From positions 7,338,501 through 7,402,500 of the forward strand of contig CP126191.1 in assembly GCA_030272155.1 (NCBI GenBank): a stretch of DNA of 64,000 nucleotides. Reading direction: 5' to 3'. The notes under the pieces were generated by a model, which was not told where the DNA came from, did not search any database, and worked only from the letters and a program-made list of their open reading frames with translations. The translations under genes and the position numbers were made by a program. Positions 1 to 64,000 of the stretch are shown here, in pieces. Numbering within the stretch: the first letter of the stretch is position 1; each line of letters begins with the position of its first letter. The DNA is from Tetradesmus obliquus. Taxonomy: Eukaryota; Chlorophyta; Chlorophyceae; Sphaeropleales; Scenedesmaceae.

Positions 1-1994
1 ACCAGCAACAGGCAGCATGCACGCTACAGGAATGCCAGGGGAGCCGTGTGACTACTGCCTGATGACGCTGCCTGCTGCGCTGGCTGGCACAGCTGGTGTG
101 GACAGCTGGCGGCTGCTGCTGCCTGCGCAGCTTGATGCAGTGGTGACAGACATGGACGTGTTTGACAGCTGCGTGGTGCTGCATGAGCTGCGCAGTGCAC
201 AACCGGGGCTGCGGCTGCTGAAGCTAGAGCAGCAGCAGCAGCAGCAAGGCGCGCAGCTGCCTGAGCTGCAGGTGGAGCAGCAGCAGCAGGTGAGCAGTCA
301 TGAGGCAGTGCGGCTTAGTTGGTGGCTTGGCTTGTTTCCAGCTGTGATCAGCTGGCTGCATCGTTACTTCAGTGCATCGACTTCACTTCATGATGCAAGG
401 CCTGGCTGTTGTGCGACAAGCAGCAGCAGCAGCAGCAGCAGCAGAAGTTCCACCAAGCTTGAGCAATGCTCGATGTGACGGCTAAGCTTGGGCGTCACTG
501 TACGTGCGTACAGCAAACCCTATCTCGCTATTGGACAAGCTCTGATTGACTCCTGTGTGTGAGCAGGTGCAGCTGCCAGGCTGGGCGTTTGCCATGCGGC
601 CAGGCATCAACCAGGACTATGACAGCAGCAGGCTGCGGCTGTATGCCAGCAGCCCAGCTGTGCCGGAGCTGCCGCTGGAGCTGCACCTGGCCACTGCCCA
701 GCTGGCACAGCTGCAGCAAAGCAGCAACTGGGAGCAGCAGCAACCGCAACAGCAACAGCAGCAGGGGCAGCAGCAGCGCGCAGCTCATTTGGCAGCTGAC
801 AGCGCGTCAGGACATGAGCAGCTGGTGTGCAAGCGGCTGTGGGCTGCTGCGCCCGACGGCGCTGCTGTGCCTGTCACACTGCTGCACAGCCAGGGCTTTC
901 AGTACGATGGCAGTGCGCCGCTGCTGGTGGAGGTGTACGGTGCATACGGCCAGGTGCTTGAGGCTGACTTCAGGGCACACCGGCTGGCACTGCTGCAGCG
1001 GGGCTGGGCTGTGGCGCTGGCACACGTGCGGGGCGGCGGCGAGGGCGGCAGAAGGTGAGGGCAGTGGCACTGCTGTGTACTGCACGCTGGACTCAGCATG
1101 CAGGCGCGCAGTGTAAAACTGCTCCTGTTCGGTTCAGCTGATGGTTGATTGCCTGAGTCTGTGCGTGGTCAAGACATGGCAGGTGTGCTGATACTACACA
1201 TGTTGAAAGCCAGTAGCTTGGACTTGTACTACAAGTAGTAGTACAAGGGCCTCAAGCCAGTGATCACAGGTCACAGCTGCCACCCTGGCGACCGACTGTG
1301 TTGCTTGCGCATGTGCTTCCCTGTCTGCAGGTGGCATGCTGCTGGCAGGCAGCTGCGCAAGCCCAACTCAGTGTCAGACCTGCTGGCGTGCCTGCAGCTG
1401 CTGCTGCAGCTGCGAGTAACCAGCGCCGGCAGGATAGCTGGCCATGCTGCAAGCGCTGGAGGCCTCACCCTGGCAGCAGCAGTGAATGCCTCGCCACAGC
1501 TGTTCTCGGCTGTGGTGCTGGAGGCGCCGTTTGTGGACTGGGCCGGGTCCATGTGCAATGAAGCTGCGCAGCATGTGCTGACTGAGCATGAGGCGGATGA
1601 GTGGGGCAATGCAGCACAGCAGCCGCAGGTTGCAGACATGGTGGCACGCATGTGTCCCTACAGTAATCTGCAGGCGGGCGTCCTGTATCCAGCTATGCTG
1701 GTGACGGCAGGCCTGCAGGACACACGGGTGCCATTTTGGATGCCTGTCAAGTATGTTGCTAAGCTTAGAAGCTTGCAAGCAGCAGCAGAGGTGTCAGCAG
1801 CTGGTAGGCAGCAGCAACAGCAGCAGCAGGTGACGCAAGGCAGGCGCCCCATCCTGCTGCAGTTTGCGGATGATGGGGGCCACTTCAGCATTGGGCAGTC
1901 AGGTGGGGCTGTGGAGGACATTGCGCTGCAGTATGCCTTCCTGATTACGGCAACACAGCACGTGACTGCCCAGCAGGCAGCAGCTGGACGGTAG
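1..1994 (+). CDS. Prolyl oligopeptidase family serine protease (oligopeptidase B-like), C-terminal part
   Basis: Three exons are visible: up to 289, 567-1054 and 1331-1994 (stop TAG). Phases agree at both introns (0, then 2). The 5' part lies outside the window. The product is the alpha/beta-hydrolase half of an S9-family peptidase, which cleaves short peptides after Pro or basic residues. Family marks in order are VYGAYG, then HVRGGGEGG split by intron 2 and continued as RRWHAAGR, then LRKPNS. The nucleophile-elbow region reads GHAASAGGL, with Ser as likely nucleophile. The acid is probably the Asp in LQDTRVPFW, the family's DxRV position, and the His lies in DDGGHFS. Several Gln runs interrupt the chain. 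They are encoded by (CAG)n and probably form surface loops. Whether it is oligopeptidase B or a prolyl endopeptidase cannot be settled without the N-terminal propeller. The first exon is weakly conserved by eye. Confidence 0.85.
1223..1247. repeat. Short inverted repeat in intron 2 of the protease gene
   Basis: Ten-base arms at 1223-1232 and 1238-1247 (CTTGTACTAC and GTAGTACAAG) are separated by five bases, so the transcript could fold into a small hairpin. A related GTACTAC motif recurs downstream of the gene, where a 12-base unit is repeated in tandem at 2305-2316 and 2317-2328. No function is evident. Confidence 0.6.
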
Positions 1995-4900
1995 CTGTAG
2001 CATGTTCAGTGGTGTGCTCAGAGCATCACAAGGCGTGCATGTGTGCTAACTGTGTGCTGCTCTACTGGTCTGCCGTGTCAGACGCGGTGCCATCTAGCAT
2101 GCATGGGCCTTGAACTTGTGGCCGCAACGCAGGTGGCTGAGCATGATGCCGTGCACGTCATTCAGTGGTTGCGCATCTGTTTCTGAGGACCATGTATTGC
2201 GCATGGTATGCAGCAAATGTACTACTGCATGACCTTACAGACAGATCCTGCCAGGCATGACAGGCAGGATGTTGCACAGCTGCAATGCCGCATACTAGTA
2301 GTACGTACTACCTAGCGTACTACCTAGCGTGTAGTACACCCCCTGTGCTGGTGCTAGTGTTACTGATGCCAGACCTCTCGTAGAAAGTGGGGTACAGTTT
2401 TGCTTTCCAGACAATCTATTTGACAGCTGCGCATGCGCATGATTGCCCAGTGATCTTGGCTACTTGGCACAGGGGCACCTTGTGCTTCAAAGTGCGGTGC
2501 CACCGCCTGAGGCTGGCTGGCAGCTGGTGTGACCCTGAGGCTGCGCTGATTCAGCCGGCAGCAGTGCGATCTGTGATGCACGGTGAAAAAGCTTCCCATG
2601 AGACTGGCACTCCTCTGCTAGCAGGTTGAATTAAAACAATAACTTGTTTTTTTTACCAGATGGCCCATTTCACAATGGGAATTGCCTTACACCCCAAGCA
2701 GTACAAGTGGCTGCAGAAAAAAACGCACATGCGCATCTGCATGGCAGCGCCATACAACGACTCAGCCACGCATTCAAAAACATGCGCCTCGTGCAGACCT
2801 TGCGTGCACCATGATGAGCTCAGCCGAAAAATTGCAACGGTCTCAGTGCAGGAGCACTGTTGCCATGCAGGTTCTGCAAACAAATGATGACGTGGGTACA
2901 GCTACATCTTCTGGAAATGTACACCAACTCAACATAGAAAGAGGACAAGCAACAACTGACATCATGCTGGACGGATTTACAGACAACTCCGACTCACAAC
3001 AACAACGCAACGGCACATCAGAAGAAGTTGCTGTACAGTGCAGCTGTCCCTGCCAAACGCCAAGGCAAGGTGACATGCAAACAAAACACAGACGCTGCTC
3101 GCACGCTAACTTCACCGTACCATTCCACAAAGCTCGTATGTTGTACTCCCTGCATGTGTATCACAAGATAAGCCACCAGCCCAACGCCAACCGAGATGCA
3201 GCAGCAGCAGCACTGGCTGCAGGTCCGTGTTCAAACAGCACAGAGAACGGTTGCTGTGTACACCACCAGCAGGTACAGATCCAAATCATACATCTCACAT
3301 GCAGCAGGCAGATGGCATTCCGGCCACCAGCAATCCTGGCTGGCACCCGCCTCAGCACACTGATGCTGTGTCTGCAACTGCATGCACTGCCAGCGCCACC
3401 ATCCCCACCATCAGCCTTCAAACCCCCAGCTCGCCCAAACCACGTCCAACAGGTGCCACATCATGTCACACCTCTGGCCCAGCGAATGCGCCCTGCCACC
3501 GTGAAACCCCGCTGCCACTGCAGCCACCTACCACCTCCTCACCTTCATTCCAGCCCTCTCTTATAATACTACTACTACATCACACAGCTACCAAGCCTAC
3601 AATCTACGCACACCCCAAACACTCAGATAATACCTAACACAGGCGGAACTGGCCTGACACACACCACTCATACTGCAATCCACTCATACTAAGCTGAACT
3701 TATACTAGGCTGATACGCCAGTCTTCATAGATGGCTGCAGCAGTCCAATTGTGCCCCGCAGAACACCTGTCCTGGTGCCAGCAGCAACGCACAATCTGCC
3801 GTATGGTTGATCAATTGTGGCAGCAGGCAAGGGATGGCCATGCCTGCTGCACTTGATTCTGCAGTTGGGACTGCCCAGCAGCTGCCACAATCACACACCA
3901 CTGAACTACAGGGTTGCATTCACAAGCAGAGGCAGCAAACCCTGAAAGAACCCAAGCAGCAGCGCTTCAATCCGAGCCTGCATCACTATGCCCTTGCACC
4001 CCACAAGCCCCTGCACCCCACAACCGCACTCTGCACAATTGCACAGGGGTGGCTAAGCTGCCCAGCACTGCCACCTGTGGCTGGTCATCCAAGCGCACAG
4101 CAGCTTCCCACGCATGCCCAGCCCACTGGCGTGTATCATGCCAGCACACACCACGCAAAACCCGCCACAGGCCAAAGTGACAACATGTCGCAATAGTTCA
4201 GGGCGCATGCACAATCATGCAGGGCTGTGCATGCAACACAGCCACCCTGCCATGTATCACAGGCCTTGCAGGCCAGGCAGGATGGCAGTGCAGCACAAAT
4301 TGACCGAGGCTAGCAGCCATGCACGCTGACCTGAGCAGCACCAACGCTGACACCAGCTGCATTCGGTACAGCCTGCACTTGGCCAACAACCACTGACCTA
4401 CTACCGATGCTGCAACCAGGACCGTAGCGCAGCATGTGCCAGCCGCTTGTCTGATGTACAGGCCAGGCTACTCCCAACGCATGGCGTTGCCCGAGTGTCG
4501 CTGCGAAAAGCACTAGCTCCTACTACACGTGCACCTACACTGCGACCGCAATATGCTGCTGGCCAGCATACAGCCACCAATTGCAGCGCTGGTGTGGGCC
4601 TGCTCATGCGCGGCTCACAATAAGCACAGCAGGGGCATCAAAGGCCCTGCTGCACAAGTACTGAAAAAGGTGTCCACACGCAGCCATGCACATCCGCGCT
4701 GCACATGACCACCCAACACATACACGCCAACAAACACCCAAGCAACAAGAACTGACACGAGAAGCAATTGTACATGGTGCAATGGCAGGCAGCCAACGCA
4801 CCTCTGCAAAGCAAGGCATGCAGCACACAGCCTCGCGGCTGCTGCCTATGGACAGAGCAGCCACACATCGACCTGTCCCTAACACAAACAATGTGCAGCA

Positions 4901-5626
4901 CAAACGCATGTCATAGGCACAAGGCACACAGACACCATCCACCGCTGGACATGAAACAACATAAACTGCAACACCTGCGACGCCGCGGCGAAGCAAGGCA
5001 TGCTGCTCACAACAGCTGAAGTGGTCAGAGCAACAGTGAATGCGCCCGAGGCGCAGCAGCAGCAGAGCTTGTCAACACAATGCAGCATAGGTGTGCCACA
5101 TAGTGCGACCAGCCACATCAACTGATGCCCTGCTGAATCTGCTGCAGCCACGTGGCGATTATTGCGCACTACGCACACAAGCACCACACACAAGGTGTTC
5201 TCCTCCCATTCAAGTCCTCCATGTGTGCATGCATCACGTGTGTGTCGACTGAGCAAAGGGGATGAGTCAAAGTGCGGCGAAAGAACCACATCAACAGTGA
5301 TGGTGGCGGCAGCGCTGCGGGCACTGCTGCCCGTGCTGCTGCTGACGCCGTGAAGTGTGTGTTCGACTCCGCAGCTCAACATAGCTCAACATGCAGCTGC
5401 TTGCATGCTCAGCTGCCAGGCCTCGATGCACGGCGTCAAACCACAGCTGCAAGAAGCAGCTGCGGCTGCTTGAGCTGCTGGCAGAGGCAAGCGCTGTCGA
5501 AGACGTCGTCTGCTGTGCTTGTGCCTGATTGAACAACGCAGCTTTCACCAGCGCAGCCTGGATCCGACTGACCGGTGTTCAACGATGCTGCTGCTGCAGC
5601 CCCTGTCATCCGTTCAAGCCACACAC
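1995..5626. other. Convergent intergenic region, no supportable gene
   Basis: This stretch separates the protease (+) from the cyclotransferase (-), which face each other. About 1995-2640 is GT-rich on the + strand and looks like 3' flank of the protease. About 2650-5400 is strikingly CA-rich on the + strand (GT-rich on the minus strand), which fits a long 3' flank or UTR of the minus gene. Open frames occur, including one of 294 codons from 2682, but they are low-complexity, lack recognisable domains, and do not link to neighbours through phased splice sites. Confidence 0.6.
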
Positions 5627-7130
5627 TCACTGCTGGCTGAAGAAGCCCACCACCACCAGCCCCACAATGCACAGGAAGCAGTACGCAATGTATTTGGCTG
5701 GCGTGTCAAAGTAAGCTGGCGGCAGGCCTGCGCTGGGCACCGTGTCTATGCTGCTGAGCCACGCCTGGTACAGCGGGTCAAGGTAGTTGTCTGCAGCACC
5801 CTCCCGCAGCACACGCATGTACTTCTCTGTCGGCGTCACCTCTCCGTGCAGCAGCGCGAGCGAGCTGGACACAAACGTCTGCGCCTTTGCACGCCAGCCA
5901 TCATACGTCTCAACCTGCAGCAGCAGCAAGACCAGGACGTGGGTTAGTGCCTGCATCATGCACCAAGGACCACTGAGGACAAGAGCTGCATGCCTCCTGC
6001 TTCAAGCCATTCCTTTGCGCACTACAATTGCTGTGTGGTATTCATCGCTGCTGCTGCTGCTGCTGCTGCTCACCTCCACTTCCGTGAGGTTGTAGCCGCC
6101 CTCCCGCTTCTGCAGCTTGCGCATGTCCTCCTTGTTCACAAGGTACAGCACGCCGTGCACCTGCGGCAGGAAGGGCTTGTACTTGGGCAGCTGCCCAGGT
6201 GCCATCGGCTGCAGTGTGGAGTAGCCTGCGACGCAAAAGTGTGCACACCAAGAGGAGTCAGGGGTAGACGACGATGCGAAGACGCAAGTGAAAAGCAAAA
6301 AGCTACATCAACAGTCGTCTCAGGACATTTGACCAAGGTCAGCACATGCAGGCAGCACATGCAGTATTGCTCTGCAGCGCGTCAGCAGTGCCGCACAGCA
6401 GCTGTGCTGCTGCCACTACAGCGCTGCGAGAGGCGTGTCTCAGGCCATTTCAGCAGCAGGCCCACACCAGTGCGCACCTGCTCTGTGCTGGAAGACTAGC
6501 TTGAGGTTGGGGTCAACCAGCACACAGGGGGCGCGCTGCAGCACCTTCACGCCTCGCCTGGCCAGCGTGTCAAAAGACATGTTGGCGCCGTAGCTGCAGT
6601 GACAATGGCGCAGACCAAGGGTGACCACAGGAGGAAGCAGGGGCTTTCAGAATTATGCAGCATTGATCAATGTGGGTAGCAGCAGGTAGGTATACCATAG
6701 CACAATATGCTGTGCATGTAAGAGATGTGCTCGTGTGTCAAGATCTGACAGTTGTTGAGTCAGCGCTGCTGCAGGCCACAGGTGCCAGCTGTGTAGAAGC
6801 TGAGGAGGTCACGCCCAGTGCCCACCTAAGGTACCACACGGCATCTTTGTGCTCCGGCAGGTATCGTGGAGGCAGCTTGGCTGCGATATCGCTGAATCCA
6901 GCTTCTCCCTGGTTGTCCCTGGTTGACGGTGGCAACAGCTGCTCCAATCTCGCCCGCAAAAGCTGGTCGCCCCCAGCTGCCAGCTTTGGGTCTTCTTGTA
7001 AAACAGCTGCTACCCGACATGACCTGCGAGCTGGTCTGGCTGGTAGCAAGGGCTTGCTGGCCACCCCAGCCAGGCGCTGCACGCGGCCCGACAGCTTCAT
7101 ACTATCTACTGCTCCGTTAACGTGCCACAC
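5627..7130 (-). CDS. Gamma-glutamylcyclotransferase-like protein with C-terminal membrane anchor
   Basis: Four exons on the minus strand: 7130-6826, 6593-6478, 6225-6074 and 5914-5627, all with GT-AG borders and matching phases (286 codons; Met at 7100 is an alternative start). Joined, exons 1-2 give WYLSYGANMS, the glycine-rich substrate loop of the GGCT/AIG2 fold (family form YGSNM). Exons 2-3 give FQHRAGYSTLQP. The likely catalytic acid is the Glu of KREGGYNLTEVEV, at the place of the essential Glu in human GGCT. The family releases 5-oxoproline from gamma-glutamyl peptides or glutathione products. The N-terminus is Arg/Ala-rich, resembling an organelle transit peptide. The last 25 or so residues form one hydrophobic segment (YIAYCFLCIVGLVVVGFF), so the enzyme is probably tail-anchored, which is unusual for this normally soluble family. 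The substrate is not predictable. Confidence 0.85.
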
Positions 7131-7633
7131 TAGTCAGAGCTACACGTTCTATTGCGGCAAACGCAGGCGTAAATAGATGTGGTGGGCTAGGACACCTGTG
7201 GGTATGCCTGTCTCCGGTGTGTTTAACGCTTGACAACACGATCTATCTGAAAGGTACCGTCGTTTAAAACACCAGCTGGTGATGATTACAAGCGTTATGC
7301 CTCAAAAAGCTGATGCAAAGCACGGTGATGCACCCCAGTTTGTTACACGGTCATTTTGCTGCATACCCATGCCGTTCGACACTGCAAATTGTGAAACACA
7401 CCTACATGCTTGTGACTTTTGGTGCCCCTCGTGAAGCCTCGCACTGAGCTTGTGACTTTTGGTGCCCCTCGTGAAGGGGTTGTTTCCCTCCCAGTGCGCA
7501 CATTGCGAGGCACCTGTACTATATCACCTCCATTCACTCTTGAAGATTTGGAAGTAACTGTTTGCTGATTCAGGGAGCCTGGATCAGCCAGGCTGCATGA
7601 AGTAGCAGACTAGCCAGCAGGAGCACAGCCAGG
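7131..7633. promoter_or_regulatory. Shared 5' region of the cyclotransferase (-) and ARL1 (+) genes
   Basis: The two start codons lie back to back about 500 bases apart, so both 5' UTRs and promoters must fit here. A 29-base direct repeat lies in the middle. No clear TATA box or known element was recognised. The promoter role is inferred from gene layout only. Confidence 0.4.
7408..7476. repeat. 29-base direct repeat, two copies 40 bases apart
   Basis: Copies at 7408-7436 and 7448-7476 are identical over 29 bases and separated by 11 bases. They contain TGTGACTTTTGGTGCCCCTC. A near match to the first part (CTTGTGACTTTTTG) also occurs near 20440. They lie inside the divergent promoter between the cyclotransferase and ARL1 genes. 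Confidence 0.85.
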
Positions 7634-9074
7634 ATGGGGATCTGGCTCTCTCGTATGCTTAGTTATTTTGGTGAAAAGGAGGCTCGAATCCTGGTGCTAG
7701 GACTAGACAACGCTGGCAAGACCACCATCCTATGTAAGCAGGCAGTTGAGCAGCTTACTGCTGCAAGTTGGCGGTTGCAGCCACCTCACACAGCTGTTGT
7801 GCAACCCTGCAGACCGGCTACAAGTTGGAGAAGTGGTCTCTACCATTCCAAGTAGGTTCTTCTGTGTGTCGAGTGCAGTTGGTCGCGCCCTGCTGCCCAT
7901 GACCTGCGCAACTGTGTGCTGCACTTCACGTACTGCGTACATGCAGTGTCTTTCCCTTGTCCTCCTTCTCGCTTCCTTCCTGCTCATCCATGCCAGGGTT
8001 AGATGATGCAGACTAGCACCTGCAGCAGTATGTTATATCAACGTCTTGTATCGCAATCCTTTTGCATGCTGCAGGGCAGGCAGATTGCAAGTGGCAGTGC
8101 TCACGTGCGGTTGTTGTGTGTCTGAACACCAGCTGTTGGGCCTCCAGCCGCATCCACTCAAGCACGTATGAACAACTTTCACTTGCCTGCCCTCTCAAGC
8201 TGTTCTGCTGCCCTTTTTATCATGCCATGCTGTCGCTGCTGCTTGTGCCGCGCGCAGCCATCGGCTTCAATGTGGAGACGGTCTCCTACAAGAACATAAA
8301 GTTCCAGGTGTGGGACCTGGGCGGGCAGACCAGCATCCGGCCCTACTGGCGCTGCTACTACCCCAACACGCAGGCCATCATCTACGTGGTGGACAGCAGC
8401 GACGTGGAGCGCATAGGCATCAGCAAGGAGGAGTTCCACGCCATCGTGGAGGAGGAGGAGCTCAAGGATGCACTCATCCTGGTGTACGCCAACAAGCAGG
8501 TGCGGCGCGCGCTGGGGCAGATGAGGCACGGCTGCAGCGCTGGCATCGCCGGTCAGCAGCAGCAGCAGCAGCAGCAGCAGCGAAAGCAGCGGGTACAGCG
8601 CAAAGAGAAAGCAGCTGGCGGGGGGAGGAACTGTGCGGCTGCTGCGCGTCGCAGGGGTTGCACAGCTGTGCAGTGCAGTGTGTGTGCGTGTGCAGTAGGC
8701 TGCATGCTGCGGCGCCTGGTGGTGCATGCTGCTGTGTTACTGTATCCCGAGCAGTTGATGCAGTCAGTGCTCGTGCTCAGAGAGTCAGCAGCAGCAGCCT
8801 GCGCAGTATGTGCACCATCAGCCTAGCGCATGTATTGTCCCATGAGAGGCGCGTGCTGCCCCCAACTGACTGTGCTTCTGTGCCCTGTGGCGGTGCCTGC
8901 GTGCTGCAGGACCTGCCTGGCGCACTGTCAGACGCACAGGTGGCTGAGGCGCTGGGCCTGGCTGACATCCGCAACAGGGACTGGGCCATTTTTAAGACGT
9001 CAGCAATCAAGGGCGATGGCCTGTTTGAGGGGCTGGACTGGCTAGCAAACACGCTCAAGGCGCGGGGGCGGTAG
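7634..9074 (+). CDS. ARL1: ADP-ribosylation factor-like GTPase 1 (ARL1)
   Basis: Four exons, 7634-7733, 7813-7851, 8258-8499 and 8910-9074, join in phase to 181 amino acids, the usual ARL1 length. The protein starts MGIWLS, with Gly2 available for myristoylation. It carries the P-loop GLDNAGKT, switch [13 protein letters not shown] (assembled across exons 2-3), the [13 protein letters not shown] switch II, NKQD assembled across exons 3-4, and the SAIKG guanine-binding loop. The middle of the chain ([16 protein letters not shown]) is near identical to plant and animal ARL1. This small GTPase acts at the trans-Golgi, where the GTP form recruits GRIP-domain tethers. All catalytic residues are present. 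Intron 3 contains a (CAG)n run at 8554-8580. The gene is divergent from the cyclotransferase gene. Confidence 0.97.
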
Positions 9075-10023
9075 CTGGCAGCAGCAGCAGCACGCGTGGC
9101 AGCTGGGTATGTGGCTGCCTGCAGGAAACAGGTGCGCAGCAGGGCGTGCGGCGCTGGCAGCACAGCACAATCCGGAGGTGTAGGGGGCGGCTGTACAGCG
9201 GCGCTGACAGGTTCAGCTGCTGGCTGTTGCACAGAGCCCCCCAGCAGAGGAGAGCTGTGGTGCAAGCTTAGATAAATGCTGCAGCAGTCGCTGCAGTTGT
9301 CACCCTGCTGCTGGTCAGCAGGGCAATGACAGTGATGGATTGGCTGCTTGTTGGTGTTTGGTAAACATCAGATAGTTTCTGCAGAGATGCGCCACGGACA
9401 TGTCTGAGGGCAGGGGCAGGAGTGATGCTTTGTTGCGTGCTGGCTTCTGGGCCAGAGGCAGGCAGCCACGGCATGCATGCGGTTGCTTGCATCTTGTGTG
9501 TTTGCATACTGTGCATGCCGCAAGGACGACGCTGCCATGGTTGCACCTGGCAAGTGTTTGTTTGGTGTGTCAACAATGTGTTGGGCACGGGCAAGTGCAT
9601 AGTCAGGAACACCAGGCACAGCTCAGCAGGCTGCAGCTGCCAGCTGCAATAGTGCGTTTGCATGGCTGCAAGAATCAATTTGCTTGCCTGCAGTGATTTT
9701 GCGATTTATGCAATTGTGTGGCTGGCGGTTCCGTGATATATGTGGGTGACATGTCTGTTGCCAAGCGATAGCTGGGCCGTGGCAAAGCATGCTGCCCTGA
9801 CGCCTTTTGCTGACAGCTGTCACTGAGTGTAGTGACGCCAACCTTAGCGCTGGCAACATGTGCCGCACAAGCACGTCGTGTCATGGGCTGCTTGCCAGCT
9901 ATGCACAATCTTGGTGGTCAACGCCACGATGTCTGCTCCAATCAATAACTGCACGTTCCCTCCCTTTCTTCACCCCACTGGCAGCGCGCCTCGGTTTTGA
10001 TGCAATGGTAGCGCATTGGTGAC

Positions 10024-10051
10024 AACATCCTCTCTTTAAAGAGAGGATGTT
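10024..10051. repeat. Perfect 28-base palindrome
   Basis: Each strand reads AACATCCTCTCTTT followed by its exact reverse complement with no spacer. It is immediately followed by TATATATA. It could form a cruciform or RNA hairpin, or be fused terminal inverted repeats of a lost small transposon. It lies far from both flanking coding regions. Confidence 0.9.
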
Positions 10052-10587
10052 ATATATACTCTTCCCTACGGACCATGCCCCGCGGACTTTTTGCGGGCTT
10101 GCGCCCCCCCATTCGTCGCAGCGAGGCTTGATACTGTGGCGTGCACAGCGTGTGCGGGTGGGGTGGGGTAGGGGGCTACCTGCCTGCGCTGCAGCAGCGG
10201 CGGCTGGCGCACCAGCGCTGTGCAGCGCTGGGCGAATGCAAAAAGTGCCAAAAAGCTCAAAAAGCCAGTTTGCACAAACTAAGGCCTTGGGCGCCCTGCT
10301 TACTGTCAAAGTGCATCGTGATGCTGGACGAATTGCATGGTAAGAGAGTCGCAGTTCTTCGTGGTGTTCCAGGAAACTTTGGCACGTTATCATACGTCAG
10401 CTGTCAGCTGTGTGTCAGCAGCCTGGCCGTAGGTTGTGGCGGACACACGTAAACGTATTATTTTGTGCTGCTCCGTGTCGCCCGGTATTATATATTGCTG
10501 CAATGCTCATCACAGTGCAACCTCGTGTGCCGGGCATTCGCCGACGATACACGACAGCGGAGTGTCGTTTTGCACAGCAACAAAGAT

Positions 10588-10965
10588 TCATACAGATCTA
10601 CTAGACACATATTGCACAGTGTCCGAGTCGGCTAACTTGAGATAGTGCAGCACAGCAAGTCGCCAGTTGTGATGGGTGGTGGCAGTGACGATCTGTTTCG
10701 CTGGTTCTGGCACGCCATGTCCCCGTATCGCAGGATGGCAACGACTACCCATCACGACTTCAATCATCGAATCGGATGCGATAGTTATTAGCGGGGAGTC
10801 TTGCAGCAGCTGCTCACTGCAGACTGCATCAGGCCAAACTCCCAGTTTCTCTTGCAGTGACAGCAGCTCGCATCCATGCTTGTAGGCTGCGGCAATCACA
10901 CAGCAAACAGTGCCAGCTGCGCAGCTGCGGCAGCTGCCCAGTGCAGCTATGCTGCGTTTATGCAC
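10588..10965 (-). other. Uncharacterised open frame, possibly not coding
   Basis: This is a 125-codon open frame on the minus strand. Unlike most frames in the intergenic DNA it is not dominated by Ala/Gln/Cys runs, and its middle part (around VWPDAVCSEQLLQ and ASDSMIEVVMG) looks protein-like. I recognise no family, and no spliced extension was found. It sits in a region of unusual composition with a palindrome and short A/T hairpins, so a decayed mobile-element gene is possible. Chance remains likely. Confidence 0.15.
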
Positions 10966-11102
10966 ATGATCTGCATGGCGGCACTGCGCTGCACTGCGAA
11001 GGGTTTAGGGCTGCAAGTTGTGACGTGCTGAACCCTAGTGCTGACCACCAACAGTCTATAACTGCAAACCTATGCAAACAGCCCCACAGTGGGCGCAACT
11101 GA

Positions 11103-11124
11103 AAAAAGTCCTTTTGGACTTTTT
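11103..11124. repeat. A/T-rich hairpin
   Basis: Nine-base arms (AAAAAGTCC and GGACTTTTT) flank a TTTT loop, followed directly by two more AAAAAGTC words up to about 11143. Similar words (GGACTTTTTGC, AAAAAGTGCC, AAAAAGCTC) occur at about 10085-10100 and 10239-10265. The group may be remnants of one repeated element. Confidence 0.6.
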
Positions 11125-12234
11125 GCAAAAAGTCAAAAAGTCTAAAAGGTGGGGCATGCTCCACATACATAGTATTGATGCCTGCTTTGGACGTTTCAAC
11201 ATGGTGGGTGATGGACGGGACAGCAGTGCAACCAGCAACGTTACAAGCCTATGGCGGTAGTTTATGACCAACACAACGGCTAACATGAATGCACACTCTC
11301 CCAAACGACACCACGAGCAATATACAGCTGTATAGAGTGAGCAAGCAGTGCTGCAAGTACGTTTTCAGTACTTGCTGTGAAACTCATCACTGGTGTTGTG
11401 CGACCCCTCCACGGGGACAGCAGCGTCACTCATGCGCGCAGCAGCGCACCTCGGCACATGTTGCTAGGCAGCAACGCTGCAACCTACCACCACCCAAGGC
11501 AAACAAACAAGGCTGATGAGGCAAGTGCTGATGAGGCAAGCCGACAGCAACAACCACAGGCAGACACATCTAACTTGCCTGCCACCTACCAAACACAAAC
11601 CAAAACCGACACAAACACACCAGGCAGGTTGTTGGCAGCTCAATGCTGTACACTGCCATGCTGCACATGTTCGCAGCGGTGCTGGCCAGTTCAACAACTC
11701 TGGTCAACGACCCAACCACAACTGCAGCCACACCCCCATTAAGTGCGACAACGTAGCACACCCATGGCTGCTGCCAGGCCACCGTTCCCACACCACCACC
11801 ATCTAGCACCGCAACGCCAACAGCTGCTGCATGCCTTGTAAAATGGCGCAACTGTGCTGATAGAAGCTCCCTACGGGCATGCAACGCAGTCGCTACAGCC
11901 CCACACTATCCACAAGCACTCGTACGACCCAACATGATGATGGTACACCTGGCCGGCTGGAGGGAAGCACAGCCGGCCAGCAGGGAGCCTCGCCTGCCTT
12001 GGGCCAAGGAGGCAGGCAGGGGCCCTGCACTGCTGACACACACAGGGCATGCCCGAATGCAACAGATAGCTGCACCGCGGCAGCCCCATAACACCGACAA
12101 CGTAGCAGCAACGGATGTGATGGCTGGCATCAGGATACATAGTGTTCACGCTGCCGCCTGCCATCTGGCATGGCGGCAGGCCACCGCCGCTGCGCGTGTG
12201 CCGAGCCACTCTGCTGCAATCACGGCCTGCAGCC

Positions 12235-13811
12235 TTACGATGACACCTGTGCTGCATACCCAGCTGCATTCAGCGCCTCCAGCGCGTCATCCTGCTGCAC
12301 GAAGAAGGCCTGGTACAGCTCGCCGCCCAGGTTGAGCGCAGCCACCCAGCGGCCATCCTTGGCCTGTGCCACGCTGCTGGCGCCCTCCTGCAGGCTGCTG
12401 CTGCTGCTCTCCGCAGGCAATGCCCGGAACACGCCATCCACTGGCGGCTCCACGTCATCGCCAGACAGCCCAAAGCGTTGCAGCGCGCGCCGCTTGTTGC
12501 GGTCCTTGGCGCCACGAGGCTGCAGGCAGCGCGGCAGGCGGGGAGGCAGGAGGTGAGGTTGTTGGGAACTTCAAGGGCTGTGTGCAGCGGAAGCAGGTCG
12601 GTCTGCTGAAAGAATGCCGGTCTACCACAGCTGCTGCTGCCCTTCATGTACGGTGTCCCGGTAACTTGTGCCCCTACATTTATACTTTGAAGACGCGAGC
12701 ACTCTTAGGGTGCTGCAAGCACTAGCAACAACCACACTACTGTTCCGTAGAAAGAATGTCTCGCAGACAAGCGCATGCGCTGCTGCTTGAGCACTCAGTC
12801 TGTAGCCAGCAACTACGCCAAACTGGCTGGCCGCTGCTGCTTGCCAGTGCTAACAACCCGCTAGTGCTGTTCAGGCACTGCATGCCCACCTGATCTCGCC
12901 TAGCTGCGCCCCTGCCCGCTGGTGTGGGTGATGGCCGCCGCACAGGTGGCTTCTTCTGCGCATCTGCTTTGGTAGGCGGCCGCCCAGCCAGCACGATTGT
13001 GCTGTCCTCCTTCTGTGCAAATATGAGCACGTCACCCATTTTTAGGTGGTAGTGGTGCTGCAGCTCTGCTGTGCCCTCCAGCAAATACATTCTGCTCTGA
13101 TTGTTAATCCAAAACCTGGCAGGTTAGCAGGCAGCACAAAATCAGGATTGTGAGCAATGCACGCAAAGCTAAACCAAACACACAACGCAGGGCCCCTGAC
13201 AGGTGCAGCTGTGCAGAGGCTGACAACACCCTGACACACAGCTCTCAAAACACATCAAAAAGTTGCTGCTGATTGCTAAGCAGGCTTTTGAACGCACGCT
13301 GCTAATACAAAAAGACCTTTACATACACAAACTGACACTGCCATTGTTGTCGTCACTGCAGCTGGTGTGGTGAGTCACCAAGGATCAGACAGCCCACCTG
13401 AAGCGTAGTGTGTACGTGTCGCCAGCTGCATCCTCCACTGAGAGCTCCGTGCCGCTAGGCGTGTCTATCCTTGGAAAGTACTGTTCTGCAATGGCCTGCA
13501 GGCAGACACACAGAAGTTGACAATCAGGGGCATTCATCGTGAGCACTCCCAGCAATCCCAGCGACCTCAGCCACAACACAGCTGGTTGGTGAGTTGCTCA
13601 GCTTCAGAAGATGTCCAGAGTGCAGGCTGCAGAGCCTGGCTTGCTAGTTGCCTCTCACCTTGGGCACCACGACACGGCCTGATGCGCTGACATCGCTGCT
13701 AGTGAGCTGCTTCTCGAAGAACACCTTTGCGCCTATGTCCTCCAGCTGCTTGAACACCTGCTCCGCCCTGAACTCGTTGTCCACCAGGGCAGCAGCAGCG
13801 GCAGCAGCCAT
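12235..13811 (-). CDS. Small B3-domain DNA-binding protein (VAL/HSI2-like B3)
   Basis: Four exons on the minus strand, 13811-13659, 13495-13398, 13115-12890 and 12519-12235, join in phase to 253 amino acids. After an Ala-rich start the B3 fold runs from about residue 27 to 125. It begins AKVFFEKQLTSSDVSASGR, continues VVVPK and EQYFPRIDTPSGTELSVED, then LRFRFWINNQSRMYLLEG (joined across introns 2-3) and GDVLIFAQKEDS. These match strands and DNA-contact loops of plant VAL/ABI3-type B3 domains, which bind RY-like CATGCA motifs. A Lys/Arg-rich linker (KKPPVRRPSP, KDRNKRRAL) may be a nuclear signal. The C-terminus (DGRWVAALNLGGELYQAFF) is predicted to be ordered and faintly resembles an AP2-type sheet. 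The PHD-like and CW zinc fingers of land-plant VAL proteins are absent. It is divergent from the GrpE gene. Confidence 0.85.
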
Positions 13812-14270
13812 GGGGCCTGTGTCTGTAAAAGACCCTCAGGCCTCACGGACTGCTTGCTTTGGCTGTGCCACACCAGACGGCACTTGAGGCCACACAACTC
13901 TCCTCGCCACAGAAGCGGCCACCGCTACCAAGCCGAGTTGCTCCTGATCGTGCGACTTCGATTCAAGTTTGCTGTGACAGAGCAAGCACGTGTGGCTCAC
14001 AGACTATGAAGCGCGAGGTGGTTGTGTTTGAGTAAACGGCACCTCAGCAGCTAAGACACCACGATCATGTTTGATACAGATGTAGTTTGTACACGGGAAG
14101 TGCGCCACACCAGACTTTAGCTCGAGCAGAACTGTGACAAGGCATAACGAGGCCCACCTCAGCAAGCAAGCAAGCTTTTCATCAGAGGAAGAGCATTTTC
14201 GATACGCCTGGCTTCTTCAGTCGTATTTTGATTGACTGCAGTTTTTTGGAGGCTCAGATCGCCAGCAAGC
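13812..14270. promoter_or_regulatory. Shared 5' region of the B3 (-) and GrpE (+) genes
   Basis: About 460 bases separate the two divergent start codons. No TATA box, hairpin or known motif stands out. The promoter role is inferred from the layout. Confidence 0.4.
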
Positions 14271-16602
14271 ATGGCATCGGCACGTATGCTCCTGCGTATG
14301 GTGTCCCAGCAGGTTGCGTCTGGGCAGCTGTCTGCGCAGTTGCTTCCAGCATGCACTCAGGTACGTTTGCTTTTGCGCAAGTTATGTTTGCGCACCCGAG
14401 CATTTGACAAATATTTACTACGCGTTTCCTGCAGGCAGCAGCAGCCTGGAGGCCCGTGCAGCATGCTTGGGTCACCCCACAGCATTTGCATTTGCGACAA
14501 TTCGCCAGTCAGAATGCTAGCAAGGCTTCAGGTGTTGACGCAGCAGCTGAGGAGGCAGATCAGGCTGCGGCCGCAGCAGCAGATCAGGCAGCTGCAGATG
14601 AGGAAGCAGGCAGCAGCGAGCTGTCAGAACTGCAGGAGCTGCTGAAGAAGGCAGAGGAGGAGGTAATGGAAGTGCCTGATCGTGAATTCAGTTGCACCAC
14701 TGGTAGCTTGCACGCAACGCATGTGGTCGCTAGGCGCAGGAACAGCTGTGCTTCTGCTGTGCAGCTGTGCGTCTGCTGCACCTTACACTGACTCGTCTGC
14801 TTGCATACATGCATTTAGACAGGCAAGGCATACTGAGCGTGAGCGATGCAATTGGTAGGAGTATTTAATGCAGTGAGTCTGATGTCCCACTGAGTGCGCT
14901 AGCCTCGTGCTGCGCCTGTGTGTAGTGCTCGAGTGCTTTGTGCATGCGTGCTGCACCCTCACAGGCTTCCAGCTTCAAGGATCGCTGGCAGCGCAGCCAT
15001 GCAGAGATGCAGAACCTAATAGCCAGGCAAGCGAGGGAGAAGGAGACCATGCAGACTTACGCAGTGCAGGTGAGCGTGCTGTCAGCAGTGGCACAGGGGC
15101 AGCCGTGGCACATTCAATGGTCCACTGCAGGCTCCGTATTATGTGATTGTACAGTACTGCTGAAAAGGCTGTTGAATCTGCGCATTTGTACAAGTAAACT
15201 AGCAGTCGACAATGCAATGTAGATTCCTACTGCACGGCATTCTCTGTAGTCCGGGGCTGTCGTGCCTGCTTAGCAGATTCCTTCAGCATGAGCACTGCTG
15301 GCAGCTTGTACTGCAGCACTACAACGGCATGAAGATCGGCAGCGGCGGCAGCAGCAGCAGCAGGTATGGCCGGAGCTAATGCATGTATGTTACTTTGGCT
15401 CCGCCTGGCCCTTGCATGTCTGCAGAAATTTGCGCAGCAGCTGCTGGAGGTGGCCGACAACCTGGAGTCTGCGCAGCGTGCCGTGCCAGCTGCCGTGCTG
15501 CAGCCTGGCACGGAGATCAGCACTGAGAAGGCGCTGGGCTACCTCAAGGCGCTGCTGGAGGGCGTGCAGGCCACTGAGCGGGTGCTGCTCAAGGTGAGGA
15601 GGGGGCTTGAGGGGGCCACACTGGCAGGTGCTGGCACTGGCGCACAGCCCCGCACCAGACGATGCAATGTCTGCAGCAGTTACCTTCGCAGTAGCAGCAG
15701 TAACAGCAGCAGTCATGTGCAGCGACAGCGCATCTCCGCCCATGCGTACTGCTTTACGGTGGCAGAAGCAGTGAAGGGAGCAGTCCTGCCAAAGTCAAGG
15801 CTAGTAGCCTGACAGATGCGTGCAGCAGGCCAGGACGTGCGCATGTGCTGTTCTTCACCTGCTTCAAACTGATCTTTGGGCAAGTGCGAGCGCGATTGGT
15901 GCTGCTGTGCCTTTTCTGTTTGACTGTGCAGCAAATGGCCACCAAGGGCGTGGAGCGCATTGAGACTGCCGAGGGTGACGACTTTGACCCCAACACGCAG
16001 GAGGCCATGACCACCATGCCAGCAGCAGAGGGCAAGCAGCCCAACACAGTGGCAAACGTGTGGCAGGTGAGCATCTGCTGGGCGGCGAGGCTGCACATGG
16101 TGGTGCTCTCTCTGTCAGTTGCTGCACAGGACACAAGCAGTACACTGCTTGCAGGTACCAAGAGGGGCACTAGATGCTGCCAGCTAACAGCTCTTTGCAA
16201 CTGAAGGAGTTGTTTCACTCAGCAGTGCACCCCATGTAGCCGGGTTGTGCTTGCTTAGTTGCAGGTCTTGAGCTGGCCATGATGGTAGGCATAACTTGTC
16301 ATAGCTTGCAACCACGTATTTCACAACTGCACAGCAGGTGAGGCCGTGGTATTGGTGATTGGCCTGCCATGTTGCTGGCGGTGCAGACTCAATGGCAGCC
16401 GTGTACGACTGCATACTGTTGTCTGTTGAATAATCACATGCACTTTGTAGGCTGTACCACCAGTCATGCTTCTGATAACTTCATATGTCTGGTAGTAACT
16501 AATGATCAACCTGCACAACCTGCTATTTTTGTGCTGCAGTCGGGGTACAGGATGCATGACAGGATCCTGCGGGCGGCCAAGGTTATCGTGTACCAGGAGT
16601 AG
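14271..16602 (+). CDS. Organellar GrpE nucleotide exchange factor (Mge1-type)
   Basis: Six exons, 14271-14360, 14435-14662, 14965-15069, 15426-15593, 15932-16066 and 16540-16602, all in phase 0, give 262 amino acids. The N-terminus is rich in Arg, Ser and Ala without acidic residues (MASARMLLRMVSQQ), a typical mitochondrial presequence. A Glu/Ala-rich stretch and coiled coil follow (LQELLKKAEEE). The GrpE core then appears: DRWQRSHAEMQN, the long helix QQLLEVADNLESA, and the beta domain EGDDFDPNTQEAM and the C-terminal YRMHDRILRAAKVIV. GrpE releases ADP from organellar Hsp70 and so drives its folding and import cycle. The C-terminal signature (hRxRhhRxAxVxV) is intact. The targeting signal favours mitochondrion over chloroplast, but this is inference. 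A TGTAA word near 16839 could be the polyadenylation signal. Confidence 0.93.
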
Positions 16603-17354
16603 GCAGGGCTGCTGGCCTTCCATTGGTGACAGTGGTGACCACTGATTCGTGATGTACTGGTGGCGCCAGGGAGTGCCATGACGAGCCGCGCAGAGATTGC
16701 AGGTCAATTCTAGTTGGCAGTTGCAGTAGTTGTGTTCACGATATGCACTGGTTGTTGGTTGCCAATCACATGCTGGCTTATTCTAGAACGTGTGTGTCTT
16801 GGGCCCGGATCGGCGACGCTTCATTGTCGTAGTAGCAACATGTAATCTTGCTCACACCATCAAGTGTGGCCAGCCTGGCAGGGTGGCAGCTGTGTCACTA
16901 TTGCCCCATCGTCTGCTACTGATGACCGGCCAGCTGCTGCTGGATGGACAATCCACAATCAAAACAGTTTCTTTGTTGCATTTACTTTGCAAAAAGACGG
17001 ATCGGGAAAGAAAGAGAAAGTTGTTAGCTTTCTGACACGAACCCTCGACACTTCAAAATGAAAACAAATTCGGACAGAAGTGGATAAGCACACCGCCACG
17101 CAGCACTCATTCCCAGTTTAGATTAGGTTGGCTTCCTCACAACTCCCCATAGACAGGCTGCGGTGGCACATCAAACGCGAACGCTTCAGAGCAACAAAAG
17201 CATATCTGCCTTGCACTGCACACCCCTAGCACAGCTTCGAATAGTTATTATGCTATTCTGCTATTACTTGTAAGGCCATTCACCTCTCAAGGCCACAGAG
17301 AGCGCAGCAAAGGCGTCTTCACAACAAGGCTTTGAAACTAGGGGCCCCAGGCGC
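16603..17354 (+). other. Intergenic region upstream of cyclin B
   Basis: This holds the 3' flank of the GrpE gene and the presumed promoter of the cyclin gene, both on the + strand. I see no open frame that links to either gene, and no recognisable cell-cycle element. A/T-rich sequence (ATAGTTATTATGCTATT) lies at about 17240-17260, roughly 100 bases before the proposed start. Confidence 0.4.
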
Positions 17355-19748
17355 ATGAAGCGCAAGGCTACAGACATGGCTGCACGCCCAAGGCGCAGTA
17401 CAGACATGGATGCCCTTGCTGGAGGCGAGAACGCAGCGCCACGGCATGCGGGCAAGGCAGTAGCGCAGGGCAGCAAGAGAAGGCGAGTACAAGCTCTGTT
17501 GTTGCCTCAAGCGCAGCAGAAGCCCTGAAGTGCTCCGTACTTACCGTATTTATGTTTGCTTTGATGTTCGCGCAGGGCGCTGGGTGACATCGGCAATGTG
17601 AACCGCCCAGCAGCTGGTGCCAAGCAGCAGGCAGACAAGGTACAGCTCCGAACCTTTGTGCAGCCATGCCAGCTGTATAATCTCCAAAGTTACACCCAGT
17701 GGATGTTACTCAATCGTGCGGGTCGTATGCGGTCACTGCCAGTCCTGCAGTGCTCTTGTGCAACAGCGTCTTGCACCCACTGTCTAGCTAACTGTCATGT
17801 ACTTGCATGCCGCCGCTTGCACTGTCTTCTGATATGCAGGCTGCTGTTAAGAAGCCATTAGACACCCAGCAGAACCAGAATGCTGAAAGTATCCCAGAGC
17901 CTGCAGTGCAGCAGCTGGCAGACGCCCCTGTGCGCATCACCAGGTCGAAGACGCGAGCGCTGGCACAGGGAGCCAGCCTGACCTCACTCCTGCAGGCGCG
18001 CGCAGCAGAGAGCAGAAGCAGCAGGCGGTCGGGATCGTTATCAGCGCCCGTAGAGCCAGCACAGCAGCCGCCTTCTCCGCTGCCGGACATAGACGCGCCA
18101 GACAAGCACAACCACCTGGCAGAGTACGAGTACGTCAATGACGTGTACGCGTACTTCAGGCGGGTGGAGCCCAAGTTCCGTGCACCAGCCAACTACATGG
18201 AGAACCAGGTCAGCAGCTGCCAGCACAGTCAGCAGCTGATGCAGATGCTGTCAAGTGCAGACCAGCAGCTGACATGTCAATAAAAGCATGCAGTTCCAGC
18301 CAAGGCAAGGGTACCAGTCCCTTGTACATAGCCAGCAATGTCATGGGGATGACACGAAGCAGACAGACAGATCTTCATAGCAACACTGGCTGTATGTGAT
18401 GGCTTCCAGGAGGAAGTAATTTGTCGTCACAAGCAGCATCAGCCCACTGTCTGCGCAGCATCAATCCTCCTTGCAGCCATATGTCCTCTCACGCAGTGTT
18501 GTGGCACTGCTGCCTGCAGCCGGACATCAACGAGAAGATGCGCGCCATCCTCATTGACTGGCTGGTGGAGGTGCACCTCAAGTTCAAGGTGACATTGGCA
18601 CACCACCTGCCGCACTTTTGTCCCAACACTCGAGCTTTACATTTCAAGCCATGCTGTAGAACATTGCAACTGAACAGGCATGCAGTTGCGCACCTGAATT
18701 TACTTCAAACGTCCTACTCATATACAGTTGCACTCTTTCTGCACCGCAGCTGATGCCAGAGTCGCTGTTCCTGACCATCAACCTGATTGACCGCTACCTG
18801 GCAGCGCGGCAAGTCACGCGCAAGAACCTGCAGCTGGTGAGTGAAATGCTGGGACACGTGGACTGCAAACCTGGGCATTGTCCTGCAATGTTATATAGGC
18901 CAGCCATGTAGTGTGCGGTGTTCAGATGGTAGTTCAGGTTGACCTTCTCTACCCTTGGCACCTGCAATGGCAGCCCATAACAAGGTGTGTGCTTTCCTTC
19001 TCACCTGCTGCTTCCAGGTGGGGGTGACGGCAATGCTGGTAGCTGCCAAGTACGAGGAGATCTGGGCTCCAGAGGTGCGCGACTTCGTGTACATCTCAGA
19101 CAAGGCCTACACGCGCAAGCAGATCCTCGACACCGAGAAGGACATGCTGCAGGCGTTGGGCTACAACCTGAGCCTGCCCACCAGCTACCAGTTCCTGGCG
19201 CGCCTGCTCAAGGCCGCCAACGTGCACTACGAGAAGAACCTGGCGCTGTTTGTGGCCTACTGCGCGGAGCTGTGCCTGGTGGACCACGGCATGCTGCGCT
19301 ACGGCTACAGCGAGCTGGCGGCTGGCATCATGTGAGTGGCGGGAGAGAATTGCGACAGGGATACGGCTGCGCAGGCCTCATAGCTAAGCTGCATGTTGCA
19401 ACTGAGATGCTGTCAACAACATAGTGGTGTGGCACGGGAGTGTCTACAAGTGGTTGCTGAATCTGCTGCGATTGGCAGGTCGCGCATCGCAGCTGACATT
19501 TGTGTTGATCATCATGCTGCAGGTACGTGGCGATGAGGGCGTTCAAGAAGGAGGAGCCCTACCCCTACAACCTGATGCGCCACGCCCACCACACCCGGGA
19601 GAGCGTGCTGCACATCAGCAAGGAGGTGGTGCGGCTGGTGCAGGTAGCGCACACCGGCAACCTGCAGGCAGTGGTGAAGAAGTACAGCACGCAGAAGTTC
19701 TGCGAGGCAGCCATGGTGCAGCCGCCCCTGGAGATCCTTGACGAGTGA
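17355..19748 (+). CDS. B-type mitotic cyclin
   Basis: Seven exons: 17355 to about 17497, 17576-17639, 17840-18208, 18520-18588, 18750-18836, 19018-19331 and 19523-19748. Borders of exons 2-7 are canonical and in phase. Exon 2 begins ALGDIGN, the core of the plant B-cyclin destruction box. The cyclin N box spans PDINEKMRAILIDWLVEVH through VAAKYEEIWAPEVRDFVYI, and the C box follows (LPTSYQFLARLLK, VDHGMLRYGYSELAAGIM). The protein activates CDK1-type kinase for mitosis and should be degraded by the APC. The exon 1 end is uncertain. The good-looking GT at 17487 gives the wrong phase for exon 2, while a weak GT at 17498 fits but puts Leu, not Arg, before ALGDIGN. With the latter the protein has 423 residues. 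A TGTAA at 19920 may be the polyadenylation signal. Confidence 0.93.
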
Positions 19749-21414
19749 GTGGCGGCCTGGACAGCTTTGGCAGTGCTGCCCGCCTGACCTGGTGTGGTGC
19801 CTGTGTTGCGCTGGCGGGAGCTGCCCGCCAGCCACAGGTGCAGCACATGTGAGACGGCCGCCAACCTTCCGCAACTTGCAGCATCCCGTTGGTGTCCCTG
19901 CAGCTAGTCTGTATTGGAGTGTAAGCTGCTACTGCAAGGGGCAGCGCTACTGCTAGATACTCTTGCCGGCTGCACATTGGGGAGGGTCCGGTGTGTTCTG
20001 GGTGAAATTTCTGATATGTCCCTGTACACAAAGCTCAATTTGTTATGACAGGAAACAAAACTTGTCATGGCTGCATGTTCACTGCATTGTAGTACAGTTT
20101 TGTGGCTGCTGAGACTGCAGCACTGCTGTGCAGAATGCAGCTGGTTTTGTAGATGCTAGCGATGTGTTTCAGGCTGGCATGCGTGTCGCGACATGTTGCT
20201 GCAGCTTTCTGGCAGCTGGGAATGTCAACACCGTGTTAACATTGACCTTTGCAGGTAGATAGGTGGTTGATGAGTAGCTGCAGATAGACGATTGAGTGAG
20301 TACAATGCTGTGCTGCTTTCCCAGCACATAGTAGCACAGGTTTTGCATGCCTGCAGCTTGTGCATTGCCCACAGCAATGTTGGCAGTGTGAGCCAGTGAC
20401 CCCCGTTGAATTGCAGGGACATGTGCCGGGTTAGGCTGCTTGTGACTTTTTGTCTTGGTGTGTCACCTGCAGCAGCTTGCCTCTGGCCATTTCTTGCGTG
20501 TTACTGTTGGTGATCTCAGCGTGCATGTCTGAAGGTTTGCCGACTCAGTGACACTCTGGCAGTACCGTCACCTGACCACAATGACAATCAGACAGGAGAT
20601 AGGCGTGGTAACTAGACAGTTGCGGTACAATGCTGTCTCCAGCTAACACTCATCAGGGCAACAGCAGCAAGTTGTTGGTGATCGTGGCTGATGCGTGCTA
20701 CTTGAAATTGGACTGTGTTATTCTGCCACACAGTGTACCGGGCACGCAGTGATGCAAGTTCTTGATGCGTAACATGATGATGAGAGTACAGTACAGTACA
20801 CAGTGTACCGGGCACGTAGTGGCACTGCGTGGCACACATCCTGTGCCATGTCGCCTCTCTAGGTACATGCACACTGCCACCTGGAACAGCATCCAAACCG
20901 CGACTTCACGCATCCTGCGAGGGCTCGTAATTATTGACAGCAAGTCCAGCGAAGCATGAGTGTGGTGCTGAAAGGCGGCAATCCTAAGCCCTGAAACACC
21001 ATGGTCCTGGCTCAGGGCCTTGGCCAACAGCTTGTACAACCGATCTGCTGCCAGGCTTAGCAGGCCCTAGTACTAAATTTGGTTTTGTTCTGCTTTGTTA
21101 CAGTTCTGCCAGTGCATTGCAGCTTGGCCATTCATTTGCTGCTCACACAGCACATGCTCTCGGCTGCTGCACCCACCGGCATTGTTTGACAAGCACATGT
21201 CACAAAGTGTGTACAAAACAAGTGTCACAGTTCTTGAATCAAGACTGCGTAGTCTGCAGGCTGCGAACAGGCTAGGTTCATCGCAAGCGCGCTATCACAC
21301 CGTTCAAATGAGCGCCTGAGTTGAGCAGTTCTAGACATGAACGCGGCGATAGTATAGGAAAGCTCAACTGGGGTGCCGGCTTGTGTGGGCTTAGATCAGC
21401 AGGAGGCTGGCAGC
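19749..21414 (+). other. Intergenic region between cyclin B and the UIM/SIM-type gene
   Basis: No gene is supported here. The first few hundred bases are GT-rich cyclin 3' flank. A 19-base direct repeat (ACACAGTGTACCGGGCACG) occurs at 20728-20746 and again exactly 70 bases later at 20798-20816. The remainder is presumed promoter of the next gene. An in-frame upstream Met exists at 21373. Confidence 0.5.
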
Positions 21415-23104
21415 ATGTCTGCCCAGCACAACGGGCACAGACAGAGGGGTCGGGGCCGTGGGCGTAGTGGTGCACATCACCAACATGCCAGGGCTGCAAT
21501 GGTGTCAGAGCTGCCTGCATGCAGCCCAGCAGCTGCTGCAGCAGCAGAGGAGGAGGATGAAGAGGATCTGGAATTCAAGCGGGAGGCTGCGCAGCTCTAC
21601 AAGCAAGCAGGCCCCAAGCAGGTGCTGCCTGCAGGGCTCAGCGCGTCTGCACTGGCAGCAGCAGTGAAGCAGCTGGTTGCTGAGATGGGCCTGGCGAAGG
21701 CAGATGCAGAGGAGGCGCTGCTGGCCACTGCAGAGGAGCACTGCAAGCAATTTGCAAAGTGAGTGTGCATACTACGGCAGCACTAGCGCTGGCAACAGCG
21801 GCACTGCTAGCTTTGATACAGGGAAGTGCTTCCTGTACGTGGTGCATGTCTTCCTGCAAGCTGCTAGCCAATGGTTTGCCTGCCATGGAATGTCCATCGT
21901 CGACCTAAGCTAGCACCACTCAGCAGCAGCGACAGGGCATGTCTTCAGTTCCAGGCGTCCACCCACACACTGCGCTGCTCCAAACTGCTTCACCTTGTGT
22001 CCTGCAGCTGGCTGGATGAGGCGCAGATGTGGCTGGCCGTGCGCGCCGAGTCAAACACAGAAGCAGAGAAGATGAAGCAGGCCATGGAGGTGTCCCTGGC
22101 AGAGCTGGCAGCAGCAAAGGCAGCAGCAGAGGCAGCAGCGCCGCCGCTGACCAACCTGTCAGAGGAGCGGCTGCGCCGCAAGTTTGGCGGCTCTGCGCTG
22201 CTGCCGCGGCTGGAGGCTGTGCTGCCTGCCGCTGTGCTGTTCAGCGACGCCAGCCCGCTGCGCGGGCTGGTCAAGTTCAAGCTGGTGAACCTGCTGCGCC
22301 TGGAGGACGACTGCTGCAGGTGGTACCCCAACCCAGGCACGCGGCAGTACTGGGAGGCCTTTGGCAGTGAGTGGCAGGCTGGCTCAACAGCAGGCTGGCT
22401 GCCTGGGGGTTGTGAGTGTGGCGGTAGGGTGCGGTAGGCCGGCTTGGTATAGCTGCAGTTGCCATGTTGAGCAGTGGCATTTTGCGTATCAGTGCAGAAG
22501 CCACATGCTGTGGGAATGCAGTTTGCCAGTGCGCCTGGCAGTTTAGTTGTGCATGTCAGTGTCGGCAACGGCTGGGGCGCAACCTCACTGGTATGTGCCT
22601 GCAATGCTTGCCCTGCTGCTGCACCTCCAGAGCGCTGTGAGGAAGAGCTGACGAGCGCACGTAGCAGCTGCACCCAGATAACCATCGCTGCACAGCCAGG
22701 CACTGCAGACCCACAGCAACAGGACCAGCCGCAGCAGGATTCTGCGTCGCGGTCAGAGCAGCAGCAGCAGCGCACGCAGCATGCGTGCTCGCCATCGCCA
22801 CCGCCACTGCTGAGGCGGTTGGTTGAACCAGACCTGCCTGCGGCTGTGACCGCTGCACAGCAGCAGCAGCAGCAGCAGCAGCATGCGCGGCAGGCCTCTG
22901 TTGACAGTGCAGCCACTGACCCTGACAGCAGCTCAGCTGCTGCCAGCCTAGAGGAGCAGGCAGGTGGTGACCTGAAGCGCAGCAGCCGCAGGCGCCAGGC
23001 GCCCAGCAGGTTCCGCAGCCCCAGCCCCAGCACGCCCGGCGCTGCAGCAGCGGCAGCAGCAGCCAAGGGCCGTGGCACGCGGAAGCGGACGCCTGAGCCG
23101 CTGG

Positions 23105-23147
<43 letters not shown>

Positions 23148-24078
23148 GGGTGAGGCTACCAGCGGCGCCACCAGCAGCTCATCTGCCAAGGTTGCACGCA
23201 TGGCTGGGGCGATGAGCATCGCCAGCAGCAGGACGTCGGCAGAGGCAGGTGCAGGGGCCATGCCACCGCCGCCGCCAGTGCCGCGCATGTCACCTGAGGC
23301 TGGCGCAGCAGGCACATCCACAGCAGCTGCTGCCGAATCACACAGCCAGCCTGAGCAGCAGCAGCGGCTGGTCAGCGGGCAGCTCAGTCCTGAGCAGCAG
23401 CAGCGGTTGGCTGACCTGAGCAGTGCGCTGGGCCAGCAGCCTGCTGTGATCAGGCAGCTGTCAGCACTGCTGCAGGCCGAGCATGACAGCGTGAGCCAGG
23501 CACTGTTTGCCATGCCGGAGACCGCTGGTGCAGTGCCGTGCATTTTCAGGGAGCAGCAGGGTGCTGCTGCAGCTGGCGACGGCGATGACAGCGATGACTT
23601 TGTAGAGATGGTGGCTGAAGTGCGGCCTGCACCACCTGCAGCAGCAGCGGCAGCAGCAGCAGCAGCAGCAGCAGGGCAGCAAGAAGGCAGCTCTGATGAG
23701 GAGGATGACAAGCCTCTCTGCCAGCGTGTAGCCACAGCCGTCTCAGCAGCGGCAGCAGCAGCAGCAGAGTCTGATAGGGCAGGAACAGCAGGAGCATCAG
23801 CAGCTATGCTGCCAGATGCATCAGCAGCAGCAGCAACAGCTGCAGCAGCAGGCATGCCAGTTGTAGTGTGGCAGGCTACACATGCAGCAGGGCCGGGGCG
23901 AGTGAGTTCTGCTGTCACCATGCAGACGTTGCTAGCTTTGCAACAGCAGCAGCAGCTTGTTCAGCAACAGCGTGTGCAGCAGTTCCTGCAGCATCAACAG
24001 CTGCAGCAGCAGCAACAGCAGCAGCAGCAGCAGCAGCAGCATGTGTTTGAAGATGATGACGTGATCATTATAGATTAG
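21415..24078 (+). CDS. Predicted nuclear protein with UIM-like motif and C-terminal SUMO-interacting-like motif
   Basis: Three exons, 21415-21758, 22008-22366 and 22631-24078, join in phase to 716 amino acids. The start MSAQHNG is preceded by an in-frame Met at 21373. An RG-rich tail (RQRGRGRGRSG) is followed by acidic residues and a helical segment of about 60 residues that resembles a UBA-type bundle by eye. Then comes EKMKQAMEVSLAEL, which fits the ubiquitin-interacting-motif pattern (acidic, A-x-x-x-S core). A conserved-looking Leu/Arg-rich region follows (EERLRRKFGGSALLPRLEAV, LVKFKLVNLLRLEDDCCRWYP). The rest is disordered, with poly-Gln and poly-Ala runs from (GCA)n in two frames, a SSDEEDDKPL acidic patch, and a C-terminus EDDDVIIID. 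That end matches a classic SUMO-interacting motif at the very last residues. The family is not recognised; a ubiquitin/SUMO reader role is inference. Confidence 0.8.
23106..23146. repeat. (GCT)n trinucleotide tract encoding poly-Ala
   Basis: About 13 uninterrupted GCT units lie inside exon 3 of the UIM/SIM-type gene. The same triplet family in the opposite sense encodes poly-Gln at 22858-22883 and 24004-24040. Such tracts are polymorphic and prone to length change. Confidence 0.9.
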
Positions 24079-25528
24079 GGTGTTTTGCTTTGTAGCAGTG
24101 GGGATGCCGCGTTAATCGGCTATGATGTAGCTTGAGATGTGCTAGCTTTGGTTTTATGAATGGCCGCTGTGCCTCACCACCGCGATTGTAGCAGCAAAAC
24201 ATCGTTGTTGAGCGGCTCAACAGCAGCAGCAAGCTGCTGTGGTGTACGTATCTGGTAAGCAGGCAGTAGTCAGCAACTGAAATTGGACTCCAACACCATG
24301 GGCAGTTTCCTGTATATTAGTTGTAGCACGGGCTCCAGTTGGACTCATTTGTAGGTCTTGGGTGCTCAAAAAGTTTCATCCTCTGATGCCTCAGGCTCCC
24401 CATACAGGAACTTATTTGGGTTGTGTTGCAGATGTGAACCTGCAGCTGCTGTGCTGTTGGTGTCTCATATGAGGCTTGCAAGTCAGCAGCCACTTGCAGC
24501 TGCAACTCCTGCAAGAGTTCCTGCAGCTGCAGTTTCTCGCACCGATTTTCAGTACAGTCATGCGTGATGCTTGCCAGTGTGCCGACAAGTCTGATGGGTT
24601 GTTTGGTGATTGCTGACCGTGTTACGGCAAACGGCTGTGGCTGTAGTCCACAACCCAGGGCTGGTCACTTGTGCGGCCTGTGCCGTGTGTCTTTTCTTTT
24701 GTTACCAGGGGGGGACGAAATCCTACTGGCTAGTCAGACGCAACAGCCGTGTGTCCAGCTCACGTGCGAAACCAGCAGCACAAGTTTGCTGTGCCCTACA
24801 GGCGCGCTGGCACTGCTGCCATGCGCTGACTGTGTAGCACTGTCGAAACAACCTTGAGAGTAACCTGGGCGATCTGGAGACCCTTTGCTGCCAGTGGCCG
24901 TTGAGGAGGCTATGTTACAAAGATCCATCCTTTCCATGTCTTGTACAAATGCGGTCAGGAACCCTGCTCTCATATGCTAGCATGCAACTGGTGAACAGCA
25001 AGCTCGGTTGGCGGCTCCAGCACTCATGCACAGCACTGTCCGTCGCTGAACAAGCAACCTTGCTGAAAAGCTGGGCGCTGTTGCATGCAATCGCATTCAA
25101 GCAACACTGGCTTATTGCAGCCACATGCCTGCATATGTGAGATCCTGCACAACATCCCGCACGAATCCAGTGCTGAGCAGGGTTCCTGCATGATGCCACT
25201 GATCAAACCACAGATACATGTGCAGAAACTACGCCATGCTACAACATGCCAAACAAAGCACGCCCCCACAAGGGACTCCGTACCACCACACCAGCTAGCA
25301 AACACGCATATGCTTGCTGCGTTGCAACTGCCAGCTGTAACTCACAGCTGTCTCGCGCCTACACAAACAAACAGTGGATATGCGTGTTGGCCAGACTCAC
25401 TGCTGTGTCAATCGTCCCAGCAGCATGCTGCAGCAAGCATCCCTGCTCGGACTTGAGAAGCACTGCAGGAGTTTGCTGCAGCAGGCTGAATGACGGTGCT
25501 GCCCGCTTGCTGCTGCTGCTGCTGCTGC
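24079..25528. other. Convergent intergenic region, no supportable gene
   Basis: The region lies between two genes that end towards each other. The left part is GT-rich and the right part (from about 25100) CA-rich on the + strand, matching 3' flanks of the + and - genes. No domain-bearing frame, RNA gene or repeat was recognised. Confidence 0.5.
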
Positions 25529-26618
25529 CTATTCGTGCGCCTTCACTTGCAGCGACTGCAGGTAGTCTGGATTTGCTAGGCTGCTGATCTCTTGCACCAC
25601 AGCCTGCAGCACGTACAGCAGCAAGCAGGGTAAGCCAGGCACATAGCAATGGACTCAAGCCGGGCAACGTGGCAGTACTAGGCAAAGGTGTGCTTCAAAG
25701 CGGCAGGAGGTCCGCTCTTACACTGCAGCAGCTGCATGAGCAGCTCTGCACCAACAGTACTGACTGCTGCCAGCGGCTCCTCATATGGCATGTGATACGA
25801 TGCGTGTGGTACTGCTGCTGACGCCCGCATGCTGCTGTTGCCACCTGCGCAGATGCTGAGGTGCACGCTGTCCTGCCCATGCTTGCATTTGCATCTACAA
25901 CCACAACTCAACTTTCCCCAAGCCAGCCGCGCCCCGCACCTTGAGCTGCTTCCAGGCCTTGTCGCGCGCCGCGTCTGCCTCCTGCTGCTCCTTGCGCAGC
26001 CGCTGCAGCTTCTCCTGCAGCTCCTGCACGTCTGCAGGCTTGCTGCCCTTGAGGGGTGTGTCCCGCTCCTGGCCCTTGCTGCCCAGCTCTGATTTCAGCC
26101 GCGCAATCTCTGTACCACGGAAAGGCATTTCGGTAACTTAAAAGAGTGCAAACAATGAGACAAATGCCAGTGTTGCACACAACCAAGTCGAAGGAGGTGC
26201 AGGATGCCAAGATGACTCAGCAAGACAGCAGAACAGCCAGGCACGCAGCCCAGGTCCTCCACTTGTTCTGAGCAACTCGGCAGGTGCTGGCCTGCAGTTA
26301 TTGGTGCTGAAACACACTATTACTGGCAACAAGGTTTCCTGCATGCGCAACACAGCGTCCACTGCACTACTGTGATGCACATCAGCAGGCATGATGTTGA
26401 CATGGGCATTGAACAGGCCCCTACCAACCTGCTCGTGCCAAGCTCAGCTCCGCGCGCAGATCATCCACATCCATGTCCTCTACTGGTGTGTCCTGCAGCT
26501 GTTGTGGCTCGCTCTTGTCGGTGGTGGTGGTTGGCTCCTCTACTGTCTGCACCTCCACTGCGTCCGACCTCTCAGCTGTGTCACTGTTTCCATTGCTCTT
26601 TCCCTTTTTCTTCGCCAT
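25529..26618 (-). CDS. Short acidic/basic coiled-coil protein of unknown function
   Basis: Three exons on the minus strand, 26618-26429, 26109-25940 and 25603-25529, join in phase to 144 amino acids. The protein begins with a Lys-rich MAKKKGKSNGN, possibly a nuclear or nucleolar signal, followed by an acidic Thr/Glu-rich stretch. A heptad-type coiled coil runs from about residue 50 to 120 (DDLRAELSLARAEIARLKS, then VQELQEKLQRLRKEQQEAD). The conserved-looking end is VVQEISSLANPDYLQSL. Joining exons 1 and 2 extends the heptads without a break, which supports the splice. I do not recognise the family. An adaptor or subunit that dimerises through the coil is a guess. The gene is divergent from the lumen-protein gene, only about 330 bases away. 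Confidence 0.75.
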
Positions 26619-26948
26619 TGCGATCAGAGGCTCAACAAGCCTACAGCAGGTGCCCGACTTACAGGCTCACAAACGCGGCAGGTTGACGCTTTGTCAGCAT
26701 AAGAAAGGTTTTGTAGTGATGAAAATTGACCAACTCAGCGTGCTGAAACCAGGAGCGGGAAATTTGCAACTTGAACACAGCAAGCCCTGATGTTTTGCCA
26801 GAGACAATCTCACACGCTTGGACCGTTATATGGAGTGTGTGTCCGCATTTTGTGTCATTAAATTGTTTGGTGTTGACGATCACGAAGCTACGAAGCTCTA
26901 CAACATCACCGCGCACTTGTTGCACTTGCCCGTTTGGCAGCTGCTAAA
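26619..26948. promoter_or_regulatory. Short divergent promoter between the coiled-coil (-) and lumen-protein (+) genes
   Basis: Only 330 bases separate the two start codons, the shortest divergent spacer in the window, so shared control elements are plausible. TTATATGG near 26826 is A/T-rich but is not a clear TATA box. This is inferred from the layout. Confidence 0.4.
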
Positions 26949-28042
26949 ATGCTACAGCAGCGACTCCGTCAGCCATTCAGCAGCTGCGGCGCTGCCAGAC
27001 CACATAAGGGGGCCTTAGCAGTGCGTTGCTCCAGCAGCAGGCCTGGCAATGCTGGTGTCAGTCCAATCTCAGCAGTAGCAGACCGGCGAGCAGTGCTGAC
27101 GCAGCTGGCAGCATCTGTGAGCTTTCTGGCGGGCTTGCAGGGTGCCAATGCGAACCCAGCAGCAGCTGAGGAGCTGACAGTGGCGCAAGCAGCTGCTGGC
27201 GGGTTCATTGACTGGTGGAAGAGCCGCAGGACTGTCAATGGCGGGTACAAGTTGCTTGCCCCGCTGTATGCAGCACAGCAGCGCCTGCAGCAGGCCAGTG
27301 ACGTTCTTAGCACAGAGGCCGTGGGCAGCACGGAGCTGCTGTCAGCGCTGCAGCTGGTGCGCGCCTCCAGCCTCAACTGCTACATGTTTGAGGCGCTGCC
27401 AGACGACACGATAGAGACCAAGGCCAGCCTGCTGACACAGAAGTTCGAGACTAAGCTGTCAGGTGAGCAAATGCTGACGGCAAGGTGAATGAGAATCATT
27501 AGCAGCAACTTAGCAGTCTGCGGATTTTGTTTGTTGGGTGGTTTTGGCTGGGGTGACGCTATGCATTGTTATGGTGTTTGCTTGGGAACCAGGCGCCGCC
27601 TTTTTTGTCAGCTGCGCCGCAACTGCCTCCAGCTGCATGCTGTGCTTTTAAGATAATATGAATGCAACAGCAGCCATAGCATGACGGCTTCGATTCTGCA
27701 CAAGCCAAGGCATCGTGCCATGGGACACATCAAGGTGCGCTGCTTGTGCGTGCCTCCTGCAACATCAGCAATGCCTTGCCCTGCCGTACCTTGCGCGCAG
27801 ACCCCTGCACCTTCCGCATCGTGCTGAAGAACGCTACAGACCTGGAGCCTGCAGCGGTGCAGGATGTGGCGCGTGAGAAGATGGAGTTGCTGGTGCTGTC
27901 GTACCAAAAGCTGGACGGCTACCTGGAAATGGCTCGCGAGGGCACTGATGATGCGGTGCCCAAGGCGCGCGAGCAGCTCAAGGCCACACAGCTGATTGCA
28001 GCAGACATTGAGGCCTTCGTGAAGCAGACATTGGGGGTGTGA
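26949..28042 (+). CDS. Predicted thylakoid lumen protein, MPH2/TL16-like
   Basis: Two exons, 26949-27462 and 27801-28042, join in phase to 251 amino acids. A Ser/Arg-rich chloroplast transit region (MLQQRLRQPFSSCGAARP) is followed by ADRRAVLTQLAASVSFLAG and AxANP. This is a twin-Arg-like hydrophobic lumen-targeting signal with a probable AxA cleavage site. The mature part begins near FIDWWKSRRTVNGGYKLL, continues with RASSLNCYMFEAL, and exon 2 supplies CTFRIVLKNATDLEP. From memory, these blocks resemble the land-plant lumen protein MPH2/TL16 (At4g02530), needed for photosystem II repair under strong light. I could not verify that by search. The targeting prediction is firm; the family name is moderate. 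Confidence 0.75.
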
Positions 28043-28800
28043 GCAGGTGTGAGCAGGTTGCTGTGGCAGTTCAGTTTCATCTATGCTATTTGCAGATGGG
28101 CATGTGGAGAAGGCAGCCACAGATGGCTTGCGGCTGCACCCTTTTGCAAAGTCATGCAGAACCGTGTGATGCCATGTAGCAAATCTCGAGTGCTGAGCAT
28201 TCTACATGTGATGTGGCTGCTCTGCTGGAAGCTCTGTGCTTGGCAAGTCCCTGTCTGTATAACCGCACAAGCAGAGTGATTGCTGTGCACAGACTGTGTG
28301 CGCTGCCTTCATGGCGTGTGGGGCTATGGTTTGACACCAGCGCCGGTGTTGTTGCATTGTGGCAGTTGCAGTTTCCTTCAATTGGTGTGGAGGGCTGTGA
28401 CTTTGAATGGTGTTCCGTTGTATAGGTGAACAGATACAGCAGCTGCAGGTGTTACGAGTACCCTACCTGCCAACGTGTGTGCACTGCACAGGCTCAGCCT
28501 GGCTGAGGTAGGGTTTGGCGTGTTGTTACTCGTGCTCGTCTGCAAAGTGCAGGGCCCAAAGTATTGTGTATCAGTGATGTCATTTGTATATTGTGTTGTT
28601 GTTGCTGTTTATGGTGGACCAGTGGCAGTGAAACATGTCGAGAGCGGCGAAAGCTTTCTGTCACTAGCACCAACACCTGCCACGAAACGCCTGCGTGTTA
28701 CCTGCATAACATTTCTAGTTCGTTTATTTCAGTAAAACACAGCTGAGAGTCCAGCAGGCGACGTGAACTGCAAACTGGGCAGCTGTCGTGGCGGGAAGTA
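28043..28800 (+). other. Intergenic region between lumen-protein and MORN genes
   Basis: This is GT-rich 3' flank of the lumen-protein gene followed by the presumed promoter of the MORN gene. No gene or repeat was recognised. Confidence 0.5.
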
Positions 28801-31800
28801 ATGGAGGCACCCGTTCGCCGCAGCAGCTCGCCTTTGAGGGCAAGCTCTCCACCAAGGAGCCGAGGAGCAGCAGGATTGTGCGTTGAGCCCTCCGAATGGC
28901 CTTCTGGACACTACCCAAGCCCTCCAGGGCCATCCACAGTGCTGCTCAGGCGTGCTGCTGAGCCACCAAATCCAGTGCTGCCAAAGCAGAAAGTGACCAA
29001 GGAACTGCCGAAGACTATGCGAGAGCGCATGCCATTGGCAGCCAGTCTGACAGGCAAGTGAAATTAGCAGCAGAGCTGGCTTGTCAAGCGCAGCATATGC
29101 TGCGCAGCATGCATGCAAGGGTAACGCCTGCCATAGCTACTGCATGGCATGCAATACCATGTAACAACGCAGCAGCATTATTAAAGCAACCGTCATGTGG
29201 CACCATGCAGGTGCTGGGCGAGCTGGAAAGGTCGGCTGCCTTGCAGGCAGCAAGGGCAGCATGTACAAGGGGCAGGTGTTGGCTGGCAGGCCACATGGCA
29301 AGGGACAGTACTGGGCTCCGGTAAGCTGCAGTTGTGCACTGTTGACTACCAGCACTGCAGCTGATTGCGTTCAGCGGCTGATGCTGACATCAGCAGTGAG
29401 GCCATATCAGCAACTCGAAGCTGCTCGTGCCTCGCGCGCAAGCCACAGCTGCGTGGTCGCACAACGACGCATCTTGCAGGTTGTACACACCATCAATCTG
29501 CTATCAACTGCAACTAAACGCTGCAGCACCTAACTCAGCCCCTGTTGTGCTGCCCGCAGGCTGTGAGGCCAGGTGGCGCCGTGCGCCTGGTGTACGAGGG
29601 TGACTTCTGCAAGGGCGTGAGGGAGGGCCAGGGCACAGCCTACGAGCACAGCGGGGAGGTGTACACAGGCGCTTGGCAGCAGAACAAGCGCACAGGGCCA
29701 GGTGTGCTGGGGTGTGCTAGCAGCTCAGCATCAGGTGCCTGCAGCAGTGCTCAGCAGAAGGGCTGGGGGACGCCCACATGTGCTGTCGTGTGCGCAGTGT
29801 GCACCTGGCGCAGTGTGAAGCATCATGCTTGCCGGTGCCGCTGCCTGCAGGATGCCAGTAAGAGGTGTGTATTGTTGCAAAATATCCAACGGACAGAGCA
29901 GCTGACATGTCTCCATCATGCTATTGCCCCTGGTGACTGCTGCAGGGCGCTTGGCATACAAGGACGGCAGCATCTATGACGGCATGTGGCACGCAGACAG
30001 GCGCCACGGCGTGGGTACCTTTTACCACACCAGCGGGGACATATTCGTGGGCACCTTTGTGGATGGGAAGCGCCACGGCCTGGGCACCACCTACATGCCC
30101 AGCAGAGGTGCGTGGCTGTGCATGCTACCTTAGGCTGTTTAGGCCCTACAACTGCACATGTCGGCTGCTGCTGTCATTCATGCTGCTGGCAGTGGCTGTA
30201 CTGTACGTTCAGCAGTTGTGTGTCGTCAGCTGTTGCAGCTGCAGTGTGCTTGCAGCTGGGCATATCCTGCAGAGGCATTGCCATCCACTTCATCTGCTGC
30301 TGCTTGCAGGCAAGAAGTATGTGGCAGAGTACGTCAATGACTGCCCCAGCTGTGGCAGCTTCTTTGACCTGGGCGACGATGACGTGGAGCCGCCACCCAG
30401 CCAGCAGCTGCGCGGCACCATTGCAGCAGGCACGCTGCGGCAGCACTTGGCCAGCCAGCAACCACCAAGCCAGCTGCCCGTACTGCAGCTCAGCCAGCCA
30501 AGCAAGGTCAGTCAGCAACCCGGCAGCTCATTGGTTTAGCCTGCATGACGGGCAGTGCTGCAGCAAGTAATGCCTCTAAGCAAGAACCACTGCTTTGACA
30601 TCTGCTGGCAACCTGTGTATGACATGTGTGATTGAACGCAGTTAGGCAAGAGCTGCTTGCCGCTCTACTGCTGTAATGGTGGAAAACTGTGTGGGTGTGT
30701 CACAGGTGCTTGCCAAGGAGTTTGTGGCTGTGAGGCAGCAGCGCAAGCAGCTCAAGCCTGGCGCAGCTGATGCAGCGGCCGCTGGTGACAACACCCTGCC
30801 TGCTGACAGCATCAGCCTGCTGCGCCATGCCTTCATCCTCATTGCTGGTGAGCACCTAGCTACCTTCAAGTGCAGAAGCTTGGCAATTGTGAGTTGTCCA
30901 ACCTGCCGAGGCAGCGCTGCAGCTGTGACACATGTTGATGTTCGATCTGCAGTGCTTCAGCAATCAGCCTTGAGCTGTGGCAGATGAACCGCAGTCATTG
31001 GCACCGCAGAACATGTTGCTGTGCTTGCTGCCGACGCGCCTGCTGCTGCTACTGCTGCGCAGGTGGCGACGACACCGCAGCCTTTGTGCTGCCCCACCAG
31101 CTGCAGGAGCTCATGGTGCTGGCTGGCCTGGATCCAGCCGCAGCCTCTGTGGTGAAGCTGCTGGGCCTGCTGCAGGAGCGCATCGCGCGCGCAGCAGGCA
31201 GCGGCGGCGAGGCGCGGCTGCACCTGGACGAGTTCTTGGGCGTGGTGTGCTTCTTCAGGCAGCAGCCGCTGGAGGTGCTGGAGCATGAGCAGGTGCAGCA
31301 GGCGGCAGCTGATGCGGCGGCCAGGGCGGCTGCCGCTGCAGCTGCTGAGGAGGAGGGTGGCGAGGAGGAGCAGCAGCAGTGCGAAGAGGGGCAGGAAAGT
31401 TGGCAGGAGCATGCAGAGGGTGACGATGCAATGCAGCCTGCAGCAGCAGCGGCAGCAGACACCAGTTCAGTGCCAGCCTGGGGTGCAGCAACTGACGAGG
31501 ACATGTTGGAGCGTCACATTGAGCAGCACAGAAGCAGAGGCCAATCAGCAGCTGCAAAACCAGCACCAGAGCCAGACTTAGTTGTCTCCTGCCTTGATAT
31601 AGCAGACCCAGAGTCAGGAGCACAGGCGGCAGCAGAGCCGCAGCAGGCAGCAGAGCCGCAGGCAGCGGAACAGCAGGCAGCGGAACAGCAGGTAGCTGAG
31701 TCTGGCAAAGCGCCGGGCAGCAGCCTGCAGGTGCAGCAGCCTGAGCTGCCTAGTGCTGTCGATCTGGTTGGCTGTGCCAGCAGTGAAGCCTGTGAGGCAG

Positions 31801-32093
31801 CAGATGGAGAGCCGCAGTGTCAGATAGAAGAGGCAGCCCCAGCTGGCGGTGCTGCAGCGAGCCACATGGTCGATGATACTGAGTCTACCGCAACTGCAAC
31901 CGCAGAAGCAAGTGCAGCATCAGCAGCAGAAAGCAAACTGGAAGCAGCAAGCAGTGGTGCAGCAGACCAGATGGGTGATGAAGCTGGCGACAGGGCAGAT
32001 GCGATTCCTGAAGGTGATACAGAGGCAGGACCAGCAGAGGACGCGGGCGTAGAGGCAACAGCTGCTGGTGCAGCCAGTGGGCAGGCAGTATGA
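28801..32093 (+). CDS. MORN-repeat protein with acidic Ala/Gln/Glu-rich C-terminal tail
   Basis: Seven exons, 28801-29053, 29247-29320, 29560-29701, 29946-30107, 30310-30506, 30706-30847 and 31063-32093, join in phase to 666 amino acids. A Pro/Ser/Arg-rich head is followed by about five MORN repeats (YKGQVLAGRPHGKGQYW, YEGDFCKGVREGQGTAY, YTGAWQQNKRTGPGRLAY, YDGMWHADRRHGVGTFY, FVGTFVDGKRHGLGTTY). MORN hairpins usually bind lipids or proteins at membranes and cilia. Next come a CPSCG pair, a region of helices around LPHQLQELMVLAGLD that may be EF-hand-like, and a long disordered tail of Ala, Glu and Gln. Intron 1 uses a GC donor (AG/GCAAGT). It is the only choice that keeps the MORN frame. The function is probably scaffolding; ciliary or membrane location is not shown. 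Confidence 0.88.
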
Positions 32094-33011
32094 GGTGCCT
32101 TGATGGCCGCGGCAGGCGATGCTGGGCAGGATGGGGCTGCAGTGGAGCTGGGCGAGGCAGCAGAAGCTGCTGCAGACAGCAACGGAAGCAGTGAAGAGAG
32201 GAATTAGCGTGTGATGGTGAGGTGTGAGTGCAGGGGGGATGCGGCAATGGCTTGCCAAGGACAGTGCGCACTGGGCAGCACAGCATGCAGTCATCTGACT
32301 GCAAGGAATCACAATCAATGGCTGTGCACTGCTGGGAGTTGACACCACCTTGGTTGGTGGCTGAAAACTTCGTGCAGTCCACTCAAGACGGCGGCGTTAG
32401 CGTCAATTGTGCTGACTGTATGCAGTTTAAGTGAATGGCGTCAATGGATATTTTGGGCTACATTTCTGGCTGATAGTGCAGCATCCAGGCACTGAATGCC
32501 TACCAATGCCGCAACATGCACACCATATGGTGTGATGCATCATGGCGCCATGATGGCTGTGCACTGCAGGGATGCCATCGCTGGACAGCCCGTGGCGCCT
32601 TACATGCGTGTAGCTTGAACGTTTCTGGGGTTTCGACTTTGGCGTTCTAGCTGCTCTTGTCGCACGGCATCCAAATTGTTGGGAGTCTTGCTGAGTTCCT
32701 GAAGCTTACACCAGAGCACACAGAGCAGCTGATAAATGATTCTATTACTTAGGTATGATGAATGAGTCACTTTCACAGGTTTGGTGGCCGGTTGTCTTAG
32801 TTTAAATTCGCAACAAATCAGTCACACTCACACTCGTGAGAGTTATGCACTAAGAACCGGAGGTCGAGCCCCTCAGCGCTTATAAGTTCATCACTGGCCA
32901 TCAACCCACTAGCCATAAACCCGCAGTTGTTCTGCATTACTGCCAGTGTATCTGCTGACTGCCATCACAACCTGCAAGCCCACACCAGTCACCAGCGCTA
33001 GCGGTTGCAGT
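32094..33011 (+). other. Intergenic region between MORN and metallo-beta-lactamase genes
   Basis: No gene is supported. The left part continues the base composition of the MORN gene tail. The part after about 32700 is more A/T-rich and is presumed promoter of the next gene. Confidence 0.45.
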
Positions 33012-35394
33012 ATGCTTGCACAGCGGCCATGTATGTCGATGGCTCAATTGAGCCGATCGCGCTGTGTAAATGTTTCAGCGGTGGCGGGCTCCACCAGCAC
33101 CCCAGGTTACGCGTATCAAAAAGTGCAGAAGGACAACAGGGAGCCAAGGGCGGAGAACGTTGCAGGAAACTTCTGGGTGGACCACACATGCATTGGTGAG
33201 TCTTTCAAGTCCTTCCTGGTGCATGCCACCAGCCAGCAAGCGCGCAGGCTGCTCAATGCACCAGCAGGTGTTTGCTAATGCTGTGCATGCTCTTGGATGC
33301 ATGCAATGCACTTGTGGCCTTGTCGTGAACTTGAACTAGGCGTCGCTGCCAACTTATGTCAACGATTTAATCTTTTGCAATGGTGCTGGCTGCCTGCAGA
33401 CTGTGACACCTGCCGCATGATGGCACCAGAGACATACAGCAGGATGAACGACCAGTCAGCAGTGCACCAGCAGCCCTCAGACCGCAAGGGCAGGGTGCGG
33501 GCACTGCAGGCGCTGCTGTCGTGCCCAACGTGAGTATCACAGCCTTCTGCACACCCGCTGTACTCCTGCAGATAGCCGCAGCAGCAGCAGCTGGGCCAAG
33601 GAACTCCTTATCACGGCATGCATGGGCCACGGGGCGCATAATGGGTGGTGCGGGTGGTGGTAGCAAAGCTGCAGCCATACGCACACAGGAGTTGCTGACA
33701 TGTTCTGGGCTCAGCCTCTCCTCGCTTTTGTGAGTTTGTTGACACATGTCGGCCCTTGGCCACTGCTGGGTTGTGCGCATCTGCAGTGCTTGCTTTGCAA
33801 CCAACCAACTGCTGCTTTCCTTGCAGTTACTCCATCCACGTGAATGAGAGGAGCGCAGATGAGTTGAAGGAGGCTCAGGCTGGTATGCCGCTGCCCGTGC
33901 CCGGTACCGCCAACTGCTACAGCTGCGGATGGTAAGGACTGACATCAAGTTGCTCAGCAACCACTGCAGCAGCATACCTCAACTGAAACATGTTTGAATC
34001 TCTGCTGATGTGTACGGTTGCAGCACAACACTGTTGGCTCAACTGCTGCATTAGCAGGCCCTACTGCATGCGCACGGGTGACAGTCTGGTCCCTGTACGC
34101 GGCCAGCTTAGCAGCAGCAGCAGCAACAGCAGCTGCGTTCCCAACCCTTGTTATGACATGCTCACTGCACTCAAATGTGCCCCTGCTGGCTGTGCCATGC
34201 TTGCTGCAACCGCTCCAGGCGCTCCGAGAAGACGTTTGGTGGCGAGGGCTTCCTCATCACGCGCTCACAGGGCAACGTGCTGGTGGACGCCCCCCGCTTC
34301 AACCCCGTGCTGGCCAAGCGCATCGCGGAGATGGGCGGCATCAAGTACATGTTCCTCACACACAAGTGAGTGGGCCTGGGCGCATGCCGCTGCTGCGGGT
34401 GCTCGAGCCTCACTGCCATAGTAGACAGTGTACATCGTCTTAACCTAGTGTGTATATGTGAGAGGCAGTACTGTTTTTACTTAACAGTTTCCAGAGCAGG
34501 TGTCATGTGCAACGTTGCAAGTTGAGCACACGCTAACAGTTTCCAGAGCAGGTGTCATGTGCAACGTTGCAAGTTGAGCACACGCTGTGTACGTATGGCT
34601 TGGCGTGCTCTTTCTGCTGCAAGAGCAACATCATTTTAGGGCTGCTGAGTTGCTACTGTTGCATGTCGGCGCGCTCCTGTGTGTGCAGGGATGACGTGGG
34701 CGACCATGAGCGCTGGGCGAAGCACTTCAATGCGCAGCGCATCCTGCACGCGGATGAGGTGGTGCCAGACACACAGGCAGTGGAGGTGAAGCTCACAGGT
34801 GCGGCAGCAGGCCCTGAGGCAGCCCCGGCAGCACATACTCAGCACAGTGCAGCTCAGCTTGGTGCCCCCTAGAAAGCTGCGCGTTTTTAGCGCAGCGTTT
34901 CACTGCCACACACCACCAACGCTCTGCTGTGGAGCCAGCTGCTGCTCACTCCTGCCAACTACCACCAGCACGCTGACGCTCATCGCCCATCTGCTGCGGC
35001 ACTTGCAAATGTGCGCTGCTGTGCAGGCGAAGGGCCCTGGCAGCTGCCAGACGGCAGTGATGACATCACGCTCATCTTCACGCCTGGCCACACTGAGGCA
35101 CACGTGTGCCTCTACTACGCACCCGACAAGGCCCTGTTCTCAGGCGACCACCTGTCAGCAGGCTACACACCCGAGCAGGAGCTGTATGTGTTCAAGGACT
35201 TCAACTGGTACAGCGTGCCGCGGCAGCTGGAGAGCATGCGGCAGCTGCTGCAGTATGACTGGCTGCACGTGCTGCCCTGCCACGGGCGGCCAGTGCACCT
35301 GCGTGATGCGCTGCACAGGCTGCAGGCGATGAATGAGCTGCTGGTGAGGGAGGGGCTGACGCCTGAGCTGCAGCCGGCTGCTGTCAGCAGCTGA
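33012..35394 (+). CDS. Metallo-beta-lactamase-fold protein with N-terminal single-cluster ferredoxin domain
   Basis: Six exons, 33012-33195, 33400-33529, 33827-33931, 34219-34365, 34689-34798 and 35027-35394, join in phase to 347 amino acids. After a possible transit peptide comes a 4Fe-4S ferredoxin-type domain with ligand cysteines in CIDCDTC (split by intron 1) and SCPT. A hydrolase domain follows: GGEGFLITRSQGNVLVDAP, then YMFLTHKDDVGDH for the first metal motif, TPGHTEAHV, SGDH and PCHGR for the later ligands. The same two-domain arrangement occurs in a land-plant chloroplast protein (At4g33540, from memory), so this is an old plant-lineage fusion. The usual HxHxDH motif is altered: HKDDVGDH lacks the second His and is longer. 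The substrate is unknown; coupling of a redox centre to hydrolysis is inferred. Confidence 0.9.
34483..34586. repeat. 52-base perfect tandem duplication in an intron
   Basis: Copies at 34483-34534 and 34535-34586 are identical, starting AACAGTTTCC and ending GCACACGCT. They lie in intron 4 of the metallo-beta-lactamase gene and do not touch its splice sites. Perfect identity points to a recent duplication. Confidence 0.95.
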
Positions 35395-36464
35395 GCTAGT
35401 GCAGCATTGCTGAGCTTGGGCTGGGATTTTTATGCCTTGTTGTTGTGCTACCGCATTTGTTTTACGGGCATCTGAGTGAGACCACACGTGTTGCTTTGAT
35501 ATCAGCAGCGCCATGGTGCTTATGGGTTTGTGTGTTTGTCGCTCGCATTGCTGCCGATGCTGTTCAGATGCCATGAGCCACATGTGTTCGTCAAAGGATG
35601 TTTGGGCATGTGCGAGCAGCAGGGGCTGAGTATGCTGCCTGGCACATTTGCCCTGCATCAGGCCTCTGCAGTGCTGTGCAGGTGTGGAAGGTCGCTGCTG
35701 GCGGTTTGACCTAGACGTGCTTGACAAATTGTGTGACAGGGCTGTTGGCTTTGAAAAGCAAGGATACGCATGCACAGGATACGCATGCATGATCAGGCAG
35801 TACCTGCATGTTGTCCCCAGAACTGCTTAATGCCACAGTTGGAGCTCCAACACTCGAGTGCCCTGCGAAGTTGTCTTGAATGCTTGTCGCCAGGTCTCAA
35901 AGCATGTGCATCCATAGATTTTGTCAGTAGCCACAAGTTGTGGATGGTATAGCGGTGCAAAGCATCAACTCTGCTGTTATTTTATGGTTTATGGCAAAGT
36001 GGGAGACACAGCATTGCTGGCCTGGGCACGGTGTGCCTGCGTGTGCATGCCACATTGGCGTGTGGGGGTAAATTTCGGCCCGGTTGGTTTTGGGTGTGGT
36101 GGTGTACAGGTCGGGCCTCGGACGCCACGCTGCATGCATCAGGAACTGATGCATCGTTTGCTGCGAGGCTATAGTGTTATGTGAGCAGCATTGCTGTGCT
36201 CTCTGAAGCTGAGATGTTGTTCAACATTTAGAGTGACACCTGCCAAAGCCCTAACAGGTGTAACTGCCACTTTTCACAAGCGTAAGGACAATATCAAACA
36301 AGATAACTGCATATGCGCGCAGATTGACACCATTGCAGCCCTGTGCTGCGATCTGGTAAGCTACCAGGAGCACGTCGCATGTTGCTCTGGCACTGGCGCT
36401 TTTGCATTTGATCAACGCTTCCGTGCTCATTCCACTGAAAGGTTATAATCTTAATTCGTTTGCT
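35395..36464 (+). other. Intergenic region between metallo-beta-lactamase and mTERF genes
   Basis: The left part is GT-rich 3' flank. Two copies of GGATACGCATGCA lie next to each other near 35762-35788. No gene or RNA was recognised. The part after about 36180 is presumed promoter. Confidence 0.45.
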
Positions 36465-39190
36465 ATGACGATGGCCCAACACCGATGTCACTGCAGCGCT
36501 AGCAGCAGAGGCAGCAGTACTGCACTTTGCAGCAGCAACACCAGATTCCTGAACCGGACAGCTGCGACCCGTGCAGTGCTGTGCGCCCCCAGGCAGCACA
36601 CCAGCAGCTGGGCACTGCGGGCTACCGCTGTGGACCACTTGATCATGAATGTAGATGGCTTCAATGCCACCCAGGCAGCTGCAGCATACCCGCCGCTGGC
36701 ACAAATGGAAATGGAAGAGTTTGCCCTGAGCAATCTGGGCGTCATCCAGTCTCTCATTCCTGCAAGGATTCAAGGACAGCTGTTCACACACCACCCACAG
36801 CTGCTGGAGACTGACATGCAGGTGAGGATGATACATGTAGCTTGCGAAGCTGGCTACACAGACCTGCCTCATGGGCCATGCTCCACTGCTGGCACGATCC
36901 GATGCATGCATGGCATCCCACATTCACTGCATATGTCTTTGACTGATGATGTGTCATGCGCTAACTGTGTGTGCTGCAGGCGTGGCTGGACTTTTTGCAG
37001 TCGTTTGGGCTGCAGGAGCAGCAGATTGCCGACATCCTGCGCAGCAGCCCCGAGCTGTTCTACTCCAGCAACATCTTCCAGGTGCGCGCCTGGCAGTTAA
37101 GCTTCAGCAGCAGTCATCAAGCTACGTGCAATGCTGGCGCCAGTCAGGATAACAACAAGCAGTCACACACGACCAACCTCAACTGTATACTGCGGTGTTC
37201 AAGCTGATAGCCAGCATGCCCTGCTGCTGCTGGCATTTGCTGCATTGCATCCGCCTGCAGGCTGGCCAGCTGCTGCTGTTTCTACGGCAGAACCTGCAGC
37301 TGCCTGACGACGCGCTGCTGCCCCGGCTCAAGTGGGCTGCAGCGCTGCGCCCCGACAGCAGCCAGGCGTCCATGCAGGCAGTTGTGCAGGCGCTGCAGCA
37401 GCACCTGCCGCTGCGTGAGGAGCAGCTGCTGCCTGCGCTGAGCCTGTTCCCAGATGTGCTGGGCTGGGACGTGCAGCGGGAGCTGCTGCCCAAGCTGCAG
37501 TTTTTCGACAGCCTGGGGCCTGCAGGCAGGCGGCTGTTGGACACCATGTACGAGGAGCATACAGGATACCTGCAGGTGTGAGGCCGTACTCAGCAACACC
37601 ACCAGCAGCAGTGGATGCATACACACTTGCCGACCTTGTTGCCGAATGGCAGCAGCTGTGCACCCGTCCAGTTCAGGGGCTTGCAGTCACCTTCAGTGCC
37701 TGCTGGTGCGGCTGCTCCCTCTGTATGCCTTCTTGCAGGGCCTGCGCAGCTGGAGCTACGCAGTGGCGCCCAAGCTGCAGCTGCTGAGCGAGGTGCTGGG
37801 CAGCGAGCAGCAGGCGGCAGCGCTCATCGCCAGCTGCCCAGCTGTGCTGAAGCTGCCAGTGGAGGCCAAGCTGCAGCCTGTGCTGGGTTGCCTTGCTGCT
37901 GCTGGGGTGAAGGGTGAGCAGCTGGCACAGCTGCTGAGGGGCTGCCCCAAGCTGCTGGCTGAGCCGCGGGAGAGCATCGTAGCCAGGTGGGTGGGATCAA
38001 AGGGTGAGAGGAACAATCAGATGCTGCGGCGGTTGCAAGCTTGAAGCACCAGCTGTTTGTGCCGGCTGCCCTGCATTCATGCAGCTCGTGCAGCAGCCGG
38101 TGGCACAGCTGTGCCAGCCCCAGCTGTGCAAGCAATTGTCATGCTTGCCAGCTATTCAAGTCACGTATGTGTGAGCTGTATGTCTGCTGCGTAGTCTGCT
38201 GCATGCTGTGGTATCTCACTTGCTTTCGAGCAACTTTGAACCTGGCATGCATGTTAATCCAGGCGTGTCCTACCCCTGTGCAGGATCAACTTCCTGGTCG
38301 ATGTGATAGGCGGTGACGTGAGCGACCTGATGGCTTACCCCCAGTATGCCATGCTGTCACTGGCTGACACCGTCGGCCCCCGCTACTACTTCCTGGCGCG
38401 TCAGGGCTGGCTGGAGGCCTTCAGCGAGCCCAGCAGTGGCAGCCTGCAGCTGGCTCGTGTGATGCAGCCGGAGCTGACGGCCTTCCTGGCTGATGTGGCA
38501 CAGGTGAGGGGGGCGGACTGTGGCACAGGTGAGGGGGGCGGACTGTGGCACAGGTGAGGGGGGCGGACTGTGGCACAGGTGAGGGGGGCGGACTGTGGCA
38601 CAGGTGAGGGGGGCGGACTGTGGCACAGGTGAGGGGGGCGGACTGTGGCACAGGTGAGGGGGGCGGACTGTGGCACAGGTGAGGGGGGCGGACTGTGGCA
38701 CAGGTGAGGGGGGCGGACTGTGGCATGCAGCCGCACCAACAGCTAGCAGGAGAGCAAAGCAGGCCGGAGCCTGTGTGCCAGGGCTGGTGGCTTTACAGAT
38801 GGAGTGACAGCAGTAGCTGTATAGTGCTTTGGTGTATGTTTGCTTCTGGTTGGCTGGCCATGTCGTACATGCACCATGTTTGCTGTGTTTCTGTGCAGCA
38901 GCTCGTCATCGCAGGACGTCACAGCCAGCAGAATGCTCTCAAAAGCAACCAAGAAACACCACACCACATTCCGTATGCAGCAATACAGCCGTGTATTGCC
39001 TTGATGCTGCTGTAATCAGGTGTCTGGGCAAGACATTGGGTCAGCAGCTACTGCCTATGGGGAGATGAAGGTGGAGTGGGACAACCTGCTGGGCTGGTGC
39101 TGCGACAAGGCCTTCAGCAGCCAGGAGGAGCGCGCAGGCAGCAGCATGTACGAGGAGCAGCTCAACCTGTTCTACGTGCTGGTGCAGTGA
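36465..39190 (+). CDS. Organellar mTERF-domain protein
   Basis: Six exons, 36465-36821, 36980-37081, 37261-37575, 37739-37986, 38284-38503 and 39020-39190, join in phase to 470 amino acids. The start MTMAQHRCHCSASSRGSS and the following Ser/Thr/Arg-rich residues look like an organelle transit peptide. The body is a chain of roughly 30-residue helical repeats with the mTERF mark of Leu-rich helices and a Pro: LGLQEQQ-type segment then ILRSSPELFYSS, ALSLFPDVLGWD, ALIASCPAVLKLPVEAKL, LLRGCPKLLAEP, DLMAYPQYAMLSL. mTERF proteins bind organellar DNA or RNA and affect transcription, splicing or ribosome assembly. Which organelle is served is not resolved. The last exon (GEMKVEWDNLLGWC) is outside the repeats. 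Intron 5 starts inside a minisatellite that copies its own splice donor. Confidence 0.92.
38501..38725. repeat. 25-base minisatellite, nine copies, at the exon 5 splice donor of the mTERF gene
   Basis: Copies begin at 38501, 38526, 38551, 38576, 38601, 38626, 38651, 38676 and 38701 and are essentially identical. Each contains CAGGTGAGGG, a good 5' splice site. The first copy holds the real exon 5 end (38503). The unit is not a multiple of three. Confidence 0.97.
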
Positions 39191-40329
39191 CCCAGCTCAG
39201 CACGAGGTTGCAGTGACATTGGCTGGCAGCGACTCCTAGTCACCGTACTTGTGGGGTGAAGTGCAGCGAGCCACTGCTGCAGGGGCTGCTCTACAGCGGG
39301 TGTCTGGTTGCAAGCCCTCAGGGCCCTGCAGCGCCTGCAGTAGCCGCAGCTGCAGCATGGACTCTACCAGCAGCCTGAGGCTGTGAGGATCTTGCAAGTG
39401 TGTATGCATGATGCAGTGCCAGATCTGCTGGCTCTCGACATCGCCTGACAAGGCACCGGTGCAGTCAGCTGCAAATACGAAAGTTACCAACAATCACGCA
39501 GACGCACGGAGGCGCGCCGCTGATTGACGCCACCCGGCCCATGTCCCATGGCCACGTGGCCAATACAGTGGTTGCCACATGGGGCGTGGTGTCCTGAGAT
39601 GCTGCGTACTTCCACACGCTCATACACAGCTAACCTGGTCAGAAAGACGCCAGGAAGCAGGAGAGACGACTGACGGCATCAGAAAGCGCACACAACATCA
39701 TCATCATCATCATCAGAAAGCGCACACCTGTGTGATGCAGCATATGTGCACAGTGCGTCCCTGCCGGCTGCAAGACCGGGCTGCACAACGCACAGAGCAA
39801 TTGCGTGAAGTAATCTGGGCGCGCAGCGGTCACATTGAGCCCAGGCACATGGTGCGCTACGTGGCGATGCGACCATGTCACAGCACACATAACACGCAGC
39901 ATGCCACACGACCGACTATGATGAGCGCACGCTGTGCACAACTATACTGCCAACAACACAGGCAGGTTATCTTGAACATAATGCAATGGCGCGCATCGCG
40001 CGCCAACGCATGCACACCTGCGCAAAAGCTAGACTCACGAAACAGAAACGATGTTGCAGTGCTTGATAGAGGATTGATTGAGTTTGGGTCAACATGTACA
40101 CCACAACAGCAGACGCGTCATCAGAAGAAGGAACAAACCACGTATGTGCGCTGCTAGCGCATCAACGATGCAGCGGTGCCTGCAGCTGCAGCCACAGCAG
40201 CATATGCCCCAGATGCACAGCCTGCTGCTGACAGTTGGTGCGGACGGCGATGTCACCACAAAACCGCTGCAGCTGCTGCTGCCAGCAAAGTGCCTGCTGG
40301 TGTTCCAGGAAGCTGATTCAAGCAGCGGC
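39191..40329. other. Convergent intergenic region between mTERF (+) and NOP56 (-)
   Basis: After a short GT-rich mTERF flank the region is CA-rich on the + strand, as expected for the 3' flank of NOP56. It contains a (CAT)n tract at about 39696-39714. No gene was recognised. Confidence 0.5.
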
Positions 40330-43300
40330 TTATGCCTCCACCTTCTTCTTTTTCTTCTTCTTCTCGCCGTCTGCTTCCGACTTCTTTGACTTCTTGGCCT
40401 TCTTGGGAGCCTCCTCCTCTGCAGCAGCAGCAGCAGCAGCACTAAGAGAGTAAGGAACAAGCCTGGAACAAATGCATATATACGCAGAACAAACCTGGCA
40501 CATATGCGGCAACGGCTTCCAGAACAACAAGAGATACATGTGTGAATGGTCTGCTGCTGCTGTGCTGGTGCTGGCGCTGGCTGTAGCTGCAGCAAGCTAA
40601 GTGCCCGACCACCGCCCGACATACACGTGCTGCGCCCCGCACCTGCTGCGTCCTCCTCCTCCTCTGCTGCGCGCTTCTTCTTCTTCTTGTCCTTCTTCTT
40701 GGCTGCCTTGTCATCGTCCAGCACGATCTCCTCGTCAGCCAGCTGCCCCTTGAACTTGTCCATGGCCTCCTGCAGGGCGCAGCAGCAAGGTGTGCGATCC
40801 ACTGTGAGTGCATGAGTTGGCGCATCCATTGACATAAACAACTAGAGACGGTGCTTGTCATGCATGCTGCTGCAGTTGACTCTGGCGCCAATACCTGCGC
40901 TGGTTGTGAGCAGTGGCACCAGCAAGTCGCCTCAATACAGCAGCCCACAGGAACTGTTACTAAGATCAGCCAACCGCCCCATCATGCCGCAGCCGCCCAC
41001 CTGCATCACTGCCAGGTTCTTGCGTGGCGCCACGCCCTCCTCGTAGAAGCGCAGCCGCTCCTCCACCTGGTCGCGCAGCTTCTCACCAAACGCGCTGGTG
41101 GCGCTGTCCAGGAAGCAGTCGATGCGGCTAGCAATGCTGCACTTGTTGGCCAGGTAGCGGGAGATGCGGCCCTTGTTGCGCTGCTTGGCGCGGCCGATGA
41201 AGCTGGAGTGGAAGATGAGGCCGTACTTGGGTGTGTTGCCCTTGGTCTTCAGCGCCCTGGGGCACGAGGAAGATTTGACAGCCGGCATGACACATGGAGT
41301 TAGCAGCATACAGGGCAGCAGGCATCACAAGAGGCCCGGGATGTCTGTGCTGCCTGCAAGATTCAACCCTCACAGCGCCATACATGCACTGCGGCCGCAG
41401 CAGCACAGCAGAGCACCGACAGGCACACGCGCAGCAGCCCCTCACCTGAACAGCGCCTTCTCTGCTCCCAGGATCTGCACCGTGCTGGCCGGGTACTTGG
41501 CCAGGTTGGTGAGGCTGCCCGCGTGGCTGATCAGCCGCGCGCCGACCATCTCGCCGATCAGCGCAGACAGGTTTGGCGCCACGGTGTGCATCTTGTCGTT
41601 GAGGTAGGTGTGCAGCTTCTGGCGGTACTCGGCCAGGCTGATCACGCGCCGCGCAAAGGTCTCAATGTTGATGAGGTCAATGGCGGAGATGTCCTGACCC
41701 ATGGAGGCCTTGGCAGCATCCAGCACCTGGTGGATGATACATGGTATGGCGGTTTGGGTAAAATTAATGATTGGGGGGCGGGAGCGGAAGTCAGCAGTAC
41801 GCAAGCACGAAGAGCACGCAGCTGATGCATCGAGACAATTAGGACAGCCACTTGACGCGACACTAAGCGTGTGCCTCTGCTCAACCTCCAGATATGCACA
41901 GGCTTGCAACACAGCAAAGCGTCATAAGAGCGCTGGCTGAAACAGCTCCACAGCTCCCATACTGCTGCTAAGCACAGCTGCCTCGCCACCCAGCGCTGCT
42001 GCTTCTGCAAGCTTCTGCTGCTTCCCAAGTGCTGCGCCGCACCTCCTTGGCCTTGCCCTCGTCAGCCAGCACCTCTGCCAGCTCTGGCAGCTTCTCCTCG
42101 CTGAGGGTGCCCTTGTCCTTGACCACCAGCGCCACACGCGCATACAGGTAGTTGTCCGGCACAATCTGTGTAGGCGGAACAGCAACAAACATCAGCACAA
42201 ATTGAGCGACACATGCGACACCACAGGCAGCTGCAAAATGCTAGCACTGAAACAGCAAGCTAGACGCAGCGATGCATGAACTGACAGCAGCAGGGGGCTC
42301 CGCGCACCTACACATGCGCACGCGCCACCATGCTGACATCCTGAAGTTGAGTGACCATGCCACCGTCAACACACAATTCAGCCTGTGATGTAATGGCTGG
42401 CGTGCCCATCTACTATCCTACGATACTAATTGCACGTGCTGCTGCTGGCATGGCAGCACTGCATCAGCCCGCGGCCCGCCACGCACCTTGACCAGCTCCG
42501 GGAAGTGCCAGCTGTACCACTCCCTCACGCGCATGATGAAGGTGTTGATGTCCTTGTCCAGCGTGTCCAGCAGCGCGATGGCCTGGATGACCATGTTGTC
42601 CACCTTGTTCACGTTGAACTTCACCTTGGCGCGGCTGTACGAGTGCGCAAGACCCAGCTGCGCGCGGCGCAGGTCTACGGACGCAAGCACAAACAAGACG
42701 AGGCAGGCAGGCACATGCTAGTGAGGAAGCGTTGTGCTGGCAGACTGCTGACTGCTGCTGTTCACCACTAACGTCCATTATGCCAGATAGATGCCAGCCT
42801 ACTGTACAAACTGCAGAGGTATCTCGTGTGCTGCCGCCACCAACCGCTGCTCACAAGCCCGCACACCGCCACCAGCAGCAGCCGCCACCCCGCCTCACCC
42901 TCGTCCTTGAGGTTGTCGATGAAGCGCGTGAAGTGTGCGCGGATGCCGCGCAGCAGCTCGCCGATGAACTCGTTGCACACGCAGGGCACTGCTGTGGCCT
43001 CCTGGATGGCGCTGCCCAGCTTGGGCTCAGCCACGCCCAGCTGGAACTTGGCCTTCTTGCCGTCCTTCACCTGCGCGTGTGGGTGATGTGTAGCGGCAGG
43101 ATGCGTCAGCTCACCCGGTTGTCGCGTCTGTGGGGCATGCAGTATGGCGCGTGCCTTGTGCAGTGCACGGTGGTGGTGAAACGAAGCTGCTGATGCACTG
43201 GCCTCACCAAGCAGAAGAACTTTTGCTACTGCTCCATGGCATAGCACGCGACACAAGCTGCTGCTTGTTGGGTGCTTCGTGCTTTGTCGCAAGAGAGGCA

Positions 43301-44244
43301 GCGGCGGCGGCAGTCGCACAGGGTGCGCCTGCTGCTGCCCCGCTACCACACCCGCCATGCTGCGATGCTGTCCTGCTGCTGCTGCTGCTGCTGTTGCTGC
43401 TGCTTGAGCATTTAACCTCCACTGAGCCCCAGGCCCTGGGCTCACCTTGGGCAGGTTCATGGTGAGGAAGTTCTTCAGGTCGTCTGTCAGCTGCGCCTCG
43501 CTCACTGCGTTGATCTGCTCCAGCGCATCTGCTGCTGATGCAAAGGGCTTGAAGGCAGCCAGCTTGGCCACCTTTCCAAAGCGCTGCACATCGCTGCAGG
43601 TGCAAATATCAAAGATCCATGAAAAGTTGTGTAAGCACAGGTTGTGGTGTACAGACATGCTTGCAAAGCTGATGCCAGTGGGGCAAGCCAAACTGGTGCG
43701 CTGCATGTTGAGCTGCCAGCTCTGCAAGCAGGTGCTCCTTTGGGCCCTGATTGGCCCTTGATCGCAGCTCGTGTGATACAGCTATTCGCACTGCAGCCAG
43801 CCCGCTATTGCAGCTGCTGCTCTTGTGCAGTAGCAAGCCTGAAGTCACCACCACCAGCACCACCTCTGGCACTGGTGGAGGTTGACTGGTAGCACTCCTG
43901 CTGGTGCGGACCGAGAGCGGCTGCTATGCCACTGCCCTGCTGCTCATCCTGGCCCTGCCGCCAGCCGTGCACACCTGACGCTCTCCTGCACCTTGTCTGC
44001 TGCCTGCCCAATCTCATCCAGCCCCTTGATGTCAAACAGGGCAAAGCCTGAGGCTGACTCATACAAAATGAAGAGTGCCTACAGCCATTGCGCAACATCA
44101 GAATACCAAGCATGAGCAGTAGCAGCAGCAGCAGTGACACGCTTAAGCTCCGCTTCTGCTGGACGGGTCACAAGGCCAGCAGCGAGTAACAGCTTCAGCA
44201 CATCTGCAGCTTTGGCTTGATCGTCTACGTGCTAAGCCCACCAT
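40330..44244 (-). CDS. NOP56: Box C/D snoRNP core protein NOP56
   Basis: Nine coding exons after the start: 44078-43975, 43593-43446, 43070-42899, 42674-42487, 42165-42043, 41726-41446, 41256-41001, 40769-40643 and 40418-40330, all in phase. With a start exon ending at ATG (44244-44242) followed directly by GTGGGC, the protein has 496 residues. It begins [15 protein letters not shown] and KGLDEIG, as in plant NOP56. The Nop domain follows ([92 protein letters not shown]). A Lys/Glu-rich KKE/D-type tail closes the chain. NOP56 pairs with NOP58 and fibrillarin to guide 2'-O-methylation of rRNA in the nucleolus. NOP58 is excluded by the KAQLGL-type block (here [10 protein letters not shown]) and the [12 protein letters not shown]-type block. 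The ATG-only first exon is inferred. Confidence 0.95.
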
Positions 44245-45027
44245 AGTTGCCGGCAGCTGGGTTGGCTGCCAGTCCCGTGTGTAACTGTCTCACAGCCTGC
44301 TGAGCGCCTTCCAACCAGTAATAACGCTTAAAGTTTGTTAGAGCGTCAGAGCCTGAACTGCAGAGCCTGTGTGTTCTTCGCAGTCACCACGGAAAGGTTG
44401 CAGTCAGCACTGCAGTCAAACACAGCGAGTGTAATGGTCCGACAGGGAAGCATTTCCGCCGTTCATACGCAAGCCTGATCATGCACTGCCGCAGTCTGCC
44501 GGACTAACAGTTTCTGTAACACAGTTCGCCAGAAATCCATCCTTGTCTACGCTGCTCGTGCATTACAAATCAATGTGCCCTGTCTATTAAGACTTTTTGT
44601 AAGAGCTGTGTTTCCTTACGCCCAACTCAAGCTTGAACATCCAGTATCCCAGCCACGCCTTCATCCAAGACCACTTGACCCGAGAAGGCAACTATTCCTT
44701 GCGTGAAACAGCAACGTGGTGGGCACTGCCGCTGAAGCTGTATCAGCTGCCTTGGGTGAGGGAGTACGTCACATTTTTTCTTTCTTGGCTGTGTGTTCCT
44801 GTTCCACGACAATGCTTGCATAAACAATTTGTTTGGCTATTAAATGCTCTCTACTGGAGCTAGTCACTGGCAATGTAGGCTACTTGTACTGCTGTGCCGC
44901 ACAAGGGCGGGAAGTGCCTGCTCACCTCGTTACGCGGATGACGGCCGCTGACATTCGTCTGCTTCTTTGCATGCTGCAGAAACTACTATACAGCTCTTCA
45001 GCGGCGTTTTCCGCTGTAGCAGCAGGC
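44245..45027. promoter_or_regulatory. Divergent 5' region of NOP56 (-) and the SxIP-type coiled-coil gene (+)
   Basis: About 780 bases separate the proposed start codons. It should hold the NOP56 5' UTR and promoter and the 5' UTR of the + gene. Open sequence continues in frame upstream of 45028, with another Met at 44938. No known element was recognised. Confidence 0.35.
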
Positions 45028-47390
45028 ATGGGGCTGCTTTCTTGTTTTGCTCCGAGTCAGCAGGACGACACAGATCACCTGAGCCAGCAAGTGCAGGAGC
45101 TGAAAGTAGCACTTGCGTCAGCCCAGAAGCAAGTGACCCAGCTGCAGGCTGACCGCTCACAGCTGCTGCATGACCTCGCCAGCAGGCCAGTCACGCCCTT
45201 CAAGCAAGATGCAGCAACAGAGATGGCAACAGTGTCAGTGGCTGTGCAGGTCAAGCCGCCAGTCACAATAGAGAGCCGCATCCCTCGCCCAACAGGCGAG
45301 GATGTCAAGGAGGTTGATGGCAGCAAGGCACCTGCCAAGACCCGCATTCCTGCACCACCTCTTGCAGTGCCCCCTGCAACCGCAACAGATGCAGCAGCAG
45401 AGCCGGCGCTTGCACGCAGCCCCAGCCCCAGTCGCAGCGCATGCCGCAGCCCGTGCCTCAGCCCGCCACGCAGCCCCACCCGCAGCTCCCGGAACCTGCT
45501 GACCAGCGAGCCGGCAGCAGCAGCACAGCGAGCACCATCAGCAGCAGCAGGAGACGCGGCGCTGTCAGCAGCCGCCAGCCCTGAGGCCGTGCAGCTGGCA
45601 GTGGGTGCGCTTCGTGCGCCCTCCTTCCCGGACGCTGGCGCTGACCACCTGAGCGCAGCACCAGCAGCACAGCGTGTGGAGGTGCTGCAGCAGCAGCTCA
45701 AGGTGGCTGAGGCCTTCCGCACGTCAATGGAGGCTGAGCTGCGCGACGCGCGCTTCGCCAACACCAACCTGCAGACGCAGATGCTCAGCCTGCAGACCAA
45801 GTTTGAGAAGACGATTGAGGAGCAGCTGCGTGAGGTGGAGCGCCTGATCACGCTGCGCAAGGAGGGCCAGGACGCGCACGAGCAGGCACAGCAGCAGGTG
45901 GCTGCGCTGAAGCACCAGCTGGAGCTGCAGGGCCAAGCCTGCGCCTCAGCGCAGCGGGAGGCAGCGGCGGCAGCCAAGCATGCGGCAGAGCAGGAGCAGC
46001 GCATGCAGCAGGCGCAGGCTGCCGAGGCTCGTGTTCGTGAGGAGCTGGCGAGCTGCGTGGCCCAGCTGGAGCAGCGCAGCAAGGAGTGCAGCGAGCTGGC
46101 TGAGAAGCTGCAGGCGGCGCAGCAGCGGGCGCAGGCAGCAGATGTGCGTGTGCTGCAGCTTCAAGGGGTTGCGCAGCAGACGGATGAGGCGCACAGGGCA
46201 GCATTGAAGCAGGTGAGGGTGTTGACTGCAATACTTTGCTTGCAGGATGCGCAGGAGGCTGTCAGCGTTTGAAAGGTGGCTAGTGTCATGGCGGTGTCAC
46301 CATGCTGCCAGCAGCTGGAACAGCTGCAGTGCCTCCAGTTTGGAGACTGCTGGGTTTGGGATGGTGCAGTGCTTGTAGGCTGCACTCCTGCTTGCGTTCA
46401 GGCAGTTGCTGCTGTGGCCCTTGCATTGCTCCCTGACCGCTGACTGCTGCCTGCTTGCTGCTGTGCAGGTTGAAGACGAGCTGCGGAGCCAGAAGGCCAT
46501 CTACGACTCAACGGTGGAGGAGATGCTGCAGCTGAACAACAACTACAACGACCTCAAACAGGTGCAACCACAGATGAGCGCTGCAAATGCCTGTTATGAA
46601 ACATATAGCTGGCATCACCGCCAATGCAGCATCTGTTGCACAGCAGCACTGCTTGTTGCACAGCAGCACTGCTTGTGCAGCAGCTACTGCGCACTGTCAA
46701 ACATATGGGTGCACTGCTCACAGTACATTCAGCAACGGCTGCTGGTGCTCCTCGTCCTGCATGCAGTCCTACCACAAGCTGCAGAGTGAGACGCGCAACC
46801 ACGACGAGATGGTGCAGCTGGTGCAGCAGGAGCTCTCAGAGCTGAGCTACTACGCAGCAGCAGGCCGTGTGGCGCTTGGCATGGCGCCAGCCAGCAGCCT
46901 AACGCCTCCCCGCTCAAGTGAGGTCAGCATGGGCAGTGTGGGCGGCGCACCGCCCCCGGCTGCCGTTGCTGGTGATGGCGCTGCTGCTGGTGAGGAAGTG
47001 AAGGGTGAGCTGCTGCCAGGTGTGCGGGTCACGCATGGGGCAGTGCTGCTGAGTGATGGCGGGCTGCAGCTTGCAGATGGCAGGGTCATTGAGGCCAGCT
47101 ATGGTGGCGAGGTTGACCCCAAGGTCACCGCTGCAGTGAGGGCTATCAGGGCACTGTCAGACGGCAGCAGCGATGGGGGCTTAGCAGCATCAGCACCTGA
47201 GGCAGCAGCACAGCCAGTGGCAGCAGCGGAGGCGGAGGAGCTGGCAGCAGCTGCTGGCGCTGAGGCTGGGGCAGTGGCAGTGGCTGAGGGTGAGGTGGGG
47301 GAGGCACCACAAACAGCAGCTGCAGGGGAGGCTGAGGTTCCTGCAGAGCTGCAGCAGGGTGATGGGGAATCAGCAGCAGCAACATCCTAG
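45028..47390 (+). CDS. Coiled-coil protein with SxIP-like motifs and possible N-myristoylation
   Basis: Three exons, 45028-46212, 46469-46561 and 46767-47390, in phase 0, give 633 amino acids. The chosen start gives MGLLSCFAPSQ, where Gly2 plus Cys6 fits myristoylation and palmitoylation. A short coiled coil (QQVQELKVALASAQKQVTQL) is followed by a basic, Pro/Ser-rich region. It contains ESRIPRP and KTRIPAP, both matching the S/T-x-I-P motif that binds EB1 at microtubule plus ends, and an SPSPSRSACRSP-type serine-rich stretch. A coiled coil of about 230 residues follows (EVLQQQLKVAEAFRTSMEAE to QLNNNYNDLK). The Ala/Glu/Gly-rich tail is probably disordered. No catalytic domain was seen. A membrane-to-microtubule linker is an inference from motifs. 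The family is not recognised. Confidence 0.82.
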
Positions 47391-49366
47391 ACGGCGGCGG
47401 AAGCACACGAGTGGGCTGCTGGCATTGCCGGCCGAGCCTGGCGTGCAATCACTGCAGGGACATGCAGGCAGGTTTATACAGTTTTCGTGGGGCAGGCATG
47501 TGAGGGCAGCGCTGTATGTACAAGGGCTTGCGACGGCTCATGCCCTGGGATGGCAGCTTTCTCACCGTCTATGTGGCATATCCATGCAGACGGGGCCATG
47601 GCGTAGGTAGTGTTTGTGGTGGCAACGCCCAACCTATCAGCTGTAGGTAGTAGACACGGTCAGTGTGCGTCCTTGTCAGCCAAAGCAATAGGTCAGCATC
47701 TCTTCTCTTGCATGTTCAGTGTTTGGTACTGTACTGAAACCTTGTGCGGGCTTGGGGTGCTTGAGTGTGCATCTCCGTGACCTGTCAGTATGTTGATGCA
47801 CGGGCCGCCAGCAGCAATTGTGCGTGCCGTTGTTCTTGGCTTTCTGCCTACACCATTTGTTCAGTCTCACAGGGCTGTTGCGTGCTCAGTGTTGCTTGGA
47901 CCCTGCACAGCTCGGTCCGCGCCTTCACTCGCATCTTCAGGCAGCCATTGTGAAGGTTTGTGTGTGCAACTGTGCGAAGGAATGTGCCAGCACGTGAATG
48001 GATGAAGATGCAAGACGGTGCAACAGCTGCACTGCTCTATTTCACAGCAATGGCGACCCGTTGGTCGCCTGCAGGGCGTCAGTACTATATGTTGGTTCAA
48101 ACCCTTGTGTTAACATATGCTTGTGATCAGGCGCAGTCCTAACACCACACATCGTCCATGTTTCTGCACACTTGAGGGCTCCTCACTTGACTGCTGAAAA
48201 GCTACATAATTGGCGTCTGTTGTTACATCTTGTGCTGGCTACCCGGCCGGTGTGTGCAAGCATGTTTGGCGTGTACCTCCTCACTTAATCACATGCTACA
48301 GGTCATGTGCCGCGTGCCAAACATATGCCAGATGCAGCAGCTTCTATGGTATGCATTGTTTGAGTGTGAGATCCACTGAACAAGTGACATTGCAGCAGTA
48401 TTCTGATGGCAGGCGGTGTGTCTTGGAGTCCACGTGCCACAATCTTGGTGTACATTGGCTCTAGCGTCAGCCAGCGACATGTGTGGATGCCTCGCAGTGC
48501 TGAATCAGTGATGCAGCGGCAGTTAATGTTGTATTGCGGCCAGGTGTTCAGACAAGGCTTGGACTTTATGCGGGGTGCAGGTACAGGTGTAGGTAGCATG
48601 TAGTACAGATTCGTCAGCCGTGCTCTTCAGGTCAGGAAGTCAAGTTGTCAGAGTCATGCAGGCTTTGAGCCTGTGCTTTCCGAGGTATTATTGCAGCAGG
48701 ACAAACCTTGGCCTTCTCAGTGAACTTTCCGGGAGACATTGTTGTGCCACTGGGTTCGCTGCAAGCAAGGGGTGCACTGGTGTGTAGGTTATTGGCATCA
48801 CAGCGGGGGAGCAGCTGCATGAGGTGGCGTGATCCTTGGGTGTGCTGGTGGCAGTGAGCTGTTCGAACAGCCAGAATTCTGGCTGTGTTAGAGACGTCTC
48901 AAGCGCTCTGTGTTACCGCACAAATACTGCAGTGCTATTCTACATACGTTTATGTGTTGGAAAAGCATCTGAGGGACCGCAGATGCCCCAAGGGCAAATG
49001 CCTTTCATATCTTATGGCAGCCCCCACACTGTCTGTTCATGCTGTTGCAGAACTGAAGTTGCCATCCTGGTGCTTTGTTTCGCGTGTTTCTGTGGTGACT
49101 TCAAGTCAACAAGTTGTGTAGACACTGCAGCATGGTCGCAATTACTGCTCATGTACAGCGAATCTGCTCTGCAGGTCATGTTTTCAAACTCTGCAATTGT
49201 TGCTGCTACAAACAAGTAATCGGGACTGATCTGATGGGCAGTCACTAGTAGGTCAATATAGCATATAGAAAGTGTTGCACAGCAGGCCTGCAATCATTGC
49301 CAGATTCATGCAAACCTAGCACACACGCAATCCACAGCATGACCCAGGTGGCACCTGTCTGCTGCA
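47391..49366. other. Convergent intergenic region, no supportable gene
   Basis: The region lies between the coiled-coil gene (+) and the giant beta-helix gene (-). Much of it (to about 48600) is GT-rich. A 20-base perfect palindrome lies at 48867-48886. A 127-codon frame from 48836 has no recognisable feature. Confidence 0.5.
48867..48886. repeat. 20-base perfect palindrome
   Basis: The sequence ACAGCCAGAATTCTGGCTGT equals its own reverse complement. It is preceded by TTCGAA. No matching copy was noticed elsewhere in the window. Confidence 0.9.
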
Positions 49367-52300
49367 TCAGCTTAGCTCAGCCACACTGGCCAGCGGCAGC
49401 ACACCGCCCCCCTCAGCCTCCAGTGCCATCAGCAGGCTGAGGTTCTTCAGGCTGGCCACGATGCGCCACACCAGGCAGCCGATGACAACGCCACACTGCA
49501 GCATCACCAGCACCACCAGCGCCAGCAGTGCAGCGCCAAAGCCCGCCGCGCTGATGTCCTGCATGGAGGGCACCACCACCAGCAGCGCCAGCAGCTGCAG
49601 CCAGCACCACGCCAGGAACTGCAGCTGGTTCATGCTGGTGCTGCAGCCAGCCTGCACACGCCAGCTCAGCGCGGCCGCGATCACCACCAGCAGCAGCAGC
49701 ACGCGCGCCTGCTCGTCAGGCCCGCGCATGGTGGTCAGCGCGGCCGCCGCCACCAGCCCAAACTTGGCCGCCTCCCTGCCCGCCAGCCACCACCAGCGCC
49801 ACTCCACGTTCCACACGCTCAGCGCCGCGCAGCTCTCACCAGACACGCCCAGGGCCGAGCTGAGCCGCTGGCAGGTGCGCACCGGGCCCTCCAGCCAGGT
49901 GAAGGGCAGCAGGCACGCCCGCTTGAGCAGCGCGCAGTAGCTGGCCAGCGCGCGCAGCAGCCGCGAGCTGGCCTTGCAGGCGGCCACAGGCGCTGGCGAG
50001 GCGGGGTGCTTGGGCCAGGCCAGCGTGAGCAGCAGCAGCCAGTAGCCGACCAGCAGCGGTATGCCTATGAGGATGGCCACAGCCATGGCTGCCAGCTGCT
50101 GGGGTGAGCTGCAGGAGAGCTGCATGTCGGGCACCCACACGCTGCGGGTGACCTGCTGCTCGCCCGGCACGCCCTGCCTGGTGCTGAGCGACATGCAGTT
50201 GAAGGCCGCGGTGAGCGTGGCCACGTAGAAGCTGTAGCAGTAGGCCATGGAGGCTACAGCCACGGCCGCAAACAGCGTCCACGTGCCGCTCTTGACGGGC
50301 CAGAAGCGGGACAGCCAGCCGCAGCCGCGCCTGGCGCCTGCTGATGCCGCAGCAGCCGTGCTTGCTTGTGCTGGTGTGTCCTTGGACGCTGCTGGTGCTG
50401 CTGCGCGTGCCAGCACGTGCTGCCTGAACAGCGCACTGTCCCTTGACAGGTCCACCAACCACAGCAGCAAGGGAGAAAGCACGAGCGTGTAGATGACTGC
50501 AGGCAGCGGCGAAAGGGCGGTGGATGTCCAAGTAAAGCGCGAGCAAGTAGAACAGCGAGCTCTGTGACAAGCACGCTGTGTCACATGCGTGCCCAGCAAC
50601 CATTTTGAGCCATGGACTGCACTGCATCAGTGGCCAACATGCAAAGGCATATGTGAAAGGACACAGCACTGTATGCCTGCGCACAAGTCGATCATAGGCA
50701 CCATCCCCCCGCATCAATGTATGCATCAGCATGTCTGCATACACATTGATTTTGCGCACTGCAAGATAAGCAGCGCTTGCAGTTGCGCCAGGTGCCCCTG
50801 CCCCAGGCGCTCACCTGGCAGCAGCATCACCGCCACCGTCTGCGCCACCGCTGCCGAGGCCTGCGAGCCTCCCGGGATGAGGCACTCAAAGGGCACGTAC
50901 TGCCAGGTGTGCGCCTGCGTGAGCAGCACCCCCGCCAGGCCCTGTGCCGCCCAGTCGGGCACCAGCAGCACCAGGTCCAGCGACAGCAGCACCGCAGCCA
51001 CCTGCGCAGCATCAAGCAGCACCTGCAAGCATGCCAGCACAGACAGGGAGCACAAATGAACTTGGCTTATTAACCAGAGGTTTGCTAATCATCAAGAGGA
51101 TTGCATGCACCAGAGCGACAACAAACACTCCAGTAGATGCTTGTTTAAACCTTCACCGAGGCTGTCTTGATGCATAAGACAAGGGCGACAGTCAAGGCAT
51201 CATACACAGCAGCGCTGCCAGAACTGTGCAACATGCCGCTGCGTGGTCTGCAGCCGTCTCCAGCAGTGCGTCCCACCTGCGCCAGGCAGGCCAGGTGCTT
51301 CACCGCCATCAGCAGCAGCGCAGCCTGCTGCCCCAGCACGTCATCGCCACCCCCCTGCTGCGACATGTTGGCGGGGCTGCTGCCATGGCCATGCATGTAC
51401 TGCTGCCGCAGCAGGTCCACCACGCTGACAGCAGATGACCAGCGCATGCTGGCTGGCCGGTAGATGTGGTACAGCCCGCCGCTGAAGACCCTGCTGGCAG
51501 CACCTTGCAGGGAGCTCCCTGATGGCTCACTGACCAACATGTGCTGCACCGACGGCTGATCTACCAGGCTGAATGGACTGGTGTAAGCAGGCCCGACAGC
51601 TGCTCCTGCAGGTGGCATCACCCTGCTGCCATTTGGTAGTTCCATGATGGCACCGGGTCCAGTGCCCAGCGGCTGTGTGACAGAGGCCTGCAGCTGCAGG
51701 TGGGCATGCTCCACTGGTGGGCCGCTAGCCTGCCTTGCGGCACTCTCACGCACTCTCATGCTGCTGGGTTGGTGCCTCATCTCACGCTGCATCTCCTTGT
51801 TGAGGGTGGCGCTGCGTGCGGCTGAGGCGTTGCTGCTGGCTGCCGAAAAGTAAGCCTCACTGAGGGTCGGTGCTGCTTGCAGGCCACCTTTAATGGAGAG
51901 CGCCGAGCCGAAGATGCTGTCGCGCATCTTGAGGGAGGCCATGCGCTGGTGCTTGAGCTGCACAAACGCAGTGGCTGCGGCCGAGTGTGACAGCCAGCCG
52001 TACAGCAGCCACAGCGCCGCCATGCACCCAATCACAAGCAGGTCCAGCAGCCGTGACAGCAGGAAACCCAGCCAGGCGGCAGCCAGGTGGGGGCAGCGGC
52101 GGCAGCGGCCGCTGGCCTTGCCGTACACCTCGCCGCGGCCAGCCATGCCGCCCGCCCGCCCGCTAGCGAGCACCACCTGGTCACCCAGGGTGAAGCCCTG
52201 CTTGGGGCCGCCGGCCCGCTCCAGCTGCTGCAGCAGCCACAGGTTGCGGCCCGGCCTGTAGCAGCTGCTGCAGAAGGGGCCTGCGCGTGGTGTTTGCGGC

Positions 52301-53721
52301 ACAAAATGGGCGGCAAGGCGGGTGCGTCAGCAGCGACGGTGAGATTGATCTTACAGCGCACAGCCTGCACTGTCCAGCACTGTAATTTCTGCTGCATGGG
52401 GTGCGCGGCTGCATCACTGCTTTCACATGCAACTGCAGTCAAACTTTTGCAAGCCCTTGCATGCAGCAGGCATGGCTCTTCTGTTGGCTGCCGTTGGAGG
52501 CATGGCAGCCTTCACAAGTCTAGCACGCACCTGCGTAGCCTGCGCTGCACTGCAATGCCGTGTAGGGCTGTGGGTCTATGTCTGCGGGGTCAATGTAGCG
52601 CCTGTTGGCGCACTGCAGCCCCTGCAGGTTGAGCGTGGCTGTGGCGTTGCGCTGGCAGGCGCGCACGTTGGGGCAGCGGCGGATGACAGTGCTGCGTGGG
52701 TGCACCTGGAATGCGCCAGACTCCGGGATCACCATGCCTGCAGGAGCGCACAGGCAGTGGGGGTGTTCAAACACACTTCAAACGTACTCGCTCAAAAAGG
52801 CCAGGGTGCGCTTATGGCCCAGATCATGGTAACATAAGGTGATAATCAAACCGATGGTGGCTGCATTCAACAGTAAGCCTTGCACAAGCATCGCAGCACA
52901 TGCGCTACAAACACACGGCTGGCATGAGCTGCCGCATTGGCACTGCTGCAGTGTCAGCACCCAGCCTCACCGGCTACGCAGATGCCCCGCTCAGGGCAGC
53001 TCTGGCAGATGTCCTTCTCACTGGCTGCTGCTGCTGCTGCACCTGGTGGCGGGTATGCACTGAAGCTGAAGGTGGGGGCGGCACAGGTGCGGCAGCTGAC
53101 GCTGCTGCTGGCCTGGCCAGGCTCACTGCTGACTGTTGCATACTCCCCAGCGAGGCATGGCCTGACCAGCACGTCAATGGTGGCGGACAGCGGCTGCAGC
53201 AGGACCGGCGCCACAATAGAACAGAAACAGAAACAGCAAATCCTTGTCAGTGGCAGGTGCGTGGCGACAGGCTGCATGCAGGCAGATTGAAGGTGGTCCT
53301 GCAAGCTTGGCAGTTGCAAACTGCACTCAATGTTAAGCAGAGCATTGGGGTGTACGCTACTGGCAGCTACCACATGCAGCGCACACCTTGTCGCCGCTGC
53401 CTGGTGGTGGCACAGCGCTCAGTGTCAGGTTGAGCCTGCTGCCGGGCTCCGCCTGGATGGACAGCCCCTGCAGCACCACGTAGCCGCCAGACAGCGCGCC
53501 GCGCATGTTGCCGGACAGCGTGCGCGCGCCGCCGCTGTTCTGTGACAGCGCCACGATCCAGTCGCTGCCCGGGCCGCGCCGTGCCTGTGAGCCAAAGGCG
53601 TCCAGCACGCTGACGGGCAGGGAGAAGTTCTGGTTGGCGCCCACCGCCATGGCGTGCTGCGCTGTGATGGAGGCACCCAGCGCGGGGCAGAAGGGCTGCA
53701 GGGTGTCGCCTGCAGCAGCGG

Positions 53722-53756
<35 letters not shown>

Positions 53757-56700
53757 TCAGAAAACCGCACGCAGTGTCCTTTGTATGTCTGCAGGTACAC
53801 GGCAGGGAGCTGGGCCGCCCTCACAAATGTTGGTGTGTACAGCAACAGCACAGTTCGTGTGATGTGTGCTGACGATGGCAGCAGGCACGCTCTGCAGGCA
53901 CGCATGCAGGCAACTACAAGCGGCAGCCTGCTGCGCCCTCCCCCACTCACTCGTTGCAGCTGTTGGAGCTGGCGTTGTCCTGTAGGTGCTGTTGACCTGC
54001 TGTTTGATGTCAGCTGTGGCGCTGGACACAGCAGCAGCAATGTCACTTCCTGGTGGCAGCGGTAGCTGCTGCAGCCTCCTGCCTGTACTGCCCTGTTTGG
54101 GCTGCTGCTGGCTCTGCTGCTGCTGTTGCTGCGCTGCTTGCGCGGTTGCTTGAGGTTGAGGAGCAGCCACACCCTCCTCGTCCTGCGCTGTGTGCATCAG
54201 AGACAGCGTGGTGGGGAAGGAGGCCACTGCCGGCCCATAGCCGCCTTCACCAACCGTGTTGCTGTCTGACAGCTGCTGCACAATCTGCTGGCGCCGCTGC
54301 TCTGCTGCTGTGGAAGCCGGGTCCTTGCCAGCATCCCCCACATTCACCGCTGCAGGCGTGGTGGTGTACAGCACGCCACCCGCCTCTGTCGCTGAGTTGC
54401 CACGCGCTGTGAGGTCTGTCACATTCACCTGGCCCGCCCTGCAGCCTCCTGCAACTGCCTCACAGTCTGCTGATGCAAACAGGGCGCCGCCGGTGCTGCC
54501 CTTGTTGCCTGTGAGGCTGTTGGCCTGGATGGTGGCTGCAGCAGCACCCGACATGCACAGCCCGCCGCCTGCTCCCTGCGCACCGCAGCCCAGCCCTGCA
54601 GTCGCTGCCCCCACACCATACATGGCCTGCCAGGCAGGAGGCAGCGCATACACGCGGCGCACCAGGCGGCTGGTCACTGCATCTTGCGTGGTGCTGCCCG
54701 CACTGTTGCTGTCAATCTTGCAGTCTGTCACAGCCACTGCGGCAGCTGTCTGCACCGCTACAGCGCCTCCTGAGCCAGCCGCATTGCTGCTGTACTCGGA
54801 CTGCTGCGTGGAGAAGGAGCCACAGTCAACGCAGCTCACAGCGCCACCAGCAGCACCTGCTGTGTTGCTGCTGCTGCGGCCGGCAGCGACTGTGGTGCTG
54901 CTGCAGCCGCTGCAGTGCAGCCAGCCGCCGTGCTGCCCGGCTTGGTTGGATTCGGAGCTGCAGTCTGAGCATGTGAGCGCGGTGGGGCCAGCTGCGGCAA
55001 TGGCACCCCCACTCCTCCCTGCAGCATGCAGCGGTGTACAGTGGTTGATGATAGGCAGGGCAGGAGTTGTGTGAGCGTCAACAGCGCATTTAGCACTTAT
55101 GTGGTTGCAGGCATGCCCACCAACTAAGCTGCATTAGCATGTGGGTCCTGCTGCTGACAGCGTACGCAGCGAGCTGATGGCGGTCGCCTGCTGGCCGCAC
55201 CTGCTGTGTTGCGTGTGAAGCTGCAGCCCTGTGCAGCCACCTGCAGGGGGCCCAGGCCTGAGTCAAGCACCACAGCGCCGCCGCTGCCCAGCCTGGCTGC
55301 ATTGCCGCTGAAGGTGCAGCCCCTCACGCCAGCAGCAACTGCAGCGCCGGCACCCCTGACCACCACACCGCCACCCACGCCCCTCTCTGCTACATTCTCA
55401 GCGAATGTGACGTTGGTGATGTTGAGTCCTGATGGTGCGTGGACAAACAAGGCGCCAGCGTCACCCCCCGCTGTGTTGCCTGCCAGGCTGCTGTCTGCCA
55501 TGCTGAGGGAGGACTGCTGCACCAGGATGGCCCCGCCAGTGGTGGAGGCGTACACCTCAGAGCCATACTGCCGCACATTCAGCCCGTCAGCTGCAGCCTG
55601 CACCAGCATGGCACACAGCACGCAGCAACGGCGGGATTGGAAACGGCAACAACCGCGACCAGCTAATTATGTGTGCTGTGTCACCCAACAAGCATCCTGG
55701 CCAGACACAACAGCTGGCTGCTTGACCGTTTGAACAGATGCTGAACAGGCATGTTTGCGCAGGCAATGTCGATGCTCGCAAGATTGGCATAACGCACGCA
55801 CCGCCTGTTGCAGCTTCCTGCGGCGGCCGCCCTCCCCAGCCTCCTCCTCCACTGCGAGGTTGCTGCTGATGTTCACTGACCGCAGCACGAGCTGACTGCT
55901 GTCTGCAGCCATGCCTGCGCCCAGGGGCGCTGTGTTGTTGTACAAGGTACAGCCCTGAAGCGTTACGTTGCTGCAGCCGAGGAAAGACAGGCCACCACCA
56001 GCAACGTCGGCGTAGCCGTCTGTTACGGTAAGGTCCGACAGCATTGCATCAGACACCTGAGCTGCTTGCATTGCGCCACCATTTCCGCCCAACGCCTGTG
56101 ACACAACAGCAGGAACACAAATAAACAACAAGCAGCAGCAGCATCAGCAGCAACAGCAGCGTTACAGCCATCAGCTGAGAACTAGCAGAATGCATGGCAG
56201 AGTTGTGCAAGCTCAGCCTCATTGTCCTAGCTGCTGCTGGCTGAAGATGCAGCACAGCAGGCAACACCACAATGCTGCACCACGTGCTGCACGCAGCAGC
56301 TGTCACAGCACCAGGCAAGCTACAGCGCAGCAAACCTCACATCATTGCCATTCATGATGATGCCTTGCATGTCCAGCTGACCCACACTAGCAAGGCGAAT
56401 GGCGCCTCCAGATCCCTGTTCAGCCGTGTTGCGCTCAAACACGCTGTCTAGAAGTGTTGCAGTAGGGCCATTGCTGAGGTAGATGGCGCCAGCATTGCCA
56501 CCCTGCGTGGCCGCAGCAGCAGGACATGGGGTGAGTGTGCTTCAAGAGAGCATAAAGAGACTGCACAGCCTTCCCGTAGCCTGAAAGCTGAGCAACAGCA
56601 GGTACGAGTTGCTGAAACAACCATACGCCAGTGTGGCAAGAAGCGTGAAAAAGCGCAGGCAACTTGATCCTGCTGATGAATTACTGCGCAATGAGTGAAT

Positions 56701-59700
56701 GCAACCGCCGTCCTGCAATGGCAGACCTCATGACCTGGCAGGAACGCGCCTGACACACTATCCCACAACCCCACACGTATCTTGATCCATCTCCTGCTTA
56801 TGTCCGCCTGCACCCCCACCTGGTTGGCTTCAAAGCTGGAATCCTTGACTGCCAAGCCCTGGTTGTACACCGCCACTGCCCCACCAAACACGCCAGCCGT
56901 GTTGTCACTGAGGGTGCAGCCTGCCAGTGCGAGCTGGTTGCCACTGCCAGCTGCCTGCATAGTGGAGAGGTGCAGCGCGCCACCATCCACACCCGCCTGC
57001 AAGCGCAGCAGCACACTCCTTTGTCACAACCTGCTGCCGCTGATCACGTGACACCATTGACGCTTTGAGAGCCGATAACTACATGTGGGTTCTGGCGCTA
57101 TCTCAGATGAGCCACAACAGGGTGAACACATGGTCTAAGATCAGAAATCAAAGCAGAAAATAGACTGTGGTGCAAGCGCTCATGCACGAACATGCATGGC
57201 AGCACCACCACCAGCCACAGGAATTCCGCAACAGACACAACCACAGCTGCTGGGTGCCAGCTGCAGGGTCAGGCAGCACACCTTGTTTCCGATGAAGCTG
57301 CAGTTGGTTGCTGCCACATCAGCGTCGTAGGCGCTCACTGCACCACCAAAATCGCCCTGGTTGTTCTCAAAGCTTGATGCGTTCAGCACCAGCTCAGTGT
57401 ACTGATTCTCCTCAATCATGACCGCACCGCCATCAAATTTTCCCTGCAGAGCTCCAGGCGCGGAGGCAATAACCAGGCAACAGTACGCATTTGATGTGCT
57501 AGGTGTTGCAGCATGTTTATGGCAGTGTTTGGTCGATGGCAATGCGCTGCCAGACAACAGTGCTTGTAACGGCATTCGCCCATGCTTCAAATGAGGCACT
57601 GCTGCTGCTTCTATTCGAGGCTGGTCGTGCAGGTGGCCTTGTTTCGGAAGCACCCAGGTAGTACTGCAACAAATCTTTTTAAAACTCACAGTGTTGCCAG
57701 AGAAGCGACAGTCGTGCACCTCCACCCTGCCTTTACTGCGTGAGTATTGAGAGGCCATGATGGCGCCTCCGGCAACCGCTTTGTTGTTGACAAACGTTGA
57801 CCGCCGCACGACGAGATTGACCGGGTACAAATTGCTGGTGCGCGTGCCGTCTGTTGCAATGGCTCCGCCGTTTTCAGTCCATGCTGCATCTTTGGCGCCA
57901 GGCAGTTGGCCATTGGCTGTGAAGTTGCAGTCAAGCATGGTGACCGAGGCAGCCTCGCCAGCATAAATGCAGCCACCCTGCGTTGCACAAGTTGCAGCAG
58001 CAGGTGAGCGTGCATGCCCAGCTACTGCGCAGTGCATTCATGCAGCAGCACTGCCTAGCTACGCAGCGGTGCGTACAAGTAACTGTGCTGCCACTGCACA
58101 GGCGCAGCAAGCATAAGTTGCGTGACGAAGTGCATAGCGCAGGGTGCTTGTTTCACATGGCTGCAGTCTGCTAAGCTCTGCTGATCAGACTTGTAGCCAA
58201 TGCTTACCGATGCTCCAGCCGAGTTGTTGGTGAACCTGCTGCGGGTGACCAGTAGGTCGCCACAGGTGGAGCAGAACAGCGAGCCGCCATTGCCATACAG
58301 TGCACTGTTGTGGGCAAAGTCGCAGTTGGTGATGGTGACGGCACCCAGAGACTCGAAGAATAGCACACCGCCGCCCTTCAGCCGCCCACCAGCCTCCTCT
58401 GCGGATTTCTGCACGGCAGACGCGGACATGTGCAGCAGGTGCATGATGCATGTTGCAGCTGATGTAAGCTGAAGGTTAAGAACCACTGCTGGAGGTAGTT
58501 GCGTCGCTGCATGACGATGCAGGAGCACCGTGCAGTGCAGACAGGCAAGCCATGGCAGGTACACACCTTAGATGCTGCATACATGCTTGTTGCCACAGCT
58601 GTGGCTGCTAACAAAGCATGCAACATGCACAAGCATCCAGCCTTGTGACGCAAAGCAGTCTGGAGCAAATTTGCAGACCGCAAATGCCTGCAGCAACCTG
58701 CTGGAATACTGTACGAACAGGCACTTGCACCGCTGGCGGGTTGCAACGGCAGCTAGCAGCTCACCCAGTTGTTGGTGAAGCTGCTGTTGAGCGCTGTAAA
58801 CTGCCCCAGCCTTGCCCCATTCACACAGCCTCCGTTGTACAGCACGGAGTTGCCAACGCATGCACTGTTCACAAACGTCACCTGCAGGCATTGCACCACA
58901 CACCAATCCGGAGTCCAGGTCAGCACCCCATGAGCACTTAGGGAGAAGTAGCCCGTGTAGTTGGGCTAAACAGGTGTTGCTGCTGCTGCTTGATGCAGGC
59001 TTTTAGCAGACACAGAAGGATCTGTGAGCGAGCATTATTGCAGCTGCTCCTGCTGCTGGTGTATCTGCAAGATGCACCAGTGGCATGACGTACAGCAAGC
59101 TATTCACTAAAGCAGCAGGCACCTGCCACCAAACCAGTCCCCACTGTGCCTTGCCTCATCAATCTCCCTGAGCAAGGCTGCCCCGCCGTCCTCTGCCAGG
59201 TCCTTTGCATTGCTGCCCTTGAGGTGTGTATTGGACAGCAGCAGCCTCTTGCCACCGCTCAAGTCCAGCGCTGTGCTGGGGCAACCATTGATGGACAGCC
59301 CCAGCAGGTCCAGACTTGAGAAGGACTCACTGCGGCAGTGGTGCAGCAGCAGCGCAGCACACACACCAGCTTTGTTGATGTCGGGACAATAACAGGAGCG
59401 TTAGCATGAAGAGAACACCAAACAACAGGCTACCACAGGGCTGTTGCTGGCTCCCTGAGGCTGCCCTGTTGCATACAATCGCCTCATGCTTTTAGTGCAC
59501 AATTTTGACAGCATCAAGCCCAGGTGCCCACCTGTTGGTGATGAAGCTGCCGTTCCGCAGGGCGCTGCACCTCACTGGCAGCAGGTCTGCTGGGGCCAGT
59601 GCAGCGCCATCTGCTGCAGCCTGCAGCCCCGCTGCTGTTGACAGCGCCCAGGCCTCACCCGGCCCTACTGCCAGCGCCTCATCCACCACCAGGGGCTTGC

Positions 59701-60150
59701 TGCTGCTTGAAAAGATGACCAGGAAGGAGCTTGGGGGTGTGGCTGCAGCCCCCCTGGCCTGTGCAATTGCTGCTGCTAGGCTGCTGGTGCTGCTGGGGGC
59801 CAGCTGCAGCACTGTGTAACCAGGGTACAGCTGTGCAGCGAGCTACACAGGCAGCGCAGCCGCAGGTCGATTGAGCTTACGAAACTGGCGGGGTTGTAAG
59901 CCAAGGTATAGGTGCATCACTGGCTGCATGCTGCATGCCGGGAGCACAAGTGCTGGATAGCACGACACCCAGCCATGAGCAGTGACTGTCGCTGTCGTAT
60001 GCTGATCACCGCGCTATACAGCTGCAGCAGCTGAATGCTCACAGACACACTCACCTCTGAAGTGGTCAGGGTTGCAGCAAGCCCAGCGGCTACCGCCACA
60101 GCACTTGCCAGTGCCCAGATGCAGCAGCAGGTGCAGTGGTGCCTCTTCAT
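49367..60150 (-). CDS. Giant polymorphic-outer-membrane-repeat (beta-helix) protein with multipass C-terminus
   Basis: Eighteen exons (5' to 3' on the minus strand): 60150-60055, 59842-59532, 59329-59123, 58864-58765 (or from 58881), 58408-58208, 57977-57690, 57443-57282, 56996-56820, 56502-56341, 56095-55802, 55597-55201, 55018-53951, 53868-53387, 53193-52971, 52737-52531, 52280-51277, 51022-50815 and 50496-49367. Phases agree throughout, giving about 2,238 residues. MKRHHCTCCCIWALASAVAVA is a signal or anchor. More than 20 repeats of the form F-x-x-N-x-A-x-x-G-G-A follow, as in right-handed beta-helix surface proteins. A Cys-rich module (CRTCAAPTFSFSAYP, CQSCPERGICVAGG, CSAGYAGPFCSSC) leads to roughly eight hydrophobic segments. 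The first is AAWLGFLLSRLLDLLVIG; the last ends near LQCGVVIGCLVW. A plasma-membrane or cell-wall protein is likely; adhesion, sensing or transport is unproven. Confidence 0.88.
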
Positions 60151-60778
60151 GCTGCTGCAGGTGTTCTATATCCGTGAGGCAGGCATCTGTGCGGATGCCG
60201 TTTTTAGATCGTGTACGTTACCACACACGTCATGAAGCATCCGCAGTACGCAGAATACACGAGGCAGATATCTTTCCGACAAGGGCTACCGTCACCGGGC
60301 CCTGCTGACGATCAAAGACTCTCATCGTGCAGATGTGACCGTCAATAAGATTTCTGAGGTGAGTCACGTTCGTTCCGCCGATTATTGAACGAATGGAAGG
60401 CTGTGGAGCATGCATCTTGGGCTTGTCGGGCTTAACACGTCCCATTCACGCAGTGACACCGCCACATGACTGAGCATCGGCACAGGATGTGCCAAATAGT
60501 TCAATACCTGCGACGTTTTGAACCTCTGCTCAGACTGCGGCATCTGCCAGCACAATCGTACTCAGCGAAATTTGTGCTTCTCCTGGTTACGTGAACCCAG
60601 CATTGCAGTAAACAGGAGCGCACACATTGATAATAAAAATCTTTCGATTATCTCCTGAGTTAAATTGTGGGACACAGCAGCAGCAGCAGTAGTGCTGCAC
60701 CTGCACCAGCTTTTCCGTCACAGGTGGCACCTGAAGGATGGGGCCCGGTGCACACCCTCCACAAGTCGCTGGCCTTGA
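60151..60778. promoter_or_regulatory. Bidirectional 5' region between two beta-helix genes
   Basis: The start codons of the two large beta-helix genes lie head to head 628 bases apart. The spacer has A/T-rich parts (AATAAAAATC near 60640) but no element I can name. Co-regulation is inferred from the arrangement and the shared repeat type. Confidence 0.45.
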
Positions 60779-63700
60779 ATGAGGGCTTGTCTCCAGCCAG
60801 TTTCAGCCTTAGCAGCAGCAGCATCTGCCTTGTTAGTGCTGCTGCTGTTGCTGCAGCCTGGCTTCAATGTGGCACCAGCAGCGGCTGCGCCCACGCCCTC
60901 TGCAGCACAGCCAGGCCTGCCTGCAGCACAGGCCGCAGCAGCACCAAAGAAGCCTGCAGCAGCAGCAGCAGCAGAGCCTGCCTGTGGGGCTGAGCCCAAG
61001 CGCCTGCAGGGCTTCCAGCCTGCAGCTGCAGCGTGCTGGGCTGAAGCAGCTGTGCCTGCTGCTGCCCTCAGCTACCAGCCATTCAGTGTGTCAGGGGCGC
61101 GGCGCGTTGCAGCTGCAACATGGGCTGATCTGCAGCGGGAGGTGGAGGCAGCTACAGGGCCGATCTACGTCACCCTGTCAGGCTCCTTGACAGCGGATAC
61201 ACCCCTGGAAGTCAGCAGCAAGCCCAGCCTTGTTGTGGTGGCTGGGCCTGCAGACATCACCTGCAGTGACAGTGCAGGGTCATCTGCGTTTGTCATACAA
61301 AGGTATGTCGCTGACAGCATCTCCTAGTCTGTATATCTCAGTGAACCCATTTGCAGTACTTTTGGGCGCAACGTTGGGCCCAAACAACATGTTATCGTGG
61401 GATGCAATTAGTGCTTAGTGCTTTGACCTGCTACCTATTCACACACCGCAGGTCGCCAGCTGTTATGCTGCAGGACTTGACCATCAGCGGCTGCAGCGGC
61501 ACAGCCATCACCGTCAACAGCACAGCAGGCGCCACAGCACCTGCACCCATCACCACCGCAGCAGGCGGCGGCCGCGCCATGCCTGCCCCCATTGTGGTGC
61601 TGAAGAACGTTGCTGTCAGCAGCTGTTCAGGCGGCAGGGGTGCTGCGGTTGCGGCCAGCAGCAGCAGGGTGGTGCTGGATGGCTGCAATTTTTCCAACAA
61701 CACAGCGCAGGGCTGCGGCGCAGGGCTGTTTGCGGACCGTGCTGCAGTGCTGGTGCTGAACAGCGAGTTCACCAACAACCAAGGCAGCAGGTGCGTGGCC
61801 AAAGCGCCTGTCAACACACAAAGCACTTGCATGCTTCTGCAAGCCCGCTTCATCAGCCTCAGCAGCGCGTATGGCAGCTGTGTGTGCACAGTCAGGCTTG
61901 CGTGCTGCCATAACCTGTGCCAGCCAGCGAGCCAACCATGTGTTAGCATTCTGCTGTGCGTGATTGTTTGCAGTGCCGGCGGCTTTGGAGACAGCTGCCG
62001 GGGTGGCGCCATCCATGCGCAGCGCAGCTGGCTGGGTGCAGCGCGCAGCTCGTTTAGCGGCAACCGCGCTGCAAACGGCTCTGCAGTGCTGCTGCTGCAG
62101 CCTGTGGGCATGTCGCAGCTGCAGGACTGCAGCTTTGAGAGCAACCAGCCACGGCCAGGTGGGGGCACAGCAAAGGCGCAGCAAGCAGCATAGCCAGCTG
62201 CAACGGCATCACGCACGCAGCAGCACTTGGCTGCAGGCCCAGCTGCAGCAGCAGCAGTAGCAATGTGCGTTGTGCGTGACTTTTACCAGTGACAGGCAGC
62301 TTTCTCGGGATGCGGTCACCATGCACAACTGATGTGTGCGCTTTCTTTGCAGCATGCACGAGCCGCTGCGCCACGCACAAGACACTGCTTAAGCCAAACT
62401 CTCTCCATGAACCACGTATTGTGTTGTATGTGCACGTGGAGCAACTCACCGGGCTGCTGCTGTGCCACCTGCTGCAGGCACCTCAGCTGACTTTGTCTCG
62501 TCTAGTGGCGCAGTGGGCCTGGTGGGGGCAGGCGTCACACATGTGCTGCAGCGTGGCGTGTCTGACTGTGAGCCTGTGAAGGACGGCCTCACAGTGGCCC
62601 GCTGCACATTTTCCAACAACACAGCTGAAATCAATGGTGAGTGCACAGCTGTCCTACAATGGACCTGATACAATAACAGATGCCACGCTTGTCAGCAGAC
62701 CAACCGCAGCCGCAATGCTATATGCAGCGTGCCTGACATGTAACACGGGTCGTGTATATAGACCAGGGCGCAATGTCTTTGATTCAAGGAATTTGTGCTG
62801 ATAGGATCAGCAATTTGCATTGCCTCACGTGTTGGCGTGCATGACACACCTTGTGCTGTAGGTGGCAGAGGAGGCAGCATATCTGTGAACGATGCATACC
62901 TGGCTGTCATCAACACAACGTTTGTTGGCTCAGCAGCCACCAGCTCACCGCCAGCTGCAAGCCAGGCAGGCCTGAAAGGCAAGGCCGGCAAGACACCTCA
63001 ACGCCAGGAGATGGCGCTTAACGGTGGCTGCATTGGCATGGATTCGTCAACGCTGTATGTTGCTGGCAGCCGCTTCAGCCGCTGCAGTGCGCACTTGCTG
63101 GGCGGAGCTATATCCATGCTTCGTGTAGCAAGCGTTATTTTGGACTCTGTCATTGATAGCGCGTCTGGTGATCAGGTATGGTTTGGGTTTCTGGGCTATG
63201 GATCACGTGGCTGCTGCTGCTGTTCTTGTTTGGTTGCTGTGGTCCTTTCTCACGGATGATGCACATCTGCCGTGCAGACCCCAGTGATTCTGAATTGCAT
63301 GCAAATGTACAGGCAGTCGCTGAAAGTTTGCTGCAGTCCGATGACTGGATGTGTTCTTGACTGCATTGCACGATGCAGGGAGGAGCCATCCGTGCCAGTA
63401 ACGGTTACCACCTGCTCAGCAATGTCTCCGTCACAAACTGCCATGCACTGAATGCGGGCGCTGGCTTATGGTTGGAGGCGTCCGATGAAATGGATGTGCA
63501 CATGCAAGGATGCACTTTGGAGGGCAACTCGCTCACAGGCAGGGGAGGCGCGCTGCGTGCAGAAAGGATAGACGAAGCCGGGGCTGTGTTCGTGCTGTCC
63601 ATCCATGACAGCAGGTTCACGCGCAACACAGTGAGTGGAGTGCGGCACTGCTGCCTGCACTGTTACTAACAGTAGCTGTGCTGGCGCCTTGTTGGCCATA

Positions 63701-64000
63701 GCCCTGCACAGTTGCTACATATATACATCAGCTCGCACACAACATCCTGCACTCAACAGATCATCTATCAAAGGCTGTGATAGTATGAATAGGCAGATAT
63801 GCAAGCCTAAGCTTGGTCTTTGCATCGGCCCTGCCTCTGCTGCTGTGTATGCAGGCCTCCTTTGGTGCCGGCCTGGCACTGCTAGCCGCAGACATAGCAG
63901 ACATCCGCAACAATGTGTTTGCCCACAACACAGCACTGCAGGCGGGCGGCGGCCTCTGGTGCAGCAACAAGGCTGTTGACACAGAAGGCACTGCCTTCCG
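60779..64000 (+). CDS. Secreted or membrane beta-helix repeat protein, 3' end outside window
   Basis: Seven exons are visible: 60779-61302, 61452-61790, 61974-62158, 62478-62636, 62862-63175, 63379-63630 and 63855 to the window end, all with matching phases. The start MRACLQPVSALAAAAS leads into [13 protein letters not shown], a strong signal peptide or anchor. An Ala/Pro/Lys-rich linker follows, then an N-terminal cap like that of beta-helix proteins (TWADLQREVEAATGPIYVTL). Repeats follow: CNFSNNTAQGCGAGLFA, SEFTNNQGSSAGGFG, SSFSGNRAANGSAVLL, CTFSNNTAEINGG, CTLEGNSLTGRGGALRA, SRFTRNT. They have the same N-x-x-x-GGA form as the divergent neighbour. The total length and the presence of a Cys-rich module or membrane domain lie outside the window. 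The gene is probably a diverged paralogue of its neighbour or a partner in the same surface system. Confidence 0.88.

Follow-up and report, generated by a model that had tools for sequence, protein, structure and literature searches.

The locus considered here raises the question of why two very large genes, whose proteins carry the same type of repeat, should begin a few hundred bases apart on opposite strands, and what such proteins might do for an alga. The window, by which is meant the whole stretch of 64,000 nucleotides that was analysed, corresponds to C1:7338501-7402500, and the genome searched comprises 104.66 Mb in 17 contigs. A preliminary description of this DNA had placed the start codons of the two genes 628 bp apart on opposite strands, and the gene models bear this out (at 60150 for the minus-strand gene and at 60779 for the plus-strand gene). 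Gene L occupies 49367..60150 of the minus strand from start codon to stop, with 18 exons encoding 2277 aa and the end of its stop codon at 49367. Gene R lies on the plus strand, has 15 exons encoding 2606 aa and ends at C1:7410529, 8 kb past the window; its in-window part (60779..64000) consists of exons 1-6 and the first 146 of the 321 bp of exon 7. The 628 bp between the start codons (60151..60778) form a putative bidirectional promoter. The exon models are splice-aware predictions from the DNA alone, computed with a fixed intron cost, and in R include one splice junction placed by hand. A self-training gene model, which over-split L and R into 67 and 68 'exons', was discarded in favor of the fixed-intron-cost model.

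L and R share one domain order: a signal peptide, a PMP-type beta-helix, a Cys-rich stalk and 9-10 hydrophobic segments. Both N-termini are hydrophobic and signal-peptide-like; L exon 1 (60055..60150, minus strand) holds the start codon and the signal peptide, with a hydropathy peak at residues 8-26, and R exon 1 (60779..61302, plus strand) encodes the start codon, signal peptide and an Ala/Pro-rich N-terminus. In L, the model, Pfam matches, repeats and a structure model of exon 11 assign exons 3-12 (53874..59329, minus strand) to a beta-helix with GGxx...FxxN repeats, exon 12 then passing into a low-complexity linker. Exons 2-6 and the start of exon 7 of R (61452..64000, plus strand) represent the first part of its beta-helix region, as judged from model, Pfam and repeats. 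Exons 13-18 of L (49367..53788, minus strand) encode, according to model, profiles and hydropathy, the Cys-rich stalk, a first transmembrane segment (TM1), a loop and a multi-TM module; in both proteins, hydropathy places one TM after the stalk, then a loop, then 8-9 more hydrophobic segments. R carries in addition an EF-hand-like motif, DVDGDGRVSRADI, that is visible in the model after the last TM and whose match to PF13405 is sub-threshold (12.9 against a cut-off of 25 bits).

That these are large beta-helix proteins, as the preliminary description had it, is upheld by the signal peptides and by Pfam beta-helix matches in both, PF13229 being above its cut-off at E 1.1e-22 in L and 3.3e-28 in R; PF02415 by itself is above cut-off only in L. 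A relaxed Pmp repeat pattern occurs 16 times in L and 14 times in R (maximum in 1000 shuffles 2 and 3), and the strict pattern three times in each (shuffled maximum 1). Structure modelling gave four three-stranded coils, with pLDDT 81.5, for a 132-aa segment of L (exon 11). Foldseek returned zero matches for this segment at E<=0.001, while VIA-align of Foldseek candidates gave right-handed parallel beta-helices as best neighbors, with middling Z (8.8 at best). As these structural matches are weak, the assignment of the fold leans mainly on repeats and Pfam. The preliminary description was silent on the membrane module, which is the part that makes L and R receptor- or channel-like.

Pmp-type proteins have been linked to adhesion in Chlamydia and in trichomonads, where the Pmp-like proteins are expanded and many are membrane-anchored (PMC11166332; PMC6701047). 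The Chlamydia Pmp autotransporters (PF02415) have in common with L and R the GGA[ILV]...FxxN repeats that form coils of a parallel beta-helix (PMC11166332). They combine these with a Pmp_M middle domain and an autotransporter barrel, whereas the Pfam scan of L and R (two pieces each, to E 10) found neither, a helical membrane module standing instead. The trichomonad proteins resemble L and R in being eukaryotic members of an expanded family with a Pmp-type repeat ectodomain, but a single TM accompanied by endocytic motifs is frequent among them, in contrast to the 9-10 hydrophobic segments and Cys-rich stalk of L and R and the EF-hand-like motif of R (PMC6701047).

Neither L nor R is matched by the profile PF06011, even at E<=10 in the Pfam scan, so the link of their membrane modules to TRP-like proteins depends on relatives. 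PF06011 was matched at E<=1 by six of 21 aligned members (best 3.2e-8), and the alignment of the R module (21 rows) has invariant Cys, His, Gly and Pro columns. Loci above the curated cut-off of 28.5 bits were C13:2840713 (33.7), C14:2883945 (33.7), C3:2611951 (30.9), C14:2854163 (29.0) and a fifth, L041 (29.1 bits); three of these five (the two on C14 and C3:2611951) are only weakly similar to this algal family in direct sequence comparison, at E 3.5e-4 to 9.7e-4. None of 14 prokaryote control genomes was matched in a PF06011 search. Profiles of the L-type and R-type modules aligned with a probability of 96.8 across 176 columns. By way of these relatives, the membrane module would be TRP-like in R through similarity and the tree, both of which link it to the C13 locus above the cut-off, and in L through the profile comparison. 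Searched with the membrane profile, the PDB yielded no sequence relative, giving two chance matches (best E 0.91) confined to the Cys-rich stretch, and an AlphaFold2 model of the last exon of L, built from the single sequence, was of too low quality for an assessment of the fold (pLDDT 52).

Fungal PF06011 proteins include Pkd2, described as a Ca2+-permeable channel, and also flavin carriers (PMC10732042). Some R relatives match the profile of these TRP-like/Flc/Pkd2 proteins above its cut-off; the fungal proteins have an ML or TRP_N domain where L and R, themselves unmatched, have a giant beta-helix (PMC10732042). The flavin carriers, the failure of L and R to match PF06011 and the ties of Pmp-type proteins to adhesion in Chlamydia and trichomonads would all suit another reading, namely that L and R serve in adhesion or wall assembly and that their multi-helix module is no more than an anchor or a non-channel transporter (PMC6701047; PMC11166332; PMC10732042). 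We consider this doubtful, though deserving of attention, since 9-10 hydrophobic segments and invariant Cys, His, Gly and Pro columns exceed what an anchor requires. A very large ectodomain with a TRP-related membrane part, as proposed here for L and R, is also the architecture of polycystin-1-like receptor-channels, from which L and R differ in that PLAT, GAIN and REJ were not listed for either in the Pfam scan.

Although the preliminary description spoke of a rare repeat type, about 45 loci of this genome carry the membrane module. Searching with the R module recovered 23 loci beyond R and its copy R', and with the L module four; the PF02415 profile alone gave zero matches in the genome at E<=0.001. 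The combined searches yielded 54 clusters with a beta-helix or membrane match, 46 with a membrane match and 25 with both, counts that are rough given exon-by-exon searches in which only the best candidates were scored. One of the 46 membrane clusters (C10:3483887) is based on PF06011 at E 0.15 alone, hence the figure of about 45. Partial matches such as C2:5025682, C1:3745521, C16:4232660 and C16:4233105 were omitted. Matches less than 13 kb apart on the same strand were merged, which could hide tandem copies; the merged matches are mostly successive parts of the query, the exceptions being brief recurrences of one query part, of 69 residues at C1:3745521 and of about 40-50 residues at C16:4232660/4233105.

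The pair itself is not single. Blocks within 49,400-72,036 match C1:7442249-7464999 with order and orientation reversed, giving the arrangement L(-) R(+), 32 kb of other sequence, R'(-) L'(+), so that the head-to-head order recognised at the outset is kept in a second copy within the same genome. The L' model is about 2117 aa and 84% identical to L, and the R' model about 2566 aa and 81% identical to R; both are open over their full length, and their start codons lie about 670 bp apart. The weak spots of these models are a final exon of L' with an implausible 4 bases, 17 exons in R' against 15 in R, and some indels of the second copy that are not a multiple of three at the exon borders used. 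Between the copies, dN/dS is 0.32-0.53 in every part tested, which is consistent with constraint, though the value is averaged over both copies.

Identity between the two copies is mosaic, introns included, in an otherwise collinear inverted arrangement. Introns range from 55 to 99.6% identity and silent 4-fold sites from 50 to 100% by exon. Three adjacent introns at 50.8-53.2 kb are 99.1-99.6% identical, whereas others fall to 55-66%, barely over the level of unrelated sequence in such alignments. The longest identical run of neutral sites is 346, against a maximum of 67 in 2000 permutations. In L (minus strand), two tracts reach 98.5% at neutral sites, 50771..53326, where introns are counted in and which may represent recent gene conversion, and 53363..55037; exon 18 forms a tract of 94.9% (49379..50526) bordered by a diverged intron on one side and diverged flanking DNA on the other, and exon 2 an exon-sized tract of 96.1% (59579..59858) with diverged introns on both sides. 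Exons 2-4 of R with their introns (61482..62647, plus strand) form a tract of 91.7%. Identity is strongest in tracts over L exons 12-17 and R exons 10-12, which encode the later beta-helix, the stalk and the first TM. Beta-helix exons 3-9 of L (56060..59576, minus strand), by contrast, are diverged, with 64% identity at neutral sites overall, exons 4, 5 and 8 within them still being 88-91% identical at 4-fold sites. For the diverged groups, dS is 0.38 in L exons 3-9, 0.53 in R exons 5, 6, 8 and 9 (beta-helix) and 0.51 in R exon 13 (loop).

Repeated gene conversion acting on an old duplication, mostly in the stalk and membrane parts, would be the simplest cause of such a mosaic. Several tracts are about one exon long (L2, L18, R15 and much of R14) and end near exon ends; selection on exons could account for part of this exon-bounded identity, but not for the near-identical introns. 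Conversion mediated by cDNA was dropped for the exon-sized tracts as unnecessary, because diverged introns already restrict tract length. In the palindromes of Y chromosomes, inverted arms are homogenised in tracts by gene conversion; the arms described here differ in being diverged over much of their length, with patchy tracts, several of them roughly one exon long. The very high identity of some tracts might also be expected if the second copy were an assembly artefact, such as a misplaced haplotype. This seems extremely improbable, as divergence between alleles falls far short of that seen here, with introns as low as 55%, intergenic and flanking DNA in the range of 50-54% and silent sites as low as 50%, and 32 kb of other sequence separate the copies.

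When the two intergenic regions are aligned over 628 and 654 bp, their identity is 54.2%, whereas 60 shuffles gave 50.2 +/- 2.2%, the highest of them reaching 55.1%; the sequence thus does not support conservation, from one copy to the other, of the short shared promoter of the preliminary description or of intergenic elements within it. A comparison with the whole genome gave one non-self match, of 154 bases at 69%, on the R side of the second copy, and the alignable part of the region amounts to only about 110 bp adjoining the R start. One reading is that of a true bidirectional promoter maintained by selection, with L and R co-produced as partners within a single complex; these 110 bp, which lie 5' of R within the 154-base match, the near-equal spacing of the head-to-head starts in both copies and a dN/dS below 1 for each gene would agree with it. 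We nevertheless think it rather unlikely. Taken over its full length, the intergenic DNA of the two copies is hardly more alike than expected by chance, block duplication preserves order without selection, and none of the four L-type paralogues recovered has another family member within 60 kb. Promoter elements may turn over fast and mask conservation; yet with order and spacing kept (628 and about 670 bp) and sequence not, conservation lends little support to a shared promoter. Head-to-head order is by itself weak evidence for co-regulation of L and R, and in families of this kind such placement can stem from inverted duplication instead.

On balance, it is probable that L and R are surface proteins combining a beta-helix with a TRP-related membrane part, and that the pair was duplicated as an inverted block and then homogenised by conversion. 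L and R would represent two subfamilies of a large algal cell-surface family in which a beta-helix ectodomain and a stalk are joined to a PF06011-related membrane module. The beta-helix tip would most likely make contact with wall, matrix or ligand and the membrane module most likely pass or gate a cation signal, with the EF-hand-like motif of R as a possible Ca2+ sensor; a surface location, sensing and a channel role are what we infer for both proteins. The head-to-head pair would later have been copied as an inverted block 32 kb off, and ectopic gene conversion would since have homogenised the stalk and membrane modules repeatedly, while parts of the beta-helix, the R loop and almost the whole intergenic stretch drifted. 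A bolder proposal, which we regard as decidedly unlikely, is that a heteromeric receptor-channel requires both L and R as subunits and that the two genes are passed on and duplicated together as a divergent cassette. The inverted repeats on C1 and C9 would then let conversion homogenise the stalk and membrane modules, whereas promoters and the tips of the beta-helix would be free to diversify, so that paired receptor variants share a common signalling core.

If L and R are what we propose, the alga has dozens of beta-helix and TRP-related membrane proteins that are candidate cell-surface or wall-tension sensors, and its inverted clusters offer a natural test of how a signalling core is held uniform by conversion as the ectodomains and promoters around it change. 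Of greater interest than the order of the genes may be the build of the proteins, which resembles that of a receptor-channel, the large number of family members and the block copies in inverted orientation with putative conversion of stalk and membrane parts. In one open library, no paper was recognised by title or abstract as dealing with this domain combination or gene pair.

It remains to consider how L and R came to lie side by side. An inverted duplication had been suggested as the origin of the pair; this is not supported for the derivation of L and R from each other, but holds for the pair as a unit and for several other members of the family. L and R are about 24% identical and belong to different subfamilies, not being mutual nearest relatives, so that one did not arise simply by inverted copying of the other. 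The sister of R in the tree is C16:4231, at 61% identity, and these two cluster with a C13 relative (96/91) whose row is long and fills 44% of the columns; the relatives of L lie on C16, C4 and C2, at 43-48% at best. An old inverted duplication of a single gene might still be envisaged from the shared architecture, from 24% identity over most of the length and from the frequency of inverted local duplication in the family. It is very unlikely in view of these separate relatives, and the membrane modules, which align by profile, do so by BLAST in weak stretches only.

Within the family, 12 of 13 neighbors less than 60 kb apart are inverted (binomial p 0.0017), as are all 10 of those less than 30 kb apart. 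The bias persists among membrane-module clusters only (11/12 within 60 kb, p 0.0032) and when the two block-copied pairs are collapsed (10/11, binomial p about 0.006). Where both members of an inverted neighbor pair are in the tree, three of four pairs are sisters (C1:3746/3773, C5:4084/4087 and C11:2211/2225), the exception being C6:4149/4175. Inverted duplication looks like the usual local mode of this family, acting apparently twice on a whole divergent pair. The second instance would be on C9, where four genes are ordered a(-) b(+) ... b'(-) a'(+), like the C1 pair and its copy. Within that contig, 1451 is nearest to 1404 (73% vs 65 and 59%) and 1398 to 1460 (58% vs 53 and 52%); the closest relative of C9:1451 overall, C3:4970723 (82%), lies off C9.

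The near-identical 52-bp direct repeat lying across the terminal part of exon 12 in gene R and the associated intron (L001:6234-6393, in the sequence continuing past the window; C1:7407234-7407393) was also present in the second copy of the pair. At C1:7454174-7454190, in the duplicate of L, the start codon of L aligns with an ATG that opens a different frame, and a frame with a signal-peptide-like stretch is opened by an ATG located 16 bp downstream of it. The 32 kb separating the two arms carries a piece of a Peptidase family M3 gene on the minus strand (positions 6632-7492 of sequence L002; PF01432, 5.2e-29).

On another contig, a second four-gene cluster occupies C9:1397515-1460709, and its layout resembles that of a divergent pair copied in inverted orientation. 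An R-type relative lies on the minus strand at C16:4237790-4238309 and contains three consecutive matches to the same 35 query residues.

Within the window, pieces of a Nop56/Nop58-like gene were located on the minus strand at 41442-43781 (PF01798, 3.9e-39; PF08156, 7.5e-9). Tandem repeats with 100% matches comprise 9.3 copies of a 25-bp unit (38494-38725) and a duplication of a 52-bp unit (34482-34586).
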